IMG/VR virus record: IMGVR_UViG_3300024256_000025
Location: 1-38,822 of that record
DNA length: 38,822 bases
Source: a virus
Direction: 5' to 3' (one strand)
Shown here: positions 1 through 38,822 of the stretch, one piece after another
How the letters are laid out: the number at the start of each line of letters is the position of its first letter
Numbering within the stretch: position 1 is the stretch's first letter
Made by a program: the position numbers and the translations under genes
Notes under the pieces: generated by a model
What the model was told of the DNA's origin: nothing
Database searches by the model: none
What the model saw: only the letters and a program-made list of their open reading frames with translations

Positions 1-1
1 G

Positions 2-697
2 ATTGCAGCTTTAAATCTTGATTTGTATCATATTGATACGAACATCGTTATGAAGGTGTGGGATATGATTCCATATGAAGATTGGATTAATGGCGAATAC
101 AATATGGCATACGAGGATAGGTTTGAAAAGGTAAAGGAATTGTGCAAGCACTGGATGAATAATGGATCAATTCTCCCTGTTGAATCGCAAGATGTCCAAG
201 ACGAAGAAGAATTCAGAAAGACAACAAGAGCATACATTAAAGAAGGAAAGGAAGGATCGGTTCTAAAGAACAAGACATCATTTTTCAAAGATGGAACATG
301 TCGAGAACAAATCAAAGGTAAGGCCAAGAGAGATACAGATTTAAGATGTATTGGATGGGAGAAGGGAAAGAGTGGATCAACATTTGAAAATGGTATTGGT
401 AGTCTAATCCTCGAATCATCAGACAAAAAGTTGAAGGTCAATGTAGGAACAGGATTTGCAAGATCTCAAAGAGGGCTTGAACCAATTGATACAAATAATA
501 TTGCAAAAGGATTGCAAGCCATTGAAGACTTTGACTTCGATCAGTATACAGGTAAGATTATCGAAGTTGAATATAACGAACTTATTGAAACAAAGTCCAA
601 CAGAGAGACGTACAGTCTATTCCTTCCAGTATTTGTTGAAGTTCGAAACGACAAGGATGAAGCAGATGGATTAACAAAGATTCAGGAGGATAATTAA
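2..697 (+). CDS. ATP-dependent DNA ligase, T4 gp30 type (5' truncated by window edge)
   Basis: This is the C-terminal part of a phage DNA ligase that seals nicks during replication and recombination. The frame is open from base 2, so the true start lies before the window and the TTG at 23 is not a real start. Seen in the sequence: a KVWDMIPYEDW segment matching T4 ligase KVQVWDYVPL, nucleotidyltransferase motif IV as EGSVLKN, a Lys-rich motif V (QIKGKAKRDTDLR), then an OB-fold region with SLILESSDKKLKVNVGTGF, which follows T4 gp30 closely. The N-terminal catalytic lysine motif is outside the window. An 18-codon gene follows directly. Confidence 0.88.
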   Translation: MAALNLDLYHIDTNIVMKVWDMIPYEDWINGEYNMAYEDRFEKVKELCKHWMNNGSILPVESQDVQDEEEFRKTTRAYIKEGKEGSVLKNKTSFFKDGTCREQIKGKAKRDTDLRCIGWEKGKSGSTFENGIGSLILESSDKKLKVNVGTGFARSQRGLEPIDTNNIAKGLQAIEDFDFDQYTGKIIEVEYNELIETKSNRETYSLFLPVFVEVRNDKDEADGLTKIQEDN

Positions 698-698
698 A

Positions 699-755
699 AT
701 GAAAGAAGAAATCAACATCCTCAAAGAACACCTCAAGAAGTTTGACAAACAATAA
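699..755 (+). CDS. 18-residue mini-protein MKEEINILKEHLKKFDKQ
   Basis: A very short frame starts one base after the ligase stop codon. It has a full AGGAGG Shine-Dalgarno at 684-689, nine bases before ATG, stronger than that of many larger genes here. The peptide is charged and helical-looking, with no recognised family. It could be a real micro-protein, or a leader whose translation affects the mRNA before the virion genes. I cannot separate these by sequence alone. Confidence 0.45.
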   Translation: MKEEINILKEHLKKFDKQ

Positions 756-771
756 TTAACGCTTTCTTTAA

Positions 772-778
772 CTATTTA
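772..778 (+). promoter_or_regulatory. Candidate late promoter element CTATTTA
   Basis: CTATTTA lies in the 57-base gap 35 bases before the neck gene. The same heptamer occurs in the gaps before the sheath and tube genes. By analogy with the short single-box late promoters of T4-like phages it may be a phage-specific late element. No transcription start data are available, so this is inference. Confidence 0.3.
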
Positions 779-812
779 GAGTGTATCATAATAGTTATGG
801 AGAAGTGTATCT

Positions 813-2045
813 ATGTCATATCCTGAATTTTCTCCTGCTTCTCAAATAAGCAGCACAGTACTACCAGAGACAGGAAGCGAAGGAAGTGTCCTTGCAGCCT
901 TGCCATTTGGTATCTATCAATCAACTGCATTCCTTTCTGGAGCAGCAGATCAAGTAACATATGTGTATCGAAGATTAGGAGGAGACGTTCTTGATCTTGA
1001 GATTACAGAAGATAATGTGTATTCAGCATATGAAGAAGCTTGTCTTGAATATTCATATCTAATCAACATCCATCAAGCCAAAAACGTATTAGGTGATGTA
1101 TTAGGTTCGACAACGGGTTCTTTCGATCAGGATGGGAACATTATCGATGGAGCACAGAATGTTGAATCAATGTACCCTAAATTTGGATATGCCTATTCAA
1201 GAAAGGTATCTGATGCTGTAGGATCTGCAATGGCTATTGGAGGCTCAGAACCCGTCTATTCTGCATCTTTCGTGATCAAAGAACACCAGCAAGATTATGA
1301 CCTACAAGAGATCATTAGTACATCAGTTGAACACTCTGGAGCAGTAGGAAACAATAGGGTTCTCATTAAAAGAGTGTTTTACAAGACTCCCCATAGTATG
1401 TGGAGATTCTATGGTTATTATGGTGGACTCAATGTCGTAGGTAACTTGCAGAACTATGGGCAGTGGGCAGATGATAGCTCATTCCAGGTTATCCCAGCTT
1501 GGCAGAACAAGATGCAGGCAGGAGCATTTGAAGATCACCTATATACAAGAACATCTCACTACTCATTTCAGGTAAGAAATAACAAGTTGAGAATTTTCCC
1601 TGCTCCTACATTTGCAGATCCTCACAACTTCTGGGTCGAATTCATGGTTGATGGAGATGCTTGGGATGAAGACCCAAACAATCCAACTGGGGTTACTGGG
1701 GTAAACAACATGAACACCATTCCTTTTGAAAATGTACCTTACGAAAGTATTAACTCTATTGGTAAACAGTGGATCAGAAGGTTTGGGTTGGCCTTGATTA
1801 AGGAAACGTTAGGACAAGTTAGAGGAAAGTTCACATCTGGTATCCCATTCCCTAATGGTAACGTAACATTGAATGCGTCAGAACTATTGACACAAGCCAA
1901 AGATGAACAAGAGAAGTTACGAGAAGAACTAAAAACAATCCTTGATGAATTGACGTATGCCAAATTGGCAGAGCGTGATGCCACAATTATGGATAACACA
2001 TTAAAGGTAAATGAAAAGATCCCTCTCTTCATCTTCCGAGGATAA
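813..2045 (+). CDS. Neck / head-tail connector protein, T4 gp13-like
   Basis: A 410-residue structural protein at the head-tail junction. The N-terminal third has a connector-like stretch (YVYRRLGGDVLDLEITEDN followed by AYEEACLEYSYL). The C-terminal part (SIGKQWIRRFGLALIKETLG, then a helical Lys/Glu-rich tail after NGNVTLNASELL) is typical of gp13-type neck proteins in T4-like and marine myoviruses. ATG 813 is preceded by TATGGAGAAG. Its place before the neck/terminator and sheath genes agrees with this role. It could instead be another adaptor of the same class; the neck assignment is from family memory, not a search. Confidence 0.55.
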   Translation: MSYPEFSPASQISSTVLPETGSEGSVLAALPFGIYQSTAFLSGAADQVTYVYRRLGGDVLDLEITEDNVYSAYEEACLEYSYLINIHQAKNVLGDVLGSTTGSFDQDGNIIDGAQNVESMYPKFGYAYSRKVSDAVGSAMAIGGSEPVYSASFVIKEHQQDYDLQEIISTSVEHSGAVGNNRVLIKRVFYKTPHSMWRFYGYYGGLNVVGNLQNYGQWADDSSFQVIPAWQNKMQAGAFEDHLYTRTSHYSFQVRNNKLRIFPAPTFADPHNFWVEFMVDGDAWDEDPNNPTGVTGVNNMNTIPFENVPYESINSIGKQWIRRFGLALIKETLGQVRGKFTSGIPFPNGNVTLNASELLTQAKDEQEKLREELKTILDELTYAKLAERDATIMDNTLKVNEKIPLFIFRG

Positions 2046-2051
2046 AAAAAT

Positions 2052-4664
2052 ATGAATAAAGAAACAATCAAAAATCTAATTTTAAATGAACATCAAAAGT
2101 TTCTTAGAGAGGCAACCACTGGGAAAGGTCGTTATGGAGAAGATATCACCATTTCAGACATGTATTCTGATGAATTGATGCGCTTTTTGGATGATGAATA
2201 TGATGAAGAAGAAATGACAGATTGGATGATTTTGAATAATCGAGCTACAGATATGAATTTGCTGTGGAATTTGGCAATGAAGACTCCAAACGTTGATACT
2301 TTAGTTTCTATTATCCGAAGCAACAAGATGTCAGACGATATGTTGGAAGAGTTGAGAGTAGAGCTTTCGAAAGAAGATTACACAACACAAGATGCCCAAA
2401 GATTAAGTGAAGAATTCACAGAACGTTTGGGAGAAGAATTCCAAGTAGGGGATGCAGTATCTTATTATGATCACAGAAGACAAAGAACAATAAGAGGAAC
2501 AATTGACGATATTCGAGGAGATAGGGCATTTATTCAAGAGCCAAATAGAGAAATGTTAAGTAACAGACCTTTTAGCGACTTGAGAAAGGTAAGGGAAATT
2601 TCTGCATCCGGCAGGATAGAAAGAGAAGATCTCGAAAGACTGCCAACAGAAGAATTCCAAGTAGGGGATGAAGTGGAATACACTACACAAGTTGGAACGA
2701 GACAAGAGAAAGAACGAGGCGTGATTAGTGATACCTACAATACTTACAATGATAACGCTATTTATACTATATCTCTTTCTAGAGGAAGAAGTGCAGAGGT
2801 AAGAAGAAATGAAATTACATTAGTAAATAAAAAACCACCAATCCCAACCCAAGTCCTACAAACCGGAGATCGTGTATCTGTCAAATCAATGATGGGAGAC
2901 AAAGAAGGACACATTATTGCAAAGCATGGCGACAAGTACAGCATTCAAATAGGACCAGACCATATCCTAAAAGGTGTGACATTGGATAGAATCAAAGTAT
3001 TGCAAGCAAAGGCGAATATGCCAAAATCTGCCAAGTCAGATGAAGAAGTCCGAATGTCAATGATGGATTTTGATGATGAACCCGAGACAGAAAAAAATAA
3101 AGATGATGATGGAACAAGATTTGGTAGACTTGAACTTGATGAGGGCATTATTAAAAATTGGAAAGAAAATTTAAGAAAGGCCAAAGATCCAAACACATCA
3201 CCTGACGAGTTGATAGAGCTGTCAAAAAACATTAGACCTGCAGTGAAAATGGCAGTTGCCGCAAATTCAAATACTCCAAGTTCTACACTGAAAGATTTGG
3301 CAAAAAGTAAACTAGGCAAAGTACAAGCTTTGGCGATCTTAAATCCAAATATCGAGGTTAGAGATATTCATATAGTTTTGGAGGAACTTGGAGTCAGTAC
3401 TTCAACAAGATTAATTAGATTACTTCGCAGAAAGTATGGTCGTCGTTGGGAGACCATAGAACGAATTGGAAAGTTTGAAGTAGGAGATAATGTATCATTC
3501 TTGTGGACAGGTAGAGTTGATCCTCGGATATACGGAGTAATTGGAAGAGTTGAAGGAGAACGGGGTTATGGTACTGACAGTTATTGGATTGGTATTCCAA
3601 GAAGCCAACAAGAAAGGGATACAACTCCAACGGGGACGTGGGTTGACGGCTCAGAACTTCGTCTTGAAACGGGGACATCTTCAGAAATGGCCCAAGGAAG
3701 GGTTCGTCAAGGAAGTATAATTGAATTTGATGTATCTGGAGATACCTATATTGGGAGAGTTATTGGAATAGGCAGTGATGGGATGATTGTGGTTGATGTC
3801 GCAAATCATGAAGAAAATATGCGTATATCAAGAGAAAGTGTTGTAAGCATATCTAATCCTTCTTCGACAACTCTTCGGCCAGGAATAGAAGATGATTTTG
3901 AAAGAGAATTGGAAAATGTTGTAGATAGATACAGAGCTTCTCTTGCAAGTAAAGAGCTAGCCCCTAAACAAGGTGATCGCGTTGAATTCAAGGACTCCTT
4001 TGGTATTGCAACTATTGGCAAGATCCAGACAATTCATGACAATGATACCTACACCGTTGGAGTGAAAGGTGGAACGAAGCAAGTTGCCAAATCAAAGATT
4101 ACAAAGATCCTCGACAAGAAGAAAGAGAAAACAGATCAAAGAGATGACACCCAATCAAGATTTGATATGTTAGATTTTGATGGTGGCAATACAACAAGTA
4201 CCCGAGACAAAGAAACAAAAGAAAGGAGATTCAATATGTTAGATTTAGATGAAGCTCGAAAATTTATTAACGATCTTGTAAAAGAAGAATTGGAGAATGT
4301 TCAATCAACTACTCCAAAAGTAGGAGATGAAGTAACCGTTTCTTTCCAAAGAAGGGAAGATGAGCATGGCATCATTATTGCACAAAACCGAGAGCAAACC
4401 AGATTCAATGTCAAGATTGGTAAGGCACAAGTCATTAAAGGACTACCAGCAGAAAGATTAATTATTACAAAGGTTGGACCATCCCCAGAAGATAAGGATG
4501 GTAAACGAAGATTCAACATGATGGACCTTGACGATAAGGGTGTTGAAGTTGTTAACAATAGAGGCAGAGATGACGATCATTCAAGATTCAATCGACTTGA
4601 ACTTGACGAGGCAAAAGAAATGATCAAGAAGTTAGTTATTCGAGAAGGGAAAGAGAGAAAGTAA
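2052..4664 (+). CDS. 870-residue modular repeat protein with seven barrel-like VGD modules and paired RFxMLDLDE motifs
   Basis: No known family as a whole. The N-terminus (MNKETIKNLILNEHQKFLRE) is a short amphipathic helix reminiscent of capsid-targeting peptides of T4-like internal proteins. Then come about seven KOW/SH3-like modules, each starting with a (V/Q/T)GDxV-type turn, near residues 132, 203, 272, 477, 553 (RQGSIIEF), 640 and 757. Six copies of a short acidic motif occur in three pairs: residues 334/356, 703/726 and 820/845. Each pair follows a barrel module. Residues 365-450 look helical. It sits between neck and terminator genes, so it is probably a virion or assembly protein. SD GAGGAT precedes ATG 2052. 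It is mostly hydrophilic, with no membrane segment. Confidence 0.7.
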   Translation: MNKETIKNLILNEHQKFLREATTGKGRYGEDITISDMYSDELMRFLDDEYDEEEMTDWMILNNRATDMNLLWNLAMKTPNVDTLVSIIRSNKMSDDMLEELRVELSKEDYTTQDAQRLSEEFTERLGEEFQVGDAVSYYDHRRQRTIRGTIDDIRGDRAFIQEPNREMLSNRPFSDLRKVREISASGRIEREDLERLPTEEFQVGDEVEYTTQVGTRQEKERGVISDTYNTYNDNAIYTISLSRGRSAEVRRNEITLVNKKPPIPTQVLQTGDRVSVKSMMGDKEGHIIAKHGDKYSIQIGPDHILKGVTLDRIKVLQAKANMPKSAKSDEEVRMSMMDFDDEPETEKNKDDDGTRFGRLELDEGIIKNWKENLRKAKDPNTSPDELIELSKNIRPAVKMAVAANSNTPSSTLKDLAKSKLGKVQALAILNPNIEVRDIHIVLEELGVSTSTRLIRLLRRKYGRRWETIERIGKFEVGDNVSFLWTGRVDPRIYGVIGRVEGERGYGTDSYWIGIPRSQQERDTTPTGTWVDGSELRLETGTSSEMAQGRVRQGSIIEFDVSGDTYIGRVIGIGSDGMIVVDVANHEENMRISRESVVSISNPSSTTLRPGIEDDFERELENVVDRYRASLASKELAPKQGDRVEFKDSFGIATIGKIQTIHDNDTYTVGVKGGTKQVAKSKITKILDKKKEKTDQRDDTQSRFDMLDFDGGNTTSTRDKETKERRFNMLDLDEARKFINDLVKEELENVQSTTPKVGDEVTVSFQRREDEHGIIIAQNREQTRFNVKIGKAQVIKGLPAERLIITKVGPSPEDKDGKRRFNMMDLDDKGVEVVNNRGRDDDHSRFNRLELDEAKEMIKKLVIREGKERK
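2432..2670 (+). repeat. Exact 23-bp direct repeat (2432-2454 and 2648-2670) inside the modular protein gene
   Basis: The 23 bases encoding EEFQVGD are identical at both places, 216 bp (72 codons) apart and in frame. This marks the first two barrel modules as a fairly recent tandem duplication, or as a pair kept alike by recombination. Confidence 0.85.
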
Positions 4665-4667
4665 ATA

Positions 4668-5159
4668 ATGACAAACGAATGGCAACAACCCCCAAACCGC
4701 CCACCAGCCCTATTCGCAGGGGACAAGGAAAGAGATTTAACTCATCAAGTAGGAAATGAGCTTATAGAAAGAGTAATGGGTACAGAAGTATTCTATTACC
4801 CTATCTCAAGAGAGTTGACAAACTACCATTCACTATATGGAGAAGCAATAACAAAAACATTCCTTCCAGCTATTAGAGTATATGCAGTAATTGCATGGGA
4901 AGGATACAAAACAGAGACGACAGAATTAGGTATTGATAAGAGACCATCAATTAAAATACATTTTCATCATAGAAGGTTGACAACAGATCAAGATTTGAAT
5001 GTGACAGTTGGAGATTTTGTAAAGTACGGAGATAGCTATTTTGAGATCACAGAATTAAACGAACCTACTCCCGTCTTTGGTCATATTGAACACCAAGTAG
5101 AAATTGAAGCGATGTGTATCAAGGCAAGAAAAGGATTATTTCAAGGGCATGACGAATAA
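4668..5159 (+). CDS. Putative neck protein, gp14-like
   Basis: A 163-residue protein. The core (RELTNYHSLYGEAITKTFLP, then GDFVKYGDSYFEITELNEP and a C-terminal HQVEIEAMCIKARKGLF) resembles small neck/head-completion proteins of T4-like phages, where a beta-rich domain carries a (D)xYFEI strand. It lies between the modular protein and the terminator-like gene. The stop overlaps the next start (TAATG), indicating coupled translation. The assignment to gp14 rather than another neck component is tentative. Confidence 0.45.
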   Translation: MTNEWQQPPNRPPALFAGDKERDLTHQVGNELIERVMGTEVFYYPISRELTNYHSLYGEAITKTFLPAIRVYAVIAWEGYKTETTELGIDKRPSIKIHFHHRRLTTDQDLNVTVGDFVKYGDSYFEITELNEPTPVFGHIEHQVEIEAMCIKARKGLFQGHDE

Positions 5160-5980
5160 TGGCAAACGATAATTCAACAATACCATTCCAAGCATCAACC
5201 TTGGAAACAATTGATGAAGGATTTTTCAACTGGGTTGACAAAGACCTTGATCTGTTTTGTGATACCAATACCGGATGGAAGAAGTCTCCCGTATTTTGGG
5301 TAGGAGCAGAACGATCATTCCAATCCAAAGATGACAAGGAGAGGTTTGACGACACTGGAGCATTGATCTTCCCTGCAATTACTATTGAGAGAAAGAGTAT
5401 AAACAAAAATCCAAACAGTAAAGGATCTGCATGGGCAAACGTACCACCAGTAGGGGATCTCAAGGGTGGTAGCATCTCGATAACAAGAAGATTAAAACAA
5501 GACAAGACTGCCAATTACACAAATACACTTTCAAAGAGAAAGACAGGACAAGAGAACTTCCCAAAGATTACCAACAAGATGGTATATGAAACTATCACAA
5601 TCCCAATGCCAGTTTATATTGACATCAATTATGAAGTAACATTGAGAACAGAATACCAACAACAGATGAATACATTGATGTCTCCATTTATAACAAAGCC
5701 TGGAGGAATTAACTACATTACCTTCGAGAATGAGAATCACAGATACGAGGCATTTATTCAAGAAGATTTTGCACAATCTAACAACGTCGATTCAATGGGA
5801 AATGAAGAAAGAAAGTATATCACAAAGATTACAGTTAAGGTCTTAGGATACATCTATTCCGAGGACAAAAATGAAGAACAACCAAAGATTGTAAGAAGAG
5901 AATCTATCGTAGAAGTAAAGATCCCAAGAGAAAGAGCACTAACCCAAGAAGAACAAGACTATATCACCCTAAATTCATAG
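5159..5980 (+). CDS. Tail terminator / sheath stabiliser-like protein (gp15/gp3 type)
   Basis: A 273-residue protein translated from an overlapping TAATG junction. The segment MPVYIDINYEVTLRTEYQQQ followed by MNTLMSPF is the typical beta-strand/helix signature of terminator-type proteins that cap the tail tube or stabilise the sheath in myoviruses. The middle contains a long loop with KRKTGQENFPKITNKM. The location directly before the sheath gene supports the role. The exact T4 counterpart (gp15 or gp3) cannot be decided here. Confidence 0.5.
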   Translation: MANDNSTIPFQASTLETIDEGFFNWVDKDLDLFCDTNTGWKKSPVFWVGAERSFQSKDDKERFDDTGALIFPAITIERKSINKNPNSKGSAWANVPPVGDLKGGSISITRRLKQDKTANYTNTLSKRKTGQENFPKITNKMVYETITIPMPVYIDINYEVTLRTEYQQQMNTLMSPFITKPGGINYITFENENHRYEAFIQEDFAQSNNVDSMGNEERKYITKITVKVLGYIYSEDKNEEQPKIVRRESIVEVKIPRERALTQEEQDYITLNS

Positions 5981-6008
5981 TATAAAAACAACTTTACATT
6001 TTTAAGAA

Positions 6009-6015
6009 CTATTTA
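6009..6015 (+). promoter_or_regulatory. Candidate late promoter element CTATTTA
   Basis: The second copy of the CTATTTA element sits in the 78-base gap between the terminator-like gene and the sheath gene, followed by AATATAAAAG. The sheath gene then has a strong AAGGAGAT ribosome binding site. Suggested as a late promoter for the abundant sheath mRNA. Confidence 0.35.
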
Positions 6016-6058
6016 ATATAAAAGTCGTAGTATGTTTGAATAAAGGAGATCTATCAAC

Positions 6059-8881
6059 ATGTCAGTAAAGCAATTTAAATTTGTATCACCAGGAGTTTTC
6101 CTAAACGAAATTGATAATTCACAACTTCCAAATGTAGGGGATGAAATTGGGCCACTAGTAATTGGTCGATTTAAGAAAGGCCCTTCAATGCAGCCAGTTC
6201 TTATTGAAGATACTGACAAGCTTGAGCAGACATTTGGATTGCCAGATCCTGGATTATCATCTGGGGATGCTTGGCGAGATGGTACCTATACTAGTCCAAC
6301 ATATGGCGGATATGCTGCATATTCATGGTTAAAAAATTCAAATGTGCCTATCACTGTTGTTCGTTTGTTGGGTGAGCAGAATGATGATGCAACAAGCGAC
6401 ATTGGAGAGGCTGGCTGGAATGCTGGGCAGATTACAGAAGAGAACTATGGTGGAGCATATGGTCTCTTTGTTTTCCCATCTTCAAGTTCTGCAACAAATA
6501 TTACTGGAGCTTTGGCTGCAACTTGGTACTTCCCAAACGAAATGAGTGGTGGAATCATGTTGTCTGGGACAATCGCTGGGGCAATTACCGAAACGACTGC
6601 GAGTAATGCACTACTTTTCGAGTCGGCAAATCAAGCACTTACTGTAGTAATGTCATCTGGGTCTACATTGCTAGATGCAAAGAAGATTACTTTTGATATG
6701 GATACTGTCCGTGACAAGTTTAACATGGATCCAACATTGACAAATACTTCTGTCACGCTGGCGGCAGATCAAAAAACCTACTGGTTAGGCGAAACTTACG
6801 AAAGAGCTGCAAAAGAAATTATTGGTACTGGTGAATATTGGGGAATGATTGTAGGATTAGAAGATTCGGCAGGAACTGTAGAGAAGTCAAATTACAATAT
6901 GTCTCGTCAAGTTGCGAAGACTGGTTGGTTCTTCTCCCAGGATGTTGGAACAGCTACATCATTCGTTCCTTCCGCGATGCAAAAGTTGTTTAGATTGCAC
7001 ACTCTAGATTCTGGAGAGCACGATCAGAGAAATTATAAAGTTACAATTCAAGACATTAAAGCAGCAAAGGTAACTGGTGATTATGGTACTTTTACCATTC
7101 AAATCAGAGACATTAGGGACTTGGACAGTAAAAAGAACATCGTTGAGCGTTATTCAAACTGTAGTCTTAACCCTGCTGCAGATAACTATATTGCAAAGAA
7201 GATTGGAGATCAATATTACGAATGGGATTCAACACGAAATGTTCTGTTAGAGAAGGGAACTTTTGAAAATAAATCAAGGTTGGTAAGGGTTGAAGTAGAT
7301 ACGGTTGTTGCATCTGGTCGTGCCAATAAGGTATTTTTACCATTCGGTGTGTACGGCCCAGAAAAGATTAAAGATACAGTCATTACAGAAGCTGTTGTGA
7401 CCCCAGATACGTTGGTTGTTGGTAGTGGTTCGATTTATAAAGATTTGGTAAACTGGGAAGAGGGAACAAACGAATTCTCAAGTTCTTTTGCAACAGATTT
7501 TACATCAAGCTTGCAGTTCCCTTCAATTCCGCTTGTTGAGTCAAACCACCCTTATGGTGGCACCTTGAAGGAAGATATGCACTTTGGAGTCGATCTTCTT
7601 AAGAGCGGAAGCTTGACAGCATTTGAAGGAAGTGTTGTTGATCTTGTAAGATCACTTCCCGCAGACGGGGCAAATCCAGGAAGTCCAATTGATTCTACCT
7701 TTACAGAGCAGTCTTGGTACTTCACTCTTGACGATATTGCGTCAGGGTCTGTATCTGCAAATTATGATTATACTTCTGGTAGCCGAGCAGCAGAAAGATC
7801 AGTAACAGCCATTAGTGGATGGTCAAACTTCTTGAACAACACCACAGGATTGAATAGATTTACTACAGTTCTCTATGGTGGGTTTGACGGTCTTGACATC
7901 ACAGAGCGAGAGCCATTGGTGAACAACACACTATTGTCAGGGAAGACCGAACTAACAAGTTATTCTTTTAACACAATCAAGAGAGCGATTAGAATTGTTG
8001 AAGATGCCGAGGTTGTTGAATACAATGTATTGACCGTTCCTGGCTTAACAAACGCATCATTGACCGATCAAGTCTTGGATACTTGTGAGACAAGGGCGGA
8101 CGCTTTGGCAATTGTTGACCTGCCATACGAATATACTCCAGAAACAGAAACTACAGATAACGAAGATACTCGTATCGGTAGTGTTAAAGATACTGTTGAC
8201 GATGTGAAAGATAGAAACATCAATACAAGTTATGGAAGTTCTTACTACCCTTGGGTAATGATTTCTGACCATCTTAATGGAAGTGTCAACCTTTGGGTAC
8301 CACCTTCAATTGTTGCTCTTGGAACATTTGCATCAAGTGATTCGGAGAAGGATGGAGCAGTTTGGTTTGCCCCTGCAGGATTTAATAGAGGTGGATTGGA
8401 TGATGGTTCCTCTGGTTTCAAGGTATTGCAAGTTCGAGATCGAGTATATGTTGCAGACAGAGACAGTCTATACGAGAACAACATTAACCCTATTGCCAAG
8501 TTCGCAGGAGAAGGAATTGTAATCATGGGTCAAAAGACCTTGCAAAGAACACCTTCAGCACTTGACAGAATTAATGTTCGAAGAATGCTTCTATACGTTA
8601 AGAAGGAAGTATCTCGTATTGCAACAAGTGTTCTGTTCGAGCCAAACTTGGAGAAGACTTGGGCACGATTCCGAGGACCAGTTGAGGCAATGTTGAGCGG
8701 TGTAAAGGCAGACTTCGGTTTGGCAGATTACAAAGTAATCCTTGACAAGTCAACAACTACCGAAGACCTTGTTGATAGAAACATCATGTATGCAAAGGTA
8801 TTGTTGAAACCTGCCTATGCAGTAGAGTTCATTGCAGTTGATTTTGTTGTAACAAACTCTGGAGCATCATTCGCAGACTAA
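6059..8881 (+). CDS. Contractile tail sheath protein, T4 gp18-like
   Basis: A 940-residue sheath subunit that polymerises around the tail tube and contracts on infection. The N-terminus (FKFVSPGVFLNEIDNSQLPN, then GPLVIGRFKKGP) is the sheath signature. The C-terminus has the conserved sheath core (FEPNLEKTWARFRGPVEAML, then YAVEFIAVDFVV). It is much longer than T4 gp18 (659 residues). The extra length lies between residues about 140 and 640 and is rich in Ser/Thr/Gly, consistent with inserted surface domains. It has a strong SD (AAGGAGAT) and is followed by the tube gene, the usual myovirus order. Confidence 0.92.
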   Translation: MSVKQFKFVSPGVFLNEIDNSQLPNVGDEIGPLVIGRFKKGPSMQPVLIEDTDKLEQTFGLPDPGLSSGDAWRDGTYTSPTYGGYAAYSWLKNSNVPITVVRLLGEQNDDATSDIGEAGWNAGQITEENYGGAYGLFVFPSSSSATNITGALAATWYFPNEMSGGIMLSGTIAGAITETTASNALLFESANQALTVVMSSGSTLLDAKKITFDMDTVRDKFNMDPTLTNTSVTLAADQKTYWLGETYERAAKEIIGTGEYWGMIVGLEDSAGTVEKSNYNMSRQVAKTGWFFSQDVGTATSFVPSAMQKLFRLHTLDSGEHDQRNYKVTIQDIKAAKVTGDYGTFTIQIRDIRDLDSKKNIVERYSNCSLNPAADNYIAKKIGDQYYEWDSTRNVLLEKGTFENKSRLVRVEVDTVVASGRANKVFLPFGVYGPEKIKDTVITEAVVTPDTLVVGSGSIYKDLVNWEEGTNEFSSSFATDFTSSLQFPSIPLVESNHPYGGTLKEDMHFGVDLLKSGSLTAFEGSVVDLVRSLPADGANPGSPIDSTFTEQSWYFTLDDIASGSVSANYDYTSGSRAAERSVTAISGWSNFLNNTTGLNRFTTVLYGGFDGLDITEREPLVNNTLLSGKTELTSYSFNTIKRAIRIVEDAEVVEYNVLTVPGLTNASLTDQVLDTCETRADALAIVDLPYEYTPETETTDNEDTRIGSVKDTVDDVKDRNINTSYGSSYYPWVMISDHLNGSVNLWVPPSIVALGTFASSDSEKDGAVWFAPAGFNRGGLDDGSSGFKVLQVRDRVYVADRDSLYENNINPIAKFAGEGIVIMGQKTLQRTPSALDRINVRRMLLYVKKEVSRIATSVLFEPNLEKTWARFRGPVEAMLSGVKADFGLADYKVILDKSTTTEDLVDRNIMYAKVLLKPAYAVEFIAVDFVVTNSGASFAD

Positions 8882-8903
8882 GAAAATAAATAAGATAAAG
8901 CAT

Positions 8904-8910
8904 CTATTTA
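8904..8910 (+). promoter_or_regulatory. Candidate late promoter element CTATTTA
   Basis: The third copy of CTATTTA, in the 52-base sheath-tube gap, followed by TTGTATAAAAGG. It would allow separate high-level transcription of the tube gene, as often seen for sheath and tube. Confidence 0.35.
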
Positions 8911-8933
8911 TTGTATAAAAGGAGAATAATTAA

Positions 8934-9515
8934 ATGGGCGGTTTTTGGAGCGGAGAAAGAAATAAAGTAGTTGAACCAAAGAGAGCTTTTAGATGGCTAA
9001 TTAACTTTCCAGGAGATGCCTCGACAGGTATTGAAAGTTGGGTCGCAACAGAAGTAAACAAGCCAGGGTTTGCAATTGGAGAAACTGAGCACGGATTTTT
9101 GAATTACAAGTTCAATTATCCAGGGCATATCAAGTGGGATGACGTATCATTAACAATTGTAGATCCAGTCGATACAGATCAGACAGTTCAGTTAGTTGCA
9201 ATGTTGGAGAAAGCAGGATATAGAGTCCCTCCTTCTCTGATCGATAGTCGCGGTCAAATTAATGTTCAAACCATTTCAAAGAAAGAAGCAACAAATGCGG
9301 TTGGGTCAATCACTATTGCCCAATACGGATCTGGAGACACTAAAGTAGAAGAGTGGGAACTTCACAATGCATGGATTAAAGAATGCAAGTTTGGAAAGCT
9401 TTCCTACGATTCAGAAGATCTTGTAAAGATTGAACTTGTATTAAAATATGACTGGGCGACTCTTCGAACTGCAGGCGATCACTCTTTGGCCAATATGACA
9501 AGTCCACTTAACTAA
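8934..9515 (+). CDS. Tail tube protein, T4 gp19-like
   Basis: A 193-residue tube subunit; hexamers stack to form the inner DNA channel. The sequence shows the tube-fold pattern: an N-terminal RAFRWLINFPG strand, EVNKPGFAIGETEHGFLNYK (the loop typical of gp19-like proteins), IKWDDVSLTIVDPVD, and C-terminal ELHNAWIKECKFGKLSYDSE then VKIELVLKYDWA. The length fits the family (T4 gp19 is 163). SD AAAGGAG lies upstream of ATG. Confidence 0.9.
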   Translation: MGGFWSGERNKVVEPKRAFRWLINFPGDASTGIESWVATEVNKPGFAIGETEHGFLNYKFNYPGHIKWDDVSLTIVDPVDTDQTVQLVAMLEKAGYRVPPSLIDSRGQINVQTISKKEATNAVGSITIAQYGSGDTKVEEWELHNAWIKECKFGKLSYDSEDLVKIELVLKYDWATLRTAGDHSLANMTSPLN

Positions 9516-9541
9516 TCAAAACAAACAAAAAAGAGGTATAA

Positions 9542-10408
9542 ATGTCAAACAATAGACGAAACGAGGAACGCATGAAGACGGTTCCACACGACATAGCTAT
9601 GTCTGCAATGTCGCCAAATCAAGAAAGTAAACCAGCACCATTCTCATTTGTAGTTCCTACTACATTTGTTGACCTTCCATCCAGAGGGAGACATTACACA
9701 GAGGGACATCCCTTTCATAATCAAAATCAAGTAGAAATCAGAGAGATGACAGCAAAGGATGAAGATCTGTTAACATCAAAGGCATTAATCAAGAAAGGTG
9801 TTGTAATTGATAGATTTGTTCAAAACATTTTAATGGACAAGTCTGTTAACGCAGAAACTCTTTTGATTGGCGATAAGAATGCCATTATTGTTGCAGCAAG
9901 AATCGCAGCATACGGTTCAGTTTATGAGGGTTCTGCTGTTTGTCCTTCTTGTGGAGAAACTTTTGATAACTCTTTTGAGTTAGGAGACCTTGAAATTTAT
10001 GAAGGGAATGACTACGAAGATTATGATATTTCGAAAACAGAGAATAATACATTCATCATCCACATTCCAAAACTAGATGTTGATATTGAAACGAGATTGA
10101 TCACAGGAAAGGAAGAAAAAAAGTTAGCAAGAATGGCCAAAGGAAAAAAGAAGAATAACCTTCCAGAAGCACCATTGACAGATATGTTAAAACTGATCAT
10201 CGTATCGGTAGCAGAGAATAGGGATTCATTTTTAATTGATCAGCTTTTGGACGTACTCCCAGCATCAGATTCTAGATATTTAAGAGCAGCATATGCTAAG
10301 GTAGTGCCAAATATCGACATGAAGAGAGAAATCGTATGCCCAGAATGTGATGCAGTCAATGAAGTCGAGGTGCAGCTATCTGCTGACTTTTTTTGGCCTA
10401 AGCGATAA
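9542..10408 (+). CDS. T4 gp26-like baseplate/hub protein, candidate tail assembly chaperone
   Basis: A 288-residue protein of the T4 baseplate (gp26) family. Recognisable features are FVDLPSRGRHYTEGHPF near residue 43, then VEIREMTAKDEDLLTSKALI and LLIGDKNAIIVAARIAAYG, followed by two zinc-ribbon halves (CPSCG near residue 142 and CPECD near 268). The last codons (residues 283-285) run through TTTTTTTGG before TAA. A second frame encoding a conserved small tail protein continues in +1. Its position between tube and tape measure equals that of lambda G/T or Mu chaperone genes, so a chaperone role with frameshifting is plausible. SD AAGAGG precedes ATG. Confidence 0.8.
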   Translation: MSNNRRNEERMKTVPHDIAMSAMSPNQESKPAPFSFVVPTTFVDLPSRGRHYTEGHPFHNQNQVEIREMTAKDEDLLTSKALIKKGVVIDRFVQNILMDKSVNAETLLIGDKNAIIVAARIAAYGSVYEGSAVCPSCGETFDNSFELGDLEIYEGNDYEDYDISKTENNTFIIHIPKLDVDIETRLITGKEEKKLARMAKGKKKNNLPEAPLTDMLKLIIVSVAENRDSFLIDQLLDVLPASDSRYLRAAYAKVVPNIDMKREIVCPECDAVNEVEVQLSADFFWPKR

Positions 10409-10571
10409 GTATCAAGAGAACATCTACGAACAGTTCTTTTTCTTAAAATATCATGGTGGTTGGAGTTTCATTGAAGCTTACAACTTGCCAATCGGATTAC
10501 GTAAGTGGTTTGTTGAGCGTCTAAATACTCAACTTGAAAAAGAGAAAGAAGCCAAAGAAGATAATAAATAA
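10347..10571 (+). CDS. Small conserved tail protein in the overlapping +1 frame (likely frameshift extension)
   Basis: The conserved part is residues from KYQENIYEQFFFLKYHGGWS to the end (FIEAYNLPIGLRKWFVERL, then a Lys/Glu tail). It resembles short proteins that follow the gp26-like gene in marine T4-like phages. The frame overlaps the end of the gp26-like gene by 62 bases. Possible starts GTG 10347, ATG 10350 and ATG 10359 lack Shine-Dalgarno sequences and give an unrelated N-terminal peptide; no ATG/GTG/TTG occurs near the conserved part. A +1 slip on the T7 run at 10388-10394 would fuse it in frame to the gp26-like protein. Translational re-initiation is the alternative. Confidence 0.65.
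   Translation: MMQSMKSRCSYLLTFFGLSDKYQENIYEQFFFLKYHGGWSFIEAYNLPIGLRKWFVERLNTQLEKEKEAKEDNK
10388..10394 (+). promoter_or_regulatory. Candidate +1 programmed frameshift site (seven T)
   Basis: The gp26-like frame reads GAC TTT TTT TGG. Phe-tRNA on TTT can move one base forward and still pair with TTT, giving GAC TTT TTT (T) GGC and entering the downstream frame at 10395. A -1 slip would meet a stop at once (TTG GCC TAA). So only +1 (or -2, as reported for Mu-like phages) joins the two frames. Confidence 0.45.
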
Positions 10572-10623
10572 CAATCCAATCTAATTATAGTGTACAACAT
10601 TTAATAATAGGGATAATTATATC

Positions 10624-10962
10624 ATGAACAAGAAGAACCCTCCAATCATCGATCTCGGAATGGCAAAAAGAAACACAACAGATGATAAGCAATTGTTAAA
10701 TGAGTGGCTTGATGTTTTGGGAGCTTGGATAGAACATATCCTTGGAGGAATGTTTGGTAAATCTTCCTTATCAGGAACAGTCAAAGGAACGCAATCAGAA
10801 ATTCAAGCTTTTTCTAATGCTCTGGCAGGGGAAAAGAGATATATGGAAGCATACAAAAGGTATGGCCTTGACAATCAGGCGACTTTGAATAACAAATATA
10901 AGCTTGAAGATGCAGTACGCAAATTTGAGCAAGAAACAAAATTAAAGTGGCCCTTTAAATAA
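10624..10962 (+). CDS. Small conserved tail-module protein, function unknown
   Basis: A 112-residue hydrophilic protein, N-terminus MNKKNPPIIDLGMAKRN and C-terminus ending in KLKWPFK. The region AFSNALAGEKRYMEAYKRYG followed by LDNQATLNNKYKLEDAVRKF looks helical and resembles small proteins of unknown role just before the tape measure in T4-like phages. AGGGAT lies upstream of ATG at long spacing. It may assist tape measure or baseplate assembly; this is inferred from position only. Confidence 0.6.
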   Translation: MNKKNPPIIDLGMAKRNTTDDKQLLNEWLDVLGAWIEHILGGMFGKSSLSGTVKGTQSEIQAFSNALAGEKRYMEAYKRYGLDNQATLNNKYKLEDAVRKFEQETKLKWPFK

Positions 10963-10977
10963 GGAAACTGTAAGACA

Positions 10978-13185
10978 ATGGCGGATAAGAACTACTCTGA
11001 AGAGATTGCAGCAACAAGAGAAATAATCAAACTCGGGAAAGAGAGAACCAAGGTCATGGAAGATATGGTTAGGGTTAGACTGCAAGCTGAAGTTTTGAAT
11101 AAAGAAATTCTTGATGCCCAATCTGGAGAAATTGAATTAACAGAGGAAGAGATTGGTTTAAAGCAGGATTTATTAGACATTGCTCTTGAAAACATCGAAA
11201 CACAAAAAACCTCAGTTAAAGCGCAAGAGTCGGCAATCCAAGTTCAAAAAGAAAGAATAAAACTACTAAGATTAGAAGTAGAAGTAGACAAAGAAAAGGA
11301 AGAACAATCAAAAAAGACAGAACAAGCTTTAGGAGGATTTGACAAAGTTTTAAAAAGCATCGCCTTAAGATACACATTGGTATCTTCAGATGCATTTAAG
11401 AATTCTCTTACTGGTCAGATCGTAGAAATGAAAAAGCTTGGATATACTTCTAAACACCTTTTGAAATCGATGGGTGAAATTTACACTGCCGGGAATATTG
11501 GAGCATCAATTTTAAGCAAAGTTAAAGTATCAACAGCGGGATTAGTAGCAGAACTGTTTTCTGCAAGAGAAAGATTCTTTGCAACAACTGGTGCGATGGA
11601 AGACTACACATCAGTAATGACAGAATCGTATTATGCGAACTTAGATGTTGGGATGTCGATGGGAGAAACTTCAGAAGCTTTTGCAAAACTATACACAGAG
11701 ATGAGAACATTTACAGAAGTAAGCGATGAAACGCAAATATCTCTTGTCAAAACTGTTGGAGCACTAACAAAATTGGGAGTATCGAATGCTCCGAAGATGT
11801 TGGATGATCTTGTCAAAGCTTTTTACATGACAGAAAGTGCAGCAGAATTGACAATTAGGCAAGTTGCAGGATTGGCAAAAGAACTTAATATCTCAATGGG
11901 GAAGATGACAAGCGACTTTGCATCAGCAATGAGTATGATGGCAGCACACGGGGATAAAGGACAAAAAGTATTTGAAGGATTGCAACGAATATTTAAAGCA
12001 ACAGGAATTGAAATGCAAAACTTGTTGGCAATTGTGGGGCAATTTGACACATTTAAAGGTGCTGCAGAAGTGGCAGGACAATTGAATGCAGTTTTGGGTG
12101 GACCTTTGTTGAATGCAATCGATCTCGTTAATGCATCAGAAGAGAAGAGAATTTCAATGTTGAGACAGTCTCTTGATTTGACAAACAAATCGTGGGACTC
12201 GCTAGACAAGTATAACAGATTGGCAATTATGAATGCTGCAGGAATTAAAGACATGACTGTTGCAAACAAATTATTTGGACAATCATTTAGCGAATATCGA
12301 AAGGCAGTTTCTGGGATGAAAGCTTTGGCAGTAACTCAAGAGCAATTGGCAGATGCAGCAAAGGATGCAACATCATTTTTACAAAAAGTAAAGTTGCTTG
12401 GATATCAACTTGCAGTACTTGTTGAGCCAATTGTATCACTTCTTTCCTGGATGGTCGATGGATTGTTGAACGTGTCAAAGGGCATGAAATGGTTTGGAGC
12501 AGTTTTGGCAGTTCTTGGCATTGTTTTAATGACGTTCGGAGCAAAAACAGCACTTGCGGCAGGAACAATCAAGCTTCTTGGATTGGCAGGGGCAACTGCA
12601 GCGCCTGGATTAATTTCTCTTGGTGTGGCAGGAAAGATGGCATCTCCAGGAGTTGCGTTGTTTGGAGCATCTTTGGCAATTGTTGCATTTAGTGTAGGCT
12701 TGATTGTTGGAAGTATTGGATATCTAATTAACAGTTTTGCAAACCTATTCACAAGCATTGGCAATTTATCAGGGGCAAGCTTTTCAGGGGTTGTTGATGG
12801 AATCAAAGGAATGGGCAGCGTTCTTGATGAATTACCTATGGATAAGTTGTATGCATTCGATTCTGCGTTAACCAATACAAGAGCAATTGGAGATTCAAGT
12901 ACAAAGATTGTTGAAGTATTTGACAGTATGACGACAGTTATGCAAGAAGCAAAGAATGCAGAATCAATGAACAATTTGGCAAAAGCACTGAATGGTTTGA
13001 CAAAGGCACTTGATGGAGGTGGTAGTAATGACACAACATCGGGCTCATCTGGGAAGAATGACACAACATCGGGCTCATCTGGGAAGAAAGTTGTGTTGAA
13101 GATTGATGATCGAGTTCTCGGAGAGGTTATTGTTGAGAATGTAAAAGAATTGTTAAATGACACCAACTTGACATTGGCGAGATAA
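10978..13185 (+). CDS. Tail tape measure protein
   Basis: A 735-residue protein with the layout of a tape measure. Residues 1-120 are a long charged coiled coil, 120-480 are mostly helical with Ala/Lys/Met-rich turns, 500-590 form several hydrophobic, membrane-like helices (WFGAVLAVLGIVLMTFGA; ASLAIVAFSVGLIVGSIGYL), and a low-complexity Ser/Gly linker precedes the last 30 residues. Tape measures set tail length and help DNA entry. At about 0.15 nm per residue this would give a tail near 110 nm (inference). It follows tube and chaperone-like genes and precedes baseplate genes, the normal order. Confidence 0.75.
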   Translation: MADKNYSEEIAATREIIKLGKERTKVMEDMVRVRLQAEVLNKEILDAQSGEIELTEEEIGLKQDLLDIALENIETQKTSVKAQESAIQVQKERIKLLRLEVEVDKEKEEQSKKTEQALGGFDKVLKSIALRYTLVSSDAFKNSLTGQIVEMKKLGYTSKHLLKSMGEIYTAGNIGASILSKVKVSTAGLVAELFSARERFFATTGAMEDYTSVMTESYYANLDVGMSMGETSEAFAKLYTEMRTFTEVSDETQISLVKTVGALTKLGVSNAPKMLDDLVKAFYMTESAAELTIRQVAGLAKELNISMGKMTSDFASAMSMMAAHGDKGQKVFEGLQRIFKATGIEMQNLLAIVGQFDTFKGAAEVAGQLNAVLGGPLLNAIDLVNASEEKRISMLRQSLDLTNKSWDSLDKYNRLAIMNAAGIKDMTVANKLFGQSFSEYRKAVSGMKALAVTQEQLADAAKDATSFLQKVKLLGYQLAVLVEPIVSLLSWMVDGLLNVSKGMKWFGAVLAVLGIVLMTFGAKTALAAGTIKLLGLAGATAAPGLISLGVAGKMASPGVALFGASLAIVAFSVGLIVGSIGYLINSFANLFTSIGNLSGASFSGVVDGIKGMGSVLDELPMDKLYAFDSALTNTRAIGDSSTKIVEVFDSMTTVMQEAKNAESMNNLAKALNGLTKALDGGGSNDTTSGSSGKNDTTSGSSGKKVVLKIDDRVLGEVIVENVKELLNDTNLTLAR
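13027..13086 (+). repeat. Perfect 30-bp tandem duplication in tape measure gene
   Basis: Two identical 30-bp units (13027-13056, 13057-13086) encode NDTTSGSSGK twice, residues 684-693 and 694-703. The absence of any difference suggests a recent slip or duplication in a flexible linker before the C-terminal domain. Confidence 0.95.
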
Positions 13186-13201
13186 AAATAGGATATAGAA
13201 A

Positions 13202-13978
13202 ATGGCATATATAAACGGACCAAAACAAGTCGCAAATGCAAACAATGCTTATGTGTGGTTATATCACGTATCAACAGGAAGGCAAATTAAGTTTATGTCT
13301 TGGCTAACTCAATACGAAGATAACTATGAATCAGATTGGAACCAAGAAGAAGTCTTTGGGAGAATGGATCCAATCCAGACATTTAAAGGAACAAAAAGAG
13401 TTTTATCATTGGGATGGGATGTTATTGCTGCAGATGTCAAAGAGGCAAAAGAAAATCTCAAATCTTGTGAGGCATTGTTTTCAATGCTATACCCAGTCTA
13501 CGAAGGAAAGAATGGTGGAGTAGGAAGAATGGTAGCTCCTCCTTTGTTTAAGATCAAATTTCTCAACCTGATCTGTGATTCAGACAAGCCATCTGCCAAA
13601 GATGCTCATCGCGGAGGATTATTAGGGACAGTTAAAGGATTTAAATATGATCCTGATGTTGAATCTGGATTCTTTATGACAAATGACAATGGCAACTCTG
13701 CCTTCCCTCAAAAGATTAACTTGAGCTTTACATTGACAGTTGCTCACACTCACAAATTGGGATGGGATTCGAAAGACGGTGCCAAAAGAGATAAGGGAAA
13801 CTTTCCATATGGTTTGAATTCAAAAGATGTAGTATCATTGAAAGATAATTCTTCAATGATTGTTGACAACACTTTGCCAACGATTGAGGAGAATGTTGCA
13901 GAGGAGGCAATCTTCGAGAGTGCAGAGGAGGCAATTCTTGATGCTAACGGAAACGCTATGAGTTTAAATTTAAGTTAA
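13202..13978 (+). CDS. Conserved virion protein, probable baseplate/tail-tube-cap component
   Basis: A 258-residue protein. Its core (FMSWLTQYEDNYESDWNQEE then VFGRMDPIQTFKGTKRVLSL and GWDVIAADVKEAKENL) is like a family in cyanophages and other T4-like phages annotated as virion structural protein. The middle, APPLFKIKFLNLI then GLLGTVKGFKYDPD, continues that match. The last 35 residues are acidic with a small internal repeat (EEAIFESAEEAIL). It lies between the tape measure and the LysM-like gene, suggesting a tube-to-baseplate joint. The exact T4 counterpart is not clear. Confidence 0.55.
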   Translation: MAYINGPKQVANANNAYVWLYHVSTGRQIKFMSWLTQYEDNYESDWNQEEVFGRMDPIQTFKGTKRVLSLGWDVIAADVKEAKENLKSCEALFSMLYPVYEGKNGGVGRMVAPPLFKIKFLNLICDSDKPSAKDAHRGGLLGTVKGFKYDPDVESGFFMTNDNGNSAFPQKINLSFTLTVAHTHKLGWDSKDGAKRDKGNFPYGLNSKDVVSLKDNSSMIVDNTLPTIEENVAEEAIFESAEEAILDANGNAMSLNLS

Positions 13979-13994
13979 CAATACGAGGTACAAC

Positions 13995-14339
13995 ATGACA
14001 AGAACAAGATACGATAACAGACAAAAGATGAGGAACAATGCAGAACAGTATCGTTCTTATTTCGATAAAAGAAATGTAAAACATATCAACCAATATAACA
14101 CACCAGAATTGTCATATCCATCAAGAGAACAGTTGAGAGACATAACAACAGTTCAGCACATATGGACATCTGGCGATAGTTATTGGAAATTGGCAGCAGA
14201 ACACTATGGAGATCCCAAGGTGTGGTGGGTTATTGCATTTTACAATCAAAAACCAACAGAGTTCCACGTTCAATTAGGAGAGCAGATAAACATTCCTTAT
14301 CCTCTAGATAGGATAATAACATTACTTACGATAGGATAA
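13995..14339 (+). CDS. LysM-type baseplate protein (gp53-like)
   Basis: A 114-residue protein with a basic N-terminal 50 residues and a LysM-like domain: HIWTSGDSYWKLAAEHYGDP then KVWWVIAFYNQKPTEFHVQL and GEQINIPYPLDRI. This arrangement is typical of small baseplate proteins such as gp53 of T4 or tail protein X-type LysM proteins that help connect hub and wedges. SD GAGGT lies before ATG 13995. The next gene starts five bases after its stop. Confidence 0.65.
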   Translation: MTRTRYDNRQKMRNNAEQYRSYFDKRNVKHINQYNTPELSYPSREQLRDITTVQHIWTSGDSYWKLAAEHYGDPKVWWVIAFYNQKPTEFHVQLGEQINIPYPLDRIITLLTIG

Positions 14340-14343
14340 CGAG

Positions 14344-16860
14344 ATGGGAACACCAAAGAAATTAGAGAAGAAAAGACTACAACCTCAATGCGTGTTAATG
14401 AATGCACCAGAGATCTTCCAAGATAGAAGTGATTTCAACAGAGAAGCTTGGGGAACTTATGAAGGAAAGACTGAAGACGAGCAAAAAGCAGCAATTGTAA
14501 AGGGGAAATTTAACAACCTCTCAGTTTTAACAGGGAATATTCAACTTCTCATTAATGAAATGGTATCAAAGAAGAATATGAATTCTGTTATTAACGAGAT
14601 TACCCCAGCACAGATGGCATCTTTAGTTCCAAAGATTCGTCTTTATGTAGTCAAACACAATTCTACTGGCAAGACCGTTCCTTTTGAAGTAGCCTTTCCT
14701 GATCATGTAGACCCCTATTCTGTTGATAAGATTCTTCAAGACAGAAAGGGAAGAGTAGAAGGATCAGGTATTAAAGATATTAGTTTTGATTTCTATGGAA
14801 CTAACATGGCAGAGACAAACAAGATGATTAAATGCAAGATTAAATATTATTTTGCATCAATGCAAGATGTCTTTGAAGTAAGAAAGATGAAAGAAGACTT
14901 GGAGCATAGTTTTGCAGATCTGATTATGTATGGTACACAAACTGTTGCGACAAAGAACGCTCTCTTAACACAGTCTGGGACATTCCATCACAGGGTTAGA
15001 TTGGTTGTTGGATGGAACTTGCCAACAGGACCAATTTTAAAAGAACTGTTTGACGATAGCCCAAAGCTTAAAGAAACATTAAAAAAGTTGAATATGGAAA
15101 TGTTCCTTGGACTAATCAGTCACAACATTGTATACAAAGAAGATGGAACGGTAGAAATTGATGCAGAGTATCAGGCAGCGATTGAAGGAGCTTTGGTAAG
15201 TCAAGATGCTGACGTTCTAAATCTATCAGATGTTGCAATTATGGAAGCACATAAAGATTTCGAAGAGCTTTTTGACATTTTCGAAGCGGCAAAAGAATTG
15301 CAAAAACACCTACAACAACAAAAGATAAAGATTGAGAATGTAGTCTTTTCTGGAGAGTCTCTTTCATCTAAGCCATCCTACAACGATACTCCGAATACGA
15401 CCTCTGTTAGTGTAAGAACTCATAAAGACATTGAAATCAGAAACTTTGCAAAATTAGTTGAAAGAATTCCCATTTCTTTTGGACTTTTGAGAAGGACGGG
15501 AAAAAATCTTTATTTTAAATCTATTGATGAAATTTTATCAGCAATTCAAAACGAAATTGACAAGGAAAGAAAAAAATATAAAGGAGAGGTATATTCTGCA
15601 TTTTTAAGAAGATTGTATTCATCTAACAAGATTTACAAAGCAATTGTAAGTGATCCTGTTGTCCTCGATATCTATAAAAACAAAGATGACGACGATAAGG
15701 ATGATGAACTAAAAAAGGTATTAAAAATTAATGATAATAATGTCGAGGTTAAGCAGATTGTAACAGGGAAAACGGGAAACGAAGCTCACTTTCTTCTTAA
15801 TAACAAGATGAAGAATGAAGCAAAAAAAGTAGATGCCAGTAATGTCAAAGAATTTGTAAATAACAGAATGAAAGTTGGAAAAGATGCTGTTGAAATCCCG
15901 TTTGTTTATTTTGGAGACTTTCTTGATCTTTGCTTTAGTTCGTATAATCCAAAAGAAAAAAAGGTACGATTTTTCTTGGGAACGTTAAGTTATGAAAATC
16001 CAATTGACGGTATTACTAAAAGTGTAAGTTTGGCATATTTGCCAATTAGCCTTGGACTACTTGAGACGTGGTTCTTTGAGTATGTTGTCGCAAGAGAAAA
16101 GCAAAAATACTATTTGAAAACACTAATCAGAGATGTCGTTACAACAATGATTAAGCCAATATTGGGCTCTGAATGTGTGTCTGACAAGCCCAATGATAAC
16201 CTTGTAACTGTAGGATTGGAGCACATTGTAGTTCCTGGACGTAAGCACTATGGAGGATGGGGGCAATATATCCCAACAGATACCAACGAAATTGACATTT
16301 CAATGATGAAAATTGCAAAGTTTGATGAAGATGTCTCGGAGAGTAATGATGCAGAAGCCCTTGAACACAGATGGACATACATTGTTCTCTATGTTAACAG
16401 TATAGCCTCAGATACTTTGTGGGGAAACGAGAAAGAAGATGAAGACAAAGGAATTCACCACTTCAGATTGGCACAAGATACTGGATTTTTAAAGAAGGTA
16501 ACGTTCCAAAAAACAACACAACAATATCTTCCAGAGGCCAGAGTGGAATCGGAAGGAACATTAGATGCTCACCAATTAAGGGACAAATATGATGCAGATG
16601 TTGTATTGTATGGTTTACCAATCTTTAGACCAGGACAATATATTTATGTAGATCCTACAGTATTGGGGGTTCCTTCTGAACATCTCGATACACTAGGGAT
16701 TGGCGGATATTACATGGTGATTGATGTTGCAAATAATCTATCAAGAGATAGATATGAAACTACACTAAAAGGAGTTTGGCAAACGGGTGCAGACTTGAAA
16801 AGATCCCGTATTCAAGCCCTAACTTCTGAGAATGGTGCTGAAGTGTTAGATAATCCCTAG
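14344..16860 (+). CDS. Large virion protein, probable baseplate hub/structural protein
   Basis: An 838-residue protein without a sure family. The N-terminal 300 residues include a conserved-looking stretch (PKIRLYVVKHNSTGKTVPFE; IKDISFDFYGTNMAETNKMI). A charged central part (residues about 300-530) has a DDDDKDDELKK loop. The C-terminal part (PIFRPGQYIYVDPTVLG; LGIGGYYMVIDVANNLSRDR; YETTLKGVW) reads like hub proteins of the gp27/late-control class, which bind the spike. Its position after the LysM gene supports a baseplate role. Similar-sized proteins occur at this place in T4-like marine phages. Confidence 0.5.
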   Translation: MGTPKKLEKKRLQPQCVLMNAPEIFQDRSDFNREAWGTYEGKTEDEQKAAIVKGKFNNLSVLTGNIQLLINEMVSKKNMNSVINEITPAQMASLVPKIRLYVVKHNSTGKTVPFEVAFPDHVDPYSVDKILQDRKGRVEGSGIKDISFDFYGTNMAETNKMIKCKIKYYFASMQDVFEVRKMKEDLEHSFADLIMYGTQTVATKNALLTQSGTFHHRVRLVVGWNLPTGPILKELFDDSPKLKETLKKLNMEMFLGLISHNIVYKEDGTVEIDAEYQAAIEGALVSQDADVLNLSDVAIMEAHKDFEELFDIFEAAKELQKHLQQQKIKIENVVFSGESLSSKPSYNDTPNTTSVSVRTHKDIEIRNFAKLVERIPISFGLLRRTGKNLYFKSIDEILSAIQNEIDKERKKYKGEVYSAFLRRLYSSNKIYKAIVSDPVVLDIYKNKDDDDKDDELKKVLKINDNNVEVKQIVTGKTGNEAHFLLNNKMKNEAKKVDASNVKEFVNNRMKVGKDAVEIPFVYFGDFLDLCFSSYNPKEKKVRFFLGTLSYENPIDGITKSVSLAYLPISLGLLETWFFEYVVAREKQKYYLKTLIRDVVTTMIKPILGSECVSDKPNDNLVTVGLEHIVVPGRKHYGGWGQYIPTDTNEIDISMMKIAKFDEDVSESNDAEALEHRWTYIVLYVNSIASDTLWGNEKEDEDKGIHHFRLAQDTGFLKKVTFQKTTQQYLPEARVESEGTLDAHQLRDKYDADVVLYGLPIFRPGQYIYVDPTVLGVPSEHLDTLGIGGYYMVIDVANNLSRDRYETTLKGVWQTGADLKRSRIQALTSENGAEVLDNP

Positions 16861-16865
16861 CTAAT

Positions 16866-16908
16866 GGAGGATACCCAGTTTCAGACCCAGGTCTGGACTA
16901 AGATGGGT
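16866..16908 (+). promoter_or_regulatory. Shine-Dalgarno followed by intercistronic hairpin, possible split ribosome binding site
   Basis: GGAGGA (16866-16871) is 50 bases before ATG 16922, too far to act directly. Between them the RNA can fold: CAGAC (16882-16886) with GTCTG (16891-16895) over loop CCAG, AGT (16877) with ACT (16897), and ACCC (16873) with GGGT (16905). Folding leaves about 14 unpaired bases between SD and start, similar in idea to the split ribosome binding site of T4 gene 25. No other SD is near ATG 16922. Confidence 0.45.
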
Positions 16909-16921
16909 TGCCAAAATAAAA

Positions 16922-18034
16922 ATGATTTTAACATCAAATACATTAAGAAAAAATAAGAAAGGCAAGATTGAGTTACCAAAGGCAAGTAATGAACTTGTAT
17001 CTTCAGATCTCTTTAAACAAAGAAAGTATTACAAAGACAACATACTTGTCAGAAATATCAGGACTATTGATCTTTGGGAAGAAAATAAATACTACGGTTT
17101 ACTTGACAAGGAAGGGAATTCTATTAAATTAAAAGAGGAATATCTTGTCAACATAGATAAGATACAAGTATTAAATTTTGTTGCAGATGCTTTTAAAGAA
17201 TTCCAATCCAGTATGGAACGAGCATCAAATAACAAAACATTTGACAAGAAAAGTATCTTTACGAACATTACTCCAAAAGTAGGATGGATAGGCTTGGATG
17301 CAACATATGAAAATTATTTCACAGGAGTCTTCAAGAAACCACTTTTCGATTCTGTAGATGATAAGAAGATTGTAACGTTTAACGACTATGTAAAGGAATT
17401 GTTGAAATCTTTTATGCTTAATGGTAAAATGCTTCCTATCACTCAATCTTTATTTTTGACATCAAACATGTTCTTTCAAAGAACAAATGGTCTCATTATC
17501 GAAATTGGAGAAGGGACATACGATGATGACAACGCGAAGTACAATAAATACATTAAAGACAATATGTTCAGCTTTTATAAGAACGAAGCGCAAAGGTTTG
17601 GATTTGCAGTTGACAAGAATGTCCCTTGGAGATTGGTAGCACAATTAAATTCTCCAAAGATGCAAAGATATATGGACACATACGAGATTACCCTTGACAA
17701 TATATTTGAAGTATATTATAATATTGTATATCGAGATGAGTTAACAACACTTCAAAAAATGATTGAAGAATCGTATAAAGACTTCTTAAGAGAGAAGGGA
17801 GACTTCATCATTGAAGAGAGAACATGTTGTCAAAGACAAAGAGAAGTTGGAGTTGTATCAAGAAAGTACAATGACGACTATTGGTTTAACACCTATCTTG
17901 ATATCAAATTCATCGAAGCACAAAATGACTATTCCGATAAAGAAAAGAAAAAAATCAAATCAAAAGCACTCACTCTAAAGAAACACGTTGACATACAAAG
18001 ATCCTTGTGGTATATTAATACAGAGATTACATAA
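16922..18034 (+). CDS. Conserved phage protein of unknown function, end of structural module
   Basis: A 370-residue protein. Recognisable conserved-looking segments are FMLNGKMLPITQSLFLTSNM then FFQRTNGLIIEIGEGTYDDD and FGFAVDKNVPWRLVAQLNSP; I recall similar sequences from T4-like marine phages where they are listed as structural or hypothetical. The C-terminus is strongly basic with two adjacent Cys (ERTCCQRQRE). The start is ATG 16922, without a nearby Shine-Dalgarno but after the hairpin described separately. It may be a virion protein or a late assembly factor. Confidence 0.55.
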   Translation: MILTSNTLRKNKKGKIELPKASNELVSSDLFKQRKYYKDNILVRNIRTIDLWEENKYYGLLDKEGNSIKLKEEYLVNIDKIQVLNFVADAFKEFQSSMERASNNKTFDKKSIFTNITPKVGWIGLDATYENYFTGVFKKPLFDSVDDKKIVTFNDYVKELLKSFMLNGKMLPITQSLFLTSNMFFQRTNGLIIEIGEGTYDDDNAKYNKYIKDNMFSFYKNEAQRFGFAVDKNVPWRLVAQLNSPKMQRYMDTYEITLDNIFEVYYNIVYRDELTTLQKMIEESYKDFLREKGDFIIEERTCCQRQREVGVVSRKYNDDYWFNTYLDIKFIEAQNDYSDKEKKKIKSKALTLKKHVDIQRSLWYINTEIT

Positions 18035-18051
18035 TATCATAAGGAGAAGTT

Positions 18052-19224
18052 GTGTCCCTTTTTCAAGTATTAGATGACAAAAACTACAACTGTAAGCGTA
18101 TCTGTGTTGAAGGAACATTCTACGAATTAGAAGAAGTAGATAAGCCAATTATTACAGATACATGGAATTATTACCCATATCTCGAAGACCTACCAATCGA
18201 ATATGCACAATTATATGCTGAAGGTAAAACACCATCACAAGTATGTCCAGAAGGGTTAAAAGAAGAATTCAAACAAATCAACAATAAATTGAAAGCATAC
18301 TATAGATCTTTTGCCACTTCAAAGATCAACTTGGATAAGTATTGTTTCTATGATCTTGTGCCGGATAAAGTTGTAAGAGAATATGCAAGAATTAAAGATC
18401 TAATATGCAAATATGTATTCGATACCTACGATAAACCAGAAAATTACAATCATATGTTGAAGATTATAAAGATAATCACAGATATTAGGCCATTAAATAT
18501 TGATAAGAGAATGGCAAAGATGATTAATTATAACAAATGCCCATCAGGAGTGCTTTCTTATAATCCATTTACATCTAAAACTGGCAGATTGGGGATTAAT
18601 AGTAAATCATTTCCAATTCTTAATATTAAGAAGGAAGATAGAGTTGTAATTGTTCCTCACAATGACATGTTCGTCAATCTTGATTATAATGCAGCAGAAT
18701 TGCGCGTTTTGTTGGGTCTAAATGGTGAGAAGCAACCAAGCATTGATATTCACGAGCACAATAGGCAAATATTAAAGAAAGATAAGACAAGAACAGAAGT
18801 AAAGAAGATGACATTTGCTTGGTTATATGGAAGTGAAAGAGAAGAACACGTTGAAGTGCAAGATTTTGGGTTTGCATACGATAAAAAGAAAATCCTTGAC
18901 AAATACTATCGCGATGGTATAGTATATACAGACTTTAGAAGAAAGATTAAGGCAGATGACCATCACGCTTTGAGCTATATCATTCAAAGCACAGCATCCG
19001 ATATGTTTCTTGAGCAAGTATACGAGATTAGAAAGCTACTAAAAGGAAAGAAGAGTTTTGTGTCATTTATGGTACACGATAATGTAGCAATCGACCTACA
19101 TAGAGAAGACAGATCGCTTGTCCGAGAGATAAAGAGAATATTCGAAGATACGAGATATGGGAAGATACTATCAACCCTTGAGATGGGAAAAAACTTTGGA
19201 GAAATGGAGAAAATAAATATATGA
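18052..19224 (+). CDS. Compact family A DNA polymerase (polymerase domain only)
   Basis: A 390-residue DNA polymerase that would copy the phage genome. Family A motifs are clear: SKTGRLG before the palm; motif A NLDYNAAELRVLLGL with catalytic D211; DIHEHNRQIL; motif B R247-K251-F255-Y259-G260 (RxxxKxxxFxxxYG); motif C VHDN with H342-D343. There is no room for, and no trace of, a 3'-5' exonuclease domain, and the fingers between motifs A and B are short. The usual Glu after the motif C Asp is Asn344. Rhodothermus phage RM378 is known to split polymerase and exonuclease into two genes; the same may hold here. GTG start with AAGGAG seven bases upstream. Confidence 0.85.
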   Translation: MSLFQVLDDKNYNCKRICVEGTFYELEEVDKPIITDTWNYYPYLEDLPIEYAQLYAEGKTPSQVCPEGLKEEFKQINNKLKAYYRSFATSKINLDKYCFYDLVPDKVVREYARIKDLICKYVFDTYDKPENYNHMLKIIKIITDIRPLNIDKRMAKMINYNKCPSGVLSYNPFTSKTGRLGINSKSFPILNIKKEDRVVIVPHNDMFVNLDYNAAELRVLLGLNGEKQPSIDIHEHNRQILKKDKTRTEVKKMTFAWLYGSEREEHVEVQDFGFAYDKKKILDKYYRDGIVYTDFRRKIKADDHHALSYIIQSTASDMFLEQVYEIRKLLKGKKSFVSFMVHDNVAIDLHREDRSLVREIKRIFEDTRYGKILSTLEMGKNFGEMEKINI

Positions 19225-20030
19225 AAATCATATCACTAGGGGAAAAGTCGATAGCGTTGGCAAAAAAATTATCACAATATCCAGAATATAATTTAAAAGA
19301 GATAATGGAAGTAGGAAATCAAACACCAGAAGAATATGAGACAAGTGCATCTGATTTCAATATGGGGGTATTGTGTAACGACAAGGATGAAGAATTGACA
19401 TTCATCGTAACAGGAGGATCATACATTTCTGGAATGACCTTGGCATTGATGGAAAAGGTAAAGGAAAAGTCATTAAAGGTATTGTACATTAAGCCAAACA
19501 TATTAAACATAACAGATGAAGTTGCATTAAAACAAGATAGGGCGACATTCCATATTTTACAAGAGTTTGCTAGATCAGGATTAATAACAGATATGTCAAT
19601 TATATCTGTAGGACAGTTGGCACACATTTTAGGCAATATGCCCATTATTGGCTACACAAGTAAGATTAATGATGCGATAGCCTACCCTTACCATATGATC
19701 AACGTATACACCAACACAGCCCCTCTCATGGGCAATATGAGTCCTGTCTATAAGACGGCAAGGATGTCAACGTTTGGTACATTTGACATTGAAGAAAAGA
19801 AAGATCTGTTATATTTTCCTATTGACAATATCAGAGAAAAGAGATATTATTATGCTGTACCTGAGAGCATTTTAAAAGAAGATGGGGAGTTGCTATCAAC
19901 TATCCAAGACAACATGAAGGAGCAGTCAAATAATGGAAAGATCAAAACAACGTATGGTATATATTCCACAGATTATGAACGTAGTTATTGTTTCGTTCAA
20001 GCTTTCAGTTCTCACATTCAGCCTTATTAA
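19221..20030 (+). CDS. Unknown protein, possible divergent FtsZ/tubulin-like nucleotide-binding protein
   Basis: A 269-residue protein overlapping the polymerase stop by ATGA. It contains a glycine-rich turn after a hydrophobic strand, FIVTGGSYISGMTLALME (G65-G71), then VLYIKPN, a helix with ALKQDRATFHILQEF, IISVGQLAHILG, KINDAIAYPYHMINV and STFGTFD. The order of these parts is like the FtsZ/tubulin G-box, switch strand, and KxNDxI-type helix, but the canonical GGGTGSG is not present. Phage tubulins (PhuZ, TubZ) position or stabilise DNA. The relation is weak and needs structure comparison; another Rossmann-type fold is possible. Confidence 0.5.
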   Translation: MKIISLGEKSIALAKKLSQYPEYNLKEIMEVGNQTPEEYETSASDFNMGVLCNDKDEELTFIVTGGSYISGMTLALMEKVKEKSLKVLYIKPNILNITDEVALKQDRATFHILQEFARSGLITDMSIISVGQLAHILGNMPIIGYTSKINDAIAYPYHMINVYTNTAPLMGNMSPVYKTARMSTFGTFDIEEKKDLLYFPIDNIREKRYYYAVPESILKEDGELLSTIQDNMKEQSNNGKIKTTYGIYSTDYERSYCFVQAFSSHIQPY

Positions 20031-20076
20031 GGGACAGGTATTTCAAGGAGCGAGAACAAAAATTAAAAGAAAGGAC

Positions 20077-20105
20077 TTGACTATTTGGGGAACTTAGGGT
20101 ATAAT
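20077..20105 (+). promoter_or_regulatory. Near-consensus sigma-70 promoter TTGACT-N17-TATAAT
   Basis: TTGACT (20077-20082) and TATAAT (20100-20105) are separated by 17 bases, close to the bacterial housekeeping consensus. It lies in the 101-base gap before the SH3-like, MORN-like, SSB and UvsX genes. The spacing suggests a start near 20112, leaving a 20-base leader with AAGGAGG. It would serve early transcription by host RNA polymerase. Confidence 0.8.
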
Positions 20106-20131
20106 GTATTATAACAATCAAGGAGGCTGCT

Positions 20132-20401
20132 ATGAAGGCGTATCGTGGAACATTTAAGAAGAAGAATGGGGAAAATAGGGACATGTTCTTTGTTCGTCTT
20201 TCTGACATGCCAACGTTGGTAATGGAAGGACTTGTCAAAGGGACTGGCAAGAAGCGAACATTAGGAGAAGGATTGGAATTGGTTTATGATCTTGATGCAG
20301 ATGGTTTTCGTATTTTCAATTGGAAGGCTGCAATTGGAGATGTCGAAGATTTGGAAATTAGTGAAAGTAGATTTAATTTGACAGAAGGAGAATCCAAGTA
20401 A
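20132..20401 (+). CDS. SH3-like beta-barrel small protein
   Basis: An 89-residue protein. Segments KGTGKKRTLGEGLELVYDLD and ADGFRIFNWKAAIG resemble the small phage proteins annotated as SH3 beta-barrel fold-containing (DUF2693 type), which have a VYDLD then FRxFNW pattern. The function in phages is unknown. It is the first gene after the strong promoter at 20077 with an AAGGAGG ribosome binding site, so it is probably made early and in quantity. Its stop overlaps the next ATG. Confidence 0.55.
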   Translation: MKAYRGTFKKKNGENRDMFFVRLSDMPTLVMEGLVKGTGKKRTLGEGLELVYDLDADGFRIFNWKAAIGDVEDLEISESRFNLTEGESK

Positions 20402-20703
20402 TGGAAGTGTATAGAGTAACGATCAACGACAAGGGTACCACTATTTGGTATAACGAAGATGGTGTTTATCACCGCAATGATGGTCCTGCCATCAAAGACG
20501 CTGACGGTGCCAAATTTTGGTATCAAAATGGCAAGTGTCATCGCATTGACGGCCCTGCTGCCATTTACACCGATGGCAGGAAAAAATGGTATATTGAAGG
20601 TCTAAAATACACAGAAGAAGACTATAACAAAAAATTAAATCCTTCATGTGAAGGACAAACTGTGACAATTGAAGGCGTCACATACAAACTGACAAAGGTA
20701 TAA
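20401..20703 (+). CDS. MORN-like repeat protein (HRxDGPA / WYxxG repeats)
   Basis: A 100-residue protein made of short repeats: IWYNEDGVYHRNDGPAIKD, FWYQNGKCHRIDGPAAIYTD and KWYIEGLKYTEEDYNKKL. This is the W-Y-x-x-G-x-x-H-R-x-D-G-P-A type of beta-hairpin repeat found in many phages, giant viruses and bacteria. No catalytic function is expected; it probably binds another protein. Translation is coupled to the previous gene (TAATG) and uses GGAG upstream. Confidence 0.65.
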   Translation: MEVYRVTINDKGTTIWYNEDGVYHRNDGPAIKDADGAKFWYQNGKCHRIDGPAAIYTDGRKKWYIEGLKYTEEDYNKKLNPSCEGQTVTIEGVTYKLTKV

Positions 20704-20716
20704 AAGGAGGTTCAAG

Positions 20717-21511
20717 ATGGGAGTTAATTTAGGTAAGATGGCAGATCGTGCCAAGAGTTTCAAAGCTGGAGGTTCCGGCGAGGACAAGAAAGATAATCTT
20801 TTTGCAAAGGTTACAAAGGAACCACAAGTGTTCCGAATGTTGGAGGTTAATGGCGATGCTTGGGAGACTTATCATCTTCATTATTTGACAAAGAATGGAA
20901 AGACAATTGCATCATTCCTTTGTCCTCGAAAGAATTTTGGGGAGGATTGTCCTGTATGCGATTGGGCAACAGAACTGTTCCAGAAGAGCAAGGAAACTGG
21001 TGATGAGACAATGAAGCGACAGGCTATTAAGATGTTCGCCAATCAGCGTTGGTATTCTCCAGTACTAGTAAGAGGAAAGGAAGAGGATGGTCCTCGAATT
21101 TGGTCATATAGTAAGACAGTTGCGGCAGAACTTACTCGTAAGTTCACAAACCCTGACTATGGAGATCTTACAGACTCAGAGACGGGGACAGACTTGACAG
21201 TGTTTCATGCAACGGCAGAAGGAAAGTTGTATCCTGATACTGTCATCGACCCTCGACGAATGCCAAGCAAGTTGGCAGAGACTGCAGAAGAGGTGCAGGG
21301 CATTATGTCTTCGATTCCCAATATTATGGAACAAATGCGAAGACTGACAAGAGACGAGATCCAAGAGAAGCTTGACGAGTCTCTTGGGCTAAATGATGCC
21401 CCTCCTGTTGAGAAGAATGCTACACAAACTCCAAAAGGAGAAGATCAGCCATCATCAGACCCGGAAGCAGACGAGATTGACCGCAAGTTTGCAGAATTGG
21501 ATGAAGTATAA
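20717..21511 (+). CDS. Single-stranded DNA-binding protein, T4 gp32-like
   Basis: A 264-residue SSB covering single-stranded DNA in replication and recombination. The zinc site is visible: H55 (HLHYL), C69, C78, C81 in LCPRKNFGEDCPVCDW, matching T4 gp32 H64-C77-C87-C90. Basic and aromatic residues around YHLHYLTKNG and ANQRWYSPVLVRG follow the gp32 OB fold. The last 45 residues are acidic (SSDPEADEIDRKFAELDEV), the usual partner-binding tail. It is preceded by the strongest SD in the window (AAAGGAGGT) and followed by a long hairpin. Confidence 0.88.
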   Translation: MGVNLGKMADRAKSFKAGGSGEDKKDNLFAKVTKEPQVFRMLEVNGDAWETYHLHYLTKNGKTIASFLCPRKNFGEDCPVCDWATELFQKSKETGDETMKRQAIKMFANQRWYSPVLVRGKEEDGPRIWSYSKTVAAELTRKFTNPDYGDLTDSETGTDLTVFHATAEGKLYPDTVIDPRRMPSKLAETAEEVQGIMSSIPNIMEQMRRLTRDEIQEKLDESLGLNDAPPVEKNATQTPKGEDQPSSDPEADEIDRKFAELDEV

Positions 21512-21535
21512 GAACACATAAGATTGGATAAATAA

Positions 21536-21573
21536 TGTGGAGGGATAGTATAGTTTAAGCCTATCCCTCCACA
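21536..21573 (+). terminator. Perfect 13-bp stem-loop between SSB and UvsX genes
   Basis: TGTGGAGGGATAG (21536-21548) pairs perfectly with CTATCCCTCCACA (21561-21573) around a 12-base loop. No run of T follows, so it is not a classical intrinsic terminator. It more likely stabilises or processes the abundant SSB mRNA, attenuates read-through, or is a binding site. Typed as terminator only because no closer category fits. Confidence 0.6.
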
Positions 21574-21606
21574 AGTGCTATTATTAACAAGAAGGGAGAA
21601 TAATAA

Positions 21607-22761
21607 ATGGCAAAGAAGAAGAAAGAGGCAGTAAAAGTGTCAACTGCTTTTGACATTCGAAAGATGATCAATAAGAAGGCAGGAATGAATGTTGCCTTCA
21701 ACCTCGATAAAGACGAAAACCCAACAGAAGTAAAGGGATGGATTCCAACAGGAAGTAAATGGTTAGATAATGTCATTGCATCTGGAAGAGTGGGAGGGAT
21801 CCCAATTGGCAAGATTGTAGAATTGGCAGGATTAGAATCTGTTGGCAAATCTTACATGGCAGCGCAAATTGCAGCAAACGCTCTTGAACAAGGGATGGAT
21901 GTGATTTATTTCGATTCAGAATCTGCAATTGATCCCGATTTTCTTGAACAAATTGGATGTGATTTGGAAAAGCTTGTGTATGTTCAAGCAACATCTTGCG
22001 AATTTGTTCTTGAAACTATTGAAGATGTATTGGGATCGTCTCCTAATCGAACATTGTTTGTTTTTGATTCTTTAGCACAAACACCAACAAATTCAGATAT
22101 GACAGGGACTTTCAATCCTGCCGAAGATGTTGCAGTCAAAGCCCGAGTTATGTCTAAAGGATTGCGAAAGCTATTGATTCCAATTGCGAATCACGAATCG
22201 ACATTGTTAGTTCTTAATCAGTTGAAGATCAACATTGATTCTTCGATTAATATGAAATATGCAACAATTAAAGAAAAATATTTCACACCAGGAGGAAAGT
22301 CGTTAACTTATGCCTATTCTTTGAGAATCTGGTTAGAAGGTAGGGCTGCTAAATCTTCATTCGTAGAAGATGATAATGGGTTTAGGATCGGATCGGAAGT
22401 AAAAGCTACAATCATTAAGTCAAGATTTGGTACTCAATGGAGACAAGCGATCTTCAAGATCCTTTGGGGTGGAGACAAACTTGCAGTGCAGGATGAAGAA
22501 TCTTGGTTCGAAGCTATTCGATCATCAGAACATTTTCATCCAGGAGCGTGGAATACTCTTGATTATGCTGACGGAACAAATAGTGGGAAGTGGAGGCAAT
22601 CAGAGTGGATTGAAAAATTAAAAGAAGAGAAATTCTATAATCGTGTAGTTGAACTTCTTGATGAGGAATTGATTTACAAGTTTGCTCACAAGACGGGGAA
22701 GGCGTCAGACTTTTATGATGTCGAAGGCAACAATAATGGTATTCCTATAAAAGATGAATAG
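21607..22761 (+). CDS. uvsX: UvsX/RecA-like recombinase
   Basis: A 384-residue strand-exchange ATPase. Walker A is GLESVGKS (residues 75-82), Walker B TLFVFDSLA, and a RecA-type L2/DNA-loop region includes NQLKINIDSSINMKYATIKE and YFTPGGKSLTYAYSLRIWL. The C-terminal 90 residues carry an acidic/aromatic part (QDEESWFEAIRSSEHFHPGA). The length fits T4 UvsX (390). It acts with the gp32-type SSB encoded just before it in recombination-dependent replication. SD AAGGGAG lies upstream. Confidence 0.9.
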   Translation: MAKKKKEAVKVSTAFDIRKMINKKAGMNVAFNLDKDENPTEVKGWIPTGSKWLDNVIASGRVGGIPIGKIVELAGLESVGKSYMAAQIAANALEQGMDVIYFDSESAIDPDFLEQIGCDLEKLVYVQATSCEFVLETIEDVLGSSPNRTLFVFDSLAQTPTNSDMTGTFNPAEDVAVKARVMSKGLRKLLIPIANHESTLLVLNQLKINIDSSINMKYATIKEKYFTPGGKSLTYAYSLRIWLEGRAAKSSFVEDDNGFRIGSEVKATIIKSRFGTQWRQAIFKILWGGDKLAVQDEESWFEAIRSSEHFHPGAWNTLDYADGTNSGKWRQSEWIEKLKEEKFYNRVVELLDEELIYKFAHKTGKASDFYDVEGNNNGIPIKDE

Positions 22762-22772
22762 AGGAGAATAAA

Positions 22773-23024
22773 ATGTTGGATATCGAAAGAGAAACAGAAG
22801 AGTATATCAAGAATTTGGAGAATGCAATTGAAGCATTGTGTTTAAAATTGGATAAGAAACCCAATCCAGTATGGTATGATAGTGCTTTTTGGTGTTCGAG
22901 GGAATGTCCGTATGCAACAGTAACCTCAAGAAGTGATGAGTGGAAGATTGTGTGTGGTGTTGACAATGAAACAAAACACCAAGAAGATAGTAACTGTTAC
23001 TACGGTTCTTTTGACGATGAGTAA
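22773..23024 (+). CDS. Hypothetical 83-residue Cys-containing protein
   Basis: Not recognised. The N-terminal half is a helix (ERETEEYIKNLENAIEALCL), and the C-terminal half holds four Cys (WCSREC, IVCGVD, SNCYYG) that might bind metal. GAGGAG lies before ATG. The next gene starts inside its last codons. Confidence 0.65.
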   Translation: MLDIERETEEYIKNLENAIEALCLKLDKKPNPVWYDSAFWCSRECPYATVTSRSDEWKIVCGVDNETKHQEDSNCYYGSFDDE

Positions 23025-23307
23025 TGATGAGTTTATTCCTCCATGTAAATTAATTAACGTATCTCCAAGAGTTTGGTGGTATGGCAAATTGTATGAAGAG
23101 GATGGTCAACATTTTAAAATCTGTCCAATTTGTTCTTGCAATTCTATTACGGATAAGGTAAAATGGTATACAAGATGGAGAAGGAAGAGACAGGGTATTG
23201 AAAACATTGAAGAACTAAGATGTTCAAAATGTAAAACGAGATTCCTTGTCATCTCAAACACATGTAATAGTAAAGGAACTTGGATTTGGTGCAGATATGG
23301 AACTTAA
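23017..23307 (+). CDS. Small zinc-ribbon protein
   Basis: A 96-residue protein with two Cys pairs: CPIC (ICPICSCNS) and CSKC (LRCSKCKTRF), 40 residues apart, like a treble-clef or zinc ribbon. The middle is strongly basic and aromatic (WYTRWRRKRQG). ATG 23017 is chosen because it sits just before the conserved-looking SNDEFIPPCKLI and overlaps the preceding stop; the frame is open further upstream within the previous gene. Probably nucleic-acid binding; function unknown. Confidence 0.6.
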   Translation: MSNDEFIPPCKLINVSPRVWWYGKLYEEDGQHFKICPICSCNSITDKVKWYTRWRRKRQGIENIEELRCSKCKTRFLVISNTCNSKGTWIWCRYGT

Positions 23308-23488
23308 ATTTGGTACAATTTATTACTATAAAGAGTATAAACGATACGAAATGATACTTGAAATTCGAAAGACTCATTATCTTGTAATGGCTCTGAACGG
23401 GACAGAAGGAGGAAGAACATTCACAGAAGACTTAGCTTGGTATAAGCACGACCGCATTGTGCCGTTATTAGTCCATATTATAGGATAA
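23297..23488 (+). CDS. Small VGD-cluster protein (cluster A, member 1)
   Basis: A 63-residue protein starting MELKFGTIYYYKEYKRYEMI. The pattern 'K-x-G-x-x-Y-x-Y, hydrophobic strand, Thr-Phe-x-x-x-x-x-Trp-Tyr' is shared with the next two genes (GGRTFTEDLAWYKHD here; KDKTFTEHKYWFKSN in the third). Predicted to be a small beta barrel. The start at 23297 overlaps the previous gene by 11 bases; an upstream in-frame start is less likely. Confidence 0.6.
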   Translation: MELKFGTIYYYKEYKRYEMILEIRKTHYLVMALNGTEGGRTFTEDLAWYKHDRIVPLLVHIIG

Positions 23489-23489
23489 A

Positions 23490-23687
23490 ATGAATATGAA
23501 AGTAGGTGACATTTACCGTTATAATGATGTTGTAGAAATTATAACAAAGATAGATAAGGACGTAAATGACTCGTATTGTGTCGGATTTGTGGCAAAAGGT
23601 GGAATCCAAAAGAATAGGTTTATCCTTGAGACTGAGAGTTGGTATGAAGAAAATAAAAATGAAATCACTTGGATTGTAAAGCAATGA
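23490..23687 (+). CDS. Small VGD protein (cluster A, member 2)
   Basis: A 65-residue protein: MNMKVGDIYRYNDVVEIITK, a central FVAKGGIQKNRF turn and C-terminus ENKNEITWIVKQ. It shares start and end with the next gene (KVGDVYYF ... YITWVVKQ), so the two are tandem paralogues. AGGA lies upstream. No known function; the fold looks like a KOW/SH3-type barrel. Confidence 0.65.
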   Translation: MNMKVGDIYRYNDVVEIITKIDKDVNDSYCVGFVAKGGIQKNRFILETESWYEENKNEITWIVKQ

Positions 23688-23883
23688 ATATTAAAGTAGG
23701 GGACGTTTACTATTTTCATGAAGGAACACTTAAGAGATGGGAAGTTGTAACAAAGATTATCTCTTCGTCAACAGTGGAAATGACAGTGTTGAATGGAAAA
23801 TTAAAAGATAAAACATTTACAGAACACAAGTATTGGTTTAAATCGAATGAAAAGTACATTACTTGGGTTGTAAAGCAATGAAT
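23667..23883 (+). repeat. 23-bp direct repeat with one mismatch at gene junctions (23667-23689, 23861-23883)
   Basis: Two copies 194 bp apart differ at one base and cover the ITW(I/V)VKQ coding end, the ATGA overlap and the first codons of the next gene. They show that the gene plus its junction was duplicated as a unit. Confidence 0.85.
23684..23881 (+). CDS. Small VGD protein (cluster A, member 3)
   Basis: A 65-residue paralogue of the preceding gene: MNIKVGDVYYFHEGTLKRWE, then KDKTFTEHKYWFKSNEKYIT and ending ITWVVKQ. It starts in an ATGA overlap. The longer upstream reading (from 23669) would add residues encoded by the end of the neighbour and is rejected. Confidence 0.65.
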   Translation: MNIKVGDVYYFHEGTLKRWEVVTKIISSSTVEMTVLNGKLKDKTFTEHKYWFKSNEKYITWVVKQ

Positions 23884-24105
23884 CTTCGACAATATAGTAT
23901 TTGGTATGATGATGATTGTGGAGAATATGCATATCTCGATTCTTATCATGAAGATAGTGCAAGTAGATGGATGAAAGTAGTCTACTTTAGTGACAAAAAG
24001 ATGATTTCAATAAGTCTTTGGGGATTTAACGAGGCATTTCACCTTGTCTGGGAAGATAAAACTAGACCAATTATCGGATACAGTGGAGAGCACCATGAAG
24101 ATTAG
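23878..24105 (+). CDS. Hypothetical 75-residue protein, SIWYD paralogue 1
   Basis: Begins MNLRQYSIWYDDDCGEYAYL. The next gene begins MKIRKHSIWYDKEYEEYVTI; the shared 'SIWYD-x-x-x-x-EY' start shows a second pair of tandem paralogues. The start in an ATGA overlap, within the duplicated junction repeat, decides between it and an upstream frame extension. Function unknown. Confidence 0.6.
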   Translation: MNLRQYSIWYDDDCGEYAYLDSYHEDSASRWMKVVYFSDKKMISISLWGFNEAFHLVWEDKTRPIIGYSGEHHED

Positions 24106-24310
24106 AAAACACAGTATCTGGTATGATAAAGAATATGAAGAATATGTGACAATTTTGGAAGACAGAACGTACAGAGAGGTGATGTATTCTCGTTTTCTGG
24201 TATATTCTTCACTACAATATTTAACATTTACATATGATTTAGAATATATACGAGAAAATTGTATACTCATTTTTGAGAACAGAGAAGAGGAAATTTTATA
24301 TGACAATTAG
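24095..24310 (+). CDS. Hypothetical 71-residue protein, SIWYD paralogue 2
   Basis: Starts at ATG 24095, with GGAG six bases upstream. It shares the SIWYD-x-x-x-x-EY start with the previous gene, followed by strands FLVYSSLQYLTFTYDLEYI. It overlaps both neighbours by about 11 bases. Function unknown. Confidence 0.6.
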   Translation: MKIRKHSIWYDKEYEEYVTILEDRTYREVMYSRFLVYSSLQYLTFTYDLEYIRENCILIFENREEEILYDN

Positions 24311-25295
24311 AAAGAAAAGAATTATCGTTTGGGATACAACTATGGCATTTTTAAAGTCATATATTGTGGTACCAAATATCAGTTCAACGACAGGACATCC
24401 AATTGGGGGAATTGTAGGGACATTGAAGTCGTTACAATTCCTTTGTGACAAGGTTAAGCCAGATATGATAGTAGCTGTCTATGACGGCCCAGGAGGGTCA
24501 AAGAAGCGTCGTACTATCATGAAGGAGTACAAGGAGGGTAGAAAACCCATTCGTCGAAATTATGAGACAGAGGGGATGTCAGAGGAAGACCTTAGAGAGA
24601 ACAAGTATTGGCAGATGGACAGATTTGTAGAGTTTTTATCACACCTTCCAATCCATCAATTTATGTTCCCGGAGACCGAAGCAGATGATGTTATTTCGTA
24701 CATTTCATCCTTGACAAGTCTGGAAGAATATGGTAAGATTATTGTGTCCTCGGATAAGGATTTCATGCAACTTTGCAATGGTTCAACATTGTTGATGAGA
24801 CCTACTCAAAATGAACTATTAAATGTAGGGAACATAATTGAGCAGTATAAGGTACATCCAAGGAATATGGCATTGGCCAGGGCAATCATTGGTGATGCAT
24901 CAGATAATTTACATGGAGTTCGTGGTGTTGGTTTTAAGACTTTGACAAAGAAGGTTCCATTTCTTCATGAAGATCGTGATATCTATATGAGCGATATTTA
25001 CGATTACTGTTCTGACATGATTGACAAAGAAGAGAGCAAATTAAAGATCTATAACGATATCCTTGAAGGTAAAGACATCATTGAAAGAAACTATAAGATG
25101 ATGCAGCTATCATCTCCAATGATGACTATTAATGACAAGGACAAAGTAAGACTTACTCTCGAAGAGCAAAAGATGGAACTTCACGAACAAAAGTTTCAAA
25201 GGATGATGGGAGAAGATGGATTCATGGACTTGAATCTTGTAGGGTTATTTAAACACATGAGACGAATTGTAAGAGATTCGCAATTGGAGGATTGA
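24300..25295 (+). CDS. 5'-3' exonuclease / flap endonuclease (RNase H-like, PIN-type)
   Basis: A 331-residue nuclease of the T4 RNase H / Pol I 5'-nuclease family, which removes RNA primers and flaps. The metal-binding acidic residues are seen in order: IIVWDTTM, VAVYDGPGGSKKRR, PETEADDVISYI, IVSSDKDFMQL, then the helix-hairpin-helix GDASDNLHGVRGVGFKTLTK. ATG 24300, with AGAGGA upstream, is preferred over the earlier frame start at 24273. Because the polymerase here lacks its own nuclease domains, this separate enzyme supplies the 5' nuclease. Confidence 0.88.
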   Translation: MTIRKKRIIVWDTTMAFLKSYIVVPNISSTTGHPIGGIVGTLKSLQFLCDKVKPDMIVAVYDGPGGSKKRRTIMKEYKEGRKPIRRNYETEGMSEEDLRENKYWQMDRFVEFLSHLPIHQFMFPETEADDVISYISSLTSLEEYGKIIVSSDKDFMQLCNGSTLLMRPTQNELLNVGNIIEQYKVHPRNMALARAIIGDASDNLHGVRGVGFKTLTKKVPFLHEDRDIYMSDIYDYCSDMIDKEESKLKIYNDILEGKDIIERNYKMMQLSSPMMTINDKDKVRLTLEEQKMELHEQKFQRMMGEDGFMDLNLVGLFKHMRRIVRDSQLED

Positions 25296-25296
25296 G

Positions 25297-25503
25297 ATGG
25301 CAAATCGATGGGAAGTGAATGACAATGGAGTAATCACAGTAACAACTTGTAGTAAGTGCCCCTTGAGAGATAGGGTGCAAGATTTTTGTGGAGTAAGCAA
25401 GACAGCCATTAATGCGGCAAGATACTTTAAGAATGATATTCCAGAAGAATGTCCTTTGAAGAAGAGGATGTCAATCCAAGTTGTTGTTGGAGATAGAACC
25501 TGA
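25297..25503 (+). CDS. Small four-cysteine protein
   Basis: A 68-residue protein with Cys spaced as CSKCPL, FCGVSK and ECPLKK, probably one metal site. GGAGG precedes ATG. It overlaps the next start by one base (TGATG). Function unknown. Confidence 0.65.
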   Translation: MANRWEVNDNGVITVTTCSKCPLRDRVQDFCGVSKTAINAARYFKNDIPEECPLKKRMSIQVVVGDRT

Positions 25504-25799
25504 TGTCTTATGTAATTCTTGAAAGAAAAGATAAAATGGTGGCAAAGTCTGATGATGATAAACCTCCAATTATGACTGAAATCAAGAAGAATGTGATTGT
25601 AGAGATTGCAATCTTCAATAAGAAAGAAAAGATCCCAGAACGAGTTTGGGGCAAGGTTACATACAGAAAGGGAGATCAGTTAAAAGTAGCAATTGATGAT
25701 ACCTTATTTCAACCAGATCTGTATGGCCTAAAGGCAGGGGATAAGTTAGATTTGACAAAGAAGCAAGTAATTAACATTTGGAGGAAAAATAATGGCTGA
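25503..25799 (+). CDS. Hypothetical 98-residue protein
   Basis: Predicted beta-rich: VWGKVTYRKGDQLKVAIDD, then LKAGDKLDLTKKQVINI. It resembles small SH3-like or DUF2314-like domains, but too weakly to name. A Lys/Asp-rich N-terminal linker (KMVAKSDDDKPP) is present. It overlaps the next gene by eight bases. Confidence 0.6.
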   Translation: MSYVILERKDKMVAKSDDDKPPIMTEIKKNVIVEIAIFNKKEKIPERVWGKVTYRKGDQLKVAIDDTLFQPDLYGLKAGDKLDLTKKQVINIWRKNNG

Positions 25800-26046
25800 T
25801 AAGAAACTAAGGGAAGCAAGATATCTTGAAGTTGTGATTGGAGAACATAGTTTTATTGACACAAAGGATCGACAAGAGTATCGTATTCTTGAGATTAAGT
25901 TGCCAATGAGAGAAGTTGCTCAGTCTATGGGTAGTCGTGGTGCAGACTATGCCTACGAAGAGCTTGGGGAAAAGATTAAGCAGGAATTTATCAAGGCAAT
26001 GAGGCTTAAGCTTAGAGAAGAAACTCAGAAACGAAAAGTACGATAA
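25792..26046 (+). CDS. Hypothetical 84-residue protein
   Basis: Two strands (RYLEVVIGEHSF; YRILEIKLPMREVA) followed by a long charged helix (YEELGEKIKQEFIKAMRLKL). TGGAGGAA lies upstream of ATG. Not recognised. Confidence 0.65.
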   Translation: MADKKLREARYLEVVIGEHSFIDTKDRQEYRILEIKLPMREVAQSMGSRGADYAYEELGEKIKQEFIKAMRLKLREETQKRKVR

Positions 26047-26063
26047 ACAAACAAAAGGATAAA

Positions 26064-26606
26064 ATGAACATTACAGACATGCAGACAATGATGAATATGT
26101 GTAAGAAGCTTAACATTTGCTTTAAATATACATACGGAGACCGAGGAATTACTATTGACACTGATGATTTTACGCGAGAGGTATCTTTTTACTTTGATGA
26201 GGAAGAAAAGTTTGTCAATGCTTATTCTTGTTCGGCAGAGGATGAGGATGAAGTTGAAGGTCTTTGGCCTGGACTTTGGGACGATAGTGATATTGACGAC
26301 GATGAAGATGAGTACGACGATGACGAGTTTGATGACGAGTCAGAACCTGTTCATGGTGAAGATTTGGAAGTCCGTGAAGGTGGGTTTGTAGTCCGTGTCA
26401 AGCTCATTTCTGTTAAAGACAGTGAAAATGATCGTACATTTATCGTTGTTGATGAATTTGCTGACACTACAAATCAGGCCATCACTAATGCCAAGGTTGA
26501 ATTTCATGAGGTAGCAGATGCAACGTCCTCCATCATGTTGGTTGAAGCCTTTACAAAGAAGGGTTGGGAATGGGCCAAAGACAATACTAATGGATATAAC
26601 TGGTAA
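26064..26606 (+). CDS. Acidic two-domain protein, paralogue 1
   Basis: A 180-residue protein. The N-terminal small domain (TYGDRGITIDTDDFTREVSF) is joined by a very acidic linker (residues about 73-98; DDSDIDDDEDEYDDDEFDDE) to a C-terminal domain starting GGFVVRVKLISV and ending KGWEWAKDNTNGYNW. The next gene has the same layout. The polyacidic linker could imitate DNA or bind basic proteins; this is speculation. AGGA lies upstream. Confidence 0.65.
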   Translation: MNITDMQTMMNMCKKLNICFKYTYGDRGITIDTDDFTREVSFYFDEEEKFVNAYSCSAEDEDEVEGLWPGLWDDSDIDDDEDEYDDDEFDDESEPVHGEDLEVREGGFVVRVKLISVKDSENDRTFIVVDEFADTTNQAITNAKVEFHEVADATSSIMLVEAFTKKGWEWAKDNTNGYNW

Positions 26607-26640
26607 GATCAAATAACTATAACAACAAAAGGAGAAAAAA

Positions 26641-27204
26641 ATGAATGATCTAAAAACGGCTAAGGATATGTTTGACAATTATGGTGCCCCTTCTGGACTA
26701 TTTCGGAATGGGCCATACGATAAGACTCTTCGTGTGGAGAGCGATGAGGGAGATATTGTTCTTTTTACTTTCGATGATGATGGTGTACTAATTGAACTTA
26801 ATGTCGAAAAGCAGATTGAAGAAAATGAAATCGAAGAAGATGATGTCAATGAAGATCTTGAACCAGAAGGTAGTTGGTCATACGAACAAGATGCTTCAGG
26901 CAGAGATGTCAATGGAGGATTGCATCAAGACGTTATCAACGTTCCTTATGCGCAAGTGACAACTCACAGTGATCCGGTAACACCAAGAGGGTTTGTCTGT
27001 CGTGGACGATTCGCAACTGGGGGAGATGATACTTGGGTTTCTTCGAATACTCTATTTGACACCGTGCGTCCAACAAAAGAGCTTGCATATGAATATGCAA
27101 TTGCAACATTTAAAGTACAGGCAGAAGTAATGCACACTACTCTACTGACCGTAGAGGTCCATACATCATCCGAATGGGAATGGATTAACAAGCATCGGGT
27201 ATAA
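26641..27204 (+). CDS. Acidic two-domain protein, paralogue 2
   Basis: A 187-residue protein with the same order as its neighbour: an N-terminal LRVESDEGDIVLFTFDDDG, an acidic linker (EENEIEEDDVNEDLEPEG), and a C-terminal domain from GFVCRGRFATGGDDTWVSSN to SSEWEWINKHRV, where WEW aligns with WEWAKDN of paralogue 1. AAAAGGAG precedes ATG. Function unknown. Confidence 0.65.
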   Translation: MNDLKTAKDMFDNYGAPSGLFRNGPYDKTLRVESDEGDIVLFTFDDDGVLIELNVEKQIEENEIEEDDVNEDLEPEGSWSYEQDASGRDVNGGLHQDVINVPYAQVTTHSDPVTPRGFVCRGRFATGGDDTWVSSNTLFDTVRPTKELAYEYAIATFKVQAEVMHTTLLTVEVHTSSEWEWINKHRV

Positions 27205-27206
27205 TC

Positions 27207-27500
27207 ATGACAACTCTCGAAGAGCCAAGCCGTAAGTTCAAATTTGCAAAAGGTGCAGCAAGATTCCCGATTTTGGAAGAATACCCAGACGATTGGGATC
27301 GTGATCAGTTATTTCTTTTCATGAAAGAAGAAAAGGCCCCAATTGATGGAAGTCCTTCTGCAAATCTTGACTTGAAACTATTTTACAGTATGGAAGCTCT
27401 TCGAGAGTTTATGTCATACAGACAGTATGAAGAGTTCAAAAAGTTTATGATCGCGAAGAGAACAAGTAAGAAGAAATTAGACGAATTTTACAAGAATTAA
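27207..27500 (+). CDS. Hypothetical 97-residue protein
   Basis: A hydrophilic, mostly helical protein with aromatic and basic ends (YRQYEEFKKFMIAKRTSKKK). It starts two bases after the previous stop with no strong SD, so translation is probably coupled. Not recognised. Confidence 0.6.
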   Translation: MTTLEEPSRKFKFAKGAARFPILEEYPDDWDRDQLFLFMKEEKAPIDGSPSANLDLKLFYSMEALREFMSYRQYEEFKKFMIAKRTSKKKLDEFYKN

Positions 27501-27510
27501 GGAGACAATA

Positions 27511-27936
27511 ATGCAACTAACACGTAATTTTTCAATGCATGAATTTGATTGCAAAGATGGAACAAAGGTAATCACAGAAGGACGAGACATCAAAGCAGAG
27601 ATCCGAACATTGGCATTGACCTTACAATTCATTCGAGATGAATGGGGTGGAGGATTGACAGTACTTAGTGGGTTTCGTACCTTAACCTATAATACGAGTG
27701 TAGGAGGGGAAACGACAAGTCAGCATGTTCGGGCAAGAGCGGCAGACATTCGTCCTAACGATTGGACAGAGGATACTACCCTCGAAGAGAAGCAAGAAGA
27801 CTTGAACAGACTGTATGATACGATCAACGTCATGCAGACAAATGGAGACATTTTGAAGGGTGGATTATCTGTCTATCTTGATGAGCATAATCTGTTTGTT
27901 CATGTGGATACAAGAGGCAAAGAGGCTCGCTGGTAA
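27511..27936 (+). CDS. M15-type zinc peptidase (D-Ala-D-Ala carboxypeptidase-like), candidate endolysin
   Basis: A 141-residue peptidoglycan peptidase of the M15A type. Key residues: LSGFRT, then SQHVRARAADIRP (the SxHxxxxAxD zinc motif) and HVDTRG with the third zinc ligand. The size matches minimal phage endolysins, which may cut peptide cross-links at lysis; alternatively it could be a virion-associated lysin. No holin-like membrane protein is next to it. AAGGAG lies upstream. Confidence 0.8.
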   Translation: MQLTRNFSMHEFDCKDGTKVITEGRDIKAEIRTLALTLQFIRDEWGGGLTVLSGFRTLTYNTSVGGETTSQHVRARAADIRPNDWTEDTTLEEKQEDLNRLYDTINVMQTNGDILKGGLSVYLDEHNLFVHVDTRGKEARW

Positions 27937-27939
27937 TTT

Positions 27940-28776
27940 ATGAGCGAGTATAAAGAAGTTAAAGTATTAGATAAGGGATTTGTGCAGCTAATTGACACGA
28001 TGGGGGATGATCGCTCCATCTGTCAATCTGCACGAGTTTCCTACAGCGGAGGGAAGTTGAAAAACAAATCTTCGGACGAAAAGCTTATTCGATACTTAAT
28101 GAGAAATTCTCATTGGTCTCCTTTCGAAATGTGTCAAATAAAGTTGCACATGAAGATGCCGATTTTTGTTGCAAGACAATTTTATACTTATCGGGCAAGT
28201 TCTCGAAACGAAATCTCTGGGAGATATTCAAAATTGGAAAGCAACTTTTTCATTCCCGAAGAGAGTCGTATTTTTGGGCAAGGAGTTTTAAATAAACAAG
28301 GTAGCGAGAAACCCCTTGAGGAAGAAATTCAAAAGCAAAGTGTTGAATTAATACAAAAAAGCGTTAACGATTCGGCAAAAGCGTACGAAGCTTTATTGGA
28401 AAGCGGAGTTTCAAGAGAGATTTCGAGAGTGGTACTCCCGACCTCTATTTATACAGAATTCTATTGGAGCATGAATCTTCGTAATATATTCAATTTTTTG
28501 AGTCAAAGACTTGACGAACATGCCCAAATTGAAATTCGAGAGTATGCAAAAGTAATTTACGAAATTGTTAAAGAATGGGTTCCAATTGCTTTGAGTGCGT
28601 TTGAAGATTATAATCTAAATGCAACTACTTTCTCTGCACAAGAAATTGAGATTTTGAGAAGCGTGTTACAGTCACACATCATGGCAGAAACATTCAGTTC
28701 TGCCATCAATAAAGAAAATAACTTAAAAGGTTCTGAAAAAGTTGAATTTTTGAAAAAAATAAACAAAATGGTGTAA
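27940..28776 (+). CDS. thyX: Flavin-dependent thymidylate synthase ThyX (divergent RHR motif)
   Basis: A 278-residue enzyme making dTMP from dUMP with FAD and methylene-tetrahydrofolate. Around residues 78-96 it reads ARQFYTYRASSRNEISGRYS. The SxNExSxRY part is intact, but the usual R-H-R just before it is T83-Y84-R85. Other conserved parts are present: SHWSPFE, EFYWSMNLRNIFNFLSQRLD and HAQIEIREYA. The C-terminal 60 residues are phage-specific. It supplies thymidine for phage DNA with the class II ribonucleotide reductase. Start ATG 27940 has no clear SD. Confidence 0.88.
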   Translation: MSEYKEVKVLDKGFVQLIDTMGDDRSICQSARVSYSGGKLKNKSSDEKLIRYLMRNSHWSPFEMCQIKLHMKMPIFVARQFYTYRASSRNEISGRYSKLESNFFIPEESRIFGQGVLNKQGSEKPLEEEIQKQSVELIQKSVNDSAKAYEALLESGVSREISRVVLPTSIYTEFYWSMNLRNIFNFLSQRLDEHAQIEIREYAKVIYEIVKEWVPIALSAFEDYNLNATTFSAQEIEILRSVLQSHIMAETFSSAINKENNLKGSEKVEFLKKINKMV

Positions 28777-28824
28777 AGATTCCCATCTTCGTTACTACTT
28801 AATGGTATAAGGGAGGAAGAGAAA

Positions 28825-29865
28825 ATGGAATATTATGTTTATTTATTGATCGACCCAAGAGACGAAACTGTATTTTACGTTGGGAAGGGAAGCGGAAATA
28901 GAATGAGGCACCATATCAATGCTGTGAAGAGAGGACAGTACCCAAACGGGACAAATGCTAAACTATATTCAAAAATTAAGAAAATATTAAATGAAGGATA
29001 TGAGGATGTTGAATATAAAAAGGAGTTTGAATGTTTGGATGAACAGACCGTGTATGACAGAGAAAAGGAAGAGATTGAAAAATATGGGTTAGGGAATTTG
29101 TGTAACCTCGAAGGTGGTGGAGGAAAAGCATATGAAGTTTCTAAAGAAACAAGAGAGAAATTAAGTCAAGCAACCAAAAATTACTACAAAAATCATCCAA
29201 ATGAAAAGAGAAATCGAGATCCCCTCAAAGAGGATGAATGCAGGAAAAAAATTAGTGAATCATTAAAGAAGCATTACAAAGAACATCCAGAAGCAATCGA
29301 AAATCTTAGGAAGAAAGCAACAGGTAGACGACACAGCGAAGAGACGAAAGAAAAGATTTCAAAAAACTCAAGAAGGCCAGAAAATATAAAGATTTCTAGT
29401 GAAAATTTGAAAAAAGCTCGGGCAACTCCACAGACAAAGGAGCAAAGGGAACGAGCAACAGAGACGAAGAGAAATAACGGAAAACCCTGGCATTCGGAAG
29501 CGACTCTCGAAAAACTTAGAAAGCCCAGAAGCGAAGAGTTTAGAGAAAGTTGTCGAGGGAAAAACAATCACTTTTTTGGAAAAAAACATACAAAAGAAAC
29601 TACAGACAAAGCATCAGAAAAATTAAAGTTAGTTTATTATGTTCTAGATCCTTTGGGGAATTTGTATACGATTATAGGGACAAAAGGAATGAGAGATTTT
29701 TTTTACGGAGATGATGGAATAAACAAGAACGTAAAGAGTTGGAAAGATAAAGTTAATTTACAAGAGATAAAAAGAGTTGGAAATTATAAGGGTTGGGTAA
29801 TTGAAAAAAAGATAAGCCTTTATGAACACAACTTGTTAACAAAAGGACAATATGACACATTTTGA
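28825..29865 (+). CDS. GIY-YIG homing endonuclease with NUMOD3 repeats
   Basis: A 346-residue free-standing endonuclease. The N-terminal GIY-YIG domain is YYVYLLIDPRDETVFYVGKG, followed by RMRHHIN and the catalytic Glu region. DNA-binding NUMOD3-type repeats follow: KKISESLKKHYKEHPE, GRRHSEETKEKISKNS and GKKHTKETTDKASEKL. A C-terminal domain (YYVLDPLGNLYTIIG) may be NUMOD1-like. GGGAGG precedes ATG. Such genes move between phages by cutting uninfected alleles; it stands 815 bp before the intein in the helicase gene. Confidence 0.9.
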   Translation: MEYYVYLLIDPRDETVFYVGKGSGNRMRHHINAVKRGQYPNGTNAKLYSKIKKILNEGYEDVEYKKEFECLDEQTVYDREKEEIEKYGLGNLCNLEGGGGKAYEVSKETREKLSQATKNYYKNHPNEKRNRDPLKEDECRKKISESLKKHYKEHPEAIENLRKKATGRRHSEETKEKISKNSRRPENIKISSENLKKARATPQTKEQRERATETKRNNGKPWHSEATLEKLRKPRSEEFRESCRGKNNHFFGKKHTKETTDKASEKLKLVYYVLDPLGNLYTIIGTKGMRDFFYGDDGINKNVKSWKDKVNLQEIKRVGNYKGWVIEKKISLYEHNLLTKGQYDTF

Positions 29866-30031
29866 GCAATTTATCGATATGCTAGAATGGGCAGAAATTA
29901 AATATACAACAACTACAAGATATGATTCTGTTTATGTTGTGTTTACAAAGGCAGATGCAGAGGCGTGTTTTACATTTGATGGTGATGGTAATTTAAATTA
30001 TGTAGATACAGAATCATTAGTAGAAGACTAA
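29852..30031 (+). CDS. Small 59-residue protein overlapping the endonuclease end
   Basis: Starts MTHFEQFIDMLEWAEIKYTT and ends in an acidic stretch (TESLVED). AGGA lies just before ATG 29852, and the frame overlaps the endonuclease by 14 bases. It has a compact alpha-beta look (DSVYVVFTKADAEACFTFDG). Not recognised. It was probably adjacent to the helicase before the endonuclease arrived. Confidence 0.6.
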   Translation: MTHFEQFIDMLEWAEIKYTTTTRYDSVYVVFTKADAEACFTFDGDGNLNYVDTESLVED

Positions 30032-30052
30032 CATTAATAAGGAAAAACATAT

Positions 30053-32002
30053 ATGACAAATAATGAAACATTTTCAAGATTTGGGAAGGGCTTTCAAGAG
30101 AATGTAGTACACTTGCTGTTACTTGACAGGGCCTTTGCGGATCAATTTGGGGAGTTGTTAGAGTATAGTTTTTTTGAGTATGAATATCTAAGAACATTTA
30201 TTCATCTCATTTTTGACTATCGACATAAATACAAGACTCACCCAACATATAAAATTATTGAAGTTCTATTGAGAACAGAGTTGGATAAAGAAATTGAACT
30301 TGTTCAAGAACAGGTTAGGGGATTCTATGCCAAAATTAAGTTATCTGTAGAGATTGAGGGGGCAGAATATACAAAAGAGAAAGCTATTGACTTTGCCAAG
30401 GGGCAGAAGTTAAAGGCAGCTATTTTACAATCTGTTCCGTTGATTGAAGAGGCCAATGAGGCATCGTATGATAAGATTAAGAAGATTGTTAATGATGCTC
30501 TAAAGTTAGGTGTCGATAACAATCTGGGTCAAGATCTCATCATCGATTTCGAGAAGAGATACGAAGATAAGATGAGAAAAGAGATCCCTACTGGTTGGGA
30601 AGAAGTTGACAAGATTACTCAAGGTGGCCTTGGTAAGGGCGAAATGGGAGTGGTAATTTCGACCAGTGGGGGCGGAAAATGTCAATTTTACGATACAAAT
30701 GTTGACATTAAATGGAACAATACCAACAAGTTAGAAACAATCCAAATTGGTGAATTATTCAAAAAACTTGATATCAAAATTGAAGAAGATAATACAATTA
30801 AGAATGACTTTGTCGATATTAGTGTAAGAACTCTCAATGGATATCGAAAGATTGAAGCGTTTTATAATTCTCCAAAATTAGCAAGTAGAGAGATCTTTCT
30901 TGAAAATGGTATGAGTTTGAGAGGATCGTATGAACATCGAGTAATGTGTAAACTTAAAATTAACTTAAGAAAAGGTTTAGTTGCAAAAGATCAAGGAGGA
31001 TATGTTCACGTCCGAGCGGAAGATTTGACAATGGAAGATATCGCTTGTTCAGAAACTTTGACTACATATAATTACGTTCATATGAAGAATTTAAGTGTCG
31101 GGAGTCTTGTTGAAACAATTTCTGGCCTTTCGAGAATAAAAGAAATAAAAGATCACGAAGAAGAACACATCCTGTACGACTTTCAGGTAGAAGAAGTACA
31201 TTGCTTATATACTAATGGCATTTTAAGTCATAACTCAATGGCGATGGTTCACTTGGCCGCAACAGCACTTCAAGATGGGAAGAATGTAATTTATTATACA
31301 TTAGAATTGTCAGAGGAAGTTGTCGATTTGAGATTCGACAGTTTTTTTTCAGGAGTTCCTCTTAACGATTTGAAGACATTTAAGGATCTTGTATTTGAGG
31401 AGGTAAAAAAGAAATATAAGGGAAAGTTGCTGACAAAATATTACCCTCCAATGAGTGCAACTCTTAATACTTTACGTAATCATCTTGAAAAGGTTAAGCA
31501 AAGAGGAGTTAAAATTGATTTAATTATTGTAGATTATGCAGATCGAATCAAGCCAATGGGGAATAGAAATGGTGGAGAGAAAAGACACGAACTAGAAGAG
31601 ATTTATGAAGAGTTGCGAGGTATTGCAGGGGAGAACGAGTGTACTCTTTATACCTGTTCACAGACAAATCGTGGAGGATTAAATGCCGAAGTCATTACAA
31701 TGGACAGTATTAGCGAGGCATATAACAAGTGTTTCCCTGCCGACTTGATTGTCACTATTTCAAGAACTATTGAAGACAGAGCATCAAATAGTGGGAAGAT
31801 GTTCATTGCAAAGAACAGATTTGGTGTTGATTCGATTGTCTACGATATGGAAATTGATACATCTCTTGTCAAATTGAAGGTTCTTGATAAGATTGATAAG
31901 TCAATTAAAGACATCAACAAGAAGAGCGAAGAAGAAGAAAAAGTAGCTTTGCTAGAGAAGTATAGAAAATTCAAAGAAGGAAGAGCAAAGAATGGCAGTT
32001 AA
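30053..32002 (+). CDS. Replicative helicase (DnaB/T4 gp41-like) carrying a P-loop mini-intein
   Basis: A 649-residue precursor; the spliced product would be 464 residues, close to T4 gp41 (475). The N-terminal 190 residues are the helical gp41-like domain, followed by GWEEVDKITQGGLGKGEMGV and the Walker A start ISTSGGGK. The intein (residues 210-394) splits the P-loop between K209 and S395. After it come MAMVHLAATALQDGKNVIYY, Walker B IDLIIVDYADR, and YTCSQTNRGG. It is the 5'-3' replicative helicase. The SD AAGGAA lies upstream. Its activity must wait for splicing, because the P-loop is broken in the precursor. Confidence 0.9.
   Translation: MTNNETFSRFGKGFQENVVHLLLLDRAFADQFGELLEYSFFEYEYLRTFIHLIFDYRHKYKTHPTYKIIEVLLRTELDKEIELVQEQVRGFYAKIKLSVEIEGAEYTKEKAIDFAKGQKLKAAILQSVPLIEEANEASYDKIKKIVNDALKLGVDNNLGQDLIIDFEKRYEDKMRKEIPTGWEEVDKITQGGLGKGEMGVVISTSGGGKCQFYDTNVDIKWNNTNKLETIQIGELFKKLDIKIEEDNTIKNDFVDISVRTLNGYRKIEAFYNSPKLASREIFLENGMSLRGSYEHRVMCKLKINLRKGLVAKDQGGYVHVRAEDLTMEDIACSETLTTYNYVHMKNLSVGSLVETISGLSRIKEIKDHEEEHILYDFQVEEVHCLYTNGILSHNSMAMVHLAATALQDGKNVIYYTLELSEEVVDLRFDSFFSGVPLNDLKTFKDLVFEEVKKKYKGKLLTKYYPPMSATLNTLRNHLEKVKQRGVKIDLIIVDYADRIKPMGNRNGGEKRHELEEIYEELRGIAGENECTLYTCSQTNRGGLNAEVITMDSISEAYNKCFPADLIVTISRTIEDRASNSGKMFIAKNRFGVDSIVYDMEIDTSLVKLKVLDKIDKSIKDINKKSEEEEKVALLEKYRKFKEGRAKNGS
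30680..31234 (+). mobile_element. Mini-intein (185 residues) in helicase Walker A motif
   Basis: The intein begins with Cys210 (CQFYDTNV, block A) and ends LYTNGILSHN (block G) before Ser395. Block B contains GSYEHRVM with His295, and block F reads YDFQVEEVHCLY. No LAGLIDADG or HNH endonuclease is inside, so it cannot home alone. The +1 Ser needed for splicing is also the Ser of the GKS P-loop. Confidence 0.93.
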
Positions 32003-32345
32003 TTTCAAAGTAGGTGATATTGTCAAATTTGAAAAGATATTGGATGCATATGAAAAAGTTGTAAGTGATATGTCTCGTCAACTTGCAGAAGAAATTGATA
32101 AGATGATTCTTGAAGATTTGCTTAGAATGTCTGGAGTAGACGAAACATTCTTAAATGACGAAAAGTTTACTACAGTAGAAGAAAAAGAGGAGACCCCTGA
32201 CAACGTAGTCAAACAATATCAATATGGGATTATTGTAAAGATAAAGGAAGAATGGTATTGTGAAGTTAGAGTATTTGGTGAAAAGAAAATTGAGAATATT
32301 AGATTTGATGAATTAACAAAAGCCAAGTGGATAAATTCTCCTTGA
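31992..32345 (+). CDS. VGD-type small protein with a helical insert (cluster B, member 1)
   Basis: A 117-residue protein. It begins MAVNFKVGDIVKFEK, has a helical, acidic insert (residues about 20-70), and resumes the barrel with QYQYGIIVKIKEEWYCEVRV, then GEKKIENIRFDEL. The ends match the next proteins (QYGIVVDRE...VRILGESRVKNI). It overlaps the helicase stop by 11 bases. Probably a small SH3/KOW-like domain; function unknown. Confidence 0.65.
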   Translation: MAVNFKVGDIVKFEKILDAYEKVVSDMSRQLAEEIDKMILEDLLRMSGVDETFLNDEKFTTVEEKEETPDNVVKQYQYGIIVKIKEEWYCEVRVFGEKKIENIRFDELTKAKWINSP

Positions 32346-32370
32346 CCTTTTGTTATAAATATATTATAAT
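32342..32370 (+). promoter_or_regulatory. Near-consensus sigma-70 promoter TTGACC-N17-TATAAT
   Basis: TTGACC (32342-32347), a 17-base spacer and TATAAT (32365-32370). The -35 overlaps the stop codon of the gene before. The expected transcription start, 6-8 bases after the -10, coincides with ATG 32377, giving a leaderless or nearly leaderless mRNA. Confidence 0.8.
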
Positions 32371-32376
32371 GTATGT

Positions 32377-32595
32377 ATGGAAAACAAATATCTATTAAAG
32401 ACTGGAGATTTTATTGTCATAAGTGGGTATGATCAGTATGAAGATGAAAACCCACATTTGCAATACGGAATTGTGGTAGATAGGGAATGCGATCTTTTGA
32501 GAGTTAGGATTCTCGGGGAAAGTCGAGTGAAGAATATATATCTTGCGTTTCACAATTTTGAATATTGGAACATCTTGGAGGATAAGGATGATTGA
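32377..32595 (+). CDS. VGD-type small protein (cluster B, member 2), likely leaderless
   Basis: A 72-residue protein: LLKTGDFIVISGYDQYEDE, LQYGIVVDRECDLLRVRIL and end YWNILEDKDD. It matches the preceding protein without its insert. No Shine-Dalgarno stands before ATG; the promoter -10 ends six bases upstream. The DNA encoding YWNILED supplies the GGAGGA ribosome binding site of the next gene. Confidence 0.65.
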   Translation: MENKYLLKTGDFIVISGYDQYEDENPHLQYGIVVDRECDLLRVRILGESRVKNIYLAFHNFEYWNILEDKDD

Positions 32596-32781
32596 CAAAC
32601 CAAAGATCGGAGATTTTATTGTTGCAGAATACAATTCTTTAAAATGGTATGGAATTATCACAGAGATAAGTAATACCAATGATTGGCATCATGTAAATTA
32701 TTGTTGTAAACGTATTGGGAGTAAGAAAATATATAATTTGGGATGTAGAGAAAGTCTTTCATATTGGAACATCTTGGAGGA
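32562..32781 (+). repeat. 21-bp exact direct repeat at two gene ends (32562-32582 and 32761-32781)
   Basis: The repeat encodes YWNILED at the C-terminus of two successive genes and contains GGAGGA, which is the ribosome binding site of the next gene each time. The copies are 199 bp apart, the gene-unit length. Confidence 0.9.
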
Positions 32782-32788
32782 CAAATGA
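32588..32788 (+). CDS. VGD-type small protein (cluster B, member 3)
   Basis: A 66-residue protein: MIDKPKIGDFIVAEYNSLKW, YGIITEI, KRIGSKKIYNLG, end SYWNILEDK. It is a paralogue of the previous gene (GDFIV, YGI, YWNILEDK). ATG 32588 lies six bases after GGAGGA; the longer upstream frame is a read-back into the neighbour and is rejected. Confidence 0.65.
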   Translation: MIDKPKIGDFIVAEYNSLKWYGIITEISNTNDWHHVNYCCKRIGSKKIYNLGCRESLSYWNILEDK

Positions 32789-33000
32789 GATCACTGTATA
32801 ATGTAGGAGATTTTGTTAAGAGAGTTTCAACTTCGTCCTATTGGTCTTGGCACGGAGTCATAGTTGAGAAATATAGCTCAGAGTATTATGGGACTACTTA
32901 CAAAGTAAGACAGCTCTTCCCATCAAATACAGAGATAGTTGTTTCAGACACTTATAATATGACGATTTGGTTTGACACAAAAGGAGAGCAAAATGATTAA
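32785..33000 (+). CDS. VGD-type small protein (cluster B, member 4)
   Basis: A 71-residue protein: MRSLYNVGDFVKRVSTSSYW, WHGVIVEKYSSEYYGTTYKV. It shows the same GDFV start and (H/Y)G-V/I-I strand. The start is in an ATGA overlap after GGAGGA. Function unknown. Confidence 0.6.
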   Translation: MRSLYNVGDFVKRVSTSSYWSWHGVIVEKYSSEYYGTTYKVRQLFPSNTEIVVSDTYNMTIWFDTKGEQND

Positions 33001-33340
33001 AAGAGAATTAGAAGAAGCAATTAAACATATTGCAAATTATATTGAGAGTGAAGATTTGATATGGGACGAACAAGAGTTAGAAAATCTTACAAAATATAGA
33101 ATCGAGATCGAAACATTTGAAGAGAAGAAGTATGTAGTAATGGTAACATACCTAAACGATCAGTTATCAAGTTTAACAATCTCTGACAACAGAGGGGAAA
33201 GGATTATTCATCAACCCACGTTTACCTTGGATGATGGGAACTTTATTCAAGACAGATTTGAAATTAAGACCAGAAATAAAAGACACCTTGCCTTTCTGGC
33301 ATTCAATGATGAAATGAAAGAATTGGCAAAATTATCATGA
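32993..33340 (+). CDS. Hypothetical 115-residue protein
   Basis: Starts MIKRELEEAIKHIANYIES, helix first, then beta segments (YRIEIETFEEKKYVVMVTYL; QDRFEIKTRNKRHLAFLAF). GGAG is seven bases before ATG 32993. It is unlike the VGD proteins around it. Not recognised. Confidence 0.65.
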   Translation: MIKRELEEAIKHIANYIESEDLIWDEQELENLTKYRIEIETFEEKKYVVMVTYLNDQLSSLTISDNRGERIIHQPTFTLDDGNFIQDRFEIKTRNKRHLAFLAFNDEMKELAKLS

Positions 33341-33546
33341 ATAGGGGCGATTTTGTTATTGCTTACAGCGAATCTGTCGGATACGCTAAACAGTTTTATG
33401 GAATAAACACTACAGAACAAAATGGGGCTTTACGCCATCAAGTGATGTACTGTAGAGTGTGGGACTTAAAAGGCAGAATCCACAGATATATTCTACGTAA
33501 AGAAGTTAAGGTTTTGATTAAATATGAAAAGGGAGAAAATATATGA
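33337..33546 (+). CDS. VGD-type small protein (cluster B, member 5)
   Basis: A 69-residue protein with MNRGDFVIAYSES and FYGINTTEQNGALRHQVMYC. It keeps the GDFV start and a YGI strand but has a basic C-terminal half (RIHRYILRKEVKVLIKYEKG). ATGA overlaps join it to both neighbours, so it is translated with the reductase gene. Confidence 0.6.
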   Translation: MNRGDFVIAYSESVGYAKQFYGINTTEQNGALRHQVMYCRVWDLKGRIHRYILRKEVKVLIKYEKGENI

Positions 33547-35978
33547 ATCAAGAAGAAGTATATAATAAAACATTAGAGTATTATGAAGGAGATATTTTAG
33601 CGACAGAATCATGGATTAATAAATATGCATTAAGGGATAATGATAGCAACCTTGTAGAATCAACTCCTGACAACATGCACCGAAGACTTGCCAAAGAGTT
33701 TGCGAGAATTGAACAGAATTATTCAAATCCTTTGACAGAAGAAGAGATCTATAGTTACTTTAAGGATTTCAATTCAATTGTTCCTCAAGGTTCTCCAATG
33801 TATGGAATTGGGAACAATACGAGTTTGATGAGTTTGTCAAACTGTGTGGTTGTTGCTCCTCCAAAAGATAGTGTATCTGGGATCATCAATACTTCGAGAG
33901 ACTTGGCAAACCTATACAAGAACAGATGTGGCGTTGGAACAGACATTTCAACATTAAGGCCAGAAGGAGAGAGGGTAAATAACTCGGCAGGAACTACAAC
34001 TGGTGCTTGGAGTTTTGCAGATTTCTATTCGTATGTAACAAACATGATTGGGCAGAATGGTAGACGATCAGCGTTGATGCTTACAATGGATGTTTCTCAC
34101 CCAGATATTGAGAAGTTCATCACAATGAAGACAGATCTGTCAAAAGTGACAGGTGCCAATATTACTGTTAAACTATCAGACAAATTCATGAATGCCGTTT
34201 TTGCAGACAAAATGTTTGATCTTGTATTCGATGGTAAAGTTTATAAGACAGTTAATGCCAGGAGTTTGTTTAAGTTAATTGGAGAGACTGCGACAACAAC
34301 AGGCGAACCTGGAGTTTCATTTTGGGATCGTATTCTTGAAGATAATCCTCTACAATGCTATAAGGATGATGGATTTAATCATGTTGGTTTAAATCCATGT
34401 GGAGAATTATCCTTATCTCCTGACGATAGTTGTCGCTTAATTGCTATCAATCTTGTTAACTTTGTTCTTAATGCCTTTAGTGTCAAAGATGCAGTATTCG
34501 ACATGACATCGTTCGAAAGAACTATCAGAGTTGCAACAAGACTGTCAGATGATCTTATCGACCTTGAGGTAGAAAAGCTTAACAAGATCATCAATCATGC
34601 AAGTGAACAAGATGTAAAAGATGTCTTTATTCGCTTACGAGATACGGCACTGAAAGGTAGAAGAACAGGACTGGGTGTCTTTGGTTTGGCAGACATGCTT
34701 GCTAAACTGACTCTCAAATATGATAGTCAAGAAGCCATTGATTTCGTAGAACATATGATGAACAGCTTCAAAAACACTGCCTATAGTGAAAGTACGAGAC
34801 TTGCTAAAGAAAGAGGACCATTCCCAATTTGGAATTGGGAGAAGGAGAAGAACAATAAATTCATTAATAGCCTTGACAACGACGTTATTGAAGAGATTAA
34901 GACGTATGGCAGGAGAAGTGGGGCTTCACTCACATGTGCCCCAAATGGCACCTCTGCCATCGTCTCAAGGGTATCTTCTGGTATTGAGCCAATGTTTAGA
35001 TTCTCTTATACGAGAAGACGTAAACTAAACGAAAATGAAAAAGATATTAGAGCAGACTTTGTTGATGATAGTGGTATTCGTTGGAAGGAGCATAAATACG
35101 TGCATCCTCTGATCGAAAAGTATATGAGAGATTTCGGCATCAAGGAAGAGAAAGATCTCCCAGAGTTCTTTACAACTTCAGATAAGATTGATTATACTCA
35201 AAGAATCAAGATGCAAGAGGCATTACAGAAGGGAATTGATCATCAAATTTCAAGTACGATCAATCTTCCAAAAGGAACCAAATCAGATGTTGTGTGTGAC
35301 ATCTATGAGAAGGCTTATGAGCACAACCTAAAGGGATTGACAGTATATGTTGATGGTTCAAGAGCAAACGTTCTTGTTGATAACACAACAGCAAGTGATG
35401 TAAACCAAGATAGATTTTCTCCCGACAGGCCAAAGGAGTTGCCGTGTAATATCTTTCAAACTGTCGTGTCTGGTAAGCCTTATATCTTCTTTGTTGGGTT
35501 ATATGATGGAAAGCCATTCGAGTTGTTTGGCGGAGAGCAGAAAAAAATTAGGTTGCCAAAGCGTTATGAATCTGGTACAATTATAAAGCATGAGAGGAAG
35601 ACGGTAAGGAACAAGTATGATCTTGTTTTGACAGAAAAGAATTGTAAAGAGAATGGTACTGACTGTGATGAGATGGTTATTTCAGACATCGTTAATCAGT
35701 TCGACAATGGGATTAATTTAGCTTTTGCGAGGATCATTTCGACGAGTTTGAGACACAAAGTACCAGTGAAGTTTATTGTTGAGCAGTTACAGAAGGAAAC
35801 TGGCAACATGGATAATGATGGCTTGCACTCTTTTAATAAGGGTGCAGCAAGGGCATTAAAGCCTTATATTCTTGACAACGAGGGAGCAAATGGAGTCTGT
35901 GAAGAGTGTGGATCAACCAATCTCAGATATGAGGGAGGATGCATTATTTGTGAATGCGGAAGCAGTAAATGTGGGTGA
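33543..35978 (+). CDS. nrdJ: Adenosylcobalamin-dependent (class II) ribonucleotide reductase
   Basis: An 811-residue enzyme reducing ribonucleotides for phage DNA. C101 (SLSNCVVV) and C297 (DDSCRLIAINL) form the active-site redox pair; C286 in NPCGE is the thiyl site, with N284 and E288. The 11-residue distance from C286 to C297 equals that in Lactobacillus RTPR. NSAGTTTGAWSFADFYSYV and APNGTSAIVSRVSSGIEP are substrate-site parts. The C-terminus is a zinc ribbon (CEECGSTNL then CIICECGSSKCG). No NrdB/NrdG partner is nearby, fitting class II. The cofactor must come from the host or medium. Confidence 0.88.
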   Translation: MNQEEVYNKTLEYYEGDILATESWINKYALRDNDSNLVESTPDNMHRRLAKEFARIEQNYSNPLTEEEIYSYFKDFNSIVPQGSPMYGIGNNTSLMSLSNCVVVAPPKDSVSGIINTSRDLANLYKNRCGVGTDISTLRPEGERVNNSAGTTTGAWSFADFYSYVTNMIGQNGRRSALMLTMDVSHPDIEKFITMKTDLSKVTGANITVKLSDKFMNAVFADKMFDLVFDGKVYKTVNARSLFKLIGETATTTGEPGVSFWDRILEDNPLQCYKDDGFNHVGLNPCGELSLSPDDSCRLIAINLVNFVLNAFSVKDAVFDMTSFERTIRVATRLSDDLIDLEVEKLNKIINHASEQDVKDVFIRLRDTALKGRRTGLGVFGLADMLAKLTLKYDSQEAIDFVEHMMNSFKNTAYSESTRLAKERGPFPIWNWEKEKNNKFINSLDNDVIEEIKTYGRRSGASLTCAPNGTSAIVSRVSSGIEPMFRFSYTRRRKLNENEKDIRADFVDDSGIRWKEHKYVHPLIEKYMRDFGIKEEKDLPEFFTTSDKIDYTQRIKMQEALQKGIDHQISSTINLPKGTKSDVVCDIYEKAYEHNLKGLTVYVDGSRANVLVDNTTASDVNQDRFSPDRPKELPCNIFQTVVSGKPYIFFVGLYDGKPFELFGGEQKKIRLPKRYESGTIIKHERKTVRNKYDLVLTEKNCKENGTDCDEMVISDIVNQFDNGINLAFARIISTSLRHKVPVKFIVEQLQKETGNMDNDGLHSFNKGAARALKPYILDNEGANGVCEECGSTNLRYEGGCIICECGSSKCG

Positions 35979-36132
35979 TCTCTTTATTGAGAAAAATTTA
36001 AACATATATGCTGTTTTGATTGGAGAGGATGAATTAAGCTATGAATTCAAAGAGTATTATGGAAATGGGAAGACTGACATCTTCTTTGTTGGAAAGCGAA
36101 ATGTTTTTCATTATTATAAAAAAATCGTATAG
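35950..36132 (+). CDS. VGD-type small protein (cluster C, member 1)
   Basis: A 60-residue protein. GTG 35950 is preferred because GGGAGGA stands ten bases upstream; earlier in-frame codons lie before that site. The sequence has NVGDLFIEKNLNIYAVLIGE, a KTDIFFVGKRNVFHYYKKIV end. It overlaps the reductase by 29 bases. First of seven tandem relatives. Confidence 0.6.
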   Translation: MNAEAVNVGDLFIEKNLNIYAVLIGEDELSYEFKEYYGNGKTDIFFVGKRNVFHYYKKIV

Positions 36133-36142
36133 TTGGTAACTA

Positions 36143-36346
36143 ATGGATACAGTAAATGTTGGAGATATCTTGAGAGAAAATGAAACAGGGAGAATTGCAG
36201 TAGTTGTTGGTGTTATTTATGAAAGACAGAAAAAGTACCTCATTGAAGAACACCGTTCATCTTATGGCATTTTTAAATTTCAATTTGTACAAGATGATGT
36301 TTGGTATTTTTATGATAGGATTGTAGAATACAAAGTTGGCAATTGA
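36143..36346 (+). CDS. VGD-type small protein (cluster C, member 2)
   Basis: A 67-residue protein: MDTVNVGDILRENETGRIAV, then a KYLIEEHRSSYG middle and DDVWYFYDRIVEYKVGN end. The pattern VGDILRE...GRIAVVVG recurs in the next members. Its stop overlaps the next ATG by one base. Confidence 0.65.
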   Translation: MDTVNVGDILRENETGRIAVVVGVIYERQKKYLIEEHRSSYGIFKFQFVQDDVWYFYDRIVEYKVGN

Positions 36347-36543
36347 TGATTGACAAAACCAAGGTAAGAGTGGGTTCGATCTTGAGAGAAAAGACAAGTG
36401 GAAGAATTGCTTTCGTTTATAAAATGGAATCTTGTACTTATTCGAAAATTGCTCATGTAAAAGAACTCTCTGCTCTTGGGAAACCTAATTGGTCCTTTTT
36501 TATAGACAATTTACAATATTACTATTCACCAATTATGTATTGA
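36346..36543 (+). CDS. VGD-type small protein (cluster C, member 3)
   Basis: A 65-residue protein, MIDKTKVRVGSILREKTSGR then IAFVYK; C-terminal SFFIDNLQYYYSPIMY. GD has become GS. ATG 36346 in a TGATG overlap is taken as the start rather than the TTG three bases before. Confidence 0.65.
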   Translation: MIDKTKVRVGSILREKTSGRIAFVYKMESCTYSKIAHVKELSALGKPNWSFFIDNLQYYYSPIMY

Positions 36544-36550
36544 GGGCAAT

Positions 36551-36748
36551 GTGGAAGGTAAATACAAAATAGGGGACATCTTTCGAGAAAGAGAAAGTGA
36601 AAACATTGCCATAATTGTAGGTCGAGTTCTTGAGTGGGATGAATATTGGGTTGACGAGTATCGTAAAGATGGGGGCATAAGTGAACTTTTATTTACAGAA
36701 TATGGGATAGAAAAATATTATTACAAGATAGAGATCGAAGATGTTTAA
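36551..36748 (+). CDS. VGD-type small protein (cluster C, member 4)
   Basis: A 65-residue protein with GTG start and GAGGG upstream: MEGKYKIGDIFRERESENIA, IIVG; end LLFTEYGIEKYYYKIEIEDV. It keeps the YYY end of its relatives. Confidence 0.65.
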   Translation: MEGKYKIGDIFRERESENIAIIVGRVLEWDEYWVDEYRKDGGISELLFTEYGIEKYYYKIEIEDV

Positions 36749-36935
36749 TGATGGAATAAAAATGCACACATTACTAAAAGATAAGATGAATCGCAATCAT
36801 TTGGCAATCATTATTAATGATAATGCTTCTTTTTCTGGGTATTATAGAGTATTAGGATATGATATTACAGTAAAGCGATGGATACAGTATAGTCTGCATT
36901 GGCAAGCGATTAACAATTATTACGAGGCTTGGTAG
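36741..36935 (+). CDS. VGD-type small protein, divergent (cluster C, member 5)
   Basis: A 64-residue protein, MFNDGIKMHTLLKDKMNRNH then LAIIIND. The GD turn is lost (KMHTLLKDK in place of VGDILRE), but the LAII strand and the INNYYEAW end remain. It overlaps the previous gene by eight bases. Confidence 0.55.
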   Translation: MFNDGIKMHTLLKDKMNRNHLAIIINDNASFSGYYRVLGYDITVKRWIQYSLHWQAINNYYEAW

Positions 36936-36936
36936 T

Positions 36937-37086
36937 ATGAAAAATAAATATAAAGTAGGGGATGTTTTACTCGATCCTGAAAGAAAGAATTTTGCTGTAG
37001 TTTTATCTGTAGTTAGACTTTCGGGTGGAGGATTTGCAGCCAAGATTAAAGAGTACAATCGTAGTATAAAACGGATAGAATTCTAA
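36937..37086 (+). CDS. VGD-type small protein, shortened (cluster C, member 6)
   Basis: A 49-residue protein: MKNKYKVGDVLLDPERKNFA, VVLSVVR, AAKIKEYNRSIKRIEF. GAGG lies upstream. It ends before the aromatic W/F-x-x-x-YYY tail that its relatives have, so it is either a shorter variant or a decayed copy. Confidence 0.55.
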   Translation: MKNKYKVGDVLLDPERKNFAVVLSVVRLSGGGFAAKIKEYNRSIKRIEF

Positions 37087-37122
37087 GAATTCTTTACCTT
37101 GACGTTTGCATATCTTGTTGGT

Positions 37123-37137
37123 CACTTTTCAAAAGTG
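37123..37137. promoter_or_regulatory. 15-base palindrome CACTTTT-C-AAAAGTG
   Basis: Perfect 7-bp inverted repeat around one C in the 67-base gap before the seventh VGD gene; a TTGACG lies 20 bases upstream but with no good -10 at the right distance. It could be an operator-like site or a small hairpin. Confidence 0.35.
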
Positions 37138-37153
37138 GATATTAATTATTAAG

Positions 37154-37357
37154 ATGGATACTAACAAACTAAGAGTAGGATCGATCTTGCGTGAAGATAT
37201 TTCTAAATGCAATTGTGTTATAGTGAAAATTGACTTTTCAAAAAAGGATCAAGATGTCGATCTTGTCCGTATTAAAGAATCTGAGGAAGCTACAAGAGAA
37301 TTCTGGAATTTCACCAGAATAAGAGTAGAAAATTATTACACTATCCTTATTTATTAA
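37154..37357 (+). CDS. VGD-type small protein (cluster C, member 7)
   Basis: A 67-residue protein: MDTNKLRVGSILREDISKCN, CVIVKID; end FWNFTRIRVENYYTILIY. It is closest to members 2 and 3 (VGSILRE). ATG 37154 is chosen; the upstream frame start at 37106 would run through the palindrome. No strong SD. Confidence 0.6.
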   Translation: MDTNKLRVGSILREDISKCNCVIVKIDFSKKDQDVDLVRIKESEEATREFWNFTRIRVENYYTILIY

Positions 37358-37382
37358 GGATAAAAACAAAAAGGGGATCAAA

Positions 37383-37583
37383 ATGGCGAGAGTAACTAGC
37401 ATGAAGACATTCTATTTAACAGAGGAAGAGATGAAAACAATTGTTGTCGAACACCTAAAACATACGGTGTTGAGAAGGGATACCAAAACGTTAAGTCATC
37501 TATACGACAATTGGGAAACAATTAATATGGAATGGGTAGATGGAGAGTTTGCAATTTCAGTAGATGGAGAAATGGAGGCATAA
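37383..37583 (+). CDS. Hypothetical 66-residue protein
   Basis: Starts MARVTSMKTFYLTEEEMKTI, with helical character and an acidic end (EWVDGEFAISVDGEMEA). AGGGGAT lies upstream. Its last codons contain the GGAGG of the next gene. Not recognised. Confidence 0.65.
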   Translation: MARVTSMKTFYLTEEEMKTIVVEHLKHTVLRRDTKTLSHLYDNWETINMEWVDGEFAISVDGEMEA

Positions 37584-37584
37584 A

Positions 37585-37860
37585 ATGAAAAAAGAAGCAA
37601 AGACACTAACTTACAACAAAGAGAAGACCGAAGAGTTTGCAAAGCGATTATTCGCGATTCGTAGAGAAAAGAAGATTCTACAAGAGGATGAGAAGGAACT
37701 AAAGGCAGAGTTTAAAGAACACGTTCCGGTAAAGCTCGTAAACAAGATTATCAGAGTAGTTAAGCTGAAGATTGATATGCAGTATGAGGCAGCATCAGAA
37801 GAAACTATTGAAGAGATTGAGGATATCATTGCGGATAGTATTGGCGCAATTATTGAATAA
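37585..37860 (+). CDS. Hypothetical coiled-coil protein, 91 residues
   Basis: A highly charged helical protein (KTEEFAKRLFAIRREKKILQ; EDEKELKAEFKEHVPVKLVN) with an acidic C-terminus. ATG 37585 has GGAGG (37574-37578) six bases upstream, so it is preferred over ATG 37564. Similar small coiled coils in phages have unknown roles. Confidence 0.65.
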   Translation: MKKEAKTLTYNKEKTEEFAKRLFAIRREKKILQEDEKELKAEFKEHVPVKLVNKIIRVVKLKIDMQYEAASEETIEEIEDIIADSIGAIIE

Positions 37861-37873
37861 ATAAGGAGAAATT

Positions 37874-38191
37874 ATGATTAACAATAAGTTGTGGCCTGCT
37901 GGAAAATATGTCCTACTGGAGCCATACAAAGAAACTGGAGATATCGAAAGAGAAGCTGATCTTATTTATCTTCCAAAAGATCCAGATAAAGAAGAAGAAA
38001 GATATCAAACATTTGTCATTGACAGTTCTGGAGATAAGTGTGATAATGTTGTGTCTGGCGATAATGGCAAGATTGCAATTATTGACGTTTCAGGATTAGA
38101 ACAGATGACGATATTTGGGGAAACTATTCATTTTTGTTTGGAAGGGTCTGTTGTGGCGATGTTCGATCATGACGCGGCAGAAGAAGAGTAA
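37874..38191 (+). CDS. GroES-like co-chaperonin (T4 gp31-type role)
   Basis: A 105-residue protein with a GroES-like order: an N-terminal strand GKYVLLEPYKETGD, LIYLPKDPDKEEERYQTFVI as the mobile-loop region, GKIAIIDVSGLEQMTIFGET and IHFCLEGSVVAMFD at the C-terminus. In T4, gp31 replaces GroES so that host GroEL can fold the major capsid protein. The match is by pattern only, so moderate. AAGGAG lies upstream. Confidence 0.55.
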   Translation: MINNKLWPAGKYVLLEPYKETGDIEREADLIYLPKDPDKEEERYQTFVIDSSGDKCDNVVSGDNGKIAIIDVSGLEQMTIFGETIHFCLEGSVVAMFDHDAAEEE

Positions 38192-38822
38192 TGTTACCTT
38201 CTGTTTGTATTGGCTCAACTATGGGAGTGTTGATGCATTCTGTATTAACTGACATTCCTTTGATTTACACAAATGATAAGCCATTCACATTTCTCGACAG
38301 AATGCCTCCTCAATATTCAGAATTACTTGAGGAACATTTAGGAATTCCTTTTAAAAACGGAATACTCAGAACTCCACAAGGAGATGAAATTGTTGGTCCT
38401 CTTGAAGAAGATGCTGAAGAAGATTTATTATTAAAACTTAGTTTAAATGGTGCCAACCTTTCAGGAACAGGAGTTGAAATCGTTTTCGTAAATGGAACAA
38501 ATAATGTCATAAAAGTTAATTACAAAAACAAGACAAGAACCACATTTTCCCCAAATAGAATGTTTATTTATGATGACTACAAGGTTCATGGATTAACAAA
38601 TCGGATCATCAGGATACAAGATCAGAAAAATAATGACGAAGTGGTGGATACATTTGAAGTCAGAACTTCATATGACTTGTTGAAGGAAGGCAAGTTTGAC
38701 AGGTTCAACATCCAAGGGGATGTTGAGACAAAAGCGTACGTTTTTGACAATAATATTGTCAAAGTGTATGGGGCATATAAAGATATTGAAGATTTCCCAA
38801 TGCACTTCATTTCAAGAAGATT
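38191..38822 (+). CDS. Unknown protein, 3' truncated by window end
   Basis: A frame open from ATG 38191 (TAATG overlap with the GroES-like gene) to the end, at least 210 residues. It starts MLPSVCIGSTMGVLMHSVLT, a hydrophobic Gly-containing start that might be a dinucleotide-binding turn, followed by DIPLIYTNDKPFTFLDRMP. Later parts include FIYDDYKVHGLTNRIIRIQD. I do not recognise the family; an FAD/NAD-type fold is only a guess. Confidence 0.6.
   Translation, partial: MLPSVCIGSTMGVLMHSVLTDIPLIYTNDKPFTFLDRMPPQYSELLEEHLGIPFKNGILRTPQGDEIVGPLEEDAEEDLLLKLSLNGANLSGTGVEIVFVNGTNNVIKVNYKNKTRTTFSPNRMFIYDDYKVHGLTNRIIRIQDQKNNDEVVDTFEVRTSYDLLKEGKFDRFNIQGDVETKAYVFDNNIVKVYGAYKDIEDFPMHFISRR

Follow-up and report, generated by a model that had tools for sequence, protein, structure and literature searches.

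Tandem arrays of small proteins with a predicted SH3-like fold in a large phage, and cassette arrays of a related family in its relatives

The window analysed here is a stretch of viral DNA of 38,822 nucleotides (IMG/VR record IMGVR_UViG_3300024256_000025). Behind its ribonucleotide reductase (RNR) gene, seven small open reading frames of 49–67 codons, p1–p7, follow one another on the + strand. The start of p1 overlaps the end of the RNR gene, and p3 has alternative starts, TTG 36343 or ATG 36346. The features of this region are listed below, together with the results of a jackknife test in which each protein was scored with a profile from the other core members, against 3000 shuffled proteins; the fractions are the shuffled proteins that reach the score.

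33543–35978, + strand: RNR gene, upstream flank of p1–p7 (Pfam Ribonuc_red_lgC, E 4e-81)
35950–36132, + strand: p1, 60 aa, family member, starting at a GTG that is preceded by GGAGG; 14.6 bits, 0/3000
36143–36346, + strand: p2, 67 aa, family member modelled as a five-strand SH3-like barrel (pLDDT 76.7); E 1.2e-5, 0/3000
36343–36543, + strand: p3, 66 aa from TTG, family member; E 4.2e-9, 0/3000
36551–36748, + strand: p4, 65 aa, family member, pI 4.4; E 1.2e-5, 0/3000
36741–36935, + strand: p5, 64 aa, probable member; 21/3000
36937–37086, + strand: p6, 49 aa, member without the C-terminal strand in the alignment; E 5e-5, 0/3000
37154–37357, + strand: p7, 67 aa, family member; E 1.3e-7, 0/3000
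37383–38820, + strand: downstream flank, including the gene at 38191 (c74284); the next gene, on the longer contig, is c75068

An earlier note on this DNA had described seven strongly diverged tandem copies of one family, marked by a VGD motif, at 35950–37357. All seven reading frames are present, and the jackknife test joins p1–p4, p6 and p7 into one strongly divergent family, ruling out chance similarity for 6/7 of the genes. The homology of p5 is suggestive: besides its weaker jackknife score, BLASTP against the other six gave no match below E 1.2. Since the p5 score is reached by shuffled proteins and the others by none, “six plus one probable” is a safer description than “seven”. The best BLASTP pairs among the seven are p2/p4 (4e-8), p3/p7 (8e-8) and p2/p3 (2e-7), followed by the weaker p4/p6 (4e-5) and p1/p2 (4e-4). 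The shortened p6 may be a decaying copy.

In relatives, homologues of c74284 and c75068 sit behind the RNR gene and the array is absent there. The c75068 homologue was found in 6/6 relatives at E≤3e-22, and c74284 has a match in just two of them, G012 and G019, at E values of about 1e-4 or below. The distance from the RNR gene to the c75068 homologue is 1.7–2.0 kb in four relatives as against 3.0 kb in the window phage, and no motif-bearing frame is among those listed for this interval in the four. Thus, p1–p7 are present in a gene order that is array-free in the four relatives checked. No RNA family was found between positions 30000 and 38822 of the window. Promoter-like sites numbered 34 versus 21.3 in shuffled sequences, and terminators 3 versus 2.3; these counts carry no weight here.

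The limits given in the earlier note proved too narrow. The longer contig of this phage (122.7 kb) has the motif in 39/532 small frames versus 4.4 expected; this excess, together with further arrays, rules out an isolated case. Two of these arrays, each less well supported than p1–p7, lie within the window, and more on the longer contig.

23297–24310, + strand: second array, five small frames (23297, 23490, 23684, 23878, 24095) between recA/uvsX and the exonuclease gene
31992–33546, + strand: third array, between the helicase and RNR genes, with KVGDI at 31992, KTGDF at 32377, KIGDF at 32588, NVGDF at 32785 and RGDF at 33337

In the second array, the window-phage profile (A2) matches 3/5 frames weakly (E 0.006–0.014), while the remaining 2/5 are assigned by position and mutual likeness only. 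The corresponding recA–exonuclease gap contains no array frame in 6/6 relatives. The frame at 33337 of the third array is assigned by position and motif only.

Searches with these proteins returned few leads. PHROGs version 4 gave no match at E≤0.001, whether the queries were p1–p7, 17 members or 10 further proteins, and in Pfam neither p1–p7 nor a set of 10 proteins from relatives and other members scored above a cut-off. The p7 match to Castor1_N reached E 0.00099 (19.4 bits; cut-off 26.5), and the best match among the 17 members was SH3-B_UBE2O (PF23043; E 2.8e-4, one member). As family assignments, HspQ/YccV (PF08755; p4 14.7 and p7 12.9 versus 22.8 bits, with weak matches in 2/17 members), CarD_TRCF_RID (PF02559; at best 13.3 bits, from one relative, versus 23, and no match at E≤1 in 17 members) and KOW (none in 17 members at E≤1) were rejected and kept as structural leads. 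A PDB sequence search with A2 gave no match at E≤10. Against 50,697 annotated phages, megablast of window positions 16000–36000 found no close DNA relative, tblastn of p2 hit three records, of which Microbacterium phage Shocker scored best at E 0.07, and tblastn of two cassettes from relatives hit none at E≤1; blastn of a 5-kb array from relatives matched solely tRNA genes at the array edge. Arrays of such genes are not described in the titles and abstract openings found among open-access papers.

What fold might these proteins adopt? Structures were predicted for p2 and one member from the relatives, and an SH3-like barrel resulted for these two; the array genes are otherwise placed by sequence. 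Confidence in the p2 model is intermediate (the five models span pLDDT 55–77); its strands lie at residues 9–12, 18–27, 30–39, 42–50 and 57–59 by DSSP. The relatives' protein was modelled at pLDDT 91.9 with the same strand order. Both predicted models have five strands in the SH3 order, the last of them preceded by a short turn or helix, and their top PDB matches are SH3-like barrels, none below E 0.001. For p2, Foldseek ranks HspQ/YccV first (PDB 5ycq, E 8e-3), and VIA places CarD first, at Z 7.4 with an rmsd of 3.5 over 61 residues, with UvrD Tudor and Mfd also listed. Ribosomal and Spt5 domains rank first for the relatives' model. Barrels of the SH3-like type are widespread, and a Z value of 6–8 is uninformative on function. 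The top BFVD structural match of p2 is the Shocker protein (E 2.5e-4); several BFVD matches carry neighbouring accessions and may represent another phage rich in such proteins.

Next, we consider the relatives. The failure of profile A2 to match any of 50 relatives' contigs (0/50 at E≤0.01) first suggested a family restricted to the window phage, and a motif count overturned this by revealing a related family, MKVGDLV...LEVISESR, in the relatives. It is carried by 11 of the 42 contigs searched (RecA about 60% identical). Gene number in relatives, which the earlier note had proposed to check, varies from 0 to 29 matches per contig, many contigs being fragments. The 934 distinct cassettes of the relatives form 568 single-linkage clusters at 50% identity. 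A profile built from relatives only matched 7/880 frames of the window phage at E≤0.01 versus 0/3859 in five control phages. Two of the seven fall in the third array (31992 at E 5e-5 and 32764–33000 at E 0.003), where 32377 scores just 0.85 and 32543–32788 just 0.11; p2 reaches just E 1.0, and two control-phage frames 0.055. Alignment of the window-phage and relatives' families by hhalign gave E 5.8e-5, spanning just 27 columns, and the window array alone (A1) gave a probability of 22.6 and E 9e-4. Because these direct profile links are weak, the window array is tied to the relatives' family via intermediates only (L018:6455–6670 and L017:3180–3401); the two probably share an ancestor.

In the relatives, head-to-tail genes are connected by near-identical joints, as supported by codon and C-terminus tests. 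The same joint DNA encodes the end of one gene and the ribosome site, start and first residues of the next. At loci picked for having the joint, 706/1029 genes start inside the upstream frame with a 14-nt overlap; the joint was counted in 30/45 pairs. Moreover, among contigs at least 88% identical, 17/20 indel ends fall at joints versus a random mean of 4.4. Whole genes therefore appear to be gained and lost at shared overlapping joints in the relatives, although some of the deletions between short repeats may have arisen in assembly. No 14-nt joint is present in the window array, its gene spacings being 10, −1 (or −4), 7, −8, 1 and 67; other arrays of the window phage overlap by 1, 4, 8 or 11 nt, and its one 14-nt overlap (L004:15391) is unlike the relatives' joint in sequence. 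In a genome collection, the joint pattern matched five MAG contigs; one MAG contig with the joint bears the title TaraRedSea. One of these is a WOR-3 chromosome on which the cassettes lie past a run of N; WOR-3 was therefore set aside as a host, and no host is named.

We propose, with a probability of roughly 0.6, that these genes form a lineage-wide, duplicating set of small putative binders with different partners. p1–p7 would be a local tandem expansion of a stand-alone SH3-like barrel family found at many places in the phage, and related phages would carry the same kind of small barrels as cassette arrays. Recombination or slippage at gene ends would make the family grow and shrink. The conserved ends may serve as joint and scaffold and the barrel middle as a variable binding face, so that each protein could be a small adaptor or inhibitor of a different host or rival-phage protein. 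If each has its own target, the set would therefore serve takeover or counter-defence as a repertoire that keeps changing. CarD/Mfd RID, UvrD/PcrA Tudor, NusG KOW and HspQ bind RNA polymerase lobes or proteases. Because several structural neighbours do so, these are plausible first targets, as leads by analogy only.

Charge bears on the foremost alternative. The proteins may instead be nucleic-acid-binding KOW-type factors that act jointly on host chromatin, transcription or translation, in which case many copies would mean dose rather than partner variety. NusG/Spt5 KOW and ribosomal proteins are among the structural neighbours, and the 38 members and candidates of the window phage are mostly basic (median pI 8.8). 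T4 MotB offers a precedent: this early phage protein has a predicted N-terminal KOW/SH3-like domain and a predicted OB-fold domain, binds DNA and alters H-NS binding (PMC7827196). However, 41% of the 934 cassettes have a pI below 6 (40% above 8) with a median net charge of 0, the pI values of p1–p7 are 5.2, 5.2, 9.5, 4.4, 9.0, 10.1 and 6.2, and Pfam KOW is absent as given above. We regard this alternative as unlikely. The mixed pI of p1–p7 would be compatible with, rather than proof of, different partners, as would the many sequence clusters and the two-sided pI spread of the relatives' cassettes.

Slightly less probable is birth-and-death noise, in which repeats at gene ends slip the arrays, and copies with little function are mostly dispensable and slowly lost. 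Direct repeats of 19–40 nt do flank 9/10 indels, p6 is truncated, and paralogue dN/dS in the window phage is 0.51–0.79 over six pairs. In contrast, the relatives' orthologous cassettes have a median dN/dS of 0.22 in 241 pairs, of which 1% exceed 1. These orthologues are under purifying selection, and the near-neutral substitution named in the earlier note as counting against its view was not found in them. Reading frames are also intact in cassette chains up to 13 long, and 10–29 copies were found in 21/21 large contigs, all selected for having the joint. For p1–p7 themselves, where the comparison is between paralogues (dN/dS about 0.57–0.70, dS near saturation), dN/dS alone is compatible with weak constraint. 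Least probable are RNA-polymerase-interaction modules of CarD/Mfd RID type that redirect host transcription in successive infection stages, since the resemblance of p2 to CarD, UvrD Tudor and Mfd and the CarD_TRCF_RID match in one relative (E 0.088) stay below Z 8, which may reflect a common arrangement, and below the Pfam cut-off, respectively, and ribosomal and Spt5 domains head the matches of the relatives' model.

We thus return to the changing repertoire of small binders. A more specific form of it, to which we give slightly less than even odds, is that a large-phage clade keeps a cassette system, independent of any site-specific recombinase, with joint-to-joint shuffling, of which the window phage is a branch whose cassettes moved into replication operons. 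Each gene would begin inside the last codons of the previous gene, in another reading frame, and about 32 nt would hold the Shine-Dalgarno site, the start, the first five residues, and the C-terminus and stop of the previous gene. With joints so alike, joint-to-joint recombination would give whole, translatable genes, and the phage could therefore gain, lose and rearrange SH3-like binders at will; in the window phage, the cassettes would have left this reserve array for the replication operons. If so, this would explain how tens of tiny, unannotated genes persist in large phages instead of decaying, joint recombination keeping the frames intact. Such arrays could be a simple route by which a virus keeps inventing small proteins. 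A single barrel that occurs in hundreds of natural versions would provide a test set for the binding of small phage proteins to hosts and defence systems, and proteins without a PHROG match at E≤0.001 now have a predicted fold.

How does this family compare with known systems? HspQ/YccV is likewise a small barrel, but HspQ is a single-copy host protein, whereas the array family is multi-copy and stays below the HspQ/YccV Pfam cut-off. The CarD/TRCF RID, UvrD/PcrA Tudor and NusG KOW folds resemble the one predicted here; these are domains of larger proteins, while the array barrel stands alone and is amplified. Integrons likewise string together small, exchangeable genes through shared joints, as the relatives' arrays do. 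Unlike in integrons, the joint DNA of the relatives codes in two frames and also contains a ribosome site. T4 MotB, likened by description, also comes from a phage and is predicted to contain a KOW/SH3-like domain; it differs in its extra predicted OB-fold, and the available part of its account reports no dozens-strong array (PMC7827196). The zinc ribbons of Bacillus phage G, expanded to about 35 copies, differ in structure: p1–p7 have 0–2 cysteines each and lack paired zinc cysteines, p2 is a predicted SH3-like barrel, and the part of the phage G account available mentions no overlapping joint (PMC7824862). What the two cases share is that, in a large phage, a single protein has multiplied into dozens of copies within a particular lineage.

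The 38,822-base IMG/VR virus record encodes a tail sheath, a UvsX-like recombinase, an exonuclease, a DnaB-like helicase and a ribonucleotide reductase, and it carries three arrays of small ORFs:

35950-37357, + strand: p1-p7, seven small ORFs directly 3′ of the ribonucleotide reductase gene
23297-24310: second array, between recA and the exonuclease gene, members more weakly supported
31992-33546: third array, between the helicase and reductase genes, members more weakly supported

The earlier note had proposed that p1-p7 belong to a single diverged family. This holds for p1-p4, p6 and p7, for each of which the best BLASTP E-value lay between 4e-8 and 4e-4 when all seven were compared. In a jackknife, in which a profile from the other core members scores each protein and the score is compared with those of 3000 shuffled proteins, none of the 3000 shuffles reached the scores of these six. 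The membership of p5 is not firm: its score was reached by 21 of 3000 shuffles, and BLASTP gave no link to the other six array proteins. The jackknife was needed for the weak core members, because the core was chosen by an earlier iterative search in which the best reversed decoys scored as low as E 0.0006-0.008 (rounds 1-5). The scores of 17 of the 18 core members were reached by no shuffle, that of L018:5115-5393 (a locus of the same phage) by three, and those of 20 further candidates by 0 to 1174. The C-terminus of p2 (EYKVGN, window 36326-36343) resembles the start of p6 (KYKVGD), which could be coincidence or, perhaps, what remains of a next copy fused to p2.

The array at 35950-37357 is one of many in the same phage. 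Searching with the reductase brought up a contig of 122,708 bases that has 0 mismatches to the window over the 13,280 bases compared, and 5 gap positions. With the window sequence substituted for its own part, the N-terminal motif lies within the first 45 residues of 39 of the 532 small ORFs of this contig (36 on the + strand), as compared to 4.4 on average, and never more than 9, over 100 shuffles. The counts for five other phages, two of them limited to their first 120 kb, were 3, 2, 6, 6 and 1 versus shuffled means of 4.5, 4.3, 1.9, 4.8 and 2.7, with a slight excess in Bacillus phage SP-15 (6 versus a shuffle maximum of 5). The profile from the phage's own family, A2, matches the contig in 21 places; in seven named phage records it has no match at E ≤ 1.

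Gene number differs in relatives (IMG/VR contigs with ~60% identical RecA), a point that the earlier note had raised. The reductase and the homologue of c75068, a gene downstream of the array on the longer contig, are separated by 1.7-2.0 kb in the four relatives (of six) that have the reductase, and by 3.0 kb in the window phage. Among the listed ORFs of at least 45 codons, this interval contains no motif in the four relatives, while it holds seven genes in the window phage. Similarly, no motif-bearing ORF of at least 40 codons lies between recA and the exonuclease gene in any of the six relatives; in the window phage this gap holds five, those of the second array. In four relatives, 4 to 163 bases separate the aligned ends of the helicase and the reductase; in the window phage, ~1.5 kb lies between the two genes. 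The window helicase gene (30053-32002) carries an insert of ~185 residues (residues ~210-394), which matches PF14890 (intein splicing) at E 2.4e-5, short of the cut-off; the insert is absent from the helicases of six relatives. A GIY-YIG/NUMOD3 homing-endonuclease-like gene lies at 28825-29865, within the replication region.

How is the window array related to the small genes of the relatives? In an alignment of RecA-like proteins, at least 80 IMG/VR contigs have one at 57-62% identity. Motif counts in six relatives were 25, 6, 12, 20, 8 and 15 versus shuffled means of 8.8, 3.9, 5.1, 2.9, 1.7 and 2.5, the second (G032) showing no excess (shuffle maximum 8). A2 had no match in the 50 RecA-related contigs searched. 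At E ≤ 0.01, a profile built from 41 relatives' proteins gave 85 matches in the six relatives (29, 2, 12, 20, 6 and 16, seeds included), 7 among 880 window-phage ORFs and none among 3859 ORFs of five control phages, in which the next two ORFs scored 0.055. A6, also from the relatives' family, matches 11 of 42 relatives' records at E ≤ 0.01 (five supplied its sequences, six did not) and none of seven named phages; it matches all seven records above 45 kb, and the 31 non-matching records are of 12-43 kb. The reciprocal profile found two relatives' proteins at E ≤ 0.01, both in the relatives' family. The alignments of the two families matched in hhalign with E 5.8e-5 and probability 65.6 over 27 columns; when only the window array was compared, E rose to 9e-4 and the probability fell to 22.6. 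Two window-phage proteins form a bridge between the two groups: L018:6455-6670 scores E 0.0049 with the relatives-only profile and 9e-11 in its own-family jackknife, and L017:3180-3401 scores 0.0011 and 9e-4, respectively. Since these profile matches, hhalign and the bridging proteins connect the groups, the window array itself and the relatives' family likely descend from a common ancestor, although sequence comparison does not prove it.

Related structures, expected in the earlier note, were predicted for p2, the one array protein covered, and for one relatives' member. The p2 model (alignment of 17 paralogues) is a five-strand barrel with a mean pLDDT of 76.7 (other four models, 55-66), and the relatives' member (46-row alignment, pLDDT 91.9) is predicted to have the same strand order; p6 ends ahead of the last strand. 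The PDB matches of p2 were HspQ (E 8e-3), the PcrA/UvrD Tudor domain (0.024) and Mfd (0.086), none below E 0.001; its best VIA match was CarD (Z 7.4, rmsd 3.5 over 61 residues), and two BFVD matches below 1e-3 were from Microbacterium phage Shocker and Streptomyces phage Zeigle. The neighbours of the relatives' member are KOW, PWWP, Tudor and chromo domains (best Z 8.1), with no structural match below E 0.001. We give a common SH3-like family a probability of about 0.85. Such a common fold alone shows no function. Excerpts of published reports mention a predicted KOW domain in T4 MotB (PMC7827196) and weak SH3-like similarity in a small cyanobacterial protein (PMC4215834).

In the relatives, the same bases encode, in two frames, the C-terminus LE(V/I)(I/V)(S/N)E(S/G)R-stop of one gene and the N-terminus MKVGD of the next, and the GGAG within the LE codons is likely the ribosome site of the latter. 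Neighbours overlap by exactly 14 nt in 30, and by 4 nt in 7, of 45 scorable pairs (51 pairs in total). We found no description of this overlapping joint in the literature searched. Its pattern matches at least 120 IMG/VR stretches; in the 120 loci listed, 706 of 1029 starts have a 14-nt overlap with an upstream ORF (at least 40 codons), and conservation spans about −12 to +19. Among 617 overlapped starts, 85% have GTC for valine 3; the share is 63% at 224 other starts and 18% for 5144 cassette-internal valines, in loci selected with a pattern that itself contains GTC. Of 528 genes that a neighbour overlaps, 459 have the C-terminal tag, versus 54 of the 501 others, largely because of the overlap itself. 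Cassette chains reach 13 genes, and 21 large contigs taken from joint loci have 10-29 hits each, a measure of size and not of frequency because they were chosen for having the joint. In the window phage, a single 14-nt overlap of small neighbours (L004:15391-15404, ATGAAAGCTTTTAA) differs in sequence from this joint. The edge of one relatives' array (L194, ~7000-7050) matches tRNA genes. A run of N separates the cassettes at L327 6659-7862, in a WOR-3 MAG chromosome, from genes that look host-like (by eye, ATPase subunits); the cassettes may be phage sequence that ended up in a host bin.

Relatives also appear to gain and lose sequence at joints. Between contigs at least 88% identical, 11 indels of at least 60 bases passed the filter, 10 once a repeat was removed, and a cassette start is no more than 30 nt away from 17 of the 20 ends (on average 4.4, and at most 11, in 2000 random trials). 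Both ends are at a joint in eight, and one end in another, whose other end reads as a joint missed by the search pattern; the tenth, L239:12693 in a relatives' locus, lies elsewhere. Of the nine joint-linked indels, six measure 148-232 bases and are single units, and three measure 670-703 bases; their ends carry near-repeats of 19-40 nt (7 nt at the tenth). Five of the six single units have a length of 1 modulo 3, as the 14-nt overlap requires. Single events may arise from assembly collapse at short repeats. We consider cassette recombination in the relatives probable.

The earlier note had expected non-neutral evolution, and the relatives' orthologues are under purifying selection, with a median dN/dS of 0.22 (quartiles 0.13-0.33, 1% above 1; 241 non-independent pairs, end codons trimmed). 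These pairs, with pS 0.05-0.6, were kept from 531 orthologue-like pairs that passed length, identity (60-99.5%) and site filters; 290 were dropped. But the window array offers only paralogues (p2/p3 0.70, p2/p4 0.64, p3/p7 0.57, with dS ~1), and six paralogue pairs of the window phage span 0.51-0.79. At 50% identity, single linkage sorts the 934 distinct cassettes into 568 clusters; 41% have a pI below 6 and 40% one above 8.

The window array may also have been made by duplication and loss through gene-end repeats. Mean identity is 42% over the first 30 nt of its genes, 28% immediately upstream and 27-37% further on, which is a weak signal. In array F (L017:3403-4203, window phage), four genes all start with MKY(P/S)IGT and their first 30 nt are 85% identical on average, versus 28-36%; gene heads are thus conserved in the window phage too. 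This phage also has another group of similar proteins, with repeats like WYQNGKHHRIDGPA, mostly following a start like YQIWADGTVIYDD (by eye):

L017:10959-11369: WYQNGKHHRIDGPA-repeat protein
L017:15186-15986: WYQNGKHHRIDGPA-repeat protein
L017:16362-16862: WYQNGKHHRIDGPA-repeat protein
L017:17446-17895: WYQNGKHHRIDGPA-repeat protein
L018:12511-12897: WYQNGKHHRIDGPA-repeat protein

A phage-borne chaperonin (Cpn60_TCP1, E 6e-60) lies at L017:6207-7766.

The array proteins might each have a different partner, to which we give even odds, and might serve takeover or counter-defence; counter-defence in particular seems rather unlikely. Two RNA ligases lie among the small-gene arrays (L018:11606-12511 and 15137-16318), one with a Pfam match to RNA_ligase and a weak one to T4 Rnl2_C, the other with RNA_lig_T4_1, and such RNA repair genes adjoining the family may hint at counter-defence. 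Because the window array is without the overlapping joint, we class the finding with the known paralogue expansion in large phages. The nearest parallel in the literature searched is Bacillus phage G, in which, according to an excerpt of the report, a zinc ribbon has expanded to ~35 copies (PMC7824862).
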